A program made the position numbers and the translations under genes. Positions 1 through 64,000 of a stretch of DNA of 64,000 nt are shown here, one piece after another. Source of the stretch: an uncultured Ruminococcus sp. Its GTDB lineage: Bacteria > Bacillota > Clostridia > Oscillospirales > Ruminococcaceae. Position 1 is the stretch's first letter, and every line of letters starts with the position of its first letter. Under the pieces are notes generated by a model that had not been told where the DNA came from, made no database searches, and was given only the letters and a program-made list of their open reading frames with translations. The stretch lies in NCBI GenBank assembly GCA_902786975.1, contig CADAES010000006.1, positions 93,096 to 157,095 of the forward strand, read 5' to 3'.

Positions 1-210
1 AGCGAAATCAAGCTTGCCGTTCACAGCCTTCTGAACGTCGTCCACGGTGGTATTGACGGTCTGCTCGACCTGAGTCATAGATACCTTCATGGTGTCCATA
101 GTCTTTTCAGGCTCGCCCTTATTTACGAAATAATAACCCACGCCCGAGCCTACAACGCTGACAGCCAGCACGCCCGAAAGCACAGGGGTCAGAACCTTAT
201 TCTTGATCAT
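1..210 (-). CDS. N-terminus of a membrane-anchored protein (cut by window edge)
   Basis: Seventy codons of an open frame read in from an ATG at 210 and run off the left edge, so the C-terminus is missing. The start is supported by an AGGGAGG Shine-Dalgarno site just upstream. The protein begins with a short basic stretch and one hydrophobic segment (about residues 7-28, Val/Gly/Ser rich, ending in YYF). A polar region that looks like an extracytoplasmic or coiled segment follows, with Thr/Val/Gln residues spaced helically. I do not recognise the family. A single-pass anchored or secreted protein is the most that can be said. Confidence 0.6.
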   Translation of the reverse strand, partial: MIKNKVLTPVLSGVLAVSVVGSGVGYYFVNKGEPEKTMDTMKVSMTQVEQTVNTTVDDVQKAVNGKLDFA

Positions 211-330
211 AGTGATCCCTCCCTAAAAATTCACAGAAAACTATTTCTTCTCTTCATTATAATTTATACCACTTTGGCGCTGCTTTGTCAACGATATTAA
301 GATGAAATCCGTGTGAAAACCATGTGAAAA

Positions 331-358
331 CGGCTGCCTGTACGGTCGCAGGCAGCCG
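331..358 (-). terminator. Rho-independent terminator of the deacetylase gene
   Basis: Perfect 10-bp inverted repeat (CGGCTGCCTG / CAGGCAGCCG) with an 8-nt loop, followed on the minus strand by TTTT. It lies 13 bp past the stop of the deacetylase gene. Confidence 0.8.
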
Positions 359-371
359 CAGGAGCGCTTGT

Positions 372-1184
372 TCAGCTGAATTCAAAGCCCTTTGCTCTTA
401 TACCGTCGATAGCCTGCGCAAGGATATCGGCGTTGGTCTTTGAGACGCTGTGGAGCAGGTAGACAGCTCCCTCGTGGGCTGAATCGATGAGCTTTTTCAG
501 CGACTGCTCCCGATCGGGCTGGTTTTTGGTATCCCAGTCGGCATAGGCAAAGCTCCACATCACCGTTTTATAGCCGCACTCCTGCGTAAGGGCGAGCGAA
601 GCCTCGGAGAACTCACCCATAGGCGGTCGAAAAAGCTTCATCTCGTAGCCGAAATTGTCGCTGATATAGCTGTGCATCTCGGTTATCTCCTTTTTACAGG
701 TATCGTCGTCAAGAGTCGGCATAGAGTAATGGTGTACGGAATGGTTGGCGATGATATGTCCCTCGTCTATCATACGTCTGACAAGGTCGGGATTTTTCTC
801 GGCGTAGTCCTTCAAGAGGAAGAACACGGCTCTGACCTTTTTCTCCTTGAGGGTATCGAGGATCTTTGCGGTATAGCCGTTTTCGTAGCCCTGATCGAAG
901 GTGAGCGTTATCTTTTTGTCGTCGGTCTTTATTGCCTCTGCGCCGTACTGCGAATACTTTGCGTTAAAGTCCAAAGCGCCCGTCGTGCGGTTCTTTTCGT
1001 CCTTCAGGACTCCGCAGCCGTAGCCTATCTTTGTGCGTGAAAGCTTTTTAACGTCCGTTTTGCCGACCTGCGCCTGCTGTGCGGCGGCGGTCTGTGTCTG
1101 CTTTGGCGTATCGCCGATATCGACCCTTGCCGAGCAGCCTGTGAGCAGCACTGCAAGGCAGAGTGCGCTGATCATCTTTTTCAT
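372..1184 (-). CDS. PdaA-like polysaccharide deacetylase lipoprotein
   Basis: A 270-residue NodB-homology deacetylase. The longer open frame reaches 1244, but the ATG at 1184 has AAAGGAG upstream and begins a clean lipoprotein signal peptide with lipobox LLTGC (Cys17). The catalytic motifs are visible: TFDQGY at 95-100 (Asp base), HSVHH at 148-152 (metal-binding His pair), RPPMG at 186-190, and LLHS near the C-terminus. The TFDxGYEN form of motif 1 is characteristic of the PdaA branch, whose B. subtilis member removes acetyl groups from muramic acid on the way to spore-cortex delta-lactam. Acting on peptidoglycan outside the membrane is therefore likely. A role in sporulation is only inferred from the family, and a vegetative cell-wall role is possible. 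Confidence 0.85.
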   Translation of the reverse strand: MKKMISALCLAVLLTGCSARVDIGDTPKQTQTAAAQQAQVGKTDVKKLSRTKIGYGCGVLKDEKNRTTGALDFNAKYSQYGAEAIKTDDKKITLTFDQGYENGYTAKILDTLKEKKVRAVFFLLKDYAEKNPDLVRRMIDEGHIIANHSVHHYSMPTLDDDTCKKEITEMHSYISDNFGYEMKLFRPPMGEFSEASLALTQECGYKTVMWSFAYADWDTKNQPDREQSLKKLIDSAHEGAVYLLHSVSKTNADILAQAIDGIRAKGFEFS

Positions 1185-1249
1185 AACATTTCTCCTTTGC
1201 AGAAATAGTAATAATATTATCTGCAAAGAAACGTGAATTAACAAATAAC

Positions 1250-1276
1250 AAAGGACGGAAAAACCTTCCGCCCTTT
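1250..1276 (-). terminator. Terminator of ireB
   Basis: Stem of 9 bp (one G:U on the minus strand) with a 9-nt loop and a T-rich tail, directly after the ireB stop codon. Confidence 0.65.
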
Positions 1277-1286
1277 GAGATATTAT

Positions 1287-1535
1287 TTATTTCACTTTAA
1301 GATAAGACTTTACAAGCACCTGCAAAAGCTCATCACGGTCGATATGCCTGATAAGGCTCCTTGCGTTGTTGTAGGTCGTTATGTAGGTCGGGTCCTCAGA
1401 GAGGATATAGCCTACTATCTGATTTACGGGATTGTATCCCTTTTCCTTCAGTGCGTCAAAGATGACTGTCAGATTCTTTTTCAGCTCCGCCTCTTTCTCA
1501 TCTACGAGCGAAAATTCTACTGTCTGGTCATGCAT
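1287..1535 (-). CDS. ireB: IreB family regulatory phosphoprotein (UPF0297)
   Basis: An 82-residue protein starting [10 protein letters not shown]. The ATG at 1535 is preceded by AAGGGGGC, so the longer open frame to 1613 is not used. The family core is plain: a Thr near the N-terminus, [22 protein letters not shown] and NARSLIR. In Enterococcus, IreB is phosphorylated by the Ser/Thr kinase IreK and acts as a negative regulator of envelope-stress and cephalosporin resistance. In many Firmicutes the gene sits beside yrqF/ruvX, but here it stands alone with its own promoter and terminator. The length matches the family closely. Confidence 0.92.
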
Positions 1536-1584
1536 AAGCTTAGCCCCCTTGCACATTGTTGTATAGGTTTTGTTCCACAGTAAT

Positions 1585-1613
1585 ATTATACTCCAATCAA
1601 AACAAATATACAA
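1585..1613 (-). promoter_or_regulatory. Promoter of ireB
   Basis: Minus-strand TTGTAT (1608-1613), a 17-bp spacer, and TATAAT (1585-1590), 50 bp upstream of the ireB start. Confidence 0.55.
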
Positions 1614-1643
1614 GCATATTTTGAAATTTTATGAAATCTGCAC

Positions 1644-1662
1644 AAAAACGGGCTCGTTTTTT
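1644..1662 (-). terminator. Possible terminator of pheST
   Basis: Short A/T-rich stem (AAACG / CGTTT) around an AGCC loop, abutting the pheT stop codon. It is weak, but it is the only candidate between pheT and ireB. Confidence 0.35.
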
Positions 1663-4077
1663 TTATGCTCTGAGCTCTGCGCCCATAGCAGACAGCACTT
1701 TGAGCACCTTATCCATAGCCTTGTCAGCCTGCTCGTCGGTGAGGGTACCCTCGTGCGACCTCATCGAGATAGAATAGGAAACGCTCTTTTTGCCGGCTTC
1801 TATCTGCTCGCCCTTGTAAACGTCGAACAGCGTCACCTTTTCAAGTATACCGCCGACAGCCTTGGTGATAGCCTTTTCAAGCTCCGCAACGGGCACGGCA
1901 TCGTCGCAGACTACCGAGATATCTCTTGTTGTAGCGGGGTACTTGGGCAGAGGCTTATAGGTCTTCTGCGGGTCGGAAAGCTCCATTAACTCGGGGAGGT
2001 CGAGCTTGCCTGCATAGGCTCTCATCGACAGTCCGTAGTTTTCAAGTGTCTTGGGGTGAAGCTCGCCGAAGATTCCGACGGTCTTATCAGACACCTTTAC
2101 GACAGCGACTCTGCCGGGGTGGAACGCATAGAACTCGTCGTATCCGCAGTCCTTGTCTGCTCTTTCAAAGGTCACGTTCTCAGCGCCGACTCTGTCGAGC
2201 ACGTTCTCGATCATACCCTTCAGGTCGAAGAAATCGAAGCCCGAGGCGGTATCGTAAACGCCTATGCCGAGCCTTGAAGGCTCCTTGGGGAGCACTTCGC
2301 CCTCAACAGGGATATACTCGTTGCCCAGCTCGAAGATATAGCACTCGGGGTTCCTGTGGCTGTTGTTGCTTGCAAGTATCTCGCACACAGACGGCAGGAC
2401 GGACGTTCTCATAACGCTGGTGTCCTCGCCGAGAGGATTGGTTATCTTCACGCAGTTTCTCAGTTTTGAATCTGCGGGGAGATTTATCTTGTCAAAGTAC
2501 TTTGGCGAAACGAACGAGAACGTTTCTATCTCGTTGACGCCGTTTGCGAACATCGCATGTCTGATGCTTCTTTCAAACTTCTGCTTAGGAGTTCTCTGAG
2601 CCTGTGCAACGCCTCTGATGATCGTGCCGGGGATATTGTTGTAGTCGTAGAGTCTTGCGACTTCCTCGGCTACGTCGGCTTTTCTGTGGATATCTATCCT
2701 GAAATGCGGAACGTACACCTTGCCGTCCTTTACCTCAAACTCAAGGCTTGTAAGGTAGTCGGTCATCTTCTGCTCGGGGATATCGGTGCCGAGGAAGCGG
2801 TTGATCCACGCCGGGTCGAACTCAACGCAGTCCGGAGTATCGTCGTGGTAGTCCTCGTCGATATGGGTATCAAGCACCTCGCCTGCACCCAGCTCCTCTA
2901 CCAGCTGGCAGGCTCTCATAAGTGCGTCGTAGCAGTTGTGCGGGTCAAGACCCTTTTCGTATCTTGAAGAAGCGTCTGTTCTCATACCCAGCTTCTTTGC
3001 GGTCGTTCTGACGCTTGCGCCGTCAAAGCAGGCAGACTCGAAAACGACAGTAGTTGTATCTTCCATAATACCGCTGTACTCGCCGCCCATTACGCCTGCT
3101 ACGGCTACCGGCTTGTCTGCGTCTGCGATAACGAGCATTTCGCTTGAAAGCTCTCTTTCAACGCCGTCGAGCGTGGTTATCTTCTCGCCCTGCACGGCAT
3201 TTCTGATATTGATAGCGTTTCCGCCGACATAACGCAGGTCAAATGCGTGCATCGGGTGACCGTACTCGAGCATAACGAAGTTGGTGATATCTACAAAGTT
3301 GTTTATCGGGCGGACGCCGCTTGCACGCAGGCGCTCTCTCATCCAGCGTGGTGACTGCTCGATCTTAACGTTCTTGACTACTGCTGCCATATATCTCGGG
3401 CAGAGCGTCGGGTTATGTATCTTCACCTTGATAACGTCGTTTATATCGCCCTTGATTCCCTTATACTCCGGCTTTTTAACGTTGAGTGTCTTTCCGAAGG
3501 TAGCCGCTGTTTCCCTTGCAAGACCGATAACGGACATACAGTCGGGTCTGTTTGAGGTTATCTCGAACTCGACTTTTGTATCATTGAAGCCGATAGCTTC
3601 ACGGATATCCTTGCCTATCGTCCTGTCGCAGTCATCGCCGAGGATAAAGATGCCGTCCTCGATAGCGTAGGGGAAATCGTGTACGGACAGACCCAGCTCC
3701 GAAAGCGAGCAGAGCATACCGTTAGACTCGACGCCTCTGAGCTTGCCCTTGGTTATCTTGACCTGCTTGCCCTCGTGCAGGACGGTGGACTTATGCTTTG
3801 CCACGGGGACAAAGTCGTCCTTTCTGACGTTCTGCGCACCTGTTACTATCTGAACAGGCTCACCCTCGCCGACATCGACCTGTGTTATCCACATATGGTC
3901 GGAATCGGGGTGACGCTCTATCTCTCTGACCTGTCCCACAACGACATTTGAAAGATAATCTCCCTCAGTTTCATAGCACTCCACCTTCGAGCCGGAAAGT
4001 GTTATACCGCTTACAAAGTCCTTTATAGGCATACCGCAGTCAACATAGTCTGCGAGCCATCTCATTGAAAGATCCAT
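1663..4077 (-). CDS. pheT: Phenylalanyl-tRNA synthetase beta subunit
   Basis: An 804-residue protein, the normal full length for bacterial PheT. It has an N-terminal OB-fold tRNA-binding domain (about 40-150, including the typical HPDSDHM context), B3/B4 editing domains (about 210-380), a B5 domain (about 400-470), and a C-terminal FDX-ACB anticodon-binding domain (from about 710, starting near the conserved KYPATTRDIS segment). With PheS it forms the alpha2-beta2 enzyme that charges tRNA-Phe and clears mischarged Tyr. The start at 4077 has GGGAGGT upstream. It lies 20 bp downstream of pheS in the same operon and is read through the Phe T-box leader. Confidence 0.97.
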   Translation of the reverse strand: MDLSMRWLADYVDCGMPIKDFVSGITLSGSKVECYETEGDYLSNVVVGQVREIERHPDSDHMWITQVDVGEGEPVQIVTGAQNVRKDDFVPVAKHKSTVLHEGKQVKITKGKLRGVESNGMLCSLSELGLSVHDFPYAIEDGIFILGDDCDRTIGKDIREAIGFNDTKVEFEITSNRPDCMSVIGLARETAATFGKTLNVKKPEYKGIKGDINDVIKVKIHNPTLCPRYMAAVVKNVKIEQSPRWMRERLRASGVRPINNFVDITNFVMLEYGHPMHAFDLRYVGGNAINIRNAVQGEKITTLDGVERELSSEMLVIADADKPVAVAGVMGGEYSGIMEDTTTVVFESACFDGASVRTTAKKLGMRTDASSRYEKGLDPHNCYDALMRACQLVEELGAGEVLDTHIDEDYHDDTPDCVEFDPAWINRFLGTDIPEQKMTDYLTSLEFEVKDGKVYVPHFRIDIHRKADVAEEVARLYDYNNIPGTIIRGVAQAQRTPKQKFERSIRHAMFANGVNEIETFSFVSPKYFDKINLPADSKLRNCVKITNPLGEDTSVMRTSVLPSVCEILASNNSHRNPECYIFELGNEYIPVEGEVLPKEPSRLGIGVYDTASGFDFFDLKGMIENVLDRVGAENVTFERADKDCGYDEFYAFHPGRVAVVKVSDKTVGIFGELHPKTLENYGLSMRAYAGKLDLPELMELSDPQKTYKPLPKYPATTRDISVVCDDAVPVAELEKAITKAVGGILEKVTLFDVYKGEQIEAGKKSVSYSISMRSHEGTLTDEQADKAMDKVLKVLSAMGAELRA

Positions 4078-4097
4078 TATCCAAACTACCTCCCTGC

Positions 4098-5117
4098 TCA
4101 GAACTGCTCCAAGAATCTCATATCGTTTTCGTACAAAAGGCGCATATCGTTGATGCTGTATCTGCCCATAGTTATTCTTTCAAGACCGATACCGAATGCA
4201 AAGCCCGAATATACCTCGGGGTCTATGCCGCATTCCTCAAGCACCTTGGGGTGAACCATACCTGCTCCGAGAAGCTCGACCCAGCCCTCCTGCTTACACA
4301 TCGAACAGCCCTGTCCGTGGCAGTTGAAGCACATCATATCGACCTCTGCGGAAGGCTCGGTATACGGGAAGTGGTGAGGACGCAGTCTTATCTTTGCGTT
4401 GTCGCCGTAAAGCCTTCTCATAAGAAGCTCCAGCGTTCCTTTAAGGTCTCCCATAGTAACGCCCTTGTCGATAACAAGGCCCTCTATCTGGTGGAAAAGA
4501 GGTGAATGTGTAGCATCGACGGCATCGGAACGGTAAACACGTCCAGGCGAGATTATTCTGATAGGCGGCTTCATCTTCTCCATTGTCCTGATCTGGACGG
4601 AAGATGTCTGCGTTCTGAGAAGCACGCTGTCGTTGATATAGAAAGTATCCTGAGTGTCTCTTGCAGGGTGGTGAGGCGGCATATTCAGAGCCTCGAAGCA
4701 ATAGTGGTCGGTCTCTACCTCGGGTCCCTCGACGATGTCAAAGCCCATTCCGAGGAACACCTCCTCGACGTCCTCCAGAACTGCGTCCAGCGGGTGAGGT
4801 CTGCCTATCCTTGCTCTTTTGCCCGGGAGCGTTACGTCAAGCGTTTCGCTTTTGAGCCTTGCCGTTTCAGCGGCGGTTTTAAGCTCGGCGAGCCTTGTGC
4901 TGAGAGCTGTTTCGATATCTGCTCTGACCTTGTTTGCGAGCTGTCCCATAACAGGTCTTTCCTCTGCGGAGAGCTTGCCCATCTGCTTGAGGATAGCGGT
5001 TATCTCGCCCTTTTTGCCGAGATATTTTACTCTGAAATCTTCAAGCACCTTGGTATCGCTTATCTCTTTAAGCTCAGCCTTGGCACGCTCTTCAATGCTT
5101 TTGAGCTGTTCCTTCAT
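4098..5117 (-). CDS. pheS: Phenylalanyl-tRNA synthetase alpha subunit
   Basis: A 339-residue class II synthetase catalytic subunit. The N-terminal coiled-coil arm (about 1-85) is followed by the catalytic core. That core includes the motif 2 region (RIISPGRVYRSDAVDATH), the Phe-pocket region, and motif 3 GFAFGIGLERITM near the C-terminus. A Cys-rich insertion (CFNCHGQGCSMC, about 265-280) precedes motif 3, as in many bacterial PheS proteins, and could bind zinc. The start at 5117 has GGAGGT upstream. It is the first gene of pheST and is preceded by a Phe-specific T-box leader. Confidence 0.97.
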   Translation of the reverse strand: MKEQLKSIEERAKAELKEISDTKVLEDFRVKYLGKKGEITAILKQMGKLSAEERPVMGQLANKVRADIETALSTRLAELKTAAETARLKSETLDVTLPGKRARIGRPHPLDAVLEDVEEVFLGMGFDIVEGPEVETDHYCFEALNMPPHHPARDTQDTFYINDSVLLRTQTSSVQIRTMEKMKPPIRIISPGRVYRSDAVDATHSPLFHQIEGLVIDKGVTMGDLKGTLELLMRRLYGDNAKIRLRPHHFPYTEPSAEVDMMCFNCHGQGCSMCKQEGWVELLGAGMVHPKVLEECGIDPEVYSGFAFGIGLERITMGRYSINDMRLLYENDMRFLEQF

Positions 5118-5189
5118 TTTTTGAATTACCTCCGTTCAGATTTATAGGTCGTTTTTCAACATCATTTATGCGGGCGGCAAGTATGTGCG

Positions 5190-5260
5190 AAAGAGGTGAG
5201 AAACATAAGCAGTCGTTTTTTCTTACATCTCTCTTACTTCTTACATCTTACCTCTTACAT
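5190..5260. repeat. Degenerate TTAC-rich repeat (member of a dispersed family)
   Basis: Tandem-like short units such as TCTTACATCT, CTCTTACTTC and CCTCTTACATC lie between the T-box terminator and pheS. On the minus strand they read as AGAAGTAAGA/GGTAAGA motifs. The same motif recurs at 44.2 kb and three times at 63.5-63.75 kb. No coding potential. Confidence 0.6.
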
Positions 5261-5262
5261 CT

Positions 5263-5526
5263 AAAAAAGGTCTTATCCTTACAAAAAGGACAAGACCCAT
5301 AAGATACTTGTTATACCACCTGTTTGATAAGAAGCTGTCACTTCCCTGCCGTTAACGCCGGCTCACGTTCCTGCTTACTTTTATTTCGGCAAGACCACTC
5401 GCAAGTGAACTTCGGTATGCTGTGAAATAAGCCCGTTTCAGAAAACGGCTGACCGCTCAGGCTCTCTCTGGAATTCATTTATCGCACTTACTCTCTTGGT
5501 CACAGTGTTTGAGATGTTGTATTTAC
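5263..5526 (-). promoter_or_regulatory. T-box leader (tRNA-Phe responsive) of pheST
   Basis: Minus-strand leader with all T-box landmarks. There is a stem I start (CCAGAGAGAGCC) and a specifier codon candidate UUC at 5407-5409, followed by the conserved A. The antiterminator T-box AGGTGGTATAAC is near 5310-5321, with UGGU complementary to the ACCA end expected of tRNA-Phe. An intrinsic terminator follows at 5263-5298 (12-bp stem GGTCTTGTCCTT / AAGGATAAGACC, then T6). Uncharged tRNA-Phe should stabilise the antiterminator and raise pheST expression. Confidence 0.93.
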
Positions 5527-5532
5527 CGTATT

Positions 5533-5561
5533 ATAATAACACACGCTCAGAGTGATTTCAA
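5533..5561 (-). promoter_or_regulatory. Promoter of the pheST T-box operon
   Basis: TTGAAA at 5556-5561, a 17-bp spacer and TATTAT at 5533-5538 on the minus strand, placing the transcription start just ahead of the T-box stem I. Confidence 0.65.
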
Positions 5562-5586
5562 GGGCTTAACGAAAAGTTTACATTTT

Positions 5587-6225
5587 TTATAGTCCATGCT
5601 TGCCGAGCCTGTCCCATTTGAGATCCTCCTCGGTGTAATAATCATCGTCGTCGGTGATGACCTTATACTCCTTGTGCGGATAGTTTATCTTCTCGTAAAG
5701 GTCGTTCACGAGCGTGAGCTTTGCCTTGGTGTCGGCAAATCTGAGTGTGACGGTACTGTCCTGCAGGGGATGAACCTGCTCGTCCCCGCCGTTCTCGTCG
5801 GCGGTGAAAAGCTTTGCGCTGTGGCCGTCTTTTAGCGTAACGACGAGATTGCCGTGGTTGTCCTGCTCGCTTTTTACGATATCGGAATAGGTGATGTCGA
5901 CGTAAAGGTATCTCTTTGAAAAGCCCATTCTCTGCGAATGTTCAATGTGGTCGTCATAGATGCGGGAATAGACCTTTGAATCAAAGCTGAGCATACCGTA
6001 CCAGTAAAGCAATCCGCCGACTGCGGCGTTGGCAAGCCCGACAATGATAAGCACGATACGAATGATAAGCACGCTCACGAAGAATGACAGCGTGATGATG
6101 ATCGCTGCAAGTATCATATTGCGTATCATCGTGCGGCGTATCTTAGCGTGCTGTGCGAGGTCGTGAGCAGCCTTCGCCTGCTTTTCCGCACGGTTCAGCT
6201 TAGGCGGATATTCGTAAACAAGCAT
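5587..6225 (-). CDS. Unknown two-helix membrane protein
   Basis: A 212-residue protein. The ATG at 6225 has GAGGTGA at ideal distance; the in-frame GTG at 6234 lacks a site. A basic amphipathic N-terminus (about 10-40) is followed by two adjacent transmembrane helices (about 38-60 and 62-82). A cytosolic domain with alternating beta strands comes next (YVDITYSDIV, NLVVTLKDG, STVTLRF), resembling the fold of YcxB or PH-like membrane proteins. The tail is acidic (DDDDYYTEED). No catalytic motif is visible and I cannot assign a function. It lies between pheST and an acyl-CoA synthetase, each with separate signals. Confidence 0.75.
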   Translation of the reverse strand: MLVYEYPPKLNRAEKQAKAAHDLAQHAKIRRTMIRNMILAAIIITLSFFVSVLIIRIVLIIVGLANAAVGGLLYWYGMLSFDSKVYSRIYDDHIEHSQRMGFSKRYLYVDITYSDIVKSEQDNHGNLVVTLKDGHSAKLFTADENGGDEQVHPLQDSTVTLRFADTKAKLTLVNDLYEKINYPHKEYKVITDDDDYYTEEDLKWDRLGKHGL

Positions 6226-6249
6226 TCGGCTCACCTCAAATCCAAATGA

Positions 6250-6300
6250 AAAAGTTTATATCCGAAGGGGTTCGGGGGCGACCGGAAAGCCCCCGAGGAA
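6250..6300. repeat. Dispersed hairpin repeat (CCGAAGGGGT-GGGGGC type)
   Basis: It contains CCGAAGGGGTTCGGGGGC followed by GACCGGAAA and GCCCCC, a GGGGGC/GCCCCC hairpin. The element at 63679-63714 is nearly identical, and a diverged copy is inverted at 44.2-44.34 kb. It may serve as a 3' stem-loop for the acyl-CoA synthetase transcript. Confidence 0.7.
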
Positions 6301-6302
6301 AT

Positions 6303-7967
6303 TCAGAAGCTCTTGTTCTCGTCGTTCTCTCTTATCTCGACACGCCTTATCTTTCCGCTGAACGTCTTTGGCAGTTCATCGACGAACTCGACAATTCTCG
6401 GGTACTTATAAGGTGCGGTGGACTTCTTTACAAAGTTCTGAAGCTCCTTTTTCAGCTCGTCGCTCGGCTGATAGCCGTCGGAAAGCACGATAGTCGCCTT
6501 TACGACCTTGCCTCTTATAGCGTCGTCTGCTGCGGTTATAGCACACTCGAGCACGCTTGGGTGCTCCATAAGTATAGACTCTATCTCAAAAGGTCCTATG
6601 CGGTAGCCCGAAGCCTTGATAAGGTCGTCCGTTCTGCCGACGTACCAATAGTAGCCGTCCTCGTCACGGTAGGCGGTATCACCCGTGTGGTAAACGCCGC
6701 CCTTCCACGCACGGAAGGTCTGCTCTGCGCCTCTGTAATACTCCTTGAACACAGCGGGGTGCTTGCAGTAATCGGCACGGATAACTATCTCGCCCGTTTC
6801 GCCGTTTTTTACGGTCTCAAGGTTCTTGTTCACGAGGTCAACATTGTAAAGCGGCACAGGCTTGCCCATACTGCCCGGCTTTGGCGTCATACCGTAGCAG
6901 TTGCACAGCACAACGACAGTTTCCGTCTGACCAAAGCCCTCCATAAGGCTCAGTCCCGTTGCCTGCTTCCACTTGTTGAAAACGTCGGGGCTGAGCGCCT
7001 CGCCCGCTACGCAGGAATATTTAAGGCTTGACAGGTCGAACTTTTCAAGCCCTGCCTTGATGAAAAATCTGTACATCGTCGGCGGAGCGCAGAAAGATGT
7101 GACCTTGTAGTCCTGTATCACCTTCAGCACGTTCTCGGGAACGAATCTGTCAAAGTCATAGACAAACTCTGTTGCGCCGCAGGTAAGCTGACCGAACATC
7201 TTGCCCCACGCACACTTTGCCCAGCCGCTTTCGGAAACAGTCAGATGCACCGTGCCGTCTCCGACGTGGTGCCAGTGTTTTGCGGTGAAGATATGTGCCG
7301 CACTGTAGGCGTGGCGGTGCATAACGAGTTTCGGATAGCCCGTCGTTCCGCTGCTGAAATAGGCTATCATATTCTCGTCCGAACGTGTGTGTACTCTTTC
7401 GAGGTCGGTCCTGTATCTGCGGGCAGAAGCCATAAGGTCGGTCCAGCCCTCCTTCTGACCGTGGACGATGAATTTCTCCTTCATCCAGTCATACTCCTGC
7501 AGCGCCTCGTCGATATGGTCGGGAACGTTGTCCTCGGCAGTTGCGATTATAAATTTTACCCTTGCAAGGTCGAAGCGGTAGACGTAGTCCTTCTTCATAA
7601 GCTGACAGGTCGCAGGGATAAGCACAGCGCCTATCTTCATCAGCGCATACGCAGCTATCCAGAACTCGTAGTGCCTTTTAAGGACAGCCATTACCATATC
7701 GCCCTTCTCAACGCCGTGGGCGGTGAACATATTTGCCATACGGCTGCTCTCCAGAGAAAGCTCCTTATAGGTGATAATCTTTTCCTCGCCTTTCTCGCTG
7801 ACCCAGTGGATAGCTTCCCTTTCCGGCTCGATCTTTGCTATTTCGTCGATAACGTCGTAGGCGAAATTGTAATCGTATTTCAGGTCAAGCTCGAACTTGG
7901 TGACGATGCCGTTTTCGTCGTACTCCTCCCTGACAAATCTTTTATAAAAATCACTCATAAAGCTCAT
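6303..7967 (-). CDS. AMP-forming acyl-CoA (acetyl/medium-chain) synthetase
   Basis: A 554-residue member of the ANL superfamily. It has the P-loop SSGTTGYPK (205-213), the GFGQTET adenylate motif, the YHTGD motif (about 430) and the C-terminal catalytic Lys in FSGKIRR (Lys539). It would activate a short- or medium-chain carboxylic acid to an acyl-adenylate and then to a CoA thioester. The overall sequence (WVSEKGEE, KCAWGKMFGQ) resembles the acetyl-CoA/ACSM-type branch rather than long-chain FadD. Substrate is not predictable from sequence alone. The start at 7967 is set by GGAGG nine bases upstream. It appears monocistronic. Confidence 0.9.
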   Translation of the reverse strand: MSFMSDFYKRFVREEYDENGIVTKFELDLKYDYNFAYDVIDEIAKIEPEREAIHWVSEKGEEKIITYKELSLESSRMANMFTAHGVEKGDMVMAVLKRHYEFWIAAYALMKIGAVLIPATCQLMKKDYVYRFDLARVKFIIATAEDNVPDHIDEALQEYDWMKEKFIVHGQKEGWTDLMASARRYRTDLERVHTRSDENMIAYFSSGTTGYPKLVMHRHAYSAAHIFTAKHWHHVGDGTVHLTVSESGWAKCAWGKMFGQLTCGATEFVYDFDRFVPENVLKVIQDYKVTSFCAPPTMYRFFIKAGLEKFDLSSLKYSCVAGEALSPDVFNKWKQATGLSLMEGFGQTETVVVLCNCYGMTPKPGSMGKPVPLYNVDLVNKNLETVKNGETGEIVIRADYCKHPAVFKEYYRGAEQTFRAWKGGVYHTGDTAYRDEDGYYWYVGRTDDLIKASGYRIGPFEIESILMEHPSVLECAITAADDAIRGKVVKATIVLSDGYQPSDELKKELQNFVKKSTAPYKYPRIVEFVDELPKTFSGKIRRVEIRENDENKSF

Positions 7968-8025
7968 TGGCGACTTCCTCCGTTTTATCGTTTTATCCGC
8001 AAATATTACTACTTAGTATAAACAG

Positions 8026-8048
8026 ATACAATGACATTGATATTGTAT
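8026..8048. promoter_or_regulatory. Inverted repeat upstream of the acyl-CoA synthetase
   Basis: Perfect 7-bp arms ATACAAT / ATTGTAT separated by 9 bp, about 60 bp upstream of the start. A repressor or activator site is possible; the regulator is unknown. Confidence 0.35.
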
Positions 8049-8085
8049 TTTTATAGACTGATTGTTAACTTAAATGCGGATAATG

Positions 8086-8640
8086 TCAGAAAAAGACGTG
8101 CTGGACAAATATCTTCACGCCAAGCAGGATGAGCACCGCACCGCCTGCGAGCTTTGCCCTTGCTCCGAGGTGTCTGCCTGCGCTGTTTCCGATAAAGAAT
8201 CCCGCAAGGCACAGCACGACCGACACGAGCGTTATGACCGCTGCGGCGGACACGATATCCGTATCCAGCGCCGACAGTCCGACACCGACAGCGAGTGCGT
8301 CCAGCGAGGTGGCAAACCCGCCTGCGATAACTTCCGCAGGCGACAGCGAGGTTTCGCTGTCTTCATCGCCGCTTCTGCTGTCAAGCATCATACCGATACC
8401 GATAAAGCAAAGCGCAAACAGCGCTATCCAATGGTCAAACGCCTTTATCCTGTCCGCAAACGCCGAGCCTGCGGCGTAGCCTGCCGTTGTCAGCGAGCCT
8501 TGGAAAAGTCCGAAGCAAAGCGAGCACAAAATGGCGCTCAAAACCCTTGCACGCTTACAGCTTATCCCGTTTGTCACCGACAGGGCGAACGAGTCCATAG
8601 ACAGACCTGCTCCCAGAACAGCCGCTTCAATAAATCCCAT
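8086..8640 (-). CDS. mntP: Manganese efflux pump MntP
   Basis: A 184-residue protein of six transmembrane helices, the family length. The start at 8640 is fixed by a GGAGG site; the open frame to 8712 is longer but unsupported. Family signatures are the N-terminal GLSMDSFALSVTNG and the internal repeat TSLDALAVGVGLSA. Each places an Asp in a membrane helix, as needed for Mn2+ export. It is 62 bp downstream of tgt and may be partly co-transcribed with it. No yybP-ykoY Mn riboswitch is present, but a strong dyad lies in the short leader. Confidence 0.92.
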   Translation of the reverse strand: MGFIEAAVLGAGLSMDSFALSVTNGISCKRARVLSAILCSLCFGLFQGSLTTAGYAAGSAFADRIKAFDHWIALFALCFIGIGMMLDSRSGDEDSETSLSPAEVIAGGFATSLDALAVGVGLSALDTDIVSAAAVITLVSVVLCLAGFFIGNSAGRHLGARAKLAGGAVLILLGVKIFVQHVFF

Positions 8641-8660
8641 TTTGTTACCTCCGGAAAAAA

Positions 8661-8689
8661 TGTGTACATATCTAATAGATACATACACA
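8661..8689. promoter_or_regulatory. 29-bp near-perfect dyad in the mntP leader
   Basis: Arms TGTGTACATATCTA and TAGATACATACACA around one central base match at 12 of 14 positions. As RNA the two mismatches become G:U pairs, so the hairpin is fully paired. It sits 10-15 bp upstream of the mntP ribosome site. It could be an operator for a metal regulator or an RNA stem controlling readthrough from tgt. Confidence 0.5.
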
Positions 8690-8702
8690 TCTTCACACGG
8701 AT

Positions 8703-10300
<1,598 letters not shown>

Positions 10301-10326
10301 TTATTCTCCCCTGTTTTCCTGCATTT

Positions 10327-10701
10327 TTATTCTATATCGTAAAGCTTCATGGTCTCGGGCGTGCGGTACTCGTGCTTTTCGTAGTAGCCGATCAGCTCGC
10401 CGTTTTCGTCACGCAGGGCGACCATATAAACGTCCTTGTTTTCTTTGACGTTTTTGAATGTGTAAACGATGCTGTTGTCCTTTGACTCTGAGAACCAGTC
10501 AAGGATCTTAACTATCATCTTCCTTGAATGTTCGTTATGACAGTCAAGGAGCGACCTGCCAAGCAGCTTTTCACCGCCCCACTTTGCGTAACGTTCGCAC
10601 GCAGCCGGGTTCATATATATTATCGTGTGGTCGAGACTGCAAAGCACCACAGCGGCTCTGTCCGCATCGAGCACAGCCTTGTAAATTTTCATCATATCCA
10701 T
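10327..10701 (-). CDS. Stand-alone PAS domain protein
   Basis: A 124-residue protein that is essentially one PAS fold. It shows the beta-strand/turn pattern VVLCSLDHTIIYMNPAACERYA, then GRSLLDCH and a C-terminal sheet VYMVALRDENGELIGYYEKHE. There is no output domain, and no Cys or His pattern that would predict a flavin or heme. It may be an adaptor or a small-molecule-binding protein. It is positioned 10 bp after queA, with AGGTG before its start, and belongs to the queA-tgt operon. Confidence 0.78.
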   Translation of the reverse strand: MDMMKIYKAVLDADRAAVVLCSLDHTIIYMNPAACERYAKWGGEKLLGRSLLDCHNEHSRKMIVKILDWFSESKDNSIVYTFKNVKENKDVYMVALRDENGELIGYYEKHEYRTPETMKLYDIE

Positions 10702-10711
10702 TTTTTACACC

Positions 10712-11758
10712 TCACAAAATCGCCATACTGTCGCCGAAGGAAAAGAAGCGGTACTTTTCCTCAACGGCGGTCTTATAGGCATTCATCGTCTTGTCGTAAC
10801 CGAGGAACGCAGAAACGAGCATTATCAGCGTGCTCTCGGGCAGGTGGAAATTGGTTATCAGCCCGTCCATCACCTTGAACTCGTAGCCCGGGTAGATGAA
10901 TATGCTCGTCCAGCCGTCGTCGGCGACTATCTTTCCGTCGTGGAATGACGCAACGCTCTCTATCGTTCTGCACGAGGTCGTACCGACGGCGATGACACGC
11001 CCGCCGTTTTTCTTGGTGTCGTTTATCATCTGCGCTGTTTTCTCCGAAAGCTCGTAGTGCTCTCTGTGCATCTTGTGGTCAAGCACCATGTCCTCTTTTA
11101 CGGGTCTGAACGTTCCCAATCCGACATGAAGCGTTACAAAGGCTATGTTCACGCCCATTTTCTGAATATCGGCAAGCTGCTCTTTTGTGAAGTGCAGTCC
11201 CGCTGTCGGAGCGGCAGACGAACCGAGTTCGTTTGAATAGACTGTCTGATAGCGCTCCTTGTCCTTCAGCTTTTCGGTTATGTAAGGCGGCAAAGGCATC
11301 TGTCCGATGCTGTCAAGCGCAGCAAAAAAGTTGTCCTCACACTCAAAGCGTGCTACCCTGTTGCCGTCCTCGAGCACCTCGGTTATCTCGGCTCTCAGAA
11401 CGCCCCCGCCGAACGTGAAGCGTGTGCCGACCTTGGCTTTCTTTCCCGGGCGGCAGAGTATCTCCCAGACCATATTCTCCCTCTGCTCGACAAGCAGGAA
11501 CTCGATGAACGAGCCTGTGCCCTCCCTTTCGCCGTATATGCGGGCAGGCAGCACCCTCGAATCGTTGAGCACGAGAAGGTCACCTTTTTTAAGGTAATTG
11601 CATAGATTGTAGAAACGGTCGTGCGTTATCTCACCCGTCGCTCTGTCTACTTTCAGCAGGCGGGAGGCATTTCTCGGCTCAACGGGAGTCTGTGCGATGA
11701 GCTCCTGCGGAAGGTCATATGCAAAATCCGAACGCTTCATATTGTTTAAGTCTAACAT
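10712..11758 (-). CDS. queA: S-adenosylmethionine:tRNA ribosyltransferase-isomerase
   Basis: A 348-residue QueA, which transfers the ribosyl of SAM to preQ1-34 in tRNA to make epoxyqueuosine. Hallmarks are the N-terminal [24 protein letters not shown], the [12 protein letters not shown] segment, the [10 protein letters not shown] motif and the C-terminal [16 protein letters not shown]. The start at 11758 has GGAGAG upstream. It is the first gene of the queA-PAS-GNAT-tgt unit and is divergent from the lysine riboswitch operon. Confidence 0.97.
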
Positions 11759-11835
11759 TTTTATCTCTCCAAAGACGTATAAAATTCATTTTTCTTCTAA
11801 AATGACGAAAGTTTGAAAAAACCTTCCTCAGCCTA

Positions 11836-11864
11836 TTGACATCAGCGGTAATTTCTGATATTAT
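11836..11864 (+). promoter_or_regulatory. Promoter of the lysine-biosynthesis operon
   Basis: TTGACA (11836-11841), a 17-bp spacer and TATTAT (11859-11864). The predicted start near 11871 coincides with the first conserved bases of the riboswitch. Confidence 0.85.
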
Positions 11865-11870
11865 ATAACA

Positions 11871-12157
11871 CAACAGATAGAGGTGCGGTTGAGATGAGTA
11901 CCGCTGCTGCCGAGGCAGGCTGCCTGTGTGAACGAGGCTGCCGAAGGTCGTCAGAGTTAAAGTGATGTTTCCCGACATCATGCAGCAGTGTGAAAGGTGA
12001 TACCGCCGAAGCGGACTGTGGGAGCGTCCAGCTGGCTGTTTGGTCTAACAGATCACCGGTTGTCATCATATATTATGATGGAGTGCTATCGACATATTAA
12101 AATATGTCAACATTCTTATTATACTGTATGATGTGCCGGTTTTCAACCGGTTTTTTT
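11871..12157 (+). promoter_or_regulatory. Lysine riboswitch (L box) with terminator
   Basis: Conserved L-box elements appear in order: AGATAGAGGTGCGG at the 5' end, GAGTA within P2, the GCTGCCGAAGG block at 11937-11947, and GAAAGGTGATACCGCCGAAGCGG toward P4/P5. Closing helices end near 12060. An expression platform with a terminator (CCGGT-TTTCA-ACCGG, then T7, at 12136-12157) follows. Lysine binding should favour termination and repress asd-dapA. Its position directly ahead of asd fits. Confidence 0.93.
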
Positions 12158-12261
12158 ATTATTTGTTTATTTTTATGTTTTGTGCAAAACATTATCCGCC
12201 CAGGCTTTTCTTTTTGGCGATAATGACATCGATGGGGCACAAACGGAAAGGATGTTTTATT

Positions 12262-13344
12262 ATGAAAAAGTACAAAGTAGGCATCATAGGTGCAACGGGA
12301 ATGGTAGGACAGAGATTCTGCCAGCTGCTTGACAGGCACCCATGGTTTGAGATAGTGGTACTTGCCGCTTCTCCGAGGAGCGCAGGCAAGACCTTCAAGG
12401 AGGCAGTTTCGGGCAAGTGGAAGCTTGCAGACCCGATGCCGGAGGACCTTGCTGACATCGTTGTAATGAACGCAACAGACGACGTTGAGAAGATCGCTTC
12501 GATGGTAGATTTCTGCTTCTGCGCTGTTGATATGAAAAAGGACGAGATAAGAGCGCTCGAGGAAAGATACGCAAAGGCTGAGTGCCCGATCGTTTCAAAC
12601 AACTCTGCTCACAGATTCACACCCGACGTTCCTATGGTCATCCCGGAGATCAATCCCGATCATATCGAGATAATCGAGGCTCAGAGAAAGCGTCTTGGCA
12701 CAAAGAGAGGCTTTATAGCTGTAAAGTCCAACTGCTCGCTGCAGTCCTACGTTCCCGCACTTGCTCCTCTTATGGAGAAATACAAGGTAACAAAGGCTCT
12801 TGCCTGCACATACCAGGCTATCTCCGGTGCAGGCAGAACGTTTGAGACATTCCCCGAGATACTTGACAACGTTATCCCTTACATTGGCGGCGAGGAGGAA
12901 AAGTCCGAGAAGGAGCCGATGAAGATCTGGGGTCACATCGAGGGCGGCGAGATAGTAAACGCTACGGAGCCTGTTATCACAGCTCAGTGCCTCAGAGTAC
13001 CCGTTTCCGACGGTCACACAGCAGCAGTTTTCTGCTCGTTTGAGAATAAGCCTTCCAAGGAGGAGATACTCCAGGCATGGAAGAGCTTTAGCGGTGTTCC
13101 TCAGCAGCTGAGCCTGCCGAGCGCACCAAAGCAGTTCCTGCATTACTTTGAGGAGGACGACAGACCGCAGGCTAAGCTGGACAGGAACCTCGAGGGCGGT
13201 ATGGCCGTTTCTATCGGCAGACTTCGTGAGGATACTCTGTTTGACTACAAGTTCGTCTGCCTGTCACACAACACACTCAGAGGCGCTGCAGGCGGCGGAG
13301 TTCTGCTTGCCGAGCTTCTCGCAGCTAAGGGCTACTTCGATTGA
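12262..13344 (+). CDS. asd: Aspartate-semialdehyde dehydrogenase
   Basis: A 360-residue enzyme reducing aspartyl phosphate to aspartate semialdehyde, the branch point of the Lys/Thr/Met family. The start at 12262 has AAAGGA upstream; the frame continues back into the riboswitch but is not coding there. It has the NADP loop IGATGMVGQ (9-17), the catalytic Cys158 in VKSNCSLQS, and the active-site SGAGRTFE segment. The sequence belongs to the archaeal/fungal-like Asd branch, seen in some Clostridia, rather than the E. coli branch. It is first in the lysine-riboswitch operon, with dapA 50 bp downstream. Confidence 0.95.
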   Translation: MKKYKVGIIGATGMVGQRFCQLLDRHPWFEIVVLAASPRSAGKTFKEAVSGKWKLADPMPEDLADIVVMNATDDVEKIASMVDFCFCAVDMKKDEIRALEERYAKAECPIVSNNSAHRFTPDVPMVIPEINPDHIEIIEAQRKRLGTKRGFIAVKSNCSLQSYVPALAPLMEKYKVTKALACTYQAISGAGRTFETFPEILDNVIPYIGGEEEKSEKEPMKIWGHIEGGEIVNATEPVITAQCLRVPVSDGHTAAVFCSFENKPSKEEILQAWKSFSGVPQQLSLPSAPKQFLHYFEEDDRPQAKLDRNLEGGMAVSIGRLREDTLFDYKFVCLSHNTLRGAAGGGVLLAELLAAKGYFD

Positions 13345-13394
13345 TATTGATTGAAACTGATTGAATAATAAGACTTACGAAAGGAGTTATTATA

Positions 13395-14285
13395 ATGAAG
13401 AACACTGTTTTTACAGGTGCCGGCGTTGCTATTGCGACACCGATGAACGCTGACGGCTCTATCAACTTTGACAAGCTGGGCGAGCTTATTGATTTCAATA
13501 TCGACAACGGCACCGACGCTATTATAATCTGCGGTACAACAGGCGAAAGCTCGACTATGACCGACGAGGAGCATATCGAGTGCATCAAGTACGCTGTTGA
13601 AAAGGTAAACCACAGAATACCCGTTATCGCAGGCACAGGCTCCAACCACACAGACTACGCTATCCACCTCACACAGGAAGCTGAAGCGCTGGGTGCTGAC
13701 GCTGTGCTTCTGGTAACACCTTACTACAACAAGACCTCACAGAGAGGACTTGTCGCTCACTACACCGCTATCGCAAATTCCACCAAGCTCCCATGTATCC
13801 TTTACAACGTGCCTTCGAGAACAGGCGTTAATATCCTGCCCGAGACCGTTGCTAAGCTTGCAGAGGTGGAAAACATCGTAGCTGTGAAGGAAGCAAGCGG
13901 AAACATCAGCCAGATAGCTAAGATCGCTGCTCTTTGCGGCGACAAGATAGATATCTATTCCGGCAATGACGACCAGATCGTTCCTATCATGGCTCTCGGC
14001 GGCGTCGGTGTTATATCGGTGCTTTCCAACTGTATGCCGTTTGAAACTCACGAGATAGCTTCGCTGTGTCTTGAAAACAAGTACCCCGAGGCAAGAGAAA
14101 AGGCAAACAGACTGCTTGAGTTTACCAATATGCTTTTCTGCGATGTAAACCCGATCCCTGTCAAGGAAGCCCTCAACCTTATGGGCTTTGAGGTCGGCGA
14201 GTGCAGACTTCCTCTTGTTAGAATGGAGCAGGAGAAGATAGACAAGCTCAAGGCTTGCATGGAAAAGATAGGTCTTATCAAGTAA
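13395..14285 (+). CDS. dapA: 4-hydroxy-tetrahydrodipicolinate synthase
   Basis: A 296-residue TIM-barrel aldolase condensing pyruvate with aspartate semialdehyde. The Schiff-base Lys165 in IVAVKEASGN, Tyr137 in LYNVPSRTG and the GTTGESST motif (47-54) are in place. Start by AAAGGAG at 13395. It is second in the asd-dapA operon and is closed by a strong terminator, so dapB further on is a separate or partly separate unit. Confidence 0.96.
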   Translation: MKNTVFTGAGVAIATPMNADGSINFDKLGELIDFNIDNGTDAIIICGTTGESSTMTDEEHIECIKYAVEKVNHRIPVIAGTGSNHTDYAIHLTQEAEALGADAVLLVTPYYNKTSQRGLVAHYTAIANSTKLPCILYNVPSRTGVNILPETVAKLAEVENIVAVKEASGNISQIAKIAALCGDKIDIYSGNDDQIVPIMALGGVGVISVLSNCMPFETHEIASLCLENKYPEAREKANRLLEFTNMLFCDVNPIPVKEALNLMGFEVGECRLPLVRMEQEKIDKLKACMEKIGLIK

Positions 14286-14293
14286 AAAAACCT

Positions 14294-14323
14294 AAAGCGG
14301 ACTGCTTAAAACCAGTCCGCTTT
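14294..14323 (+). terminator. Terminator of asd-dapA
   Basis: Perfect 11-bp stem AAAGCGGACTG / CAGTCCGCTTT, 9 bp after the dapA stop. A-rich on the 5' side and T-rich after it. Confidence 0.85.
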
Positions 14324-14339
14324 ATACTAACCAATCAAT

Positions 14340-14531
14340 AGTATAAATCGGAATTTATCGATGCTTTGCACCGATAAGCAATGAATAGTGAAGAGTGAAA
14401 AGTGAATAGTGAATAATTGTGGTGTTCGCTTCGCTCACATGGCGATACCTTAACTATTAACTTTTCACTATTCGTTATTCACTATTCACTGTTAGCGTCA
14501 AAGACGCTAAATTCTGATTTATCGCAGTATA
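14340..14531. repeat. MITE-like inverted-repeat element between dapA and dapB
   Basis: A non-coding element of about 180 bp with two long imperfect inverted arms. The outer ends read AATCGGAATTTA and TAAATTCTGATT. Each arm then has its own small hairpin (TTATCGATGCTTTGCACCGATAA-type on the left, TTAGCGTC-AAA-GACGCTAA on the right). Opposed runs of GAATAGTGAA units follow and meet near 14420-14460. AGTATA flanks it on both sides (14340-14345 and 14526-14531), as a target-site duplication would. The dapB promoter must lie in or beside its right end. Confidence 0.65.
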
Positions 14532-14562
14532 ATTGGAATAATAAAAGAAAAGGACTGATAAT

Positions 14563-15321
14563 ATGACAAACATAGCTATTTGCGGCGCAAGCGGAAAAAT
14601 GGGACACTTCATCGCCGATGTAATCGCATCGAGAGAGGACTGCAAAACTGTCTGCGGTATCGACAAGTTCGGCAGTAAATACTCCGACTTCGAGATAGTC
14701 GCTGCACCGTCCGAAATGCCTGAAAAGCCCGACGTTATAATCGACTTTTCCAACCCCTCGAGCCTCGACGAGCTCCTTGACTACTGCCAGATGAACGCTG
14801 TCGCTCTTGTCATCGGCACAACAGGCTATTCCAAAGAGGAGATCGAAAAGATAAACAAGGCTGCTCAGCAGATACCCGTTTTCTTCACGTTCAATATGTC
14901 TTTGGGTATAAACCTGCTGACCGACCTTGCAAAGAGAGCGGCCGCTATCCTCGGCGGACAGTTCGATATCGAAATTGTCGAGCAGCACCACAATCAGAAA
15001 ATCGACGCCCCCAGCGGTACGGCTATCATGCTTGCAAACGCTATCAACGAGGAGCTTGACAACAAGTATACCTACGTTTACGACAGACACTCGGTAAGAG
15101 CTAAGAGAACAAAGACCGAGATAGGTATTCACTCCGTAAGAGGCGGCACTATCGTCGGAACTCACGAGATAATCTTTGCAGGGCGTGACGAGGTCATTAC
15201 CCTCAAGCATGAGGCTCACTCAAAGCAGGTGTTCGCTGTCGGCTCCGTAAACGCCGCATGCTTCCTCGCAGGCAGGAGCGCAGGTATGTACACGATGAAC
15301 GACCTCATCAAAGAGATGTGA
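14563..15321 (+). CDS. dapB: 4-hydroxy-tetrahydrodipicolinate reductase
   Basis: A 252-residue reductase converting the DapA product to tetrahydrodipicolinate. It has the NAD(P) loop ICGASGKMGHF at the N-terminus and the catalytic EQHHNQKIDAPSGTA (His pair and Lys). It is the usual length. The start at 14563 has AAAGGA upstream. It is separated from dapA by a terminator and the MITE-like element, and has no terminator before lysR only 8 bp on. A diverged second copy of its last 25 or so codons lies at 19603-19690, beyond metF. Confidence 0.95.
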   Translation: MTNIAICGASGKMGHFIADVIASREDCKTVCGIDKFGSKYSDFEIVAAPSEMPEKPDVIIDFSNPSSLDELLDYCQMNAVALVIGTTGYSKEEIEKINKAAQQIPVFFTFNMSLGINLLTDLAKRAAAILGGQFDIEIVEQHHNQKIDAPSGTAIMLANAINEELDNKYTYVYDRHSVRAKRTKTEIGIHSVRGGTIVGTHEIIFAGRDEVITLKHEAHSKQVFAVGSVNAACFLAGRSAGMYTMNDLIKEM

Positions 15322-15329
15322 TGCGATAA

Positions 15330-16244
15330 ATGACACTTCAACAGCTGAAATATATAATCGAGATCGCCGAGACCGGCTCAATAACCATGGCAGCTCAGCG
15401 GCTCTTCATAGCTCAGCCGAGCTTGTCAAAATCGGTCGCAGAGCTTGAAAAGGAAATGGGCATAACCATTTTCAACCGAAGCAACAGAGGCGTATATCTC
15501 TCAGAGGACGGAACAAAGTTCCTGTCCTATGCGAGGCAGATCGTCGAGCAGACCGAGCTTCTGGAAAACGAGTACAAGTCTGCTCCGCCGCCGAGAAGCG
15601 TGTTCGCCGTTTCGTCACAGCACTATGCATTTGTGGTGAACGCTTTTGTTGAGCTTGTGAGGGAGTACGGCAAGGACAAATATGACTTCACACTGCGTGA
15701 GCTGAAGACTTCGGAGATCATCGAAGATGTCCGCACTCACCGCAGCGATATCGGGATACTTTATCTTTCCAACTTCAACAGAGAGGTCATACATCATATC
15801 CTCCAGAGCGAGGAGATGCAGTTCGTTAGCCTGTTCACCGCCAGACCGCATGTTTTCGTGAGCAAGCAGAACCCTCTTGTCGGCAGGGAGAAAGTAACGC
15901 TGGACGAGCTGAACGATTACCCAAGGTTGACCTACGACCAGGGTGTCAAAAACTCTTTCTATTTTGCAGAGGAGCTTCACATCACAAGAGAAAGTCCGAA
16001 GAACATCGTAGTCTCGGACAGAGCTACCCTGTTCAATCTGCTTATCGGTCTGGACGGCTACACCATCTCATCGGGCGTTCTGAGTTCGGATCTCAACGGC
16101 GACAACATCGTTTCGATACCGCTTGAAAGCGACGAGATAATGGAGATTGGCTATATCCTTACCAACGACAGACCGATGAACCATATGACACGCATCTATC
16201 TCGAACATCTCAGAAGATATATCGAGAACTATTCAAACAGCTGA
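15330..16244 (+). CDS. LysR-type regulator, probable methionine regulator
   Basis: A 304-residue LysR family protein. It has an N-terminal winged helix (about 1-60, with QRLFIAQPSLSKSVAELEKEMG as the recognition helix region), a linker helix, and a two-lobed effector domain (about 90-300). It follows dapB by 8 bp with only a weak ribosome site. It precedes metE, whose upstream region contains a 17-bp site at 16302-16318 close to the streptococcal MtaR/MetR Met-box. I infer that it controls metEF in response to a sulfur-metabolism signal. A CysB/CmbR-like role cannot be excluded. Confidence 0.85.
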   Translation: MTLQQLKYIIEIAETGSITMAAQRLFIAQPSLSKSVAELEKEMGITIFNRSNRGVYLSEDGTKFLSYARQIVEQTELLENEYKSAPPPRSVFAVSSQHYAFVVNAFVELVREYGKDKYDFTLRELKTSEIIEDVRTHRSDIGILYLSNFNREVIHHILQSEEMQFVSLFTARPHVFVSKQNPLVGREKVTLDELNDYPRLTYDQGVKNSFYFAEELHITRESPKNIVVSDRATLFNLLIGLDGYTISSGVLSSDLNGDNIVSIPLESDEIMEIGYILTNDRPMNHMTRIYLEHLRRYIENYSNS

Positions 16245-16257
16245 AAAGACATTTCCG

Positions 16258-16291
16258 GGCTGATACAGCTATTGTGTATCAGCCTGTTTTT
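16258..16291 (+). terminator. Terminator after the LysR gene
   Basis: Perfect 10-bp stem GGCTGATACA / TGTATCAGCC with a 7-nt loop and a T-rich tail. It separates lysR from metE transcription. Confidence 0.85.
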
Positions 16292-16301
16292 ATTGCTCTG
16301 A

Positions 16302-16318
16302 TATAGCTTCAGGCTATG
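16302..16318 (+). promoter_or_regulatory. Candidate Met-box (LysR operator) upstream of metE
   Basis: TATAGCTTCAGGCTATG matches the known streptococcal Met-box TATAGTTTSAAACTATA at 13 of 17 positions. It has ATAGC/GCTAT dyad symmetry and the T-N11-A form of LysR sites. It lies about 45 bp upstream of the metE -10 box, a usual place for LysR activation. Confidence 0.6.
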
Positions 16319-16340
16319 GCACTATATGAAATATAAGTAT

Positions 16341-16369
16341 TATACATCTCAGCAGATATGTGCTATAAT
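16341..16369 (+). promoter_or_regulatory. Promoter of metE-metF
   Basis: Perfect -10 TATAAT (16364-16369), a 17-bp spacer and a weak -35 TATACA (16341-16346). The poor -35 fits an activator-dependent promoter. Confidence 0.6.
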
Positions 16370-16402
16370 ACAATCATACTAATCATAGCGGAGGAATAGG
16401 AA

Positions 16403-18676
16403 ATGAAAACATCAGTTATAGGATACCCGAGAATAGGCGGACTTCGTGAGCTTAAATTCGCAAGCGAAAAGTATTTCAGATCAGAGATTTCTGCGGACGA
16501 GCTTGAAAAGACCGCAAAGCAGATAAGGCTTTACAACATTGATCTTCAGAGGATAAACAACATCGACTTTATCCCGTCAAACGACTTCTCTTTCTATGAC
16601 GGCGTACTGGACACCGCTTTCCTGCTCGGTGCTGTTGCGCAGAGATACACTCAGCTCGGGCTTTCAAAGCTTGACACTTACTTCGCCGCAGCCAGGGGCT
16701 ATCAGGGTGAAAAAGGCGATGTAAAAGCTCTTGCGATGAAAAAGTGGTACAACACCAACTATCATTATATGGTACCTGAGATAGATGACAGCACAAAGAT
16801 CGAGCTTGTCGGCAGCAAGCCGTTGGAGCTGTACAAAGAAGCGGCTGAAGCAGGTGTTAAGACTAAGCCGGTCGTTATCGGTGCTTACACCTTCCTCAAG
16901 CTCGCAAGATACACAGGCAGCAAAAACGCACAGGACTTTGCACAGGATACTGCAAAGGCATACAGCAAGCTGCTTGAAAAGCTCTCGGAGCTTGGTGCTG
17001 AGTGGGTACAGATCGACGAGCCGTCGCTGGTCAAGGATATGACTGCGCAGGACATCGAGCTGTTCACAGGGCTTTACAAAAACATACTCGCTGACAGGCA
17101 CGGCGTAAAGGTTCTTTTGCAGACCTATTTCGGTGATGTGAGAGACTGCTACGATCGGATCTGTTCACTCGGCTTTGACGGCATCGGTCTTGACTTCACA
17201 GAGGGCAAAAAGACTCTTGAGCTTGTTAAGGCCAACGGCTTCCCGAAAGGCAAACTGCTGTTTGCCGGAGTTGTCAACGGCAAGAACATCTGGAGGAACG
17301 ATTACTCAAAGACCGTCGGGATCATCAGCGAGCTTGCTAAGTACACCAACGATATCGTGATCGGAACTTCATGTTCGCTGCTTCATGTTCCATGCACTCT
17401 GGAAAACGAAACTAAGCTTGCCGATGAGGTGCGCAGACATTTTGCATATGCGCAGGAAAAGCTGGGCGAGCTGGGCGAGCTGAAAAAGATACTCGCTTCG
17501 GGCGATGCACAGGCTCAGCCCGAGTTTATCGCAAACAAGGCACTGCACGAGGAACAAAGATCCGGCTTCAACGCTGCGGTAAGAGAGAAAGTTGCAAAAC
17601 TGACGGAAAAGGACTTTGTGAGACTGCCTGAGTTCAGCGAGCGAGAGAAGATACAGAAAGCTGAGTTCAAGCTTCCGCTGTTCCCGACCACGACCATCGG
17701 TTCATTCCCGCAGACTGCCGATGTCAAGGCAGCCCGTTCGTCATTCAGAAAGGGTGAGCTTTCGCAGGAGGATTATGAGAGCTTTATCGAAAAGAAGATC
17801 GCAGAGTGCGTGGCTCTTCAGGAGGAGATCGGACTTGATGTTCTCGTTCACGGCGAGTTCGAGCGCAACGACATGGTAGAATACTTCGGCGAATGTCTTG
17901 ACGGATATATCTTCACCGAAAAAGCATGGGTCCAGTCTTATGGTACCCGTTGTGTCAAGCCGCCTGTTGTATGGGGCGACATCAGCAGGGCAAAGCCGAT
18001 GACGGTGAGGTGGTCAAAGTACGCTCAGAGCCTTACGGACAAAAACATGAAGGGCATGCTGACAGGACCTGTTACGATACTCAACTGGTCATTCCCGAGA
18101 GAGGATATCTCTCTGCGTGAGAGCGCATTCCAGATCGCACTGGCTATCCGTGAGGAAGTGCTCGATCTTGAAGCTAACGGCATCAGGATAATCCAGGTCG
18201 ATGAGGCTGCGCTGAGAGAAAAGCTCCCGCTTCGCAAAAGCGACTGGAGAGAGGATTATCTCGACTGGGCTATCCCGGCATTCAGATTCGTTCACAGCGG
18301 CGTAAAGCCACAGACTCAGATCCATACGCATATGTGTTACAGCGAGTTCGCTGACATAATAAAGGACATCGACGATATGGACGCAGATGTCATAACATTC
18401 GAAGCATCAAGATCCGATCTGACGATCCTTGATGTGCTCAAAGCAAACAACTTCCGTACCGAGGCGGGACCGGGCGTATATGACATACACTCGCCGAGAA
18501 TACCGTCGAAGGACGAGATCAAAGCTGCAATAAACAAGATGATAGGACGCATACCCGTACAGAAGCTGTGGGTAAATCCCGACTGCGGTCTTAAAACAAG
18601 AGGAGTCGAGGAGACTGTGCCAAGCCTTAAGAATCTTGTGGCAGCGGCAAGAGAGGCAAGAGATGAGAACAGCTGA
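16403..18676 (+). CDS. metE: Cobalamin-independent methionine synthase
   Basis: A 757-residue MetE, full length with both barrel domains. It transfers the methyl group of 5-methyltetrahydrofolate-polyglutamate to homocysteine. The zinc ligands are visible in QIHTHMCYSEF (His and Cys) and NPDCGLKTR (Cys), with the intervening Glu in FEASRSD. The N-terminal YPRIGGLRELKFASEKYF is the folate-binding signature. The start at 16403 has GGAGGA upstream. It overlaps metF by 14 bp, so the two are translationally coupled. Confidence 0.97.
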   Translation: MKTSVIGYPRIGGLRELKFASEKYFRSEISADELEKTAKQIRLYNIDLQRINNIDFIPSNDFSFYDGVLDTAFLLGAVAQRYTQLGLSKLDTYFAAARGYQGEKGDVKALAMKKWYNTNYHYMVPEIDDSTKIELVGSKPLELYKEAAEAGVKTKPVVIGAYTFLKLARYTGSKNAQDFAQDTAKAYSKLLEKLSELGAEWVQIDEPSLVKDMTAQDIELFTGLYKNILADRHGVKVLLQTYFGDVRDCYDRICSLGFDGIGLDFTEGKKTLELVKANGFPKGKLLFAGVVNGKNIWRNDYSKTVGIISELAKYTNDIVIGTSCSLLHVPCTLENETKLADEVRRHFAYAQEKLGELGELKKILASGDAQAQPEFIANKALHEEQRSGFNAAVREKVAKLTEKDFVRLPEFSEREKIQKAEFKLPLFPTTTIGSFPQTADVKAARSSFRKGELSQEDYESFIEKKIAECVALQEEIGLDVLVHGEFERNDMVEYFGECLDGYIFTEKAWVQSYGTRCVKPPVVWGDISRAKPMTVRWSKYAQSLTDKNMKGMLTGPVTILNWSFPREDISLRESAFQIALAIREEVLDLEANGIRIIQVDEAALREKLPLRKSDWREDYLDWAIPAFRFVHSGVKPQTQIHTHMCYSEFADIIKDIDDMDADVITFEASRSDLTILDVLKANNFRTEAGPGVYDIHSPRIPSKDEIKAAINKMIGRIPVQKLWVNPDCGLKTRGVEETVPSLKNLVAAAREARDENS

Positions 18677-19547
18677 CTTATTCAAACATAAAACGGTTTT
18701 TTCACTTGAGATATTCCCGCCGAAGCCCGATGCTCCGCAGAGAGTGATCTATGACACGCTCGAAGGTCTGACCGACATTCATCCCGATTTCATCAGCGTA
18801 ACTTACGGTGCGGGCGGCGGACAGAACGGATGCAGGACGATAAGCATCACTTCAAGCATCATTTCGAGGTATCACACGACAGCGGCTGCACACCTTCCGT
18901 GCATCGGACTGAGCAAGGAACAGGCTGCTCAGATACTCGATCAGATGCAGGAAAACGGAATTGAGAATGTGCTTGCGCTCAGGGGAGATATCCCGGAGGG
19001 AAAACAATACAGCGGAGATTTCCGCCACGCTGACGAGCTTGTCAGCTTTATCCGTGAAAACTACAACTTCAATATTCTCGCCGCATGCTACCCCGAGACA
19101 CACCCGGAAAGCAGCAGCGCAGCTGAGGATCTGAAGCACCTCAAGCACAAGGTGGACTGCGGTGTCGATCACCTTATCACACAGCTTTTCCTTGACAACA
19201 GATACTTTTTCGACTTTCACGAAAATGCTCTGCTGGCTGGGGTAGATGTCCCGATCGAGGCAGGCATAATGCCGGTGACGAACAAGCGTCAGATCGAGCG
19301 CATGGTGAAGCTGTGCGGTGTTGAGCTTCCAAAAAAGTTCAGACGGATCATTGACAAGTACGAACACAACAAGGCTGCTCTGCGTGATGCGGGCATCGCT
19401 TACGCTATCGACCAGATAACCGAGCTTATCGCAGAGGGAGTTAACGGGATACATCTTTACACGATGAACGATACCGGCATCGCACACAGGATCTACGATG
19501 CAGTACACAGTCTTATACTTCCCGCTATGCAAAGAAACGCAGGCTGA
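18663..19547 (+). CDS. metF: 5,10-methylenetetrahydrofolate reductase
   Basis: A 294-residue flavin TIM barrel supplying 5-methyl-THF to MetE. It starts inside the metE 3' end (ATG at 18663, metE stop at 18676). Family features are the N-terminal SLEIFPPK (catalytic Glu), VTYGAGG, LALRGDIPEG (FAD/substrate loop) and TQLFLDN. Its order after metE and the shared promoter make a methionine-synthesis unit. It is closed by its own terminator, right before the displaced dapB fragment. Confidence 0.96.
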   Translation: MRTADLFKHKTVFSLEIFPPKPDAPQRVIYDTLEGLTDIHPDFISVTYGAGGGQNGCRTISITSSIISRYHTTAAAHLPCIGLSKEQAAQILDQMQENGIENVLALRGDIPEGKQYSGDFRHADELVSFIRENYNFNILAACYPETHPESSSAAEDLKHLKHKVDCGVDHLITQLFLDNRYFFDFHENALLAGVDVPIEAGIMPVTNKRQIERMVKLCGVELPKKFRRIIDKYEHNKAALRDAGIAYAIDQITELIAEGVNGIHLYTMNDTGIAHRIYDAVHSLILPAMQRNAG

Positions 19548-19555
19548 ATAAAACT

Positions 19556-19590
19556 GACCGCCTTGCGGGATATCTCCCGTGGCGGTCTTT
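19556..19590 (+). terminator. Terminator of metEF
   Basis: Bipartite stem GACCGCC-GCGGGA / TCCCG-GGCGGTC with loop TATC, followed by TTTA, 8 bp after the metF stop. Confidence 0.8.
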
Positions 19591-19602
19591 ACGATACTGA
19601 TA

Positions 19603-19690
19603 TTCTTAGTCGTTCCCGTGAACACCGCCTGCTTCCTTGCAGGCAGGAGCGCAGGTCTGTACACGATGAACGACCTTATAAAAAAGATGT
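19603..19690 (+). pseudogene. Displaced dapB 3'-end fragment
   Basis: Translates to a stretch ending ACFLAGRSAGLYTMNDLIKKM, against ACFLAGRSAGMYTMNDLIKEM at the end of dapB. About 89 percent of bases match over the last 73, with mostly silent changes. Similarity weakens upstream of 19603 and stops at the shared GATGT that carries the dapB stop. It has no start codon or ribosome site. A terminator follows directly, as expected for the original end of a dap operon. Confidence 0.85.
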
Positions 19691-19700
19691 TAAACAAGCA

Positions 19701-19731
19701 AAAGCACCGTCAATCTGGCGGTGCTTTTTTT
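19701..19731 (+). terminator. Terminator downstream of the dapB fragment
   Basis: Perfect 9-bp stem AAAGCACCG / CGGTGCTTT followed by T-rich sequence. It is probably the former terminator of dapB. Confidence 0.85.
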
Positions 19732-19807
19732 ACGGATATTTGTCGGTTCATTGGTGAGAACCTCTTGGTAAAGGTCTTTCTTCAAAAGGGTCCTCCCCAA
19801 AAAGCCG

Positions 19808-21598
19808 TCAAGTTATCGGTTCAAAGTCGGCTGCGCCGTGTTTACACAGCGGGCAGACATAATCCTCGGGGAGCTCGTCACCCTCGTAGATAAATCCGCA
19901 GACTTTACATACCCAGCCCTTTTTGCCCTCGGTCTGGGGCTTAGGCTTGACATTGTTCTGATAGTATGTGTACGTCATCGTGTCACGGTCGCTCATCACC
20001 CTTGCCTCGGTGACAGAGCAGATGAACATTCCGTGCGAACCGAGGTCAACGTAGTCCTCGACCTTAAGCGACATAACAGCGTTGATGTACTCGGGCAGGA
20101 TAACAAGCCCGTTGTCCGACCTTGCGGCATCAATGCCGTCAAATTTGTCAACGTTTCTTCCGCTCTGGAAGCCGAAGCTCTCAAATACTCTGAACGGCGC
20201 ATCGACCGACAGGCAGTTCACATTCATAACGCCCGTCTGCTTTATAACGTGGTGAGAATAATTTGCCTTGTTGATGTTCACAGCTATTCGGTTGGGGCTG
20301 TCGGAGACCTGCGTAACGGTGTTGACGATAAGTCCGTTGTCACGCTTTCCGTCGTTGGACGTAACAACATAAAGCCCGTAGCCGATTCGGTAAAGTGCGG
20401 TCATATCGTTCTTGTTGGCTTCATCGACAGAACGTGCGATGTAGTCTCTGCAAAGCTCGTCTGCAAGCTTTCCTATCTGCTCCCTGTTCTCGGCGTTCAT
20501 CGCAGACTTTATCTTTACGGTCGGCTCAGCAAAGGTAAGATTCTTGCACGCAGAAAGCTTCTCCTTCATTATCTTTGCAGCAAGCGGCGCCCACGTTCCG
20601 TTTTCGATGAAAGCGACTGTCCTGTTTTTGAACCCACGCTCGGTAAGGTGGTCGATGAACTCACGCATAAACGGATAGATGTCGGCGTTGTAGGTCGTCG
20701 TTGCAAGCACGAGCTTGGGGTATCTGAAAGCGTCTGCGACAGCCTGCGCCATGTCACACCTTGCAAGGTCATATGTGCTGATGACGGGACAGCCTTTTCT
20801 CGTCAGCTCTTCCTGCAGCGCCTCGACAGCCTTTTTTGTGTTGCCGTAAACGGAGGTGTAGCAAATGACTATGCCCTCCGACTCGATATCGTAGCTCGAC
20901 CAGGTGTTGTAAAGCGAGATGTACTCTCCAAGGTCGTCGCTGAGCACAGGTCCGTGCAGCGGGCAGATGATCTGAATATCAAGTGCTGCTGCCTTTTTGA
21001 GCACAGCCTGTACCTGAGCACCGTACTTTCCGACGATACCGATGTAGTATCTTCTCGCTTCGTCAACCCATGGCTGCTGCACATCGAGCGCTCCGAACTT
21101 TCCGAAGCCGTCAGCTGAAAAGAGTATCTTGTCGGTGCTGTCGTAGGTCATTATTACCTCAGGCCAGTGTACCATAGGTGCGGTTATAAAATTGAGGGTG
21201 TGATTTCCGAGCGAAAGCGTCGAGCCTTCGCCGACTTCGAGCTTCTTCCCCTCAAAGTCAACGCCGTAGAACTGCGACATCATCACAAACGCCTTTGCCG
21301 ACGACACGACCGTCGCATCGGGATATTTCATCGCAAAAGCCGATATGCTTCCCGAATGGTCAGGCTCCATATGCTGAACAACAAGATAATCGGGGCTTTT
21401 GCCGTCAAGAACATCTTCGAGATTGTCCAGCCACTCGTGAGTAAATCCCGCATCGACGGTATCCATTACAGTAATTTTTTCGTCCATTATAACGTAGCTG
21501 TTGTAGCTCATTCCGTCGGGGACTTTGTACTGTCCCTCGAACAGATCGACCTTGTGATCGTTCACGCCGACATATCTTACATCGTCTGTTATCCTCAT
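19808..21598 (-). CDS. Flavodiiron protein fused to flavin reductase and rubredoxin domains
   Basis: A 596-residue O2 and/or NO reductase. The start at ATG 21598 has AAAGGAG seven bases upstream; the ATG two codons earlier is too close. Domains in order: a metallo-beta-lactamase diiron domain (1-245) with ligands in HMEPDH (76-81), His144, Asp163 and His215; flavodoxin (about 248-395, SVYGNTKKAVE); flavin reductase (about 400-545, YGLYVVTSN); and C-terminal rubredoxin with two CxxC motifs (VCKVCG, VCPLC). Fusing reductase and electron carrier suggests a self-contained detoxification enzyme for anaerobes. It lies 16 bp after a FIST-GGDEF gene, probably in one transcript. Confidence 0.94.
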   Translation of the reverse strand: MRITDDVRYVGVNDHKVDLFEGQYKVPDGMSYNSYVIMDEKITVMDTVDAGFTHEWLDNLEDVLDGKSPDYLVVQHMEPDHSGSISAFAMKYPDATVVSSAKAFVMMSQFYGVDFEGKKLEVGEGSTLSLGNHTLNFITAPMVHWPEVIMTYDSTDKILFSADGFGKFGALDVQQPWVDEARRYYIGIVGKYGAQVQAVLKKAAALDIQIICPLHGPVLSDDLGEYISLYNTWSSYDIESEGIVICYTSVYGNTKKAVEALQEELTRKGCPVISTYDLARCDMAQAVADAFRYPKLVLATTTYNADIYPFMREFIDHLTERGFKNRTVAFIENGTWAPLAAKIMKEKLSACKNLTFAEPTVKIKSAMNAENREQIGKLADELCRDYIARSVDEANKNDMTALYRIGYGLYVVTSNDGKRDNGLIVNTVTQVSDSPNRIAVNINKANYSHHVIKQTGVMNVNCLSVDAPFRVFESFGFQSGRNVDKFDGIDAARSDNGLVILPEYINAVMSLKVEDYVDLGSHGMFICSVTEARVMSDRDTMTYTYYQNNVKPKPQTEGKKGWVCKVCGFIYEGDELPEDYVCPLCKHGAADFEPIT

Positions 21599-21614
21599 AG
21601 TCATACTCCTTTCA

Positions 21615-23366
21615 TCACAGAACTACTACCTTGTTCTTTCCATTTCGTTTTCCGAGATACAGCGCATCGTCCGCCCTCTTGCAGAGCTGCTCGGCATTGT
21701 CCTGCTCAGTGAGGATGGAAACACCGGCAGTTATCGTCTGACGTCCTGCATTCCGGAACTCGATCTCATTGAATTCGAGTCTGTACTGATCGGCTATCTC
21801 CGCTGCCCTCGCCGCAGCCTCACCGGTTATGCAGATCATAAATTCCTCTCCGCCCCAGCGTCCGATAAGTGCGTTGACACCAAGCTTTTCGGAGGTACTT
21901 TGAAGCGACTTAGAAAGCCCTTTGAGCACATCGTCGCCCTCGCCGTGACCGTAGGTATCGTTGACCTGCTTGAAGTCGTCGATATCGATCATTATCAGTG
22001 CGGTATCAAGCCTCTTATTGTCGATACAGTCGATGATATCGTTCTGTATCTTCATACGGTTGAGAAGCCCGGTAAGTCCGTCGGTTATAGCCATCTGCTC
22101 AAGCTTGCGGTTAGCTTCCTCAAGCTCGGCGGTGGAAATGTCGATAAAGTTAGCAAGCCTGCTTATCAGCGACACCTGCTTGGAGATATGGAATCCCTGC
22201 AGGTCTACCGTGCTGTCCATTCCCGCAACGGTGTCGCCCTCACGGAACACTCCGATAACGAGCGTTACGTTGTGCTGGATAAGGTCGGTATCCTTTCTGA
22301 GGAACTCTCCGGAGGTGTAAAAGCCCGAGGTCTGCGCTATCGACTGGAACGGCTTTGTTTCGCCGTCAGCCATTTCGCCCCAGAAATATCTTCTTGCCGC
22401 ACACGAATAAATGTGTATCATCTGCGGCTGGAACCTTGCGATATCCTCGCTTCCTGCGTGGACAGTCCTGAGGATAGTTTCGGGGTCGCCGTAAGCCATT
22501 CTGACACGGGTGCCCTCGGCGATGTTGGCGGTCATCATCAGCGAGCCGTCACGGTTGCTGCCCGTCGGCGCACGCAGTATCGTCGAATCTCCGTTCTTGT
22601 AGATAAGCGGGAACTCGAGCGTATTTCTGAAAAAGTTTCTGTCGTTTTCTATGTTGAGGTACTTGTAGTAAACGTCAAACGCAGGCTGTCCGTCAAGCTC
22701 GTAGAGCACCTTCCCGTCGGACTTGGTGACAACGTGCTCCATACCGAGCGTTTTCCAGCCGCTTATCTGGAATGTGCAGACATGCAGATCCTCGCCGCCC
22801 ATGAATCTGAAAACGATGGAATTGTTGCTGCTCTCGCCGTCGTTTGAAAAGACGTAGGCATGCTGTTCGTCGATGTCGTTAGCGAATGCGCCGCCGCCTA
22901 AAAGCTCAACGTCCTTTCGCATAGCGCTGAGGCACTTGCACAGCTCGGTCGTAGAGACTGTACGAATGGTTATCATCATTTCGACAGACTTTATCCAGCG
23001 GTTGGCGTCCACATATTCTACGACCTCATCGCAGACCTGTTTTATGTTCTGCTGATTTAACATGCGCTGCATTACAGTCACTTTGGTATCGGGGTACTCA
23101 AAGACCGTGCAGACAACGCAGATGTTGCTGTGAGAAAGCTCTCCGAGCATGATATTTCCGTTGGTCGTACAGCCGCTGTAAACGGCATCCGGCATCTCTG
23201 TCCTTATCGTTTCGCAGATAACGTCTATCGCCGGCTTATCGAGTATCTCGGAATATATCTCAAACGTAACGGCGGAACTCATATTCTGCTGGCACCACTG
23301 CTTTACACGCCTGATATCGTGTAACAGCACTTCCCTGTTTTTATAATTGAACTGTATCTGTTTCAT
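21615..23366 (-). CDS. FIST sensor-domain diguanylate cyclase (GGDEF)
   Basis: A 583-residue protein; start 23366 by AGAGGTG. The N-terminal FIST_N domain (about 30-210, with SGCTTNGNI and LLGGGAFAND) and the FIST_C domain (about 215-385, with GWKTLGMEHVVTKSDG, YSCAARRYFWG and TSGFYTSGEF) are followed by a short coiled coil. A GGDEF domain follows, with active-site GGEEF at 505-509. The inhibitory RxxD site is absent, so product inhibition is unlikely. It should make cyclic di-GMP in response to a ligand of the FIST domain. FIST proteins include the heme-based NO sensor NosP. Its partner gene, a flavodiiron protein, makes an NO/O2 signal plausible but unproven. Confidence 0.9.
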   Translation of the reverse strand: MKQIQFNYKNREVLLHDIRRVKQWCQQNMSSAVTFEIYSEILDKPAIDVICETIRTEMPDAVYSGCTTNGNIMLGELSHSNICVVCTVFEYPDTKVTVMQRMLNQQNIKQVCDEVVEYVDANRWIKSVEMMITIRTVSTTELCKCLSAMRKDVELLGGGAFANDIDEQHAYVFSNDGESSNNSIVFRFMGGEDLHVCTFQISGWKTLGMEHVVTKSDGKVLYELDGQPAFDVYYKYLNIENDRNFFRNTLEFPLIYKNGDSTILRAPTGSNRDGSLMMTANIAEGTRVRMAYGDPETILRTVHAGSEDIARFQPQMIHIYSCAARRYFWGEMADGETKPFQSIAQTSGFYTSGEFLRKDTDLIQHNVTLVIGVFREGDTVAGMDSTVDLQGFHISKQVSLISRLANFIDISTAELEEANRKLEQMAITDGLTGLLNRMKIQNDIIDCIDNKRLDTALIMIDIDDFKQVNDTYGHGEGDDVLKGLSKSLQSTSEKLGVNALIGRWGGEEFMICITGEAAARAAEIADQYRLEFNEIEFRNAGRQTITAGVSILTEQDNAEQLCKRADDALYLGKRNGKNKVVVL

Positions 23367-23455
23367 TTTGTCACCTCTTAATGACAACATTAGTTTGCTG
23401 TGTTTAATTATATCATATTTCATATCAAATTGCAATAGATTTTAATAAAAAAGCA

Positions 23456-23486
23456 CAAAAAAATCTCCGCAAAATTGCGGAGATTT
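23456..23486 (-). terminator. Terminator of the asnB-yjbR unit
   Basis: Perfect 12-bp stem AAATCTCCGCAA / TTGCGGAGATTT, followed on the minus strand by a long T tract. A weaker C/G-rich hairpin lies just before it at 23529-23554. Confidence 0.85.
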
Positions 23487-23557
23487 GGTAAAATGTTTTG
23501 ACACTGTTCATTTCTCAAAAGTGAGGTCACGGGTTTTCCGATGACGAAAAGCCCGCT

Positions 23558-23929
23558 TTATTTCTTCTTTTTGAGCTTCGGTGCGGTCATATCAAAGCTT
23601 TGCTCGATAAGTCCGCAGACCGTTTCAAGCGGCACGCTGCCGTCGAGCAGTATCGTCAGCCAATGGTTTTTATTCATATGATAGCCTTTGAAAAAGCCCT
23701 GCTGGTGCGAGAGAAAGTCTATCTCCAGCGTATCGCACTTGACATTTATTATGTCGATGATCTCGTCGCCGTCAAGTCCGAGCACCGAGCGTCTGACCTT
23801 CATAAGTATCGCATACCATTTCTTGTTGCTTTGGTGGCGAAGCACGACGTCGTCGGGAGTTTTCGCCCACAGGCTCTCAGGGGTGCTGCCGTAGGTGTCC
23901 AGCGCCCATTTTAAGACCTTATCTCTCAT
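23558..23929 (-). CDS. MmcQ/YjbR family protein
   Basis: A 123-residue protein of the YjbR (MmcQ) family, with a double-wing DNA-binding-like fold. Diagnostic segments are the WYAILMKV strand, the KCDTLEIDFL region, and the near-C-terminal YHMNKNHWLTILLDG (usual form Y-x-x-N-K-x-H-W). It ends in a Lys run. Biochemical role is unknown for the family. The gene starts 1 bp after the asparagine synthetase stop, so it is certainly co-transcribed. Confidence 0.88.
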   Translation of the reverse strand: MRDKVLKWALDTYGSTPESLWAKTPDDVVLRHQSNKKWYAILMKVRRSVLGLDGDEIIDIINVKCDTLEIDFLSHQQGFFKGYHMNKNHWLTILLDGSVPLETVCGLIEQSFDMTAPKLKKKK

Positions 23930-23930
23930 A

Positions 23931-25463
23931 TCAGCGCTTTACAAAGTATTCCTCATACCAGACAAGGAACGTGTATATTGTCCAAATCTTTCTCCAGTTG
24001 TCCGAATTGCCGCCGACATAGTCGCTGTAGATAGCCTTTATTTCGTCAACGTTGAAGAACTTTTCTGCAATATCGCTGTCAAACAGCCTTCTCACATCGG
24101 CGTTGTAATTCTCGTCTGCGAGCCAGATACGTATCGGCACGATAAAGCCGAGCTTCTTGCGGAATGCTATCTCCTCGGGCAGAACCTTTGCGGCAGCTGT
24201 TCTGAAAGCGACCTTGTTCTGCTCCTCGTTCACCTTGAAGCGTGACGGCAGGCGTGAAGCGATATCGAACACTCTCCTGTCGGTCAGCGGCATTCTTATC
24301 TCCAAGCCTGCTGCTGTGCTCATCTTATGTACGTTGAGGTAGATATCGCCCTCGAGCCAGATCTGGATATCGACGTCGCTCATCTTTGTCAGCGGGTCAA
24401 GTCCCTCTGTTTCCTCGTAGATGTGCTTTACAAGGTCGATAGGCAGGACGTTCTCGTTATAGCTTTTGAGGATGCGCTTTTTCTCGTCCTCCTTCATTAT
24501 GTTGGTGTTGCCGACATAGAAGGTCTTTAGGTTGTCGCCGTATCTCTCGGCGTTGCGGTACATATTGTAGCCGCCGAAGAACTCGTCTGCGCCTTCTCCC
24601 GAATAGCAAAGCTTGGTGTGCTTTGCGGTCGCCTGACAGGCAATGGCAAAAGCTATCGCAGAAGCGTCACCGAGCGGCTGCTCCATATTGTACATAACAT
24701 AGGGCACGATATCGAAGTAATCCTTTGGCGTGATAAGGCATCTTGAATTGCCTCTGCCGAGGATATCAGCGGTCTGCTTTGCAAGCCCGGACTCGTCAAA
24801 TCTCTCGTCGTCGTAGCCGCAGGAATCGGACATCTGCGCATCGCTCATCGCAAGGACATAGCTTGAATCCACTCCGCCCGAAAGGAACGACTCGGCAGTT
24901 TCGTCGTCGGTCTTGACCTCTTTCATCATCTGCTGTACGGTCGAGTGTATCTCGTCAGCCCAATCCTCCAGCGACCTGCTCTCGTCGGGCTTGAACTCCG
25001 GCTTCCAGTAGCGTGTTATCTCAAGCTTTCCGTTCTCGAATTCGAGATAACAGCCCGGCATAAGCTTTTTGAGCCCCTTGAAAAACGTATCCTCGCCTGC
25101 AACGTATGTCAGAGACATATATATTTGCAGCATATCTGCGTTTATCTCTTTTTTGAAGCCGTCACGTGCGATGATATCACGGATATTCACCCCGCACAGC
25201 AGTCTGCCGTCGTCGGTGAGATAGTAATAGTACGGCTTTGTGCCAAACTGATCACGCACGCAGAAAAGCTTTTCGCCGTCCTTTATGCAGAATGCGAACA
25301 TTCCGTAAAGGTGGTCGGGCAGAGCGTTGCCCCACTTTTCGTAGCCCTTTAAAAGGATCTGCTTTTCCCTTTCCTCACGGGAAAGATCGCCGGGCAGCCC
25401 GAGCTCTTTGCACAGCGCCTCGTGGTTGCGGATATGTCCGATGTATTCAATAAGTTCTGTCAT
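23931..25463 (-). CDS. Asparagine synthetase-like protein lacking the glutaminase nucleophile
   Basis: A 510-residue AsnB relative. The C-terminal synthetase domain is complete: pyrophosphate loop SGGVDSS (195-201), CYSGEGADEFFGGY, and LEIRMPLTDRRVFD. The N-terminal Ntn glutaminase domain begins only at the segment equivalent to residue 60-70 of typical AsnB. MCGI and its catalytic Cys2 are absent; FVRDQFGTKPYYY-type sequence follows early. The ATG at 25463 has a good GAGGTG site and no MCGI frame exists upstream, so the truncation looks native. It may use free ammonia, or another subunit may supply it. Product asparagine is assumed, not shown. Confidence 0.85.
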   Translation of the reverse strand: MTELIEYIGHIRNHEALCKELGLPGDLSREEREKQILLKGYEKWGNALPDHLYGMFAFCIKDGEKLFCVRDQFGTKPYYYYLTDDGRLLCGVNIRDIIARDGFKKEINADMLQIYMSLTYVAGEDTFFKGLKKLMPGCYLEFENGKLEITRYWKPEFKPDESRSLEDWADEIHSTVQQMMKEVKTDDETAESFLSGGVDSSYVLAMSDAQMSDSCGYDDERFDESGLAKQTADILGRGNSRCLITPKDYFDIVPYVMYNMEQPLGDASAIAFAIACQATAKHTKLCYSGEGADEFFGGYNMYRNAERYGDNLKTFYVGNTNIMKEDEKKRILKSYNENVLPIDLVKHIYEETEGLDPLTKMSDVDIQIWLEGDIYLNVHKMSTAAGLEIRMPLTDRRVFDIASRLPSRFKVNEEQNKVAFRTAAAKVLPEEIAFRKKLGFIVPIRIWLADENYNADVRRLFDSDIAEKFFNVDEIKAIYSDYVGGNSDNWRKIWTIYTFLVWYEEYFVKR

Positions 25464-25548
25464 AACAACACCTCGCTAATAGATTTCAGCATTAAGTATA
25501 ACACAAACCGGCGCAAAAATCAAGTTTTGTCCGAGCGCAAATTGCGAC

Positions 25549-25578
25549 AAAAAAGCCGCCCCGTTCACCAGGGCGGTC
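25549..25578 (-). terminator. Terminator of the lipoprotein pair
   Basis: Stem GACCGCCCTGG / CGGGGCGGC with TGAA loop, then T6 on the minus strand, 11 bp past the lipoprotein stop. Confidence 0.8.
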
Positions 25579-25589
25579 AGGATTAGTTA

Positions 25590-26666
25590 TCAGTATTTCA
25601 GGCTCTCGGCACGCATAAAGCCGATCTTTGATTTTTTGCCGTCGGGGCTGTACAGATTCACCTGACACCATATCGGTCCTCGTGCTCCTGACATCGACTC
25701 GCCGACCCACACTGTTTCGCCCTTTTTCACATTCCAGATGACCGGCGAATTTTCACTGCATATCAGATAAATAGGCTGATTATTCACAGTGACAGTGGCT
25801 TTCTTTCCGAATTTGCCGTTATATTTGCCGCCTACCGTCAGCGATGCGTGTGTACATTTGCAGTTTATTGCCGAAGCATCAATATACTTTCCCTGTTTAT
25901 CTTTTAGAGCTGAAAGCTGCTTTTGACTGTCAAAACTCAGCCGTACGGATTGTCCGTCTACAACAGATTGGCTGTAATTATAGTCACCCCATACTTCTAT
26001 CGCACCGAGACATTCTATCTTTGTCAGCAATCCCTTGAATGTATCACCCACATAGGCATTATCGCCGATAAGTCCGCCCGGTAAGACATTTATGCCTATA
26101 TAATCATGCCCTTCATCAAAAGCTCCCTTTATACTATCAGCATCACTCAGACCATTGTATACAAGAAATACATGGGGAAAATAATCACTTGTAACTCCAA
26201 AATGATCGCCCTCTTTTCCAGCCCTGTAATTTTTCCCGATTATAGCTTTGAGCTGTGCCGTAGTCATCTCTGCAAGCTCGGTCGCAGGGATTATCCTTAT
26301 GTTCTTCTTTTTTTCAGCCGCTTTTGTTGTGGCTTTTGTTGTCGCCTTGGTCGTAGCTTTTGTCGTCGTAGTCTTTGCCTTAGTGGTCGTGGTCGTTGTG
26401 GTCTCGCTGTCCTCGTGCCAATGTCCGCGCTCAACGTCATCGGGCGGTATTTCGGAAGGTCGGCGTTCTTCGCCTTTCGTCGTGGTTGCTTTTATTGTCG
26501 TGGTTGTGTCTATCACACCGGTTTCTTTTTCTGTGGTGGTCTGCTGTGTGGTGGTTTCAGTCGTGGTCTCCTGCTTGTCCTCGGTCTTGTTATCGCCGCC
26601 GCAGGACGCAAGCGAGAGCGCCATTGTAAGTGCAGTCAGTGCACACAGTATCTTTGTTTTCTTCAT
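25590..26666 (-). CDS. Thr-rich-linker lipoprotein with SH3-like C-terminus
   Basis: A 358-residue secreted lipoprotein; start 26666 by GGGGGGT. The signal peptide ends in a lipobox LASC. A long low-complexity linker follows (about 30-135), dominated by TTTT, KATTKATT and similar repeats, a style common in Ruminococcus surface proteins. A mixed alpha/beta segment (about 140-270, starting ATELAEMTTAQLKAIIG) is next. The C-terminal region (about 275-358, with VIWNVKKGETVWVGESM) resembles SH3-like cell-wall binding or sensing folds. Function unknown. It lies 18 bp downstream of another membrane-anchored protein gene, probably one operon. Confidence 0.78.
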   Translation of the reverse strand: MKKTKILCALTALTMALSLASCGGDNKTEDKQETTTETTTQQTTTEKETGVIDTTTTIKATTTKGEERRPSEIPPDDVERGHWHEDSETTTTTTTKAKTTTTKATTKATTKATTKAAEKKKNIRIIPATELAEMTTAQLKAIIGKNYRAGKEGDHFGVTSDYFPHVFLVYNGLSDADSIKGAFDEGHDYIGINVLPGGLIGDNAYVGDTFKGLLTKIECLGAIEVWGDYNYSQSVVDGQSVRLSFDSQKQLSALKDKQGKYIDASAINCKCTHASLTVGGKYNGKFGKKATVTVNNQPIYLICSENSPVIWNVKKGETVWVGESMSGARGPIWCQVNLYSPDGKKSKIGFMRAESLKY

Positions 26667-26683
26667 TAACCGTACCCCCCTCA

Positions 26684-27331
26684 TCAGTCAAGCCATTCAA
26701 CATCGGTGACATACATTACCTCGCAGGCGCCGTCACCGGTATCGGTCCTTGTGGTGCTGGAATGCCACCAGTACGTTTCGCCGTTTGACTTTTCAGCGTC
26801 AACATCGACAAGGTAGCCTTTCAGCCTTATGTGGTCGCCGCGCCGTATCTTTTTGACCTTATCCTTAATGGTCGAGCTGGACGGGAGCAGGTGTGTATTT
26901 GCTGAATGCTCGTTGACATACGATGTCCCGCCGACAGGCGCCAGCACCGAAACGTCGTCTACGTGCCACGAGTACCAGCGTCCCGACTGCGACCAGTTGA
27001 AATCTATCTTCTTGTTGTATTGTGCGACTTTGCCCCAGGCAAGTGCGGCATCGAGCGGAGACATCTTGTCAGCAAAGCTCGAACCGTCATAGGCTTTTGT
27101 ATGTACGACAAGCGCCTCTATCTCGTAGGTGTATTTGTAGGTTATCGTAACGTTGTAGCCGTCAACGGTCTTGGTAGTGTTGCCCGTCGTTTCTTCCTGT
27201 ACAGGCTCGCCGATCCCGGGGATCGCCCTGCGCACGCCGTTTTTCTGAACAAAGTACCACACAACCAGCCCGACAAGCAAAACAGCTATCGTAATGGCTA
27301 TCACACGTTTGAGAACTTTCTTCTTGGACAT
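26684..27331 (-). CDS. Membrane-anchored extracellular protein, unknown
   Basis: A 215-residue protein; the start at 27331 has GGAGGTGAG upstream, excluding the longer frame to 27430. A basic N-terminus and one transmembrane helix (about 9-28) are followed by an extracytoplasmic domain of about 170 residues. That domain is rich in aromatic and polar residues, with WYSWHVDDVSVLAPVG, RRGDHIRLKGYLVDVD and a C-terminal WWHSSTTRTDTGDGACEVMYV. The last part has conserved-looking Trp/His/Ser/Thr spacing that could form an active or binding site. I do not recognise a named family. It is first in a two-gene unit with the Thr-rich lipoprotein. Confidence 0.72.
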   Translation of the reverse strand: MSKKKVLKRVIAITIAVLLVGLVVWYFVQKNGVRRAIPGIGEPVQEETTGNTTKTVDGYNVTITYKYTYEIEALVVHTKAYDGSSFADKMSPLDAALAWGKVAQYNKKIDFNWSQSGRWYSWHVDDVSVLAPVGGTSYVNEHSANTHLLPSSSTIKDKVKKIRRGDHIRLKGYLVDVDAEKSNGETYWWHSSTTRTDTGDGACEVMYVTDVEWLD

Positions 27332-27540
27332 AGCCTCACCTCCGCAAATACTTTCTGATGATATTATACTACTTATCCGCACAAAAATCAATACAGAATA
27401 AAAAAGCGCCCTCTGCGCCTGCAAACGCACTCTGAGCTATCCGCTATTCGCTCTGATCTGTAAAATGAGTCCTTGATATGTCATAAACGAGGCAACAACA
27501 GAGGCCTCTGAACAAAGTCCGACCCCGAGCATCACAAAAA

Positions 27541-27573
27541 AATATCCCCCGCTCAATACTGAGCAAGGGATAT
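27541..27573 (-). terminator. Terminator just beyond the tRNA 3'-end repeat
   Basis: Stem ATATCCC-TTGCTCA / TGAGC-GGGGATAT with loop GTAT, followed on the minus strand by T7. It could be the original terminator of a tRNA-Gln unit, now separated from it by the island. Confidence 0.75.
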
Positions 27574-27593
27574 GCGTGGTGCACGCTGTGCAC

Positions 27594-27617
27594 TGGCTGG
27601 GGTGGAAGGATTCAAAC
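27594..27617 (-). repeat. Partial tRNA 3' end (probable attachment-site copy)
   Basis: The minus strand reads as the T-arm, acceptor and CCA of a tRNA. It is identical to the 3' end of tRNA-Gln(CUG) at 42221-42244 except one base (TTTGAA for TTCGAA). No other part of a tRNA is present. It abuts the truncated integrase frame, as an att site would. Confidence 0.8.
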
Positions 27618-27907
27618 ATCTTTAACACCGATTTGAACAGACAATAAGCATTTTTAACATATTTCGGACTTGCCCTTTTGCTTTCAATGCTTATTGCACG
27701 CTGAATGTCAATTGGTCTAAGGTCGCACAGCCTTGTTTTCTGCAAGCACCTAAACGCATTCTCCGCAAGAATAATGTAGGTGCGTATCGTTGTCGGCTGG
27801 ATAATGCCAACCCGAGTTTCAATGTAATACCTCGTTGCATCTTTTAATGCTGTGGTATCATCGAGCATGGCATTCTTGCCGTCGAGAAAATCCTGAGCCA
27901 GTTTCAA
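27615..27907 (-). pseudogene. Tyrosine integrase N-terminal remnant
   Basis: About 95 codons of the SAM-like core-binding domain of a clostridial tyrosine recombinase. Recognisable segments are DATRYYIETRVGIIQPTTIRTY, LCDLRPIDIQRAIS, and SPKYVKNAYCLFKSVLKMF. The catalytic domain (R-H-R-Y) is missing. The frame runs straight into the tRNA 3'-end repeat and then meaningless sequence to a stop at 27437. No ATG or ribosome site is well placed. It marks the left end of a former integrative element. Confidence 0.8.
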
Positions 27908-28097
27908 TGCTTTTTATGCTACAATATACTCAATTTTTCCGGGCGAAAAAAATGCTAACCTCACAGCGATTTTTTCATCTTAATAATAGAGGGGAAAAAC
28001 GTGAGACCTGAAGGTGTGATGTAAATGGAACTCAGCGAACTGATACGGCAGGTGCTTGTGCAGATGTTCAAAAACAGCCTGAAAAGCAAAGATGCTC

Positions 28098-28127
28098 TTG
28101 AAAAAGTAGATAATAATGTTTTATACT
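28098..28127 (+). promoter_or_regulatory. Promoter of the sigma-TM/ABC operon
   Basis: TTGAAA (28098-28103), 18-bp spacer, TATACT (28122-28127). The leader before the ribosome site is very short. Confidence 0.55.
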
Positions 28128-28151
28128 ATATAGGAAAGGTGTGTGATAACA

Positions 28152-29873
28152 ATGAACAAGGCAAAGCTTGCCGAAACGGTGACGGCGGCACAGTCGGGAG
28201 ATAAGGACGCAGTAGAAAAGCTGTACCGGCAGTACCGTGAACGGATATGGTTCTTTGTGTGCAAAAACGTATCCTCAAAGCAGGCTGCCGAGGACATCGT
28301 TTCGGACACCTTTCTGACTGCTGTCGAAAAGCTCCCGGAGCTTCGCTGTGCCGATGCGTTCGGCTCGTGGCTTTATTCTATCGCCTACACCAAATGTATG
28401 GCTCACCTCAATTCCGAATCGGAGATAGCTCGGTTCGATACCGATGACGAACTTGAAGCGAGCATTGAAAACAGCCGGCTCAGCGAACCCGTACAGCTTC
28501 CGGGCGACTATATCGAGAACGAACAGACAAAGCGGCTGCTGCGTGAGGCGATAGACAGCCTCAAGCCCCAGACACGCTCTCTGATAATAATGTACTATTT
28601 TGAGGAAATGAGCGTTGCCGAGGTCGCACAGGTGCTCGGTATCAAAAACAATGCCGCAAAGCAAAGGCTGTTTGCCGCACGCAAAAAGCTCGCATCAAAG
28701 CTGAAAAAGCTGTGCAGCAACGGGAGCAGCCTGTGTGTCGTTCCGCTGGGTGCAGTACTGAACGCATCGCTTGACAGCACTGCCGCATCGGCAAAGGCAT
28801 CGGGTGCGGCGGTCAAAGCAGGACTTACCGCAAAGCTTGCAGCTGCCGGCATAGCAGCGGCAGTCGCTGTCGGCATACCTCTGGCACTTGTCAACAGTGA
28901 CAGCAAGGGCGATTACCGTCCCGATAACAGCATAGTTTCACAGGACATAGATCTTGAAAAGGAAGCCGAAAAACTGCTGAAGGAGATCAGCGGAAAAAGC
29001 TTTTCCTATCGCTTTGAGACCTGTCCCGCTATGGAGCTGGTGACCGACAGCAGCTCTGTGAGCAGTGTACTTGTCCAGACAAAGCGAAACTCTGTCGAGC
29101 AGGGACAGATGTATGACTACGGGCTTTCGGAGTTTTTTCTGAAATACAAGTATCTGTGGAGCGTATCGCAAAAGGACAGCAGCGTTGTGCAGGGTGTGGT
29201 TTGTATGACTCAATGGTACACCGATCCCGAAAGGGAGATCAGGCTATATTGTTCCGCCGCTCAGAAAGGCGAGAACTCTGCATACAAGCTCTACCTGCCG
29301 GTATCAAACTCTGACCGCTTCATCTGCATCGAGCTGACCGACCCCGATAAGGGCAGATATCTGCTTGACGACATGGGTTCACACCGTGTTAAAGGCAGCG
29401 ACCATGTGAGCGAACTGTTTGAAACCCTTGATGACCGATCGCTTGAGGTATCATACGAAGGCAGTGACGGAAAAGTGAGCTTTGAAGCCTACCGTCTCGG
29501 CGAAAACAAGTTCGGCATAACGCTGAGACCCGATGTGAATATCCTTCAGGACACCGACGGTATGTTCTGCACTGTCGAGGTACTGCGAAGGGAAACAGGC
29601 GAAAGTGCTGCCTGTCCGGTCAAGACAGACGCAAAACAGTTCACAGCAGGCAGCGGTGAAGGCTTTATTATTGAATACACCAACGATCCCAAGGCTGACT
29701 TTGAAAGGAATATAGAGATATCTGATGTGCCCGACGACTGCGACAGTATAACGGTGAGCGTCAGCTGCAAACGCAGCAGTGATCCGAACGGCAGCACGGC
29801 TGACCACACCGTCAGATTTACCGCAGACATCTCGGGAGCAAGGAAAACGAAAGGACAAAAGCAAGATATATGA
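28152..29873 (+). CDS. ECF-type sigma factor fused to a membrane anchor and extracytoplasmic domain
   Basis: A 573-residue protein from ATG 28152; a GTG at 28143 is an alternative start. Residues 10-85 are sigma-70 region 2 (AVEKLYRQYRERIWFFVC, DTFLTAVEKL, WLYSIAYTKC). Residues 125-190 are region 4 (SLIIMYYFEEMSVAEVAQVLGI, KQRLFAARKKL). An Ala-rich linker leads to one transmembrane helix (about 231-247). About 320 residues outside the membrane follow, with no motif I recognise. A sigma factor tethered this way would need proteolytic release or would act at the membrane. The stop overlaps the next start (ATGA), so it is coupled to an FtsX-type ABC exporter. Confidence 0.85.
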   Translation: MNKAKLAETVTAAQSGDKDAVEKLYRQYRERIWFFVCKNVSSKQAAEDIVSDTFLTAVEKLPELRCADAFGSWLYSIAYTKCMAHLNSESEIARFDTDDELEASIENSRLSEPVQLPGDYIENEQTKRLLREAIDSLKPQTRSLIIMYYFEEMSVAEVAQVLGIKNNAAKQRLFAARKKLASKLKKLCSNGSSLCVVPLGAVLNASLDSTAASAKASGAAVKAGLTAKLAAAGIAAAVAVGIPLALVNSDSKGDYRPDNSIVSQDIDLEKEAEKLLKEISGKSFSYRFETCPAMELVTDSSSVSSVLVQTKRNSVEQGQMYDYGLSEFFLKYKYLWSVSQKDSSVVQGVVCMTQWYTDPEREIRLYCSAAQKGENSAYKLYLPVSNSDRFICIELTDPDKGRYLLDDMGSHRVKGSDHVSELFETLDDRSLEVSYEGSDGKVSFEAYRLGENKFGITLRPDVNILQDTDGMFCTVEVLRRETGESAACPVKTDAKQFTAGSGEGFIIEYTNDPKADFERNIEISDVPDDCDSITVSVSCKRSSDPNGSTADHTVRFTADISGARKTKGQKQDI

Positions 29874-32845
29874 AAAAGACGATGATGCTCGCAAAGATAT
29901 CGCTGAAATACTGGGCGAACCATAAAATGCGTCTGTTCACGCTGATGCTCACCCTTGTTTTCGGCGTCAGTGCTCTTTGCTGCACTGCACTTCTGATAAG
30001 GTCGGAAAAGCATGCTGTGCTTGAAAATGCTCTTATGATAAACGGCAACTATGACTATGTGATATACTGCATATCCGAAAAGACCGCCGAAAGGATAGCA
30101 CAGGACGAGTGCGTTGATGATCTGGGTATGCAGTACGATCTGGGGTATGTGAAAAGCGAATCGGGAGCAAAGGAATATGCCGCAGCATACCTTGACGAAA
30201 AGTCAGAGGACTTTGACCATATGCCCTGCACAAGAGGGCACTATCCTCGCAAAGAGGACGAGGTCGCTATGGATCTGACCTCTGCCGCAGCACTGGGCGT
30301 AAAGCCGTATCCGGGCGAGAAGGTAACGCTGTCGCTGTATTCGGCTGACGATAAGCATCTTGCCGACAAGCAATACACTCTCAGCGGTATTTTTGAAAAG
30401 CAGAACCCTTCTGTTTACGGCGGCTGGCAAAGATACGATCCTAAGTTTGAAGAAAGCGGCTATAATATGCAGGGCGTGTATTTTCACGCAAGTCAGAATG
30501 ACATCTTCAAAAGCGATACGGTCGCCGCATTTATTCTCTCCGAGGTCGAGCCGGGCGACTGGAGCATGTATGAACGGATAAAGAAATACGCCGAGCCGAC
30601 AATGCTGTGGGGAGATTCCCACAACAGGAAGGAAGCTTATACCTATGTGCTGGGAGTGTTCAATCAGATCTGGTCCGACGAGTATAGCTCAGAGACATAT
30701 TCAAACATCAATTCAATAATGGACAAGGGCGGCACCGTCAAGGATTTTTACTCGGGCGTGCTGATGCCCGTGTTCACAGTCATCATCTTTATCATCGTCA
30801 TTCTTTCGGTCGTCGGCATAACCCGCAATATAATCAAGGACAAACAGGAGAACTTTGCGGTGCTGCGAAGTCTCGGGCTTGAACGGCGTCAGCTGAAGCT
30901 TTACGTATTCTGCGACTTCACCGTGACCGCACTTGTCTGCATTGCGATCGGGCTTTTGCTCGGAAGTGCTGTACATATGATAATGATAAACTCGCTCAAC
31001 AGCATCTGCGACCTCAGACTGCAATACGGCTTCACGGGAGGAAGGTATGTTGACGATGTGACGCTCGACCCGTTCATTCTGTCGTCGGTCACTATGATAA
31101 TCTGTGTTGAGTTCGCTGTGTTTTTGTCACTGTTTGGCATCAGAGGTAAAACACCCATTCAGATGTTCGAGGACAAATACACCAAAAAACGCCGTCACCG
31201 CAGACAAAAGCCCGCCGGGAAATACCGCGGCTGGAAGCTGCTGCTCGTACGCAGGATAAAGCTCCGCAGTTTCCGCATTGCCGTTATCAGCATTCTGGTG
31301 ATGTCCTGTGCTTTGTTCGGATACACCTATTTCAATGCACTGGCTGACAAGAACAACGCTGAGCTTCGCTGGGAAAAAGAGCAAAGCGGGCTGACCTGCT
31401 GGGATTATACCGCACAGAAGTCAAAGCATTACGAAATGTATAAATTCAACATTGAGAACCGTCACGACCTCGGAGTCAGTGTTGACAGCTACGGCGAAAT
31501 GAAGGGCAAGCCGTTCGTTGAAGATGCTTTCGCAAAGATGACCAACCGTTCGACAAGGCTGGTCTACGGCAGTAACGAACTTGACGAAAACGCTCTTAGT
31601 GTGCTCGAAGATTATGATACAAGGCTGTTCGGCGACAAGGATATGAGCAAGGCTGATGCTGTGGACAAGGCGAACAAAGACGGCGAAGATGCTATGGTGA
31701 AGGCTGTCGGATACCGAACCGACGATCATATTTACGCCTGCCCGTCTGTCGGCTTGTTCGATGACGAGCTCGAAAAACTGAAAAGCAAGGTCGTTGACGG
31801 ACGCATAGATGTCAATAAACTCAACGACGGCAGCGAGGTACTGCTGGTGCTGACACAACTCAGCAAAGACAAACTTCTGCCGCTTTTCAAGGTCGGTGAC
31901 AAGCTTCCGCTGTCGGACATCTTACTAAGCAACAGCGAGGAACAGCTCGATTTCAGCAGAAACGACATCACGACCTTTGGCGAGCCTGTCTATAACAAGG
32001 ACATAATCTTTTCGGACGGAACAAAAACGCCGTATATGGAATTCGCTTTCGGCAGGCGGAAGGATATCTCCGTAAGGATAGGTGCGATAGCCGTGCTGAG
32101 TGAGGAAGATGCAGATAAGTATATGTCAATGGCGGGAGAGCAGGACTGCGGTATGAATGTTTTCTGCTCGGTGAACGCTTTCGGAGCGTGGGGGCTGAAG
32201 GACAGAAATCTCACAGCGATATCAATGAAGCTCAAAGACGGCACCGACATATCCGAAGCGGACGAATACTGGTACTCGGTCATATCCGGCGGCAAGGGAA
32301 TGACAAGCCGTTCGACCTCGCAGATAACCGCAGGTATGAACAGAGGCACAAAAAAGATTATGAGCGTCTACTACTCGATGATAATCATCCTTACGCTGAC
32401 TGCTGCGGCTGCGATAGCGATAACGCTGTATACCGATATCCGCATCAGAAGCAAACGGTTCGCAAGCCTGCGTGCCTGCGGTATGTCCACAGGACAGATA
32501 CTGTTTATGATACTCAGGCAGAATATCGTATACCCGATCATCGGTGCCGGATTTTCCTTACTGCCGGTGAAAGCATGCAGCAAACTGTTCGGATATATTA
32601 TCCAAAAGGTCGAGAGCGGTCAGTGGACCTCAGCTGCTCCTCAGTGGGCGGAGCAAGGGAAGAAAAGCGTGCCGTGGATAGCCGATGTCCCATACATCTA
32701 TGACCTGTTCAGCTATAATGTCCCACGGGCAGTGGTGATCCTTTTTGTGATATATCTTGCCCTGATACTTCTGGTCACGCTGCCGCAGATACGCTTTATC
32801 CGCAGGCAGCCTATAGTTGAAGAGATCGAAAAGTCAAGCTTTTAA
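29870..32845 (+). CDS. FtsX-like ABC transporter permease
   Basis: A 991-residue permease with two FtsX/MacB-type domains. It has one N-terminal helix (about 20-42), a large extracytoplasmic loop (45-295), three helices (about 298-420), a middle helix (about 462-485), a second large loop (about 490-830), and three C-terminal helices (from about 835). This layout is that of exporters and mechanotransmission systems (MacB, LolCE, BceB relatives) rather than importers. It overlaps the sigma-TM gene by 4 bp, and its ATPase follows 11 bp downstream. Likely roles are antimicrobial-peptide resistance or export of a peptide or lipoprotein. The substrate is unknown. Confidence 0.9.
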   Translation: MKKTMMLAKISLKYWANHKMRLFTLMLTLVFGVSALCCTALLIRSEKHAVLENALMINGNYDYVIYCISEKTAERIAQDECVDDLGMQYDLGYVKSESGAKEYAAAYLDEKSEDFDHMPCTRGHYPRKEDEVAMDLTSAAALGVKPYPGEKVTLSLYSADDKHLADKQYTLSGIFEKQNPSVYGGWQRYDPKFEESGYNMQGVYFHASQNDIFKSDTVAAFILSEVEPGDWSMYERIKKYAEPTMLWGDSHNRKEAYTYVLGVFNQIWSDEYSSETYSNINSIMDKGGTVKDFYSGVLMPVFTVIIFIIVILSVVGITRNIIKDKQENFAVLRSLGLERRQLKLYVFCDFTVTALVCIAIGLLLGSAVHMIMINSLNSICDLRLQYGFTGGRYVDDVTLDPFILSSVTMIICVEFAVFLSLFGIRGKTPIQMFEDKYTKKRRHRRQKPAGKYRGWKLLLVRRIKLRSFRIAVISILVMSCALFGYTYFNALADKNNAELRWEKEQSGLTCWDYTAQKSKHYEMYKFNIENRHDLGVSVDSYGEMKGKPFVEDAFAKMTNRSTRLVYGSNELDENALSVLEDYDTRLFGDKDMSKADAVDKANKDGEDAMVKAVGYRTDDHIYACPSVGLFDDELEKLKSKVVDGRIDVNKLNDGSEVLLVLTQLSKDKLLPLFKVGDKLPLSDILLSNSEEQLDFSRNDITTFGEPVYNKDIIFSDGTKTPYMEFAFGRRKDISVRIGAIAVLSEEDADKYMSMAGEQDCGMNVFCSVNAFGAWGLKDRNLTAISMKLKDGTDISEADEYWYSVISGGKGMTSRSTSQITAGMNRGTKKIMSVYYSMIIILTLTAAAAIAITLYTDIRIRSKRFASLRACGMSTGQILFMILRQNIVYPIIGAGFSLLPVKACSKLFGYIIQKVESGQWTSAAPQWAEQGKKSVPWIADVPYIYDLFSYNVPRAVVILFVIYLALILLVTLPQIRFIRRQPIVEEIEKSSF

Positions 32846-32856
32846 GGAGATAAACA

Positions 32857-33522
32857 ATGGACATACAGATAAAAACATCTGCACTGACAAAGCAGTATAA
32901 AATGGGAACACAGACGGTCGATGCACTCAAAGGTGTTGATCTTGAGATCGAAAAAGGCAGCTTCACAGCTGTCTGCGGAACAAGCGGCAGCGGAAAGTCA
33001 ACTCTTTTGCATATGCTCGGCTGCCTTGACAGACCGAGCTCGGGCGTTGTATTCATAGGCGATATCAAGGTCACCGAGACAAAGGACAAAAAGCTATCTA
33101 AGATACGGCGGGAGAATATCGGATTTGTGTTCCAGAGATTCTGCCTTATCCCCGAGCTGTCCGTCACCGAAAACATCATCGTTCCAGTGCTTTTGTCGGG
33201 CAAACGTCCAGATACTGCGTATATTGACGAGCTGTGTGAGATACTCGGCCTCTCGGACAGAAAATCTCATCTGCCCTCGGAGCTTTCGGGCGGTCAGCAG
33301 CAGAGATGTGCAATAGCGAGAGCGCTTGCCAACGATCCGCAGATAGTGCTGTGCGATGAGCCGACAGGAAACCTCGATAAGAAAACGGGCGAGGAGGTCA
33401 TCTCGCTTCTGCACGAGGTGAACAGAAAGTATCAAAAAACTGTTGTGATAGTCACCCACGATGAGAACATAGCAGGCGGTGCCGACCGAATCGTTCGTAT
33501 CGAAGATGGTACAATAATATAG
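32857..33522 (+). CDS. ABC transporter ATPase (MacB/LolD type)
   Basis: A 221-residue nucleotide-binding subunit. It has Walker A GTSGSGKST (45-53), the signature LSGGQQQRCAIARAL, Walker B IVLCDEPTGNLD and the H-loop VIVTHD. The sequence is typical of the LolD/MacB/BceA group that pairs with FtsX-like permeases, here the gene 11 bp upstream. The start at 32857 has AAGGAG upstream. It is the last gene of the sigma-TM/exporter operon and is closed by a terminator. Confidence 0.95.
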   Translation: MDIQIKTSALTKQYKMGTQTVDALKGVDLEIEKGSFTAVCGTSGSGKSTLLHMLGCLDRPSSGVVFIGDIKVTETKDKKLSKIRRENIGFVFQRFCLIPELSVTENIIVPVLLSGKRPDTAYIDELCEILGLSDRKSHLPSELSGGQQQRCAIARALANDPQIVLCDEPTGNLDKKTGEEVISLLHEVNRKYQKTVVIVTHDENIAGGADRIVRIEDGTII

Positions 33523-33590
33523 TCGTTGACTGATTGTGAAAAACAAAAATGATTCTGCTCAGAGTTCAGTTGATTTCAAATAATGAGAAC

Positions 33591-33624
33591 AGCATCGCCG
33601 CAGGTTTCTGTGGCGATGCTTTTA
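33591..33624. terminator. Terminator between convergent ABC operons
   Basis: Perfect 9-bp stem AGCATCGCC / GGCGATGCT with a 12-nt loop, then TTTTAA. It lies between the plus-strand ATPase and the minus-strand permease and may serve both. Confidence 0.75.
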
Positions 33625-33627
33625 ACA

Positions 33628-34653
33628 TTATTTCTGCTTCCTTCTCCACAGCACTACTGCTGTACAACAACCGACAACAGATTTCACACAAGACACAATT
33701 GCGAATCTTACAGCTGAAAAGCCTCCGTACATACTTTTGAGCACCGAAGCACAGATCAGCACATTCCCACTATCATTAAGAACAAAAAGCGGCGTCACAC
33801 AAACAAGGAACGACAGCACGAAAGAGAACGTAACATTTTTGCAGGCGGTACTTATCGTGCAGGCGGCGAGAGCGTAAAACACGAACGCAAGTGCTTTTAG
33901 CAATGCATCGGTGACAAAGTACCCAATCAGCGACTTTTCACCGAGAGAATCTGTCAGCAATAGGTTGCCTGCCGCTTTGTCCGAAAAGCCAAGGCTATTC
34001 CGATAAGCAAACACACCGAGCCGAGCAGCACTCATCAGCAGTGACAGCACAAAGACAGCAAGCGTTACTGCGATAAGCTTTGCAAATGCAGTCTGCGTCC
34101 GACCTCGTTTTGAGGTGAGTATCTGTGCAAAGCTCCCGCTTGAAAATTCGCTGTCAAACGCAGGCACGGCAATACACAAAAGTGCGATCAGCATTATGTA
34201 GTCATAGCTGTTATCTGCAAATAGGTCTGACCAGTCGGTATCGCAGAAAATCTGCTTGTCAAAGCCGCTGCACTCGTTGAGCTTCGCATATTTTTCACAC
34301 AGGTACATCACCGTTTTTTCCTCGGCTTTGGCGATGCCGTGACGTGCAGTAAAATCAGAATACTCCTCTAAATCTATCTCGCCGCTTTGGTACTTTTGCT
34401 GCATGGTGTCGTAGTCGGCGATAAGACTTTGTATCTCTGCAAGTCGGGCATTAAGAGACTCTATCTTTTCGCTTGTCAGCTCGCCTGAAAGCTGCGTTGT
34501 GTATTGCCTGTACACCTCGTAGGAATAGGGGTGATCGTGAGCGATTGGGACAAAGCAAAGCACTGTTCTTGCCGAAAGTGCGATAATAAAAACAAGCAGC
34601 AAATGCTGCAATTTCAGCAGCTTTTTCAGCTCGGCGAAAAGAACTTTACTCAT
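33628..34653 (-). CDS. ABC-2 type permease
   Basis: A 341-residue integral membrane protein. The start is ATG 34653, with GGGAG upstream; the GTG at 34662 is not needed. The N-terminus (FAELKKLLKLQHLLLVFIIAL) is the amphipathic elbow plus first helix of ABC-2 permeases. A long extracytoplasmic coiled region (about 45-160) is followed by five more helices, with a DSEFSSGSFAQILTSKRGR cytoplasmic segment. It overlaps the upstream ATPase gene by 8 bp. With that ATPase, a second permease and a lipoprotein it forms one exporter operon of the kind used for bacteriocin self-protection. Substrate unknown. Confidence 0.85.
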   Translation of the reverse strand: MSKVLFAELKKLLKLQHLLLVFIIALSARTVLCFVPIAHDHPYSYEVYRQYTTQLSGELTSEKIESLNARLAEIQSLIADYDTMQQKYQSGEIDLEEYSDFTARHGIAKAEEKTVMYLCEKYAKLNECSGFDKQIFCDTDWSDLFADNSYDYIMLIALLCIAVPAFDSEFSSGSFAQILTSKRGRTQTAFAKLIAVTLAVFVLSLLMSAARLGVFAYRNSLGFSDKAAGNLLLTDSLGEKSLIGYFVTDALLKALAFVFYALAACTISTACKNVTFSFVLSFLVCVTPLFVLNDSGNVLICASVLKSMYGGFSAVRFAIVSCVKSVVGCCTAVVLWRRKQK

Positions 34654-35512
34654 CGCTGTCACTCCCGAAATGGCTCATATAAACGTCTTCAAGCGTGACA
34701 GCCGCAGGCTGTGCATTATCGCTGGGCTTGTGATCTGAAACGGTGTGTACAAGGATACCGCTGTCACGTTTGGTGATGTTCGCACAGCTGTTTTGCAGGA
34801 TATATTCCTCCGCCTCACGCTCGGTCATCGGAATATCCCAGACACAGCCCTCAAGCTTTGCGCAAAGGCTTTCCGAGCTGCCGCTGTCGATAAGTCTGCC
34901 GTCTTTGAGCAGCAGGCAATCGTCGGAAATGCTCTCGATGTCGGACACTATGTGCGTTGCAAGGATAACTATCTTGCCAAAACCTATCTGCGAAATGACA
35001 TTGCGAAAACGCATACGCTCTTTAGGGTCAAGCCCTGCGGTCGGCTCGTCAAGAATCAGAATTTGAGGATCGTTCAAAAGCGCAAGAGCTATTCCCAGCC
35101 TGCGCTTCATTCCGCCGCTGTAACCCTTTATCTTTCGGTCTTTTTCGCCTTGCAGATTAACAAGCTCCAGCAGCTGCGCTATCCGCTTTTTGCTGCCCTT
35201 GACATCACGCAGCACGGCATAGTAATCAAGCGTTTGCTGTGCCGTGAATGACGGGTAAAACCCCAGCTCCTGCGGCATATATCCGAGCATCTCACGAAAA
35301 GATGCACCCATTGAAAAAACAGATTTACTGTCAAGCAAAATATCTCCCGAGGACTGCCGCAAAAGCCCTGCAAGAATGTTCATCAGCGTGGATTTGCCTG
35401 CGCCGTTTGGTCCAAGCAAAGCGTGAACGCCGTTTTTCAGCGTTATATCAAAATCAATTAGTGCCTGTTTTTTGCCGTAGGCTTTGCACAGCTTTTCAAA
35501 CTTTAATTCCAT
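34646..35512 (-). CDS. ABC-2 transporter ATPase
   Basis: A 288-residue ATPase; start ATG 35512 overlaps the upstream permease stop (TAATG) and has AGGAGGT upstream. It has Walker A GPNGAGKST, the signature YSGGMKRRLGIALAL, Walker B ILILDEPTAGLDP and switch His in ATHIVSD. The C-terminal about 60 residues form the extra domain seen in CcmA/NatA/BcrA-type exporters. It pairs with the flanking ABC-2 permeases at 33628 and 35512. Confidence 0.94.
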   Translation of the reverse strand: MELKFEKLCKAYGKKQALIDFDITLKNGVHALLGPNGAGKSTLMNILAGLLRQSSGDILLDSKSVFSMGASFREMLGYMPQELGFYPSFTAQQTLDYYAVLRDVKGSKKRIAQLLELVNLQGEKDRKIKGYSGGMKRRLGIALALLNDPQILILDEPTAGLDPKERMRFRNVISQIGFGKIVILATHIVSDIESISDDCLLLKDGRLIDSGSSESLCAKLEGCVWDIPMTEREAEEYILQNSCANITKRDSGILVHTVSDHKPSDNAQPAAVTLEDVYMSHFGSDSDE

Positions 35513-36729
35513 TATGCCGACCTCCTCGTTCTGCCGCTGATCTTGTATCCGAAAATGACGCACAACAAACTTACGGCAAGCGAAATGAATATGCTCGCCG
35601 AAAGTCTGCTGACGGGGTGACCGAACAGCGAAAAACAGTCAAACTTTTTGATGTATTCCTTGAAATTCAAAAGGCTCTGCGGCAGGAAAATCCGCAGTCT
35701 GTCATACGCCGCAAGTACTGCTGTACTCGCCTTTTCGGAGTTGTCAAGCTTAATGAAAAGCACCATGTTCGCAAGCAGTCCGCCCGCACTTATCGGCAGC
35801 AGAATGATGTTTGACACGAGCGGTCGTTTTACAAGTGCGGTGACAAAAGTGCACAGCGAAATTATCGTGACATACGCAAGCACTTTGAGCAGGAACTTGA
35901 ACAGGTAAAACTGCGCAATGCTCATCGCGTACGGACAGTATTCGTACATTTGTATTTGCTGGATAGGCAGCGAGAGGTTTTTCAGCCCGAACACGCAAGC
36001 GCCCATTACAAGCTCAAATATCGCCTGCACTGTCAGCACTCCCACCGCAACGGATACGACCGCTATATATTTTTTGAAAAACAGGCTTTGCACCGTCTTT
36101 TTGCTCGTGTTCACCGTGCGGTATGCTCCCGTTGAATACTCGCACGAAAACAGCCGCACCGTCATCAGCACGCACAGGGCGATCATCACATATTCCCACA
36201 TTGAATAGTTGAAAATGCTGTATCTGATGTCGGGCGAAATGCCTGTGCTTTCAAGCTTCAGGTCAACACGTCGGTTGTAAAGCTCTATCGCCTTTTCATT
36301 GGCGGCAATAAGGTATGTATCGGGATCTGCCTTCTGTTTCTCGGTGTTGTTCTGATAGAGCATACCCTTTACAAGCTCTCGCCTGTCCTGCTCAAAGCGT
36401 GTCTGCACATAGCTCATAAGGTCAATGGTCTTGCTTATCGCATAAAGATCGCCGACTGCATATTCGCTGTACCTTCCACTGTAACTCTGAGCGTGTTCGC
36501 CAAGTCCGTTTTTAAATATTTCGCCTTGCATATCAGTCAGATCATTGATAGTCAGACCGTTTTGCACAGCATCGGCAAGTGCGGCTTCATAAGCCTTATT
36601 CGTCTCACGGTTATTTGCTGCGTCGCCCCATACCTCACGCAGTGGCAGAAATGCCATATAGCCAAAGGTCAGTATCAGCACAAGCCACATCAGCTTTGAT
36701 GAGAAAAGCTTTTTGAATTCATATTTCAT
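35512..36729 (-). CDS. ABC-2 type permease
   Basis: A 405-residue membrane protein with the ABC-2 layout. The N-terminal helix is in YEFKKLFSSKLMWLVLILTFGYM, followed by an extracytoplasmic segment of about 150 residues. Five or six helices come next, the second cytoplasmic loop bearing LFSCEYSTGAYRTVNTSKKTVQSLFFKK. That ExSxGxxR-like element is common in these permeases. It lies 8 bp after the lipoprotein and overlaps the ATPase start. Probable exporter subunit; substrate unknown. Confidence 0.87.
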   Translation of the reverse strand: MKYEFKKLFSSKLMWLVLILTFGYMAFLPLREVWGDAANNRETNKAYEAALADAVQNGLTINDLTDMQGEIFKNGLGEHAQSYSGRYSEYAVGDLYAISKTIDLMSYVQTRFEQDRRELVKGMLYQNNTEKQKADPDTYLIAANEKAIELYNRRVDLKLESTGISPDIRYSIFNYSMWEYVMIALCVLMTVRLFSCEYSTGAYRTVNTSKKTVQSLFFKKYIAVVSVAVGVLTVQAIFELVMGACVFGLKNLSLPIQQIQMYEYCPYAMSIAQFYLFKFLLKVLAYVTIISLCTFVTALVKRPLVSNIILLPISAGGLLANMVLFIKLDNSEKASTAVLAAYDRLRIFLPQSLLNFKEYIKKFDCFSLFGHPVSRLSASIFISLAVSLLCVIFGYKISGRTRRSA

Positions 36730-36737
36730 AAGCCACC

Positions 36738-37964
36738 TCAGTAGGAAATTATACTTCCGTTCTGACCTTCGGGCTGATAATATATGCCGAGACTTATCGC
36801 ATCATAATCGGCAGTGTCCTTTTTGATGCGGAACAAGGCATTATAGCATTTTTCGCCCGTAACGTTAGAACAATCGGGCACATATACATACTGCGAGCTT
36901 GGACAGGAAACGAAGGTAAGATACATCGGATCCTTAGCGGTGTACTTTTCGCCGTTTTCGTAGGTCAGCTCAAGGTTTATCTTTTTGATCTCTCCCGACG
37001 CCTTATCAAAAATGTATGCTCCGTCCTCCTTGGTGCAGTAGATGCTCTTATCGGTGACGAAAAAATCAACGCCTACATTCTCAATGAGCTGTTTTTCGCT
37101 CTGTCCGTCAAGGTCACGCCTGTATAATGTCCATTTACGCTCGCCAAGATACTTGTTATAATACACCCCGTCAGAGGTCGCCTGCAAGCGCACCGCCTTA
37201 TCATCGAGCTTTATGAGCTTGTGCGTTTTCATATCGTAATGCCACAGCTCGTAATTCTCGTTGGTCATATAAAAATGCTCACCGCTGACATCTGCGTACC
37301 ACATCGGAGAATCGCCGATGAGCACAGGCTCGCTTGTCTGCTTCATAGTCTTTGCGTCAACGGTATAAAACCAGTTCTGCCCCATAATGTACAGCACACC
37401 GTCTCTGAACATATAGCCGAAAGCACCCTTGTGATCCGGTTCGAGCTTTGCGTCAAGGTCGGAGAAATATGTGTTTTCAAACACAGCTCTGTCCTCGCCG
37501 CCAGATCTATAAAACAGCTTTTTGCAGTCACCTTGAGTGTACAGCGTATAGTAACAGCCGTCCTTTGTCATCACGGGCGAGTTCATCGGCTGAAATTCAA
37601 GGCAGCCCTTTGAGGTGTTCTCGTCATGGGCACAGCCGGTAATATCACAAAAAGAGCTGATGTGCCCTGTGGCAAGGTCTATCTTTTTCTTTTCATCCGT
37701 CTGCCATATCATAAATTCACTGCCGTTGAAATTATATCCGCTGTCAAGCAGTCCACGTCTGCGGTCATTTATCTCAACAGTATCGCTGACCTCACGCTTC
37801 GCTTCCTTTTCAATCTTTTCCTGTGTTTCGCTGACATCGACGTATCCGCCCTGTGAGCTGTCAGGTGAAGAAATATCCTTTTGTGAGCTGCTGCCTGAGG
37901 AACACCCTGTCATCAGAATTATTGCCGAAAGTACAGCACAAAAAAATCTTGCTTTGATTTTCAT
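36738..37964 (-). CDS. Lipoprotein with beta-propeller-like repeats
   Basis: A 408-residue lipoprotein; lipobox MTGC at residues 18-21 and start 37964 set by GGGGG. After a Ser-rich linker the mature part shows repeated strands of the form FMIWQTDEKKKIDL, DGVLYIMGQNWFY, GEHFYMTNENYELWHYD and SDGVYYNKYLGERKWTLYRRDLDG. These resemble DUF5050-like propeller blades. It heads the ABC-2 operon and could bind or sense the exporter substrate outside the cell. It is transcribed divergently from an ECF sigma gene through a mirror-image promoter. Confidence 0.82.
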   Translation of the reverse strand: MKIKARFFCAVLSAIILMTGCSSGSSSQKDISSPDSSQGGYVDVSETQEKIEKEAKREVSDTVEINDRRRGLLDSGYNFNGSEFMIWQTDEKKKIDLATGHISSFCDITGCAHDENTSKGCLEFQPMNSPVMTKDGCYYTLYTQGDCKKLFYRSGGEDRAVFENTYFSDLDAKLEPDHKGAFGYMFRDGVLYIMGQNWFYTVDAKTMKQTSEPVLIGDSPMWYADVSGEHFYMTNENYELWHYDMKTHKLIKLDDKAVRLQATSDGVYYNKYLGERKWTLYRRDLDGQSEKQLIENVGVDFFVTDKSIYCTKEDGAYIFDKASGEIKKINLELTYENGEKYTAKDPMYLTFVSCPSSQYVYVPDCSNVTGEKCYNALFRIKKDTADYDAISLGIYYQPEGQNGSIISY

Positions 37965-37983
37965 ATGTAAGACCCCCTTTATT

Positions 37984-38095
37984 TATACTGACGCAGCAAG
38001 GCGGCAAAGCACTACACATTTTTCCGCTTGATTTTTATTTGCACAAAATCTATAATGATGTGTAGTGTGAACGATATTTTTTACGTCAGTATAAG
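37984..38095. promoter_or_regulatory. Divergent mirror-image ECF promoters plus a housekeeping promoter
   Basis: Two inverted copies of TGTGTAGTG, 17 bp, CGTCAGTATA face outward. Rightward: -35 TGTAGT 38061-38066, -10 CGTC 38084-38087. Leftward: TGTAGT as the complement of 38011-38016, CGTC as the complement of 37990-37993. CGTC is a classic ECF -10 core. Between them, TTGATT (38028-38033), 17 bp and TATAAT (38051-38056) give a sigma-A promoter toward the sigma gene. Confidence 0.75.
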
Positions 38096-38111
38096 TGAGG
38101 AGGTGTGACAG

Positions 38112-38669
38112 GTGGACGACGAAAGCATTATCGAGCTGTTTTTTGAGCGTGACGAAAAGGCTCTGGACGAAGTGGCGGGCAAGTACAATGCACTTTGTTC
38201 AAAAATAGCAATGAACATTCTTTGTGACGCAGGCGAAAGCGAAGAAGCTGTGAATGACACCTGGCTCAAAGCGTGGAAAACCATTCCTCCGACAAGACCC
38301 AAAAGCCTTGGGGCGTATCTTTCGGTCATAGTGAGAAACATCTCGCTTGACAGGTTCAGAAAGAAAAAAGCTGCCAAGCGCATTGATGACACACTTGTCA
38401 GCACACTCGATGAAGTCGCACAGATGCTGCCCGCCGAAATGAATATTGAGCGCCGCACCGAGCAGCGTCAGCTTATTGAACGGATAAATTTCTTCCTTAA
38501 AAAGCTCCCCAAGGGTCAGCGTATTATTTTCGTAAGGCGGTATTTTTACCTCGACAGCATAAGAGAGATAGCACAGCGTTACGGTTTTACCGAGAGCAAT
38601 GTCACCGTGACGCTCACAAGGCTGCGGAAAAAGCTTGCAGCATTTCTTGAAAAGGAGGGTATGCTATGA
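38112..38669 (+). CDS. ECF RNA polymerase sigma factor
   Basis: A 185-residue sigma-70 family protein with regions 2 (about 10-75, including NDTWLKAWKTIPPTRPKSLGAYLSVI) and 4 (about 120-180, including FVRRYFYLDSIREIAQRYGFTESNV). GTG start at 38112 with GAGGAGG seven bases upstream. It overlaps the following anti-sigma gene by ATGA. The intergenic region carries two identical outward promoters that it probably recognises. I infer autoregulation plus control of the divergent lipoprotein-ABC operon. Confidence 0.93.
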   Translation: MDDESIIELFFERDEKALDEVAGKYNALCSKIAMNILCDAGESEEAVNDTWLKAWKTIPPTRPKSLGAYLSVIVRNISLDRFRKKKAAKRIDDTLVSTLDEVAQMLPAEMNIERRTEQRQLIERINFFLKKLPKGQRIIFVRRYFYLDSIREIAQRYGFTESNVTVTLTRLRKKLAAFLEKEGML

Positions 38670-39658
38670 ATGACAGCAGAGAGTTGAACGCACTTTCGCT
38701 TTTGTCGGGGATAGACGAAGACATGATAGACGAGGCAGAAAACACAGAAAAAATCACGCTCAAGCAAAAAAGAAAGAAATTTCCCTTGATGCTTGCAGCG
38801 GTGATAACTGTGATGGTTGTGTCTGCTGTAAGCGTGACTGCGGCTGTGCAGGGGTACATCTCACACAGAAAAAATGTTGAGCACGAATACACGAATCCAG
38901 CCTTTGTGGACGAACTTGAAAAGCGTCAGGGACAGCCGATAGTTGCACAGAATAAGCATCTGCGGCTGACGGTGGACTCGATCATCTCCGACAAGATGTA
39001 TATTCAGGCAACTACTACTCTTGAAGGTCTTGACGAACAAGGCAAGGAGTACATCAGCAAGCACCTTTGTCTTACCAAGGAGGATTTTGAAAGGCTCAAA
39101 GGCAGTGTGCATTCTTATCTGCCGCATATGGTCACGGATATAGACGGTGCAGATCAGACCGTCAGATTCAACAATTGGGCGGATCTGCAATACGGTCAGC
39201 GTGGCGGACACACAGAAGGCTCGTTCACCTTCGGAGTTGCAAAGGCAAAGCTTATGGGCGCACAGACTGTTCATGTACGCTGTCTTGACTGGAGCAGCAT
39301 AGGTATCGGGCAGGGACTTGACGACCTGAAAGAGGGGATATTTGAGGGGATAGAGTTTGACCTTCCCGTGCAGACTAATTTCGACACTCTCACCCTTGCC
39401 GCAGATACACGATACTTCTATGTTTCAGAGGTTGGGTTTTACAATGATCTTGGCAGGTGGCATGACAATGATAAAGTCGTGATGCACTACTCCGATGGCA
39501 GCGAGGAAACCATAGACCTTGATCATTCAGATACATTCGGTGAAAAGCTGTATGAGCTTGAAAAGATACAAAGCGTGGAATATATGGGCACAAAATATAT
39601 AGCAAAGAAGATCGAAAAAGCTGAAAGCCCAACAGCAACACAACACCCGGAAGCATGA
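38666..39658 (+). CDS. Anti-sigma factor (DUF4179-type)
   Basis: A 330-residue single-pass protein. A cytoplasmic N-terminus of about 40 residues (MNDSRELNALSLLSGIDEDMIDEAE) would bind the sigma factor. One transmembrane helix (about 41-62) follows, then an extracytoplasmic domain of about 265 residues with the beta-rich DUF4179-like pattern (LRLTVDSIISDKMYIQATTTLEG). Translational overlap with the ECF gene is the standard sign of a cognate anti-sigma. It presumably senses an envelope signal or peptide and releases the sigma factor. Confidence 0.88.
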   Translation: MNDSRELNALSLLSGIDEDMIDEAENTEKITLKQKRKKFPLMLAAVITVMVVSAVSVTAAVQGYISHRKNVEHEYTNPAFVDELEKRQGQPIVAQNKHLRLTVDSIISDKMYIQATTTLEGLDEQGKEYISKHLCLTKEDFERLKGSVHSYLPHMVTDIDGADQTVRFNNWADLQYGQRGGHTEGSFTFGVAKAKLMGAQTVHVRCLDWSSIGIGQGLDDLKEGIFEGIEFDLPVQTNFDTLTLAADTRYFYVSEVGFYNDLGRWHDNDKVVMHYSDGSEETIDLDHSDTFGEKLYELEKIQSVEYMGTKYIAKKIEKAESPTATQHPEA

Positions 39659-39837
39659 ATTCCGGCAATGTGAGAAAGCTCAGAAATAGAGCGCTTGAAA
39701 AACTGCGCACAGAGTATGCAAGGCTTGCAATGGGCTGCCACGATGAATACACGGGAAAGATACCGCACAATATCAAACGTCTTTGCAAGTATCTTGAAAA
39801 GCCAAAACCCACGAAGAAGCGAAAGAAAGCAGCGTAG
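39655..39837 (+). CDS. Small basic protein in the ECF operon
   Basis: A 60-residue frame starting with ATGA overlap at the anti-sigma stop, so it would be translated by coupling. The sequence GNVRKLRNRALEKLRTEYARLA resembles the last helix of sigma region 4, and the tail is Lys-rich (KPTKKRKKAA). It may be a degenerate sigma-factor C-terminus or a genuine small nucleic-acid-binding protein. It ends 5 bp before a terminator, which favours a real third gene. Confidence 0.5.
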   Translation: MNSGNVRKLRNRALEKLRTEYARLAMGCHDEYTGKIPHNIKRLCKYLEKPKPTKKRKKAA

Positions 39838-39843
39838 TATCCG

Positions 39844-39875
39844 ACCGTACAGAGTTATCTGTGCGGTCTTTTTTT
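39844..39875 (+). terminator. Terminator of the ECF operon
   Basis: 10-bp stem ACCGTACAG-type / CTGTGCGGT (one G:U) with loop AGTTAT, followed by T7. Confidence 0.85.
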
Positions 39876-39887
39876 GTCTTGCAAAAT

Positions 39888-40031
39888 GTAGAGATTTTGC
39901 GAACGGCACTTCGGAAGGTAACGAGCTATGCACGGCAGCACAGCGAGGAGTTCTACAAGGCAGCTATGCAAAACGGCGAACAAGAGGCAAAAAAGCAGAT
40001 AAAAGCCGCAGAAAAGCCATTTGCAAGCTGA
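39888..40031 (+). pseudogene. Probable large serine recombinase fragment
   Basis: Forty-seven in-frame codons with no start, immediately after the terminator. The segment RTALRKVTSYARQHSEEF resembles the coiled-coil region of clostridial serine recombinases with DUF4368-type C-termini. It ends in TGA at 40029. The rest of the gene is absent. Identification rests on a short stretch and is tentative. Confidence 0.4.
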
Positions 40032-40272
40032 AAAGCAAAACCCGAAAGGCGATCATACCTTCCGGGTAACACTGCATATTAAATTCTTCGTTAAGGTTGT
40101 GCCGCCTATGGAAAGCTGCTGTTTTGTTATATGCGCCTGCCGCAATTGTTCTTCTTTGACTGCATTTGAGTCTGCGTCGGAGCATCAACCTTCTGTTCTT
40201 CGACTGTGCTCTGAACGGACATTCAATATATCCGCATAACGCATGCTGTTCTGCAAGGTCTTTGCGTAAAGG
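40032..40272. other. Non-coding debris between recombinase scrap and HipA-like gene
   Basis: Apart from a hairpin (ACCCGAAAGG / CCTTCCGGGT near 40037-40067), I see no gene, RNA or repeat. Short open frames on both strands lack start signals and family resemblance. Confidence 0.5.
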
Positions 40273-41439
40273 CTATTCTATCTTTTGAGCACGGTTAAGT
40301 GATAACCGTTCAATGTGCTCTATTCTGCTCTCAACAAAGGAAGCTATTTGACCTACACGCTCCGCAGGAAACAAACCGAGATAAACGGCAGGAGAAAGTG
40401 TTTCCTTGATAAACTCGGATATACCGTTCAGTTTGGCTGCATCAAACCAATCAAACGAGCTTACAAGCTGCAACTGTTCTTCGGGCTTTTCTTTAAATGG
40501 CTTCGATTTATAATTACGCCCTCTGCTATCAATTTGTCTGTTGTATGCTAAACTTGTTCCGCTATCATAAATCGGTGCAAAACCTATAAATTCAAGTGTT
40601 ATGGGGTTTCTGACAAGCCCGAAATTATTATAATGCCTATCTTCGTTTGCTAAGATATAGTCAACAGTCAATAATCTATCGAGGAACGGAACGGCATCTA
40701 TGCCTACGTTATTGCAGCACTTTAAGAAATGCTGATAATTGCTATCGTTGTTAGATTGCTTTTCAAAAAGCGTTAAGCGATATGCGGGTATCAACTCAGA
40801 TGTGTTTGTTATGAAATCCTCGCATACGCTGTATGGCAGTTCGTCTTGCCATACCAAAGAATAGTCAACGTGAGGAATATCAAGCAAGCTAAATATTTTT
40901 GCTGCTATGACCTCGTTAAACGGCTCTTGGTGATATGGGTCGCTGCCGCCTTTAATCAGCACTCGCTTTTCATTAGTTATTTTCCACCTCTTACGGAGCC
41001 AACCGTCCGATGTGTTGTCGGGAGATAAAAAGTCAATTGTTTCTGGTGCGATACCTCCAAAAAGAATGTTACCTATATCCTCGGAAAAATCGTTTTCAAA
41101 AAAATTAACGTCTTTCCAATGCAAAGTAGTGCCATACGGTTTCAACCAATAGTGGTCTGATAGGCTCAAACCAAGGCTCTTAAATATGATTTCTTTTGAG
41201 GACGCTACATTGAGCTTTTCGAGTGTATCAGACAAGCCAACACGGCTTGCAGGAATACTACGGCTTGTAAGCCAATCGTTTAAGTCTTTTTTTCCTACAA
41301 TGCCTTTTCTTACTGTTCCTAATGGAAGATGCTCAAAGTTCATTACCTCGTTGATGCCCGAGATGTTAAGGTATTCTTCATCGAAGGTTATTACAGCAAC
41401 CTCGATGTCGTGGTGCATAAGAGTGTATTTGTAGTCCAT
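40273..41439 (-). CDS. HipA-like Ser/Thr kinase, no HipB partner
   Basis: A 388-residue protein; ATG 41439 with AGGAGG upstream, so the longer frame to 41652 is rejected. The C-terminal half carries the HipA/CtkA-type kinase signature. VLIKGG contains the putative ATP-binding Lys163, ANEDRHYNNFG (264-274) the catalytic Asp267 loop, and YDSG (291-294) the metal-binding Asp292. The N-terminal part (about 1-130) is not the usual HipA N-subdomain. No HTH antitoxin gene is next to it. Its position between recombinase and replication-protein fragments suggests it is mobile-element cargo. Confidence 0.8.
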   Translation of the reverse strand: MDYKYTLMHHDIEVAVITFDEEYLNISGINEVMNFEHLPLGTVRKGIVGKKDLNDWLTSRSIPASRVGLSDTLEKLNVASSKEIIFKSLGLSLSDHYWLKPYGTTLHWKDVNFFENDFSEDIGNILFGGIAPETIDFLSPDNTSDGWLRKRWKITNEKRVLIKGGSDPYHQEPFNEVIAAKIFSLLDIPHVDYSLVWQDELPYSVCEDFITNTSELIPAYRLTLFEKQSNNDSNYQHFLKCCNNVGIDAVPFLDRLLTVDYILANEDRHYNNFGLVRNPITLEFIGFAPIYDSGTSLAYNRQIDSRGRNYKSKPFKEKPEEQLQLVSSFDWFDAAKLNGISEFIKETLSPAVYLGLFPAERVGQIASFVESRIEHIERLSLNRAQKIE

Positions 41440-41668
41440 AGTACGCCCTCCTTTCTCTCGTGTTCTATATTTCATAATCATAATATCATACCCCAAAATA
41501 AAAGTCAAGCAATCGCAATCTGATTTTGTCACGGTGACAAAATCACACTCTGTCGCACAGCATCTAATGCCCAAAAACGAGGACGCATCCAAGCTGATAA
41601 ATATATATTTCGAGGGCAGACGGAACACACCTATTGAGTATTGTACTTCCATTTGTTCTTTCGGAAGG

Positions 41669-42031
41669 CTATGCGTTAAATCGTCCCAAATCCCTTTTCA
41701 CCGCAAAATCTGCCCAGCGTGATTCGGCGTTTTCCTTGAACGTTTTACCGTTGGCTTCATTGAAAAGCGTGCTGATTAGGTATTTTTCGTAATTCTGAAT
41801 GCTGTCGGCATGACTGATCTGGTCAATAGCATTGGTGAGAACAGTGTTATCGACTTTGAGCATAGCCGATTTTACAGCTTCTCTCGGAAACTGCTGATTG
41901 CAAATCTTTTCATACGGCGTGGCAGAGAAAATCTGCCGAACTATCATATGATCGATCTCCTCGGCTTCATCTTCGTTGTCCAGCCAATCGGCAAAATCAT
42001 TGAAGTCAATATTTGACTTTCTTACATAGTC
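41669..42031 (-). pseudogene. C-terminal fragment of a mobile-element replication initiator
   Basis: A 120-codon frame after an in-frame stop, with no start codon at a usable place. QFPREAVKSAMLKVDNTVLTNAID followed by NYEKYLISTLFNEA matches the C-terminal pattern of RepA-N-type replication initiators on clostridial plasmids and conjugative elements. These usually read PAEVVKSRFLKL, then NIKKYLLATLFNAP. The N-terminal winged-helix half is gone. It lies 190 bp inside the right tRNA-Gln boundary of the island. Confidence 0.6.
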
Positions 42032-42169
42032 TTAATGCCCCAATTTGTAAACATAACTTCATCATATCATACCCTGTTTCATTCATCAGTTCCGTTCATC
42101 ACTTTGCGAAAAAGAACTGTAAAAGTGGAAAAATGACCCCAAAAATTGATGCCAAAATGGAATTTGGAC

Positions 42170-42213
42170 AAAAAAAGAAGCCGTAAATGCGTCATTTTGA
42201 CGTATCTACGACT
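42170..42213 (-). terminator. Terminator of the tRNA-Gln pair
   Basis: 16-bp stem with two G:U pairs and one mismatch around TTT, starting 8 nt after the tRNA CCA end, with a T-rich tail on the minus strand. Confidence 0.75.
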
Positions 42214-42220
42214 TTTTTGC

Positions 42221-42296
42221 TGGCTGGGGTGGAAGGATTCGAACCTTCGGAATGACGGAGTCAGAGTCCGTTGCCTTACCACTTGGCGACACCCCA
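42221..42296 (-). tRNA. tRNA-Gln (anticodon CUG)
   Basis: 76 nt including encoded CCA. Cloverleaf: acceptor TGGGGTG / CACCCCA, anticodon stem ACGGA / TCCGT with loop CTCTGAC (anticodon CUG after U33), T arm with GTTCGAATC. Its 3' end is repeated at 27594-27617, making it a likely integration target. Confidence 0.96.
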
Positions 42297-42307
42297 ATAT
42301 ATTCTAC

Positions 42308-42383
42308 TGGCTGGGATAGATGGATTCGAACCATCGAAATGACGGAGTCAAAGTCCGCTGCCTTACCTCTTGGCTATATCCCA
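42308..42383 (-). tRNA. tRNA-Gln (anticodon UUG)
   Basis: 76 nt including CCA. Acceptor TGGGATA / TATCCCA, anticodon loop CTTTGAC (UUG), T loop TTCGAAT. It lies 11 bp upstream of tRNA-Gln(CUG), and together they read all Gln codons. Probably one transcript. Confidence 0.96.
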
Positions 42384-42593
42384 TTATTCAGGGTATCACA
42401 GCTTACTGATTCGGTCTTCCCTCAGACAGCTTAATCATTATATCACAACTGCCGCTTGATTTCAAGTCTTTGCGGCTTTGTTTACGATTTATTTACATTT
42501 GCCCCCTCTAATGCGAACAGAGCAGGCACCGTTCAACGGCATCTGCTCTGCGCACTGAGAATATTGAAAATAGGGAGATAGTGAAAGGCTATA

Positions 42594-43274
42594 TTAAAGC
42601 TGTTCGCTGTCGGCGGTCTTTGCTCTTGAACAGATGACTTCGAGGTTTCCGTTGCGGGTCCTTATCTCGTCGAGCATCTGCTTTTCAAGTGTTTTGTCCT
42701 TCAGTCTTACCGAGTACCTCAGTTTATACAGGCTTCCCATATTGATAGTCTTTACGGACATCAGCTCGCTGCCGCTGGTGTACTTACTGAGGATATCGTC
42801 AAACACCTGTGCGTAGTCGAGGCTTTCGGGGATGACCACGGTAAGCTCCTTTTCGCCGCTTTCAGCCGAGTCGGGAAGAAGGGTATAAACTATGTTCAGC
42901 ACGCAGACAACTGCTGTCATGAGCACTGCAAGCAGCAAGTGGCTCGTTCCCATCGCAAGACCGACTGCCATAGCGAGGAAGATAGAACAGATATCCTTTG
43001 CGTTGCCCGGGACAGACCTGAATCTGACGAGGCTGAATGCGCCCATTACCGCAACGCCTGTTCCGACGTTTCCGTTGACGAGCATTATCACCGTCTGGAC
43101 TATGAACGGGAGTGCGGACACCGTCATAAGGAAGCCTTTGGATTTACGGTTTTTGAAGCTGAACGCAAGTGCTATAGCCACACCGAGAGCTACTGAAACA
43201 AGAGAGCTTATAAACAGCGTCGAATTTGTGATGCTCTCAAACGATGCAGATGTAAAGTCAAGCACAGATGACAC
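42594..43274 (-). CDS. DUF4956 membrane protein
   Basis: A 226-residue protein with four N-terminal helices (about 18-40, 50-68, 72-90 with the conserved GAFSLVRFRS segment, and 95-130). A cytosolic ferredoxin-like domain follows (about 140-226). This is the DUF4956 family, which is habitually encoded beside VTC-domain proteins. Here it overlaps the VTC gene by 17 bp. The likely start is GTG 43274; GTG 43265 is also possible. The pair is thought to act in polyphosphate or surface-polymer metabolism, but no reaction is established for DUF4956. Confidence 0.88.
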   Translation of the reverse strand: MSSVLDFTSASFESITNSTLFISSLVSVALGVAIALAFSFKNRKSKGFLMTVSALPFIVQTVIMLVNGNVGTGVAVMGAFSLVRFRSVPGNAKDICSIFLAMAVGLAMGTSHLLLAVLMTAVVCVLNIVYTLLPDSAESGEKELTVVIPESLDYAQVFDDILSKYTSGSELMSVKTINMGSLYKLRYSVRLKDKTLEKQMLDEIRTRNGNLEVICSRAKTADSEQL

Positions 43275-43986
43275 CCTCTTTCCTTTCGTTGCCGAGCTTG
43301 AGCTCGTTGAGATATGCAGCGCCGTACTTTGAAAACGACACGGGGTAGATACACAGCTTATCCAGTATCCTTACCAGCCACATCGGCATAGCGCCGGCTA
43401 TCTTTATTTCCATTATCCTGTCGCCCTTTTCAAGAAGCTTCTTTCCCCAGACGCCTGTTGAAAGGTCGAGCATATTTTCACGGTAGGTTATGTTTGAATC
43501 AAAGGTTATCCTTACGCTTTCGTCCTCGACGCCGAACATCGCTATTCTGTCGTAGCTGAGAAACATTGCCGGGGCAAGTCCGCGGTAGAGCGTGAAGCAG
43601 TAGGAAAGCTCGTTTTCTATCTGCGGATTTATCCCTGTGCAGATGCCCTCTGAGATAAATCTCTGAGACTGCTCCAGCGTCATCTGTACACGGCGCTTAT
43701 ATACAACGCCGTCGTATTTCTTTTTCAGCTCGACGAACACGGGGGAATCCTTTGTCGGTGTGCCGTAGCTCCTGACTCTGAACTTTTCCTTGTAAAACGG
43801 CTTCTCTGCCGAGCGCTTGACCAGCAGGCGGTCGGGCGTGTCGTAATAGATGTTGCACACTGTGGTCTTGCCGTAGCTGTCCACCTGTGCGTAAGGCTCG
43901 AGATGCTTTCTGAGCTTCATATATGTATTTGCGTCGAGCAGGTATTTCTGCTCCGTGCGTTTGAAAACTTCCTGGTAGTTATCCAT
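43258..43986 (-). CDS. VTC-domain protein (polyphosphate polymerase-like)
   Basis: A 242-residue VTC domain. The start at 43986 has AAAGGACTGAGG upstream, excluding the open frame to 44112. The tunnel-fold residues of the family are evident: EQKYLLD, IYYDTPDRLLVKRS, KEKFRVRSYG, VFVELKKKYDGVVYKRR and a late EIKI, giving the Arg/Lys/Glu set that holds triphosphate and metal. In yeast VTC4 this domain makes polyphosphate. Bacterial single-domain versions sit with DUF4956 and often CotH. It follows a two-component system on the same strand. Confidence 0.9.
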   Translation of the reverse strand: MDNYQEVFKRTEQKYLLDANTYMKLRKHLEPYAQVDSYGKTTVCNIYYDTPDRLLVKRSAEKPFYKEKFRVRSYGTPTKDSPVFVELKKKYDGVVYKRRVQMTLEQSQRFISEGICTGINPQIENELSYCFTLYRGLAPAMFLSYDRIAMFGVEDESVRITFDSNITYRENMLDLSTGVWGKKLLEKGDRIMEIKIAGAMPMWLVRILDKLCIYPVSFSKYGAAYLNELKLGNERKEGVICA

Positions 43987-44101
43987 ATACCTCAGTCCTT
44001 TCCGTAAGCTTTGACTAAAGTATAACCGCCCAACCTTAAAATTAGCTAAACCAAATGTGAGGTAATGATGAAAAGAGCATAAGATGTACTCAGGCACAAA
44101 A

Positions 44102-44394
44102 AAGCGGAGCACTCAGCTCCGCTCTGCCTGTTGCAAAACCTATTTTCATTGAACTACTCAATTCAGCGTTCTGACTATCAAGTAGCTGAATGCTTTATTT
44201 GGGGGCTTTCCGCCTCTGGATGCAAGAACGCTTCGCTATTAGAAGTAAGAAGCGAGAAACTGATTATTAACGGACAATCTTGCCGACCTATCCTCTGCTT
44301 CTAAAAGCCCAAACCCCTTCGGGTATAAACTTTATAGTATTATTCTGAAATATAACACTTTATCGACAGTCTGAGCGGAACACTCAGCTCCGCT
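44102..44394. repeat. Duplicated terminator hairpins flanking a dispersed repeat
   Basis: Two near-identical stems (AGCGGAGCACTCAGCTCCGCT at 44103-44123 and AGCGGAACACTCAGCTCCGCT at 44374-44394) lie at either end. The left copy has a T6 tail on the minus strand. Between them, 44200-44340 is an inverted, diverged member of the repeat family at 63.4-63.8 kb: GAAGCGTTCTTGCATCCAGAGGCGGAAAGCCCCC on the minus strand in parts, and CCGAAGGGGT. No coding potential. Confidence 0.7.
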
Positions 44395-45676
44395 ATTTCA
44401 ACTTTACTGTTCTGAACCTTGCTGTGAAGGTTACTGTGTTTGCGTTCACGGTGCAGTTTATCCTGCCCTTGTGCGACTCAGTGACCGCCCTTGCGATAGA
44501 CAATCCGATACCGTAGCCGGCCTTCTGACCCTCGTGGCTTCGTGAAGCATCGTCACGGTAGAACCTGTCAAACAGTCTTTCGGTATCCTTCGGCGGATCG
44601 GCGCAGATGTTTGAAACGCTCAGATATGCATGCTTGCCGCTTTGCGACGTTTTGAGGACGACATTTATCTCCGACCCGCTGTCGGCGTACTTTACGGCGT
44701 TGTCGCAAAGTATCGAGGTGAGCTGCTTCACAGCGTTCTCGTCGCCGTTGAGCGTGATACCGCTTTTGATATCTGCTGTGAGCTTTTTCCCGTTAGTCTT
44801 CGCAAGCGTTTCAAAAGGCTGTGCTGCGTCGGTCACGGCGGCGGACATATCGAACTCGCTGAACGTCAGAGCCGTGTCCTGCTCCTCCATTTTAGAAAGC
44901 TGCAAAAGCTCCTTTACAAGACCGTCGAGCCTTGTGACCTGATTTCTTATGCTCTGCGTCCACTCGCTCGGCTCGCCTGTCATTTCGATAACCTCGGTAT
45001 TTGCGGAGATTATCGCAAGCGGCGTCTTTATCTCGTGACCCGCATCGGTAATGAAGCGGCGCTGCTTTTCAAAGTTTTCTATCGCAGGTCTTACCGCACG
45101 CTTTGAGAATATCAGCACCAGCAGGCAGGTTATTACATAGCCCGCTGCTGCTACGAGGACGGAGATGAGCAGAAACCTGTTTTTGTTGCGCTCTGCGTTT
45201 CTCACGTCGAGGAAGATGACGGTTTTGCCATAGTCCTTTTCGACTATCCTGTATTTGTAGTTGTCTATCCTGCCGCTGCTTTTGTCCTTCTCCAGAGCCT
45301 GCTGTGCATACTCCGCAGCCTTGTCGCTGTCAACAGCGGCGATATTTCCCGTATTAATCCTTTTGACCTTGCCCGTGTTTTCGAGATCGACGACGAAATA
45401 TCGTGTCTGATACCTTGTTTCCTCGTTGAAGTTATTGTTTCTCAGCTTGGGCGGGATATCATCGGGTGTGAGCATCTTATCGGGCTTTTGCTTGTCGTGC
45501 CTGAAAAAATCGGGTATACGCCCGTCGTTTTCAGCAAGCATCTGAAGGATATTGTCGTCATCGCTGTTGACCGAACGGATATTGACGATATTTATAGCGC
45601 CTATAACGAGCACCTCGACCGCAAGCAGGCAGACTGCAACGATAAGCACGAACTTTCTCTGAAGCCGTTTTATCAC
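44393..45676 (-). CDS. Sensor histidine kinase
   Basis: A 427-residue membrane kinase. Two transmembrane helices (about 10-32 and 168-190) enclose an extracytoplasmic sensor of about 135 residues, rich in Asp/Asn/Lys. The HisKA domain has DAGHEIKTPL with phospho-acceptor His214, followed by HATPase_c with NAVKYAD, a DRFYRDDASR segment and GYGIGLSIARA. There is no HAMP domain. GTG start at 45676, with GGAG upstream. It follows its OmpR-type regulator by 26 bp. Signal unknown; the downstream VTC/DUF4956 genes are possible targets. Confidence 0.93.
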   Translation of the reverse strand: MIKRLQRKFVLIVAVCLLAVEVLVIGAINIVNIRSVNSDDDNILQMLAENDGRIPDFFRHDKQKPDKMLTPDDIPPKLRNNNFNEETRYQTRYFVVDLENTGKVKRINTGNIAAVDSDKAAEYAQQALEKDKSSGRIDNYKYRIVEKDYGKTVIFLDVRNAERNKNRFLLISVLVAAAGYVITCLLVLIFSKRAVRPAIENFEKQRRFITDAGHEIKTPLAIISANTEVIEMTGEPSEWTQSIRNQVTRLDGLVKELLQLSKMEEQDTALTFSEFDMSAAVTDAAQPFETLAKTNGKKLTADIKSGITLNGDENAVKQLTSILCDNAVKYADSGSEINVVLKTSQSGKHAYLSVSNICADPPKDTERLFDRFYRDDASRSHEGQKAGYGIGLSIARAVTESHKGRINCTVNANTVTFTARFRTVKLK

Positions 45677-45702
45677 CGTTTATCAACTCCTCGCAACGTT
45701 AT

Positions 45703-46377
45703 TTACTGTTTTTCGACAAGCGAATAGCCGACGCCTCTCGCCGCCTTTAGCTCCACATTCGCACCGACGCTCACAAGCTTTTTGCGAAGATAGGATATGA
45801 ACACCCACACGACATTTATCTCTGCATCGCTGTCATAGCCCCAGATACGCTCCATAAAGCGCTCGGTCGAGATAAGAGTGTTCTTGTTGACCATAAGCAT
45901 CTCAAGCATCTGGAATTCCTTGCCCGCAAGGCGCTGAGTGCCGTTTGGGCCTTTGAGGTCGTAGGTCTCACGGCTGAGCGTAATATTCCCCAGTGTGAGG
46001 TCGTTGGGTGAGAACTCTGTTTTACGCCGTGTCATTGCCCTTATCCTTGCCAGAAGCTCGCCCATTGCAAAAGGCTTTGTGAGGTAGTCGTCCGCACCGC
46101 TGTCAAGTCCGGTTATCCTGTCCGACACCTGCGACTTTGCCGTCAGCAGGAGAACAGGTGTATGTATCCCCTTTTCACGGAGTTTTTTCAGCACCTCGAT
46201 ACCGTCCATTTTGGGCATCATTATATCAAGGATAATACCGTCATAGTTTTCGCTTATGCCGTAGTTATAGGCATCAAGCCCGTCATAGACGGCGTCGACG
46301 GAATAGTTGCTGTGTTTCAGCACCGCCACAAGAGCATTGGAAAGCTCCTTTTCGTCCTCTGCAAGCAAAAGTCTCAT
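45703..46377 (-). CDS. OmpR-family response regulator
   Basis: A 224-residue regulator. The receiver domain has the acidic pair AEDE (6-9), phospho-acceptor Asp51 in IILDIMMPKMDG, Thr in LLLTA and Lys in YLTKPF. The C-terminal winged helix (about 125-224) has the usual TLGNITLSRETYDL start and the ISYLRKKL recognition segment. Start 46377 by AAGGAG. It is upstream of its kinase on one transcript. A 20-bp perfect dyad overlaps its -35 region and is a candidate autoregulatory site. Confidence 0.95.
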   Translation of the reverse strand: MRLLLAEDEKELSNALVAVLKHSNYSVDAVYDGLDAYNYGISENYDGIILDIMMPKMDGIEVLKKLREKGIHTPVLLLTAKSQVSDRITGLDSGADDYLTKPFAMGELLARIRAMTRRKTEFSPNDLTLGNITLSRETYDLKGPNGTQRLAGKEFQMLEMLMVNKNTLISTERFMERIWGYDSDAEINVVWVFISYLRKKLVSVGANVELKAARGVGYSLVEKQ

Positions 46378-46404
46378 ACTATCACTCCTTATGCATTTTA
46401 GCTC

Positions 46405-46438
46405 ATTATAGCAAGCCTACTTTAAGATTACTTAAAGT
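46405..46438 (-). promoter_or_regulatory. Promoter and dyad operator of the two-component operon
   Basis: TATAAT at 46405-46410 (minus strand) with no good -35. Instead ACTTTAAG-ATTA-CTTAAAGT (46419-46438), an 8-bp perfect inverted repeat, covers the -35 position. This fits an activator-dependent promoter. Confidence 0.5.
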
Positions 46439-46463
46439 ATAGCACAGCCTCGCTTTTTTTGCA

Positions 46464-46500
46464 ACAAAAAAAAGAGGCGGGATATTATATCCAGCCTCTT
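46464..46500 (-). terminator. Terminator of the transglutaminase-like gene
   Basis: Stem AAGAGGC / GCCTCTT extended by an internal GGGATA-TATCC helix, followed by T8 on the minus strand, 17 bp past the stop. Confidence 0.85.
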
Positions 46501-46516
46501 GGCTCGTGTTTACATA

Positions 46517-47629
46517 TCAGTATTTTTCAACGTGACCTCTGATGTACTGTCCTCTTACCTCCGAATAGAGCTTCACAAATCTCTTATGTGAGATACCGCC
46601 GTAGGAGAGGTTGTCATCGACCTGTGCGTCGAGAACGTATATATTGCCGTTTATCTTTACCTCGACCCACATATGCTGACCGTAGCCGCCTCTTGCCATT
46701 GCTGTCCTGCCCCATACTGTATGAGCGTCAAAGCCCATATATCTGAGCATCGAGCAAAGAACGTGCGAATACTCTGTGCAGGTGCCGAAGCCCTTTACAA
46801 GTACCGATCTCATAGGTGCGCTCCAGCCGCCGTATGCATAGCGTGTGTGTCTGATAAGGTAATCGTAGCAGGTGAGTACCTTCTCATAGTTGGTCATATC
46901 ATCTGTAACGAGCATCTTCATATACTTTTCAAGAATTGCTTTCTCAGAGCCCTTTGGGGTAATTCTGGGCTTGAGGTCCTCAGCCTTGACTGAATCAAGT
47001 CTTGCTCTTGCGGTTCCGCCGTTCACATCGTAGCCGGACTTGGTAACGATAGTCTTGGGAACGCTGCTTGTTGAAGATTTCTTTGTAGTGGTCGTCTTTT
47101 TCTTTGCAGCAGATGTTTTTGTTGTAGTTGAAGACGATGTCTTTGTGGTCGTTGCGGACTGCTGAGGCTCATCCTTCGGTGTGTCCTCAACACGCTCCTG
47201 CACGCCCTCCTGCACGCCCTCCTGCTCGCCTTTCTGCTGCTGAACAGAGCTGTTTTCAGCCGAAGCCGCTGTCTGTTCTGTCGGGTTGTCGATGAGGTCT
47301 ACATTCCAGCCGGTCTGAACTCCGATATCGAGGTCTGCCTCCCAGGTATCAGCAGGTTTTGCAGAGCCTTCGAGCCTTACCTCCCAGCCTGTTTCGCCAG
47401 CACCGGCGCTGCGGTTGGAAATGCTGTTTACTACTGTTGTAACATCAGCGGGTCTTGTCGTTTCATTTTCAGTCTGCTCGGAAGATGTGGTGACTTCAGT
47501 CTGAGACTCATCAGATGTCTTGACTGCGTCGCTGCCTGTTCCGAGGAAGCTAACGGTGCCTATACCGAGTACGATACACAAAGCAGCTGCTGCTATCTTT
47601 GCGGAAGCACCGCTTTTTAAATTACTCAT
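46517..47629 (-). CDS. Secreted transglutaminase-like protein
   Basis: A 370-residue protein with an N-terminal membrane/signal segment (about 10-30). A long low-complexity region follows, rich in Thr/Ser/Glu/Lys (about 35-210), including TTTK runs and a GVQEGVQERV repeat. The C-terminal transglutaminase-like fold carries Cys284 (GFGTCTEYS), His319 (QHMWVEV) and Asp334 (VLDAQVDD), a complete catalytic triad. Bacterial members are peptidases or crosslinkers at the cell surface. The linker style suggests wall passage or attachment. Monocistronic, with its own ribosome site and terminator. Confidence 0.88.
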   Translation of the reverse strand: MSNLKSGASAKIAAAALCIVLGIGTVSFLGTGSDAVKTSDESQTEVTTSSEQTENETTRPADVTTVVNSISNRSAGAGETGWEVRLEGSAKPADTWEADLDIGVQTGWNVDLIDNPTEQTAASAENSSVQQQKGEQEGVQEGVQERVEDTPKDEPQQSATTTKTSSSTTTKTSAAKKKTTTTKKSSTSSVPKTIVTKSGYDVNGGTARARLDSVKAEDLKPRITPKGSEKAILEKYMKMLVTDDMTNYEKVLTCYDYLIRHTRYAYGGWSAPMRSVLVKGFGTCTEYSHVLCSMLRYMGFDAHTVWGRTAMARGGYGQHMWVEVKINGNIYVLDAQVDDNLSYGGISHKRFVKLYSEVRGQYIRGHVEKY

Positions 47630-47783
47630 GAAATCCTAACTCCTAACTATACAATATTTCCCCACTTGCAAGTATACCACAACAATATATAGGTGTCAAC
47701 GATTTTTGTAACCAAGTTGTAATAATTCTGTAATCAGTCTAAAACGAGCCCGGACGATCTCAACTTTTTGTGGATATTGCACA

Positions 47784-47822
47784 ATAAAAACGCCTGCCCG
47801 AGGGAATACCCACAAGCAAGCG
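47784..47822 (-). terminator. Terminator of the ferredoxin gene
   Basis: 13-position stem with 12 pairs (several G:U) and loop GTATTC, followed by TTTTTATT on the minus strand, 21 bp past the stop. Confidence 0.8.
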
Positions 47823-47843
47823 TTTTTTGTGTTTAAGTAAAAA

Positions 47844-48014
47844 TTACTCCTGGTTAGGAGCGCCGACCGGACAAGTACCGTTGCAAGCACCGCAGTCGAT
47901 GCAAGCATCAGCGTCGATCTTAGCCTTATCTCCGTCCATAGAAATAGCACCAACGGGGCAGCCCTCTACGCATGCGCCGCAGCCGATGCACTCATCATTG
48001 ATAGCATATGCCAT
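47844..48014 (-). CDS. 2[4Fe-4S] clostridial-type ferredoxin
   Basis: A 56-residue ferredoxin with two CxxCxxC...CP clusters (CIGCGACVEGCP and CIDCGACNGTCP). Start ATG 48014 with GGAGG upstream; the longer frame to 48044 is not used. It carries low-potential electrons and is a natural partner of the indolepyruvate:ferredoxin oxidoreductase encoded nearby. It is monocistronic, with its own promoter and terminator, as expected for a highly expressed protein. Confidence 0.97.
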   Translation of the reverse strand: MAYAINDECIGCGACVEGCPVGAISMDGDKAKIDADACIDCGACNGTCPVGAPNQE

Positions 48015-48159
48015 AATACAAACCTCCTTGATAGTCTTTGGCACGACCTCTTCTCATGCCTACTATAATAATAACACATCCTCAAAAAAAATCAAGTACT
48101 TTTTTTACCTTAACACAAATTTTAGAATTAGCATTACACAACAATAACGTTACCAAAGC

Positions 48160-48193
48160 AAAAAAAGATCCCCGCACCTGTTATGCAGGGATC
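48160..48193 (-). terminator. Terminator of the ACT-domain gene
   Basis: Stem GATCCCTGC / GCGGGGATC with a 9-nt loop and T7 tail on the minus strand. It ends the ior-paaK-ACT unit. Confidence 0.85.
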
Positions 48194-48204
48194 GTCTGCG
48201 TTTT

Positions 48205-48633
48205 TCAGCCGAGTTCGTTCTGTGAAAGGAGCTTATAGCCGCTGTCATACAGAGCTACGGTAGCCTTGTCGTTATCGTCCACACGCAGCACGAGGCAGGC
48301 TGTATTGCTCTCGGTATTGATGAAGGCAGCGTACATATACTCCACGCTGATATTGTCCTTGTAAAGTGCAGCCATAGCCATAGCGAGGCTTCCGGGTCTG
48401 TCGGTTATGCGAAGCACAAGGACGTTGGTGATGGTCACCGAGCAGCCCTCGTCCTTGAGCACCTTCAGAGCCTTGTCGGCATCGTCAACGATAAGTCTTA
48501 AAATGCCGAAGTCCTTGGTGTCTGCGATAGACATAGCACGGATATTGATGTTTGCGTCACCCAGAAGCTTTGTTATTGCGCTGAGTCTGCCGGGTCTGTT
48601 TTCAACGAAAACGGATAGCTGTTTTACTGTCAT
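48205..48633 (-). CDS. Tandem ACT-domain protein
   Basis: A 142-residue protein made of two ACT domains (about 1-68, beginning KQLSVFVENRPGRLSAITKLL; and 70-140, beginning NVLVLRITDRPGSLAMAMAAL). ACT domains bind amino acids. This tandem form is regularly encoded next to PaaK-type ligases and indolepyruvate oxidoreductase in Firmicutes and archaea. It may sense aromatic amino acids or an acid product. Start 48633 by AGGGGG. Confidence 0.92.
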   Translation of the reverse strand: MTVKQLSVFVENRPGRLSAITKLLGDANINIRAMSIADTKDFGILRLIVDDADKALKVLKDEGCSVTITNVLVLRITDRPGSLAMAMAALYKDNISVEYMYAAFINTESNTACLVLRVDDNDKATVALYDSGYKLLSQNELG

Positions 48634-48734
48634 TTTTAATGACCCCCTTTATAAATATGTAATACAGTTTATTTTCATACTAAAAAGCGCTGCTTATAAT
48701 AGTTCCCTTCCAAAAAAGGGTTTTCCCCAATATT

Positions 48735-50045
48735 TTAGTCTATGAGCTTTCTCTTATCAATAACTCTTACTGCCTTGCCCTCGCTTCTTGGCAGGCTCTT
48801 AGGTTCGACAAGGCGGATCTTAGGCTGTATTCCCAGAGTAGAATGCAAAGCCTCTGTGATCTTTGCTTCCATATCCTCGATAGTCTTGATCGTATCCGAG
48901 AGCATATGCTCGGGCAGCTCGACCTGTATCTCGAAAGTATCGGTATTGTTCTTTCTGTCAACAACGATCTGATAGTAAGGCGATGTATCACCCAGCGAAA
49001 GAAGTACGGACTCTATCTGCGACGGGAATACGTTTACGCCTCTGATGATGAGCATATCGTCTGTTCTTCCTCTTGGCTTGCGCATCTTTATCAGCGTTCT
49101 TCCGCACTTGCACGTGCCTCTTTCAAGAACACAGATATCCTTTGTTCTGTAACGCAGTATCGGGAATGCTTCCTTGTTGATGCAGGTGAACACCAGCTCG
49201 CCCTCTGTACCGTAAGGCAGCACCTCGCCCGTATTTGGGTCGATGACCTCGGGGATAAAGTTGTCCTCGTTGATGTGCATTCCGTTCTGGCACTCGCACT
49301 CAAATGCAACGCCAGGACCTGTTATCTCGGTAAGGCCGTAGATATCCATTGCCTTGCAGCCGAGCTTTTCCTCGATCTCCCTGCGCATCTGCTCTGTCCA
49401 AGCCTCGGCGCCGAAGAGGCCCGCTTTGAGCTTGAGGTCGCTCTTGCTCACACCCATTTCCTTCATAGTCTCGGCAAGGTAAAGCGCATATGACGGTGTA
49501 GCGCAGATAAATGTCGAGCCGAAATCTTTGAGAATGGTTATCTGTCTTTTGGTATTGCCCGAAGAAACAGGTATCGTTGTCATACCGACCTTGGTTGCGC
49601 CGTCGTGCAGACCCAGACCGCCCGTGAACAGACCATAGCCGTAGGAAATATGCATAAAGTCTGACTTTGTAGCACCCGCAGCCGTCAAAGCTCTTGCAAC
49701 GCAGTCGCTCCACATATCAAGGTCTTTTCTTGTATATCCGACAACTATCTGCTTTCCCGTTGTTCCCGATGATGCGTGCAGTCTGACGACATCTTCCATA
49801 GGGCAGGCAAACAGCCCGTAGGGGTATGTATCTCTGAGGTCCTGCTTACAGGTGAACGGGAGCAGGTGAAGGTCATCAACGCTCTTGATATCCTCCGGCT
49901 TAACGCCTGCCTTATCCATCATATCCCTGTAATACGGTACATTTGCATATACCCTCTTTACTGTCTTTTGCAGGCGGAAGCTCTGCAGCGCCCTCATTTC
50001 GTCGAGGGTGGCACATTCCATTGATTCATTCCAATACTTTCCCAT
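48735..50045 (-). CDS. Phenylacetate-CoA ligase family protein
   Basis: A 436-residue PaaK-type adenylate-forming enzyme. The ATP loop LHASSGTTGKQIVVGYT, YGLTEITGPG, the LRYRTKD motif and the late GRTDDMLIIRGVNVFPSQIE mark the family. It would convert an arylacetate to its CoA thioester or, in reverse with the ior enzyme, link arylacetyl-CoA and ATP formation. Two Cys residues in CVLERGTCKCGRTL are typical. Start by GGAGG at 50045, 17 bp after iorB. Exact substrate (phenylacetate, indoleacetate or hydroxyphenylacetate) is not determined. Confidence 0.93.
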   Translation of the reverse strand: MGKYWNESMECATLDEMRALQSFRLQKTVKRVYANVPYYRDMMDKAGVKPEDIKSVDDLHLLPFTCKQDLRDTYPYGLFACPMEDVVRLHASSGTTGKQIVVGYTRKDLDMWSDCVARALTAAGATKSDFMHISYGYGLFTGGLGLHDGATKVGMTTIPVSSGNTKRQITILKDFGSTFICATPSYALYLAETMKEMGVSKSDLKLKAGLFGAEAWTEQMRREIEEKLGCKAMDIYGLTEITGPGVAFECECQNGMHINEDNFIPEVIDPNTGEVLPYGTEGELVFTCINKEAFPILRYRTKDICVLERGTCKCGRTLIKMRKPRGRTDDMLIIRGVNVFPSQIESVLLSLGDTSPYYQIVVDRKNNTDTFEIQVELPEHMLSDTIKTIEDMEAKITEALHSTLGIQPKIRLVEPKSLPRSEGKAVRVIDKRKLID

Positions 50046-50062
50046 ATGCGTTCCTCCAAAAT

Positions 50063-50635
50063 TTATGCCTGTCTGCCCATTGCGAATGCCTTTTTGTTGA
50101 GTTCAAGGAACTTTGCAGGGACGCACTCCTCAACAGCCTTGTTCCAGCAAGCCTCGTCAAAAGGCATCTTTGTCGATACAACGCCCATAAGGACAACGTT
50201 TGAAGCCTTTGCGTTGCCGCACTCCTCGGCGATCTTCAGAGCATCGACAGCTATAACGTCGATACCCATGCCTTTAAGCTTGTCAACGATATTTTCGGGA
50301 TATGTTGCAGCGCCGTTGATAACGGGCATAGGGTCTATCTGCTGTGTGGAAAGAACGATGTGTCCGCCCTTTTTGAGGAAAGGCACATATCTTGCTGCCT
50401 CCAGCGTTTCAAAGCTGATGATGATATCAGCCTCGCCCTTTTCGACAACAGGCGAATACACCTTGTCACCGTACTTTACATAGGTAACGACCGAGCCGCC
50501 TCTCTGGCTCATTCCGTGGACCTCAGACACCTTAACGTCGTAGCCCTGCTGAAGCAGGACGTTTCCTATAAGTCTTGATGCGAGCAGAGAGCCTTGTCCG
50601 CCCACGCCCACTATCATAATTGATTTAGTTTCCAT
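50063..50635 (-). CDS. iorB: Indolepyruvate:ferredoxin oxidoreductase beta subunit
   Basis: A 190-residue gamma-type domain of 2-oxoacid:ferredoxin oxidoreductases. It starts KSIMIVGVGGQGSLLASRLIG and contains GMSQRGGSVVTYVKYG, both diagnostic for IorB. With IorA it oxidatively decarboxylates aryl pyruvates from Trp, Phe and Tyr transamination to aryl-acetyl-CoA, reducing ferredoxin. Start by AAGGAG at 50635. It is separated from iorA by a gene for a small membrane protein. Confidence 0.94.
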   Translation of the reverse strand: METKSIMIVGVGGQGSLLASRLIGNVLLQQGYDVKVSEVHGMSQRGGSVVTYVKYGDKVYSPVVEKGEADIIISFETLEAARYVPFLKKGGHIVLSTQQIDPMPVINGAATYPENIVDKLKGMGIDVIAVDALKIAEECGNAKASNVVLMGVVSTKMPFDEACWNKAVEECVPAKFLELNKKAFAMGRQA

Positions 50636-50679
50636 TTATCACAACTCCTTAGTTAATTGTTGTTCTCATCGTACAAGTT

Positions 50680-51120
50680 TCAGCTGTCTATGATGTCCAG
50701 CTTGAAAAGCATATAGAAGCCGCCGCCAACCGTGAACAGGTAGCCAAGTCCGAGATCTTTATAGAAAGAGCCCTTTTCACCCAGTGCTTCAAGCAGCTTC
50801 ATCACCTTGCTGTAACAATCTCCGAACGACATTGTGCCGTCAAGCTTATTGTAAAGCCAGAGGCCGTAGCTTAGCCTTACTGAAAAGAACACAGCTGCGA
50901 GCATAATAATACCGCATATAACAAGTCCGCCGATACTCATTCCCTTACCGAGCAGATAGTATCCGCCGATAACACCAACGCACATAGCGATACCGCAAAT
51001 GAATGCCATTTTTCCGAAATAGCCAAGCAGGCACCACAGTCCCATTGCGAGTGCGGCTCCGACGAGCGCACCTATTACACCCAAAGCCTTTTTATCGTCT
51101 TTATCAAAATCAAAATTCAT
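50680..51120 (-). CDS. Small polytopic membrane protein inside the ior operon
   Basis: A 146-residue protein; ATG 51120 with GGGAACAG upstream, and the longer frame to 51282 is antisense-free but unsupported. An acidic/basic N-terminus (MNFDFDKDDKKA) is followed by three or four hydrophobic helices (about 13-35, 38-56, 60-84, and a C-terminal one near 120-140). No recognisable motif. It lies 23 bp after iorA and 44 bp before iorB, an unusual insertion in an otherwise conserved cluster. It could be a transporter or partner subunit, or it could be a chance passenger. Confidence 0.7.
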   Translation of the reverse strand: MNFDFDKDDKKALGVIGALVGAALAMGLWCLLGYFGKMAFICGIAMCVGVIGGYYLLGKGMSIGGLVICGIIMLAAVFFSVRLSYGLWLYNKLDGTMSFGDCYSKVMKLLEALGEKGSFYKDLGLGYLFTVGGGFYMLFKLDIIDS

Positions 51121-51143
51121 TCTTACTGTTCCCTTATACTTTT

Positions 51144-52868
51144 TTATTTGATAGCGCCGAGCTTGCACATCTCGGTACAGATGCCGCAGCCAACGCACTG
51201 TGTATGGTCGATGACCGACTTGCCGTCGTGCATTGAAATTGCTGGACAGCCTATCTTGAGACACTGCTTGCAGCCGACGCACTTGTCGTTATCGACCTTC
51301 AGCGGCGGGTTGTGCTTAACGTATTTGAGCAGAGCGCACGGTCTGCGTGAGATTATAACGCTCGCTTCGTCCTTTGCAAGCTCCTCCTTGATAACGGCTT
51401 CCGTTTCAGCCATATGGTACGGGTCAACGACTCTTACGCTCTTGATGCCGATAGCGTGGCAGAGGTCAACGAGGTTCACCGCAGCGGCGGGGTCGCCTTT
51501 GAGGTTCTTGCCCGTTGTCGGGTTCTGCTGATGTCCTGTCATACCCGTAATGGAGTTGTCCAGGATTATGACTGTTGAATTTGTAGCGTTGTAAGCGACG
51601 TTCACAAGGCTGGTCATACCGCTGTGCATAAAGGTCGAATCGCCGATAACAGCGACCGAGTTCTTTTCAGCCTTTTCGCCCAGAGCCTTATTGAAGCCGT
51701 GCAGAGCCGATATGGAAGCGCCCATGCATATCGTGGAATCCATAGCGTTCAGCGGAGCTGTTGCGCCGAGGGTATAGCAGCCGATATCGCCCGAAACTGT
51801 AACGCCCAGCTTTTTGAGGCAGTAGAAAAGTCCTCTGTGCGGGCAGCCGGCGCACATTACAGGGGGTCTTACGGGAACGTTCTCTGCAAACGTATCGAAC
51901 TCGGGCTTAGTGCCGAGTATCTTTTCGGAAACGATAGTCTGCGATATCTCGCCGATGTATCCGAAAAGCTCCTTTCCGACAACGTCAACGCCGATGTTTT
52001 TGCAGTGGCTCTCGATTATGCCGTCAAGCTCCTCGATAACGTACACCTTGTCGCACTTTGCGGCAAAGTCCTTTATGAGCTTTGTCGGCATCGGGTTTAT
52101 CATACCCAGCTTCAGAAAGCTTGCCTTGTCGCCCAAAGCCTGCTTAGCGTACTCATAGCAGATACCTGCGGTGATGACACCTATCTTTGTGTCAGCCATT
52201 TCGACACGGTTGAGGTCGCTTGTCTCCGCAAACTCTGCGGCAGCCTTTAGCTTGTCCTCAACTATCGGGTGACGCTTGATAGCCTTTGCTGGCATCATAA
52301 CGTACTTGTCGATATTCTTTTCGTAAGGGATAAGGTCCTTTTCTACCCTGTCGCAAAGCTCGACAGCCGACTGGGAGTGTGAAACTCTTGTCGAAAGTCT
52401 GAGGATAACGGGGCAATCGAACTTTTCCGAAAGGTCGTAAGCCTTTTTCGCAAACTCCTTGCACTCCGCTGAATCCGAAGGCTCGACCATAAGCACCTTG
52501 GAGGCGATAGCGTGATGTCTTGAATCCTGCTCGTTCTGTGAGGAATGCATGCCCGGGTCGTCGGCAACTGCGACTACCATTCCGCCGGTAACGCCGGTAT
52601 AGCCTGCGGTGTAAAGCGGGTCGGCTGCAACGTTAAGACCGACATGCTTCATTGCGCAGAAGCTTCTCGCACCTGCGATAGACGCACCCAGAGCGACCTC
52701 CATAGCTACCTTTTCGTTGGGTGCCCATTCAGCATAGACCTCGTCATACTTAGCCAGCGTTTCGGTTATCTCCGTCGAGGGGGTTCCCGGATACGCTGAT
52801 GCGATGCGGCAGCCTGCTTCGTACAGACCCCTTGCGACCGCTTCATTTCCAAGCATAAGTTTTTTCAT
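51144..52868 (-). CDS. iorA: Indolepyruvate:ferredoxin oxidoreductase alpha subunit
   Basis: A 574-residue thiamine-diphosphate subunit. It has an N-terminal pyrimidine-binding domain (LMLGNEAVARGLYEAG, AYPGTPSTEITE), a middle domain, and the PP domain with CAGCPHRGLFY and GDIGCYTLG (ThDP/Mg region). The C-terminal pair of [4Fe-4S] motifs is CVGCKQCLKIGCP and CVGCGICTEMCK. The ATG at 52868 is preferred over 52889 by ribosome-site spacing. First gene of the ior-paaK-ACT operon, divergent from galK. Confidence 0.96.
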   Translation of the reverse strand: MKKLMLGNEAVARGLYEAGCRIASAYPGTPSTEITETLAKYDEVYAEWAPNEKVAMEVALGASIAGARSFCAMKHVGLNVAADPLYTAGYTGVTGGMVVAVADDPGMHSSQNEQDSRHHAIASKVLMVEPSDSAECKEFAKKAYDLSEKFDCPVILRLSTRVSHSQSAVELCDRVEKDLIPYEKNIDKYVMMPAKAIKRHPIVEDKLKAAAEFAETSDLNRVEMADTKIGVITAGICYEYAKQALGDKASFLKLGMINPMPTKLIKDFAAKCDKVYVIEELDGIIESHCKNIGVDVVGKELFGYIGEISQTIVSEKILGTKPEFDTFAENVPVRPPVMCAGCPHRGLFYCLKKLGVTVSGDIGCYTLGATAPLNAMDSTICMGASISALHGFNKALGEKAEKNSVAVIGDSTFMHSGMTSLVNVAYNATNSTVIILDNSITGMTGHQQNPTTGKNLKGDPAAAVNLVDLCHAIGIKSVRVVDPYHMAETEAVIKEELAKDEASVIISRRPCALLKYVKHNPPLKVDNDKCVGCKQCLKIGCPAISMHDGKSVIDHTQCVGCGICTEMCKLGAIK

Positions 52869-53104
52869 AATATGTATCTTTCCTTTCATTCGCCCTTACC
52901 CTACAAGGCGATAGTTTTCATTTTCAAAGGCGGCAGACATTAGTTGTGTGGTGCTGCCTTAATGATTATAGCACATTCACACGCAAATTGCAACAGGAAA
53001 TATCCTTTGAACGGCACATAAAACTTCAAATTAATAAAAAAATGCTTTTCTTTCGGAGGGGAACGTGGTATAATAGTGAAAATATGCAAAGGAGAATATC
53101 GTTT

Positions 53105-54352
53105 ATGCAAGAATATACACTCGCACAGGTGTTCGGCAAAAAGGCATGTGAAGCGCAGAAAAAGCGTTTTTGCAGTCTTGCCGCAGGCTTTGAAAAGACG
53201 TTCGGCGAAAAGCCGTCACGCTATTTCTCGGCTTCGGGAAGAACGGAGATATGCGGCAACCACACCGACCACAACAACGGCTGTGTGCTTGCGGCGGGCG
53301 TGAGCCTTGACTGTATAGCCGCTGTGCTCAAAACGGACGACGGCAGGATAACCTTTGCCTCGCAGGGCTACGAAACGGTCGTTATCGACACCGGCGACCT
53401 CGAAGCAAGGCAGTCGGAGCAGGGCATGTCTGCGGCGCTGATAAGAGGCGTTTGTGCGGGCTTTGCACAAAGAGGGCTGAAAGTCGGCGGATTCAGGGCA
53501 TACTGTATGTCCGATGTGCTTTCGGGCTCGGGGCTTTCGTCGTCTGCGGCGTTCGAGGTGCTTGTCGGGGATATCCTCGCAGGGCTTTACAACGCCTGTG
53601 AGCCGGACGATATCGAGATAGCAAAGATAAGCCAGTACGCCGAGAACGTGTATTTCGGCAAGCCCTCGGGGCTTATGGATCAGATGGCGTGCTCGGTGGG
53701 CGGGTTCATCTCGATAGATCTCAAAGACCCGAATGATCCTGTTGTAACGCCGCTCAAAGCTGATATAGCATCGCACGGATACGCCCTGTTCATCGTGGAC
53801 ACAAAGGGCGACCACGCCGACCTTACGCCCGACTATGCGGCTATACCCGCCGAAATGAAGGCTGTCGCAGGCGTGTTCGGAAAAAGCGTTCTCAGAGAGC
53901 TGAGCCGTGACGAGCTTATCGGAAGCAGTGCCGAGGTGCGCAGAAAATGCGGTGACAGAGCGTATCTGCGGGCATTGCATTTCTTTGACGAGAACGAGCG
54001 TGTGCGCACTATGACAAAGGCGCTCGGTGACGGAGATATCGGAAAATTCCTTGACACTGTCAACGAGTCGGGTATGTCGTCGATGTGCTGGCTGCAAAAC
54101 ATCTTCCCCTGTTCACAGCCGCAGAACCAAGGGCTTTCCACCGCACTTTACGCCGCAAAGAGAGTTCTCAGCGGCAAGGGTGCGTGCAGGGTGCACGGCG
54201 GAGGCTTTGCGGGAACGATACAGGCGTTCGTGCCGTATGAGCTTTCGGACAGCTTCATTTCGGAAATGCAAAGGCTGTTCGGCGAGGGCTGCTGCTACGA
54301 GCTTGACATAAGAAATGTCGGCGGAGCGGAGATAATACTTTCGGAGGACTGA
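53105..54352 (+). CDS. galK: Galactokinase-family GHMP kinase
   Basis: A 415-residue GHMP kinase. ATG 53105 has AAAGGAG ten bases upstream and TATAAT at 53069-53074. The ATP loop is VLSGSGLSSSAAFEVLVG, and the C-terminal GHMP motif is GACRVHGGGFAGTIQAFVP. The galactokinase signature near the N-terminus reads GRTEICGNHTDHNNG, where E. coli has GRVNLIGEHTDYNDG. The Glu-to-Asn change lies in the sugar pocket, but the variant recurs in Firmicutes GalK proteins. No other Leloir gene is adjacent. Galactose is the best guess. Confidence 0.87.
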   Translation: MQEYTLAQVFGKKACEAQKKRFCSLAAGFEKTFGEKPSRYFSASGRTEICGNHTDHNNGCVLAAGVSLDCIAAVLKTDDGRITFASQGYETVVIDTGDLEARQSEQGMSAALIRGVCAGFAQRGLKVGGFRAYCMSDVLSGSGLSSSAAFEVLVGDILAGLYNACEPDDIEIAKISQYAENVYFGKPSGLMDQMACSVGGFISIDLKDPNDPVVTPLKADIASHGYALFIVDTKGDHADLTPDYAAIPAEMKAVAGVFGKSVLRELSRDELIGSSAEVRRKCGDRAYLRALHFFDENERVRTMTKALGDGDIGKFLDTVNESGMSSMCWLQNIFPCSQPQNQGLSTALYAAKRVLSGKGACRVHGGGFAGTIQAFVPYELSDSFISEMQRLFGEGCCYELDIRNVGGAEIILSED

Positions 54353-54354
54353 CA

Positions 54355-54879
54355 ATGAGATTGTTTGCAAAAAAGGAGCTTCCCGTAAAGCTTGATTTTT
54401 CAGCCTGCGGGAAGATACTGATAAACGGGCTTCGCTTTTCGTTCAGCGTCGAAAGCTCGGGGAAGGAATCGTCAAAGGGCTTGTGCGTTTCCTTTTCGGG
54501 GGCAGCGATAGATTCGGGCGAGGTAACGTTCTCACAGCTTGAATACCTCGAAAACAAAAACGGAAAGATAATACCGCACAAAGCCGATATGCCGCTTGTG
54601 ACAAAGAACGACGGCAAGCGCATCTACCAAGCGAAATTCAGGAATATCCGCATTTCCGACGCTTCAAAGCGCATCGCAGACGGACAGACTATCGAGGACG
54701 CACTTTCAAGCATAATCAGAAACGATATCCAGTTCAAGGTCACACCGCACTACACGGGCGACGGCGAACCCGAGGTGATGCTCAACGTCTACCCTTACGA
54801 GAACGCCCTCACAGGCTCGTGTACACAGTGGCTGAAAGTCACCGCCGACCAGGACTGGTTTGAACACAATTTGAAATAA
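54355..54879 (+). CDS. Unknown soluble protein
   Basis: A 174-residue protein starting 2 bp after galK (GGAGGACTG provides the ribosome site within the galK end). It is predicted beta-rich and cytosolic, with no signal peptide or membrane segment. Readable features are KLDFSACGKILINGLRFSFSVE, a central KRIYQAKFRNIRISDASKRIA, and a C-terminal WLKVTADQDWFEHNLK. I do not recognise a family. Tight spacing suggests co-translation with galK, but no functional link is evident. Confidence 0.72.
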   Translation: MRLFAKKELPVKLDFSACGKILINGLRFSFSVESSGKESSKGLCVSFSGAAIDSGEVTFSQLEYLENKNGKIIPHKADMPLVTKNDGKRIYQAKFRNIRISDASKRIADGQTIEDALSSIIRNDIQFKVTPHYTGDGEPEVMLNVYPYENALTGSCTQWLKVTADQDWFEHNLK

Positions 54880-54891
54880 CGGGGTGGTAAT

Positions 54892-55479
54892 ATGCTTATT
54901 GCTTTTATAGGGGTACTGATGTTCGCATTTGCCATTTACCACGCAATAAGGTACATAAAAGGTTCGCACAAGCACCGCATAAAGCTTGTCAATATCGTGC
55001 TTATCGCTTTGGCAGCAGTATCGTTCGTGCTGCTGGAGGTCGATCAGAAGGCGATAGATTCAAAGCGTTCAAAGTACGAGGTCCACAGCGGAACGATACT
55101 CAGCGGTCTGGAATACAGAAAACAGGAGAACGGCTTCTGCTTTTTCCACGAGTCTGCGCTGTTTTCATCGGGCGAGTTCGTTATAAAGCAAAGCGATGCC
55201 GAGCTGCCGTGGATAAGCAGGATATACTCCCCTGTTGCGATATACTGCCGCAGCGATGCAGCTATAGGTTGGGAAACAATAGGCGGGAGGGTCTATGCGA
55301 GGTGGGACGACGTCGTACAGATAGTGCCCGATTACGCTTGGCTCTTTATCGCAGCAATGATATTTGCGGGGCTTATTCTTATAACGTTCGACGCTGTGAT
55401 GCTGCTTAGGTATCTTATCGTCAAAAAGGCAGAAGGAGGACAGATCCCCGATGAGGATGAGAAGGAAAAGAAATCTTGA
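54892..55479 (+). CDS. Unknown membrane protein
   Basis: A 195-residue protein. Two N-terminal helices (about 2-20 and 33-50, separated by a basic HKHRIK loop) are followed by an extracytoplasmic domain of about 95 residues and a C-terminal helix (about 155-178). The acidic/basic tail is EGGQIPDEDEKEKKS. It resembles DUF3592-like proteins in layout (TM, beta-rich loop, TM), but I cannot confirm this. The 3' end overlaps trmB by 29 bp. Confidence 0.7.
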   Translation: MLIAFIGVLMFAFAIYHAIRYIKGSHKHRIKLVNIVLIALAAVSFVLLEVDQKAIDSKRSKYEVHSGTILSGLEYRKQENGFCFFHESALFSSGEFVIKQSDAELPWISRIYSPVAIYCRSDAAIGWETIGGRVYARWDDVVQIVPDYAWLFIAAMIFAGLILITFDAVMLLRYLIVKKAEGGQIPDEDEKEKKS

Positions 55480-56119
55480 CGCAAGGCTTCAGGGCTGCGG
55501 CGACAGGATCATATATATGGACAGACATCAGAAGAATTTTCAGGACAAGAGCGAAAAGACGCTGCTTGACTATGAAAAGCTGTTTGGAAACGCCAACCCC
55601 GTTATACTTGAGATAGGCTGCGGCAAGGGGCAGTTCGCTATCGAGTTCGCAAAGCTGCACCCCGAGCTGAATGTGCTGGCTGTGGAAAAGTCCAGCAACG
55701 TTATCGTTGACGCTGCGGAAAGTGCGATAGAACAAGGCGTGCCTAATCTGTTTTTCCTGCGGGGAAATGCGGAGTATCTGGACTGCTTTATCCCCGAGAG
55801 GTCGGTCGGGCTGATATATCTGAATTTCAGCTGTCCGTTCCCCAAAAACACCTACGCCTCGCACAGGCTCACGCACAAGGGCTTTCTGGAGATATACAAG
55901 CGTCTTCTCACGCAGGACGGCGAGATACATCAGAAAACCGACAATATGCACTTTTTCGAGTTCTCGATAGAGCAGTTCACCGCTAACGGCTTCGGGCTTA
56001 AAAACGTCAGCCTCGACCTGCACAACAGCGGCTTTGAGGGCAACATTATGACCGAGTACGAAACAAGGTTCTCACAGATGGGTCTGCCGATATACAGGCT
56101 CGAAGCTTACCAAGTGTGA
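55451..56119 (+). CDS. trmB: tRNA (guanine-46-N7)-methyltransferase-like protein
   Basis: A 222-residue Rossmann methyltransferase of the TrmB family. It starts with the typical MRMRRKRNLDARL, and motif I is ILEIGCGKGQFAIEFAK. It has a VLAVEKSSNVI segment and ends in the TEYETRFSQMGLPIYRLEA signature. The family motif usually written NFPDPWPK is LNFSCPFPK here, losing the conserved Asp and Trp but keeping the frame and the following HRLTHKGFLEIY. Specificity should be checked, but TrmB is the best assignment. It overlaps the previous gene and precedes the trp T-box. Confidence 0.88.
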   Translation: MRMRRKRNLDARLQGCGDRIIYMDRHQKNFQDKSEKTLLDYEKLFGNANPVILEIGCGKGQFAIEFAKLHPELNVLAVEKSSNVIVDAAESAIEQGVPNLFFLRGNAEYLDCFIPERSVGLIYLNFSCPFPKNTYASHRLTHKGFLEIYKRLLTQDGEIHQKTDNMHFFEFSIEQFTANGFGLKNVSLDLHNSGFEGNIMTEYETRFSQMGLPIYRLEAYQV

Positions 56120-56147
56120 ACAATTTGTAAAAGTGAAAACAGAACGC

Positions 56148-56176
56148 TTGACTTTTGGTCTGTTAGGTGATACAAT
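56148..56176 (+). promoter_or_regulatory. Promoter of the trp operon
   Basis: TTGACT (56148-56153), a 17-bp spacer and TACAAT (56171-56176), directly upstream of the T-box leader. Confidence 0.75.
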
Positions 56177-56182
56177 TCAGAC

Positions 56183-56473
56183 AATTCAATAGGTTAAACC
56201 GTTGATGCGGAGATAACGGCAATAATGCCTTTACAGAGAGCCCGTGGTGCTGAGAGCGGGTGAGAAACAGGTTGTCAAATGGACCGCAGAGGGCGCAGTC
56301 AAATGAAATGCTTTTGCTTTCAGAGTATTCTGCGACGTCGCAGGCAGACGTTACAATGCCGGGGATATGATAGTATCCCGCTGAGTGTGCGGCTTTTGCC
56401 GCAAATCAAGGTGGCACCACGGATAATGGTTATTCGTCCTTGACAGATCAGTTGATCTGTCGGGGATTTTTTT
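56183..56473 (+). promoter_or_regulatory. T-box leader (tRNA-Trp responsive) of the trp operon
   Basis: Stem I begins ACAGAGAGCCCGTGG. A UGG specifier candidate lies at 56280-56282. The T-box AAGGTGGCACCACGG is at 56408-56422, with UGGC complementary to the GCCA end of tRNA-Trp. The intrinsic terminator (14-bp stem TCCTTGACAGATCA / TGATCTGTCGGGGA, then T7) is at 56437-56473. Uncharged tRNA-Trp should allow readthrough into trpE. Confidence 0.94.
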
Positions 56474-56507
56474 ATTGCCCCGCAGATCTGAAAGGCAGGT
56501 AATAAAA

Positions 56508-57965
56508 ATGAACATCTTTCCCGATATTCAAATGCTGAAGGAGCTTGCGCAAAGCGGAAAATACAGCATCGCACCGGTGAGCTGCGAGCTGCTTTCGGAC
56601 ATCTGCACGCCGATACAGGCTGTAAGAAAGCTGAAAAAGGTATCCTCTCACTGCTTTATGCTTGAATCCGCACAGAGCAGCGAAACGTGGGGGCGCTACA
56701 CTTTTCTCGGTCTTGACGCAAAAAGGCTCGTGACCTGCTCCGACGGCGAAGTGACCGTTGACGGTGAGCCGTATGGAAGCGACCCCAAGCAGGCTATAAG
56801 GGATATCCTCGCACAGTACAAAAGCCCGAGGCTCGACGGTCTTCCGACGTTCACGGGAGGACTTGTCGGATATTTCGGATTTGATTTCATAGGCTATTCC
56901 GAGCCGACGCTCAGGCAGCAGACAAACGACACCGAGCAGTTCAAGGACGTTGACCTTATGCTGTTTGACAAGGTGATAGCATTTGACAACGTAAGGCAGA
57001 AGCTGATACTGATAGTCAACATAAAGCTTGACGATGTTGACGGGAATTTCGCCGAGGCAAAGCGTGAGCTTGAAAGACTTGCGCAGCTCCTTGAAAGCGG
57101 AGAGGAGATACAAGAGCCTGCGGGCAGACTGCTCTCCCCCGTCAGCGGACTTTTCAGCAAGCAGGAGTTCTGCAAGATGGTCGAAAAGGCAAAGCGCCAT
57201 ATCTTCGAGGGCGACATCTTCCAGATAGTTCTTTCAAATAGGCTCAGTGCCGAGTTTGAAGGAAGCCTGCTCAACACATACAGGGTGCTGAGAACGATAA
57301 ACCCCTCACCGTATATGTTCTATTTCTGCGGAACGGACGTCGAGATAGCGGGCGCTTCTCCCGAGACTCTCGTAAAGCTCGAAGACGGCGTACTGCACAC
57401 ATTCCCTCTTGCGGGCACAAGACCCAGAGGCAAGACGAAAAAGCAGGACGAGGAGCTTGAAAAGGAGCTGCTCGCCGACGAAAAGGAGCTTGCCGAACAC
57501 AATATGCTCGTTGACCTTGGGCGCAACGACCTCGGAAAGATAAGCAGGTTCGGCTCGGTTCAGGTCGAAAAGCTGCGGTGCATAGAACGCTTCTCACACG
57601 TTATGCACATCGGCTCAACTGTCAGAGGCGAGATAAGAGACGACTGCGATGCGCTGGACGCCGTGAGCGCAGTGCTCCCCGCAGGTACACTTTCGGGTGC
57701 GCCGAAGATAAGAGCCTGTGAGCTTATCGCAGAGCTTGAAAACAACAAGCGCGGCATCTACGGCGGTGCGGTCGGGTACATCGACTTTACGGGGAACCTT
57801 GACACCTGTATCGCCATAAGGATAGCCTACAAGAAAAACGGCAGGGTCTTTGTGAGAAGCGGTGCGGGCATCGTGGCAGACTCGGTCGCACAGAATGAAT
57901 ACAACGAATGCATAAACAAAGCCGCCGCTGTTGTTGATGCGCTTAAAACGGCGCAGGAACTGTGA
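56508..57965 (+). CDS. trpE: Anthranilate synthase component I
   Basis: A 485-residue chorismate-using enzyme. The start at 56508 has an AGG site eight bases upstream; the open frame back into the terminator is not used. The N-terminal LESAQSSETWGRYTFLGLD segment carries the Trp-feedback element. Catalytic-core motifs are GDIFQIVLSNR, GASPETLVKLEDG, TFPLAGTRPRGKT, EKELLADEKELAEHNMLVDLGRNDLG and AVLPAGTLSGAPK. It pairs with the separate glutaminase subunit TrpG encoded 8 bp downstream. First structural gene under the Trp T-box. Confidence 0.97.
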   Translation: MNIFPDIQMLKELAQSGKYSIAPVSCELLSDICTPIQAVRKLKKVSSHCFMLESAQSSETWGRYTFLGLDAKRLVTCSDGEVTVDGEPYGSDPKQAIRDILAQYKSPRLDGLPTFTGGLVGYFGFDFIGYSEPTLRQQTNDTEQFKDVDLMLFDKVIAFDNVRQKLILIVNIKLDDVDGNFAEAKRELERLAQLLESGEEIQEPAGRLLSPVSGLFSKQEFCKMVEKAKRHIFEGDIFQIVLSNRLSAEFEGSLLNTYRVLRTINPSPYMFYFCGTDVEIAGASPETLVKLEDGVLHTFPLAGTRPRGKTKKQDEELEKELLADEKELAEHNMLVDLGRNDLGKISRFGSVQVEKLRCIERFSHVMHIGSTVRGEIRDDCDALDAVSAVLPAGTLSGAPKIRACELIAELENNKRGIYGGAVGYIDFTGNLDTCIAIRIAYKKNGRVFVRSGAGIVADSVAQNEYNECINKAAAVVDALKTAQEL

Positions 57966-57973
57966 GGTGCGAG

Positions 57974-58540
57974 ATGATACTTCTTATAGATAATTACGAC
58001 AGCTTTTCATACAACCTGTATCAGATGATAGGTGAGCTGAACAGCGATATCAGGGTGATACGAAACGACGAGATGACGGTCGCTGAGATAAGGGCGCTTG
58101 GCCCTGAAAAAATAATAATCTCGCCCGGTCCCGGCAGACCCTGCGATGCAGGCATCATCGTAGAGGCGGCGGGAAGCATCTGCAAAGAGATACCGACGCT
58201 GGGCGTGTGCCTCGGACATCAGGCGATATGCGAGGCTTACGGAGCAAAGATAGTACACGCAAAGAAGCTTATGCACGGCAAGCAGTCAAGGATCAGCATC
58301 AAAGCCGACTCGCCGATATTCAAGGGGCTTGGCAGCGAGCTTGACGTCGCAAGATACCACTCGCTCGCAGCAGATGTACAGACCGTTCCCGACTGCCTGG
58401 AGGTCACCGCCGTTACGGACGACGCAGAGATTATGGCAGTACAGCACAGACAGTACAGGATCTACGGTGTGCAGTTCCACCCCGAGTCGATACTTACACC
58501 ACAGGGAAAACATATTTTGAAAAATTTTATTGAAATTTAA
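57974..58540 (+). CDS. trpG: Anthranilate synthase component II (glutamine amidotransferase)
   Basis: A 188-residue class I amidotransferase. It has the catalytic Cys in [10 protein letters not shown], His and Glu in QFHPESI near the C-terminus, and ISPGPGRP upstream. The start at 57974 ([15 protein letters not shown]) is chosen over the in-frame codon at 57962 because of its GAGGTG site. It supplies ammonia to TrpE. It is a stand-alone subunit, not fused to TrpD. Confidence 0.96.
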
Positions 58541-58553
58541 GGAGAAATGCGTT

Positions 58554-59570
58554 ATGATCAAAGAAGCTATAGTTAAAATAGTAAATAAGCAGGACCTCAC
58601 ATACGACGAGGCATATTCGGTAATGAACGAGATAATGAGCGGCGAGACCACGCCCACACAGAACGCTGCGTTTCTTGCATCGCTTTCCACAAAAAGCGCA
58701 AGGGCGGAGACCACAAACGAGATAGCAGGCTGTGCCGCTGCGATGAGAGACCATGCAACAAAAGTGCAAACCGATTTCGATGTGTTTGAGATAGTCGGAA
58801 CGGGCGGCGACAACGCACACAGCTTCAATATTTCGACCACCTCTGCGCTCGTTGCGGCAGCTGGCGGAATGAAGGTCGCAAAGCACGGCAACAGAGCCGC
58901 TTCGTCAGCCTGCGGTACGGCGGACTGCCTTGAAGCGCTCGGCGTGAATATCGAGCAGAGTCCCGAAAAGTGCAGAGAGCTTCTTGACAAGGTGGGTATG
59001 TGCTTCTTCTTCGCACAGAAATACCACTCCTCCATGAAGTATGTCGGCGCTATCCGCAAGGAGCTGGGCTTCCGCACCGTTTTCAATATCCTTGGACCTC
59101 TCACCAACCCCGCAAGCCCGAAGATGCAGCTGCTCGGCGTTTACGACGACTATCTTGTAGAGCCGCTTGCACAGGTGCTCATCGAGCTTGGCGTACAGCG
59201 TGGAATGGTCGTTTACGGAAAAGACAAGCTCGACGAGATATCGCTGAGCGCACCGACACATATCTGCGAGATAAAGGACGGCTGGTTCAAGTCCTACACC
59301 ATAACACCCGAGCAGTTTGGCTTTGAAAGCTGCACAAAGGACGACCTCAAGGGCGGCACGCCTGCTGAAAACGCACAGATAACCCGTGACATTCTCGGCG
59401 GCGCAAAGGATCACAAGAGAAATGCCGTTCTTCTCAACGCAGGAGCTTCGCTGTACATCGGCGCAAAGGCTGAAAGCTTTGAACAGGGCGTGAAGCTCGC
59501 TGCGGAGATAATCGACTCGGGCAAGGCACTTGAAACACTTGAAAAACTTATCGAGGTAAGCAACGCATGA
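58554..59570 (+). CDS. trpD: Anthranilate phosphoribosyltransferase
   Basis: A 338-residue TrpD. The glycine-rich PRPP loop [14 protein letters not shown], the [21 protein letters not shown] anthranilate-binding segment and the [10 protein letters not shown] motif are intact. Start 58554 with AAGGAG upstream. It overlaps trpC by ATGA. Transfers the phosphoribosyl group of PRPP to anthranilate. Confidence 0.97.
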
Positions 59571-60352
59571 GTATTCTTGACGAGCTTGCGGACTACGCAA
59601 GGCAGCGTGTACATCTTAATAAACAGGCATTCAGCGAGCAGGACATAAAGGCTCGTGCGCTCGCACTCCCCAAAGGTAGCTTTGAATTTGAACAGGCGCT
59701 TTCAAAGGGCGGCATCTCGTTCATCTGCGAGTGCAAAAAAGCAAGCCCCTCAAAGGGCATCATCGCACAGGATTTTGACTGCGTCGGCATAGCCGAGGAA
59801 TACGAAAAAGCTGGTGCAGACTGTATCTCGGTGCTGACCGAGCCAAAATGGTTCCTCGGGTCGGACGAGTATTTGAAACAGACCGCAAAAGCCGTGTCTG
59901 TGCCCTGTCTGCGCAAGGATTTCACCGTTGACGAATATATGATATACGAGGCAAAGCTGCTCGGCGCAAAGGCTGTGCTGCTGATATGCTCGATACTCCC
60001 CAAGGAAGATATCAGAAGGTATATCGGCATTTGCGACACGCTTGGCATAAGCGCACTTGTCGAGACGCACGACCGTGACGAGATAGCCTGTGCGGTAGAC
60101 TGCGGCGCAAGGATCATCGGCGTAAACAACCGTGACTTAAAGGATTTCTCGGTGGACATAAGCAACAGCGCAAGACTGCGTGAGCTTGTGCCGAACGACG
60201 TGCTGTTCGTTGCGGAAAGCGGCATAAAGACCCCGCAGGACGTTGAAGCGCTCAGACAGGCAGGCGCAGACGCCGTGCTCGTCGGAGAAACGCTGATGAG
60301 AGCTGCCGACAAGAAAGCTATGCTCGCTCAGCTACGGGGTGAAGAACAATGA
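59567..60352 (+). CDS. trpC: Indole-3-glycerol-phosphate synthase
   Basis: A 261-residue TIM barrel. Catalytic residues lie in [12 protein letters not shown] (Glu and Lys), [31 protein letters not shown] (Lys), and the phosphate site [12 protein letters not shown] with [11 protein letters not shown] overlap with trpD and with trpF. Stand-alone, not fused to TrpF. Confidence 0.97.
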
Positions 60353-60957
60353 CAGGGATAAAGCTTTGCGGAATGATGCAGCCAAAGGACGTTATCGCAG
60401 CTTGCGAGCTGGGTGCGGACTACATCGGGTTCGTGCTTTCGGACGGGTTCAGACGCTCTGTCGGACTCGGGACATTCTGTGAGCTGGCAGGCTATGCGGA
60501 CGATTACAGCGCAGGTATAAAAAAGGTCGGCGTATTCGTCAACGAGCCGATAGAGGGAATAACGCAGTACTACGCCGAGATGCTCGACCTTATACAGCTT
60601 CACGGCAAAGAGGACAACGGTTATATCACAAGGCTCAGGGAGCTGACTGGCAAGCCGATAATCAAGGCGTTCACTGTCCGCACCGGCGAGGATATCAAAG
60701 CGGCGGTGCAAAGCAAGGCTGACTATGTTCTTCTGGACTCGGGAACGGGTACGGGAAAAACGTTTGACCACTCGCTGATAGAGGATATCGACAGACCGTT
60801 TTTCCTTGCGGGAGGACTGACTGCCGAAAACGTCGGCGATGCGATAGAGGCTTTTCACCCGTTCGCCGTCGATGCAAGCAGCAGTCTTGAAACGGACGGA
60901 AATAAGGATAAAAACAAAATGGCAGCATTCGTCGCTGCCGTGAGAAAGGAAAGATAA
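60349..60957 (+). CDS. trpF: Phosphoribosylanthranilate isomerase
   Basis: A 202-residue TIM barrel performing the Amadori rearrangement of PRA to CdRP. The N-terminal [14 protein letters not shown] carries the catalytic Cys. LIQLHGKED and the C-terminal [12 protein letters not shown] with [11 protein letters not shown] form the active and phosphate sites. The usual catalytic Asp lies in [23 protein letters not shown] overlap with trpC; 2 bp before trpB. Confidence 0.95.
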
Positions 60958-60959
60958 TA

Positions 60960-62150
60960 ATGACCAACCCAAACGGACGCTTCGGGATACACGGAGGACA
61001 GTATATACCCGAAACGCTGATGAATGCGGTCATCGAGCTTGAAAAGGCTTATAACTTCTACAAGAACGATGAACAGTTCAACAAGGAGCTGAGCGAGCTT
61101 CTCAACGACTATGCGGGCAGACCGTCAAGGCTGTATTTTGCAAAGAAGATGACCGAGGACCTCGGCGGTGCGAAGATATACCTCAAAAGAGAGGATCTCA
61201 ACCACACGGGCGCTCACAAGATAAACAACGTTCTCGGACAGGCTCTGCTTGCCAAGAAAATGGGCAAGACAAGGCTCATCGCAGAAACGGGCGCAGGTCA
61301 GCACGGCGTAGCGACCGCTACCGCAGCTGCTCTTATGGGTATGCAGTGCGTCGTTTTTATGGGCGAGAAGGACACCAAGCGTCAGGCGCTCAACGTTTAC
61401 CGCATGCGTCTGCTCGGCGCTGAGGTAATTCCCGTAACGACAGGTACAGCTACGCTCAAGGACGCTGTTTCCGAGGCGATGAGAGAGTGGACCTCAAGGA
61501 TAGACGATACCCACTACTGCCTCGGCTCTGTAATGGGACCGCACCCCTTCCCCACTATCGTAAGGGATTTTCAGGCTGTTATCTCAAAGGAGATAAAGCA
61601 GCAGATGCTCCAAAAGGAGGGCAGGCTCCCCGATGCTGTGCTCGCCTGCGTAGGCGGCGGCTCGAATGCTATCGGAAGCTTCTATCACTTTATCGAAAAC
61701 AAAGAGGTCGCACTTATCGGCTGCGAGGCTGCGGGGCGTGGCGTTGACACGTTTGAAACTGCGGCGACTATCGCAACGGGCAAGCTCGGCATCTTCCACG
61801 GAATGAAATCTTATTTCTGCCAGGACGAGTACGGACAGATAGCTCCCGTTTACTCTATCTCGGCAGGTCTTGACTACCCGGGCGTCGGACCCGAGCACGC
61901 TCACCTTCACGACATCGGCAGGGCGCAGTATGTTCCCGTTACCGACGACGAAGCAGTAAACGCTTTTGAATACCTTTCAAGGACAGAGGGGATAATCCCC
62001 GCTATCGAGTCGTCCCACGCCGTTGCACACGCACTGAAGATAGCCCCGACAATGGACAAGGACAAGATAATAGTTATCACCATTTCGGGCAGAGGCGACA
62101 AGGACTGCGCAGCTATCGCAAGATACAGAGGAGAGGATATAAATGAGTAA
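60960..62150 (+). CDS. trpB: Tryptophan synthase beta subunit
   Basis: A 396-residue PLP enzyme joining indole and serine. The PLP-Lys motif is [21 protein letters not shown], the phosphate-binding glycine loop is [10 protein letters not shown], and the C-terminal Ser is in ISGRGDKD. Additional hallmarks are [10 protein letters not shown] and [10 protein letters not shown]. Standard TrpB1 length. Overlaps trpA by 8 bp, a common coupling for the alpha2-beta2 complex. Confidence 0.98.
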
Positions 62151-62913
62151 CATAAAAAAGGCTTTTGAAAACGGCAAGGCGTTCATTCCTTTCATAACCT
62201 GCGGCGACCCCGACCTCGAAACGACTGCAAAGGCTGTCAGGGCGGCTGTAAAGGGCGGTGCCGACCTTATCGAGCTTGGCATTCCGTTTTCCGACCCGAC
62301 CGCCGAGGGACCCGTCATTCAGGGTGCGAATATCCGTGCGCTCAGAGGCGGCGTTACAACAGACAAGGTGTTTGAGCTTGTGAAGGAGCTTCGCCGTGAC
62401 GTTACCGTACCGATGGTGTTTATGACATACGCAAACGTAGTGTTCTCCTACGGCTCGGAAAAGTTCATCTCGACCTGTAAGGAGATAGGGATCGACGGAC
62501 TGATAATCCCCGACCTGCCGTTTGAGGAAAAGGACGAGTTCCAGCCTGTGTGCGACAAATACGGCGTTGACCTTATCTCGCTCATCGCACCGACCTCGCA
62601 CGAGCGTATCTCGATGATTGCAAAGCAGGCGCAGGGCTTTATCTACGTTGTTTCCAGTCTCGGCGTAACGGGAACGAGAAGCGAGATAACCACCGACCTC
62701 GGCGCTATCGTCGATGTCATCAGAAAGAACACCGATGTTCCGTGCGCAATAGGCTTTGGTATATCAACTCCCGAGCAGGCAAAGAAAATGGCTGCCCTGT
62801 CAGACGGCGCTATCGTCGGCTCGGCAATAATCAAGATACTTGAAAAGTACGGCAAGGACGCTCCCGAGCATATCGGCGAGTATGTAAAGTCGATGAAAGA
62901 TGCGATAAGATAG
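62143..62913 (+). CDS. trpA: Tryptophan synthase alpha subunit
   Basis: A 256-residue TIM barrel cleaving indole-glycerol phosphate. The catalytic Glu is in [19 protein letters not shown], with the loop Asp in [11 protein letters not shown], and the phosphate-binding GFGISTPEQ and DGAIVGSAI. Last biosynthetic gene of the T-box operon. It overlaps trpB and is followed by cdd. Confidence 0.97.
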
Positions 62914-62923
62914 GGTGATGACG

Positions 62924-63337
62924 ATGACCGACAGGACAAAGCTGATACAGGCGGCGCTTGACTGCCTTAAGAATTCATATGCGCCCTACTCGCAGTTCAA
63001 TGTTGCGGCGGCGGTGCTTTGCGCCTCGGGCAAGGTCTACACGGGCGTAAACGTCGAGAACGCTTCCTACCCTGCGGGGATATGCGCCGAGAGAAATGCG
63101 ATATTCCACGCTGCTGCCTGCGGTGAGCGTGAGATAACTGCGATAGCGATAGTCGGCGGAAAAGGCGGTATCGTGAGTGACTACTGCACTCCCTGCGGCG
63201 TTTGCAGACAGGTCATGAGAGAGTTCGCAGACCCCGGGAAGCTGACCGTCATCGTGGCAAAGTCGCCCGATGACTACAAGGAGTTCACTCTTGCACAGCT
63301 TCTGCCCGAGAGTTTCGGACCCGAGTTTCTCAAATGA
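62924..63337 (+). CDS. cdd: Cytidine deaminase
   Basis: A 137-residue homotetrameric-type deaminase. Zinc-site motifs are NASYPAGICAERNA (Cys and catalytic Glu) and CTPCGVCRQVM (two Cys). Start 62924 is favoured by AGGGTG six bases upstream; the earlier in-frame GTG and ATG are too close. It begins 10 bp after trpA with no terminator between, so the pyrimidine-salvage gene should ride on the Trp T-box transcript. Confidence 0.95.
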   Translation: MTDRTKLIQAALDCLKNSYAPYSQFNVAAAVLCASGKVYTGVNVENASYPAGICAERNAIFHAAACGEREITAIAIVGGKGGIVSDYCTPCGVCRQVMREFADPGKLTVIVAKSPDDYKEFTLAQLLPESFGPEFLK

Positions 63338-63379
63338 TACAGTAGAAAAAAGCGGACAGTTCCGCTAGAATCAAGATAA

Positions 63380-63840
63380 CCAGATACAAGAAGCAAGAGC
63401 TATAAAGGCTAGTTCGTTCGTTATAGCCCAATTTCTTGCCTCTTGCTTCTAAAAAGCGCAGCGCTCTTGCCTCCAGAGGCGCAAAGCCCCCGATCAGAAG
63501 TAAGAAGTAAGAGGTAAGAGATAAGAAACTTTGGCGGCTAGTTCGTTCGTTATAGCCCAATTTCTTGCCTCTTGCTTCTAAAAAGCGCAGCGCTCTTGCC
63601 TCCAGAGGCGCAAAGCCCCTGATTAGAAGTAAGAGGTAAGAAATAAGAATAATAAATCAGAACAATTTATAATTGTTTAGCCGAAGGGGTACGGGGGCGA
63701 CCGGAAAGCCCCCGATTAGAAGTAAGAGGTAAGAGATAAGAAACTTTGGCGGCTAGTTCGTTCGTTATAACCCAATTTCTTGCCTCTTGCTTCTAAAAAG
63801 CGCAGCGCTCTTGCCTCCAGAGGCGCAAAGTCCCCGATAA
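63380..63840. repeat. Array of dispersed-family repeats after cdd
   Basis: Three copies of a unit of about 85 bp start at about 63407, 63536 and 63751. Each runs from GGCTAGTTCGTTCGTTATA through CCTCTTGCTTCTAAAAAGCG and CAGAGGCGCAAAG. They are joined by AGAAGTAAGAGGTAAGAGATAAGAA spacers in variable length. One CCGAAGGGGT-GGGGGC hairpin lies at 63679-63714. Units contain small palindromes (GGCTA...TAGCC, AGCGCAGCGCT, GCCTCCAGAGGC). No protein-coding signal. Confidence 0.85.
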
Positions 63841-63854
63841 AAGAACATAGTGTT

Positions 63855-63887
63855 AAAAAACAGCCGTACAGATGAACTGCACGGCTG
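63855..63887 (-). terminator. Terminator of the partial gene at the right edge
   Basis: Stem CAGCCGT-CAG / CTG-ACGGCTG around ATGAA, with T6 on the minus strand, 13 bp past the stop codon. Confidence 0.8.
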
Positions 63888-63899
63888 CGTTTCTTATTA

Positions 63900-64000
63900 T
63901 CAGTTGTTGATGAACTTGTCCTCTTCGTTGTTCCAGCTGTACAGCTTTCTGATCTCCTCGCCGACCTTCTCGGAAGGATGCTCTGCGTGCAGCTTTCTCA
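63900..64000 (-). CDS. ilvC: C-terminal end of probable ketol-acid reductoisomerase
   Basis: Thirty-three codons enter from the right edge and stop at 63900. The sequence KLHAEHPSEKVGEEIRKLYSW followed by a short polar tail resembles the C-terminal knot region of IlvC. There a helix reads like AEHPIEKVGAELR-MMPW or a similar variant. Only the tail is visible, so the assignment is tentative. It is transcribed toward the repeat array and ends in a terminator. Confidence 0.5.
   Translation of the reverse strand, partial: RKLHAEHPSEKVGEEIRKLYSWNNEEDKFINN

Follow-up and report, generated by a model that had tools for sequence, protein, structure and literature searches.

A genomic island that very probably integrated into tRNA-Gln(CUG) of an uncultured Ruminococcus and was probably immobilised later by a deletion in attR and the integrase gene

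Introduction

In the genome of an uncultured Ruminococcus sp. (assembly GCA_902786975.1, contig CADAES010000006.1, positions 93,096 to 157,095; this whole stretch of 64,000 nucleotides is called the window below), the 3′ end of a tRNA-Gln(CUG) gene recurs 14.6 kb away beside a fragment of a tyrosine integrase gene. The locus raises the question of whether the DNA between the two copies was brought in by an element that used this tRNA gene, and how the element then came to be stranded there. A sequence-only reading had proposed an old tRNA-integrated island that lost its mobility but kept its cargo. The reading reached here, namely that an island integrated into tRNA-Gln(CUG) and was later immobilised by deletion of part of attR and of the integrase gene, is considered very likely as a whole.

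Results

Direct repeat and displaced tRNA tail

The repeat and the tRNA genes are located as follows.
42221..42296, minus strand: tRNA-Gln(CUG) (ctg anticodon), read as the target of integration, with the element-proximal att core at its 3′ end
42308-42383: tRNA-Gln(ttg), adjoining tRNA-Gln(ctg)
42220..42244, minus strand: attL core (tRNA 3′ end)
27593..27617, minus strand: attR core, distal copy; 27593-27613 is the tRNA end, and the mismatched base 27614 is assigned to the integrase gene

The two copies (42220-42244 and 27593-27617) comprise 25 nt in the same orientation with one mismatch (27614) at a spacing of 14,627 nt. In a pattern search of the 2.37-Mb assembly (90% complete), the 23-nt core with up to two mismatches was found at exactly these two places, which confirms the proposed tRNA-Gln 3′-end repeat at both borders and leaves no sign of a sequence scattered over many unrelated loci. 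When three mismatches were allowed, the window gained a third match, in the neighbouring tRNA-Gln(ttg), and shuffled windows gave 0 core matches; the chance expectation for a 24-mer with at most one mismatch is about 1e-6 per genome at equal base frequencies.

The sequences that now lie behind the two copies are the following.
27574..27593, minus strand: displaced tRNA trailer GTGCACAGCGTGCACCACGC
27542..27573, minus strand: terminator, interpreted as the one that belonged to the tRNA unit before the insertion moved it away, homologous to the attR flank of a related genome (G012)
42004..42219, minus strand: conserved tRNA-proximal end of the element, including the hairpin now behind the tRNA

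The terminator noted just outside the left copy was found there as a 14-pair stem on the minus strand (27573-27542), and terminator and trailer together fold with a z score of -5.8. The 20 bases of GTGCACAGCGTGCACCACGC also stand directly after tRNA-Ser and, with one extra base, after tRNA-Trp in the same genome, and the tail of the distal copy in G012 is related to the window's trailer and terminator (86.7% over 60 bp). Trailer and terminator outside the left copy, the same trailer behind other tRNA genes, and the related tail in G012 together indicate that the tRNA unit's original tail ended up beyond the far end of the insertion. The new hairpin behind the tRNA folds well, yet it is absent from the terminator list of the pattern scan.

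As a separate observation, a 95-bp stretch beginning with AATCAGAATTTGTGCACAGCGTGCACCACGC occurs at five places in the source genome (G000 contigs C5, C13, C26, C38 and C51; loci L131, L006, L134, L135 and L004), three copies being identical, one having 1 difference and one having 12. None of these five loci contains a tRNA gene, and no Rfam family matched the trailer-repeat loci at the gathering score; the GTGCACAGCGTGCACCACGC part of the stretch is also the trailer behind three tRNA ends.

Empty and occupied sites in relatives

Among the 29 genomes of the genus that were searched, the core (at most one mismatch) was present in 15 and absent from 14. A distal copy accompanies it in three of the 15, namely the source genome, G012 and G010, the last with the tRNA itself not found (assembly 70% complete); the other 12 have a single copy, and one of these is masked upstream of the core.

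Empty sites were located in two relatives. In G008 (L102), the tRNA pair extends to 4551, and from 4676 the sequence is homologous to an asparagine-synthase-like gene. In G009 (L103), where the tRNA ends at 4197, one extra gene of the phosphorylase family (L012:2625-3374) comes next, then homologues of window 26684-27430 and 25590-26684, and then the asparagine-synthase-like gene (the labels asparagine synthase, phosphorylase family, and two-component kinase and regulator are Pfam-based). The genes beyond both empty sites are those to the left of the island in the window, and on the other side of the tRNA a DUF4956 gene and two genes beyond it are common to G008, G009 and the window. Between the DUF4956 gene and the tRNA pair, G008 carries a further gene, of 676 aa, that is missing from the window, so the outer side of the site is variable too. 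The search for relatives with the two flanks joined, which had been suggested as a check, thus came out in favour of the island, directly in G008 and with one extra gene in G009, both of them other species rather than other strains of the source species; island genes were not seen as core genome at the same place in close relatives.

In G012 (L061), the site is occupied by a related 12-kb element between identical cores (6338-6360 and 18580-18602), with the same outside neighbours as in the window. This element encodes a 341-aa Phage_integrase protein (6449-7474) that ends 88 bp from the distal core and is 100% identical to the integrase of ONMZ01000037.1 (isolate RUG460), a type IIG restriction-modification protein of the MmeI family, a HipA-like protein (below the Pfam cutoff), and two replication-initiator-like proteins, the second weakly so. 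The window and G012 elements share their two ends only, with 303 bp of integrase sequence at 90.8% nucleotide identity, and a tRNA-side stretch at 87.1% over 510 aligned bp (including the tRNA pair), 216 bp being shared at the element's tRNA end; the mid-cargo differs except for the HipA-like gene. The proposal that the element used this particular tRNA-Gln is supported by the empty sites of G008 and G009 and the occupied site of G012, and at the level of sequence comparison these empty and occupied relatives show that integration took place.

Integrase relic and deletion junction

27611..27913, minus strand: integrase relic that retains residues 36-136 of 341 and has lost its catalytic domain and N-terminus

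The truncated tyrosine integrase noted beside the left copy is real. Of its 341 residues 101 remain, 92% identical to residues 36-136 of the 341-aa integrase, although Pfam alone barely detects them (E 0.078); with the 96-aa relic as query, only one other match was found in the source genome (29% identity). On the tRNA strand, the window reads ...GTTAAAGATGTTTGAATCCTTCC, the attR of G012 reads ...ACAAGATGTTCGAATCCTTCT, and the integrase gene of G012 reads ...GCTAAAGATGTTTGAGGTCGA. In the three-way alignment, the window follows the integrase gene up to TTTGA and attR from ATCC onward. Two similar 11-bp stretches, one in attR and one in the integrase gene, are separated by 713 bp as measured on G012, which serves as a proxy for the window element before the deletion, and the lost piece covers the catalytic domain as far as it was matched (173-318 of 341). 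The lost piece also holds the inner arm of attR, a 26-nt stretch 19 nt from the core; G012 and G010 have it in identical form, G020 has it with 3 of 26 positions changed despite another tRNA end there, and the window lacks it. Judged by its conservation, this arm would bind the integrase, and one deletion at the junction seen in the sequence would account for both losses, that of the inner arm and that of the integrase's catalytic half.

The single mismatch of the repeat is best read as the integrase gene's own base at this junction rather than as drift. It is highly unlikely to be a plain point mutation accompanied by a separate loss of the integrase, for, although a single base mutates easily, the integrase homology runs on into the core and the integrase genes of G012 and G010 carry the same base as position 27614. 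In archaeal SSV-type elements, the integrase is split by its own attP, and since the reading frame of the relic runs into the core, such a split was considered here as well; it was rejected, as 88 bp (G012) and 63 bp (G010) separate the end of the integrase from the core, a stretch that the window has lost.

Cargo of the island

The genes and gene scraps inside the island are as follows.
28143..29873, plus strand: module 1, ECF sigma factor with a long C-terminal extension
29870..32845, plus strand: module 1, FtsX-type permease
32857..33522, plus strand: module 1, ABC ATPase
33607..39665: module 2 block, 6.06 kb, 91.8% nucleotide identity to G009:C3 and 91.5% to G016:C72
33628..34662, minus strand: module 2, ABC-2-type permease (Pfam below cutoff)
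34646..35563, minus strand: module 2, ABC ATPase
35512..36729, minus strand: module 2, putative permease by sequence, without a Pfam hit
36738..37964, minus strand: module 2, DUF5050 protein
38112..38669, plus strand: module 2, ECF sigma factor
38666..39658, plus strand: module 2, probable anti-sigma factor (DUF4179, below cutoff)
39894..40066, plus strand: serine-recombinase scraps, 80% nucleotide identity to parts of a 667-aa recombinase at G000:C30
40273..41652, minus strand: HipA-like kinase gene, common to the G012 element (71-72% aa identity)
41669..41947, minus strand: replication-initiator scrap (DUF6017), 25.6 against a cutoff of 27 bits

Both sigma/ABC-exporter modules contain the sigma and ABC genes described for them (Pfam), and their domain content makes them most likely self-regulated exporters acting against peptides or envelope stress. 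Full-length relatives of the module 1 permease (53-58% aa identity) were found in G009, G012, G010 and G006 (two copies, one interrupted by a stop codon), whereas those of G016 are partial; none of the full-length relatives lies on a contig with the tRNA-Gln core or, in G010, with the att copy. Of 61 genomes, 3 gave a match to the DUF5050 protein of module 2, the source genome being one of them (G000, G009 and G016). The block as a whole is 91.8% identical in nucleotides in G009 and 91.5% in G016, and its single genes range over 88.8-94.1%. Six of seven flanking genes are at 71-85% nucleotide identity to G009, and the seventh (25590-26684) reaches 92% over 782 of 1095 bp, as high as module 2. 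At third codon positions, five of the six module 2 genes were compared with G009 and diverge by 0.11-0.23, against 0.35-0.51 for three core genes, which points to horizontal arrival.

The right end of module 2 in the window stops, as judged by eye, inside the loop of a terminator seen in G009 and G016. The idea that the 6.06-kb block is a unit with the same ends in three contexts was dropped: the flanks in G009 and G016 are alike, so the block ends mark only the window's own junctions. A homologue of the exporter neighbouring the block in G009 occurs in the source genome on contig C13 (83% nucleotide identity over 787 bp and 72% over 999 bp), and the source genome has no close copies of the block's DUF5050 and DUF4179 genes outside the island, from which capture from such an exporter cluster is suggested. 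The modules were most likely captured from exporter clusters elsewhere. That the element kept its cargo is in this respect uncertain: the modules are present, and they have relatives at other loci in other species and were possibly captured separately. A broader proposal, in which ECF-sigma/ABC-exporter modules are swappable cassettes in the genus and a complete 6.06-kb unit (sigma, anti-sigma and ABC operon), cut near or within its terminators, would pass from species to species between exporter clusters and tRNA islands with its own regulator on board, is speculative and rather unlikely. In G012, a remnant of the module 2 anti-sigma gene tail (L105, G012:C36, 6080-6211; 80% aa identity over 44 residues) lies beside module 1, next to which module 2 may once have been present.

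The HipA-like reading frame is open, is 73.8% identical in nucleotides to its counterpart in G012, and matches the PADLOC models PDC-M03A, which by their name we take to be phage-defence candidates, the activity of the protein being putative. The kinase named earlier is a gene shared with the G012 element, and its HipA_C hit (25.0 bits) falls below the Pfam cutoff of 30.5. Neither Pfam nor the plasmid collection gave a match for the serine-recombinase scrap itself, which is nevertheless borne out by 80% nucleotide identity over 115 bp to the 667-aa Resolvase/Recombinase protein of the same genome. The replication-initiator scrap has a DUF6017 match that scores just below the cutoff, and it is not alike to the 166-aa replication-like protein of G012.

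Age and mosaic structure

Compared with G012, 17 of 96 third codon positions differ in the integrase relic, against 247 of 511 in the asparagine-synthase-like gene; the counts are 98/225 for the response regulator, 116/224 for DUF4956, and 196/425 for the HipA-like gene, about as in the core genes. The description of the element as old is unsupported for the integrase end: these counts suggest that this end passed between species after the hosts had diverged, and the HipA end gives no such indication. With HipA diverged like core genes and the integrase relic not, the island is a mosaic rather than one clean arrival, and the word old does not fit every part of it.

Discussion

Model and alternatives

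In the preferred model, an integrative element with its own tyrosine integrase recombined into the 3′ end of tRNA-Gln(CUG) at a core of about 24 bp. The insertion left a whole tRNA gene with a new hairpin and moved the trailer and terminator that had belonged to it to a distance of 14.6 kb; given the way such integrases act, the new tRNA end would have been supplied by the element. A later deletion between AAGATGTTCGA (attR) and AAGATGTTTGA (integrase gene) would have cost the element the inner attR arm together with the catalytic half of its integrase, and a second loss or replacement would have taken the integrase N-terminus along with what formerly lay in the middle. As cargo, the element carries an open HipA-like kinase gene and the ECF-sigma/ABC-exporter modules, the latter most likely captured, before or after integration. 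As the catalytic domain and the attR arm are missing, the element should hardly be able to excise by itself, and it probably cannot excise even with help in trans.

An alternative origin of most of the 14.6 kb is possible, though somewhat improbable, namely that the exporter modules were first chromosomal, a small element entered the tRNA gene, and a later rearrangement enclosed them, so that most of this DNA would not be mobile cargo. Like modules do occur at other loci (G009, G012, G006, G010 and G016) with no tRNA gene in the fetched stretches, and the parts common to the window and G012 elements are only their two ends; against this, G009, G008 and G012 lack these modules beside the tRNA, and the closeness of module 2 to G009 relative to the three core genes suggests horizontal arrival. 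This alternative differs mainly in the time at which the cargo arrived and thus overlaps with the preferred model. Partial duplicates of tRNA genes exist in genomes, and the left copy could be one of them, unrelated to integration, but this is extremely improbable for a copy that is an exact 3′ end beside an integrase relic, with the same layout and a whole integrase in G012 and with empty sites in two relatives, G008 and G009.

Comparison with known classes

The element is an ordinary kind of genomic island, tRNA-integrated and with a tyrosine integrase. A direct repeat of the tRNA 3′ end at both borders, an integrase gene by the distal repeat (here a relic of 101/341 residues), a target kept whole, and empty sites in relatives (G008 and G009, other species) are shared with such islands, from which the present island differs in its 101-residue integrase, its mosaic cargo and its missing attR inner arm. 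Passages of PMC5704250 name tRNA 3′ ends among the usual targets of integrative and mobilizable elements (IMEs), and two relatives of the window integrase adjoin relaxase genes; the island, in contrast, has no working integrase, no complete recombinase gene, and no relaxase among its 17 ORFs (Pfam). A cis-mobilizable element (CIME), as described in passages of the same paper (PMC5704250), has lost its integration and transfer genes and keeps attL and attR. The island likewise lost its integrase and transfer genes and keeps both cores, but its attR inner arm is deleted, which makes mobility in trans doubtful. Phage structural or packaging genes were absent from the 17 island ORFs (Pfam). The closest counterpart, the G012 element, has the same tRNA and place, an integrase stretch of 91% nucleotide identity, a HipA-like gene and the 216-bp tRNA end, and differs in its full-length integrase, type IIG restriction-modification (MmeI) gene and other mid-cargo. 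Among open-licence papers, no title on this element was found.

The locus offers a clear case of island fixation, in which recombination between short similar stretches would remove the enzyme together with part of its site, and the history of the island is legible almost base by base.

Integrase family and other observations

When genome contigs were searched with the G012 integrase, 85 related stretches came up, and 80 loci were retained from them. Motifs were scanned for in 35 of these loci, and in 5 (L138, L139, L144, L159 and L168) a tRNA-like end with CCA follows closely on the integrase, with a matching tRNA gene (tRNA-Ser) in the fetched stretch only in L168 (R. flavefaciens FD-1); a tRNA-like end was also recognised by eye in L141 and L211, and none in others. 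In three partly annotated neighbourhoods, relaxase genes (L138 and L141, each with an integrase relative at 56% identity) and a phage-type repressor (L168) were present. From these varied neighbourhoods, the window element appears to be a relic from an integrase family riding several kinds of element. Phage records contained only integrases of <60% identity (144 records).

These loci point to an integrase family of Ruminococcus-like bacteria that varies in the tRNA ends used by its members and has restriction-modification, HipA-like, relaxase or repressor genes in its neighbourhoods. The exchange of these genes among gut and rumen bacteria could thus be traced at defined sites. In L064 (G020:C63, 2979-4200), an integrase 67% identical over the relic is accompanied by nearly the same attP arm and a different tRNA-like 3′ end, which likely reflects a switch of target within the family. 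The L138 stretch that holds a relaxase gene and a member of the integrase family also contains an OLD-like nuclease gene (1679-3535). Elsewhere in the window, a lysine riboswitch (11870-12096, plus strand) and a T-box leader (56193-56444, plus strand) were detected above the gathering score.
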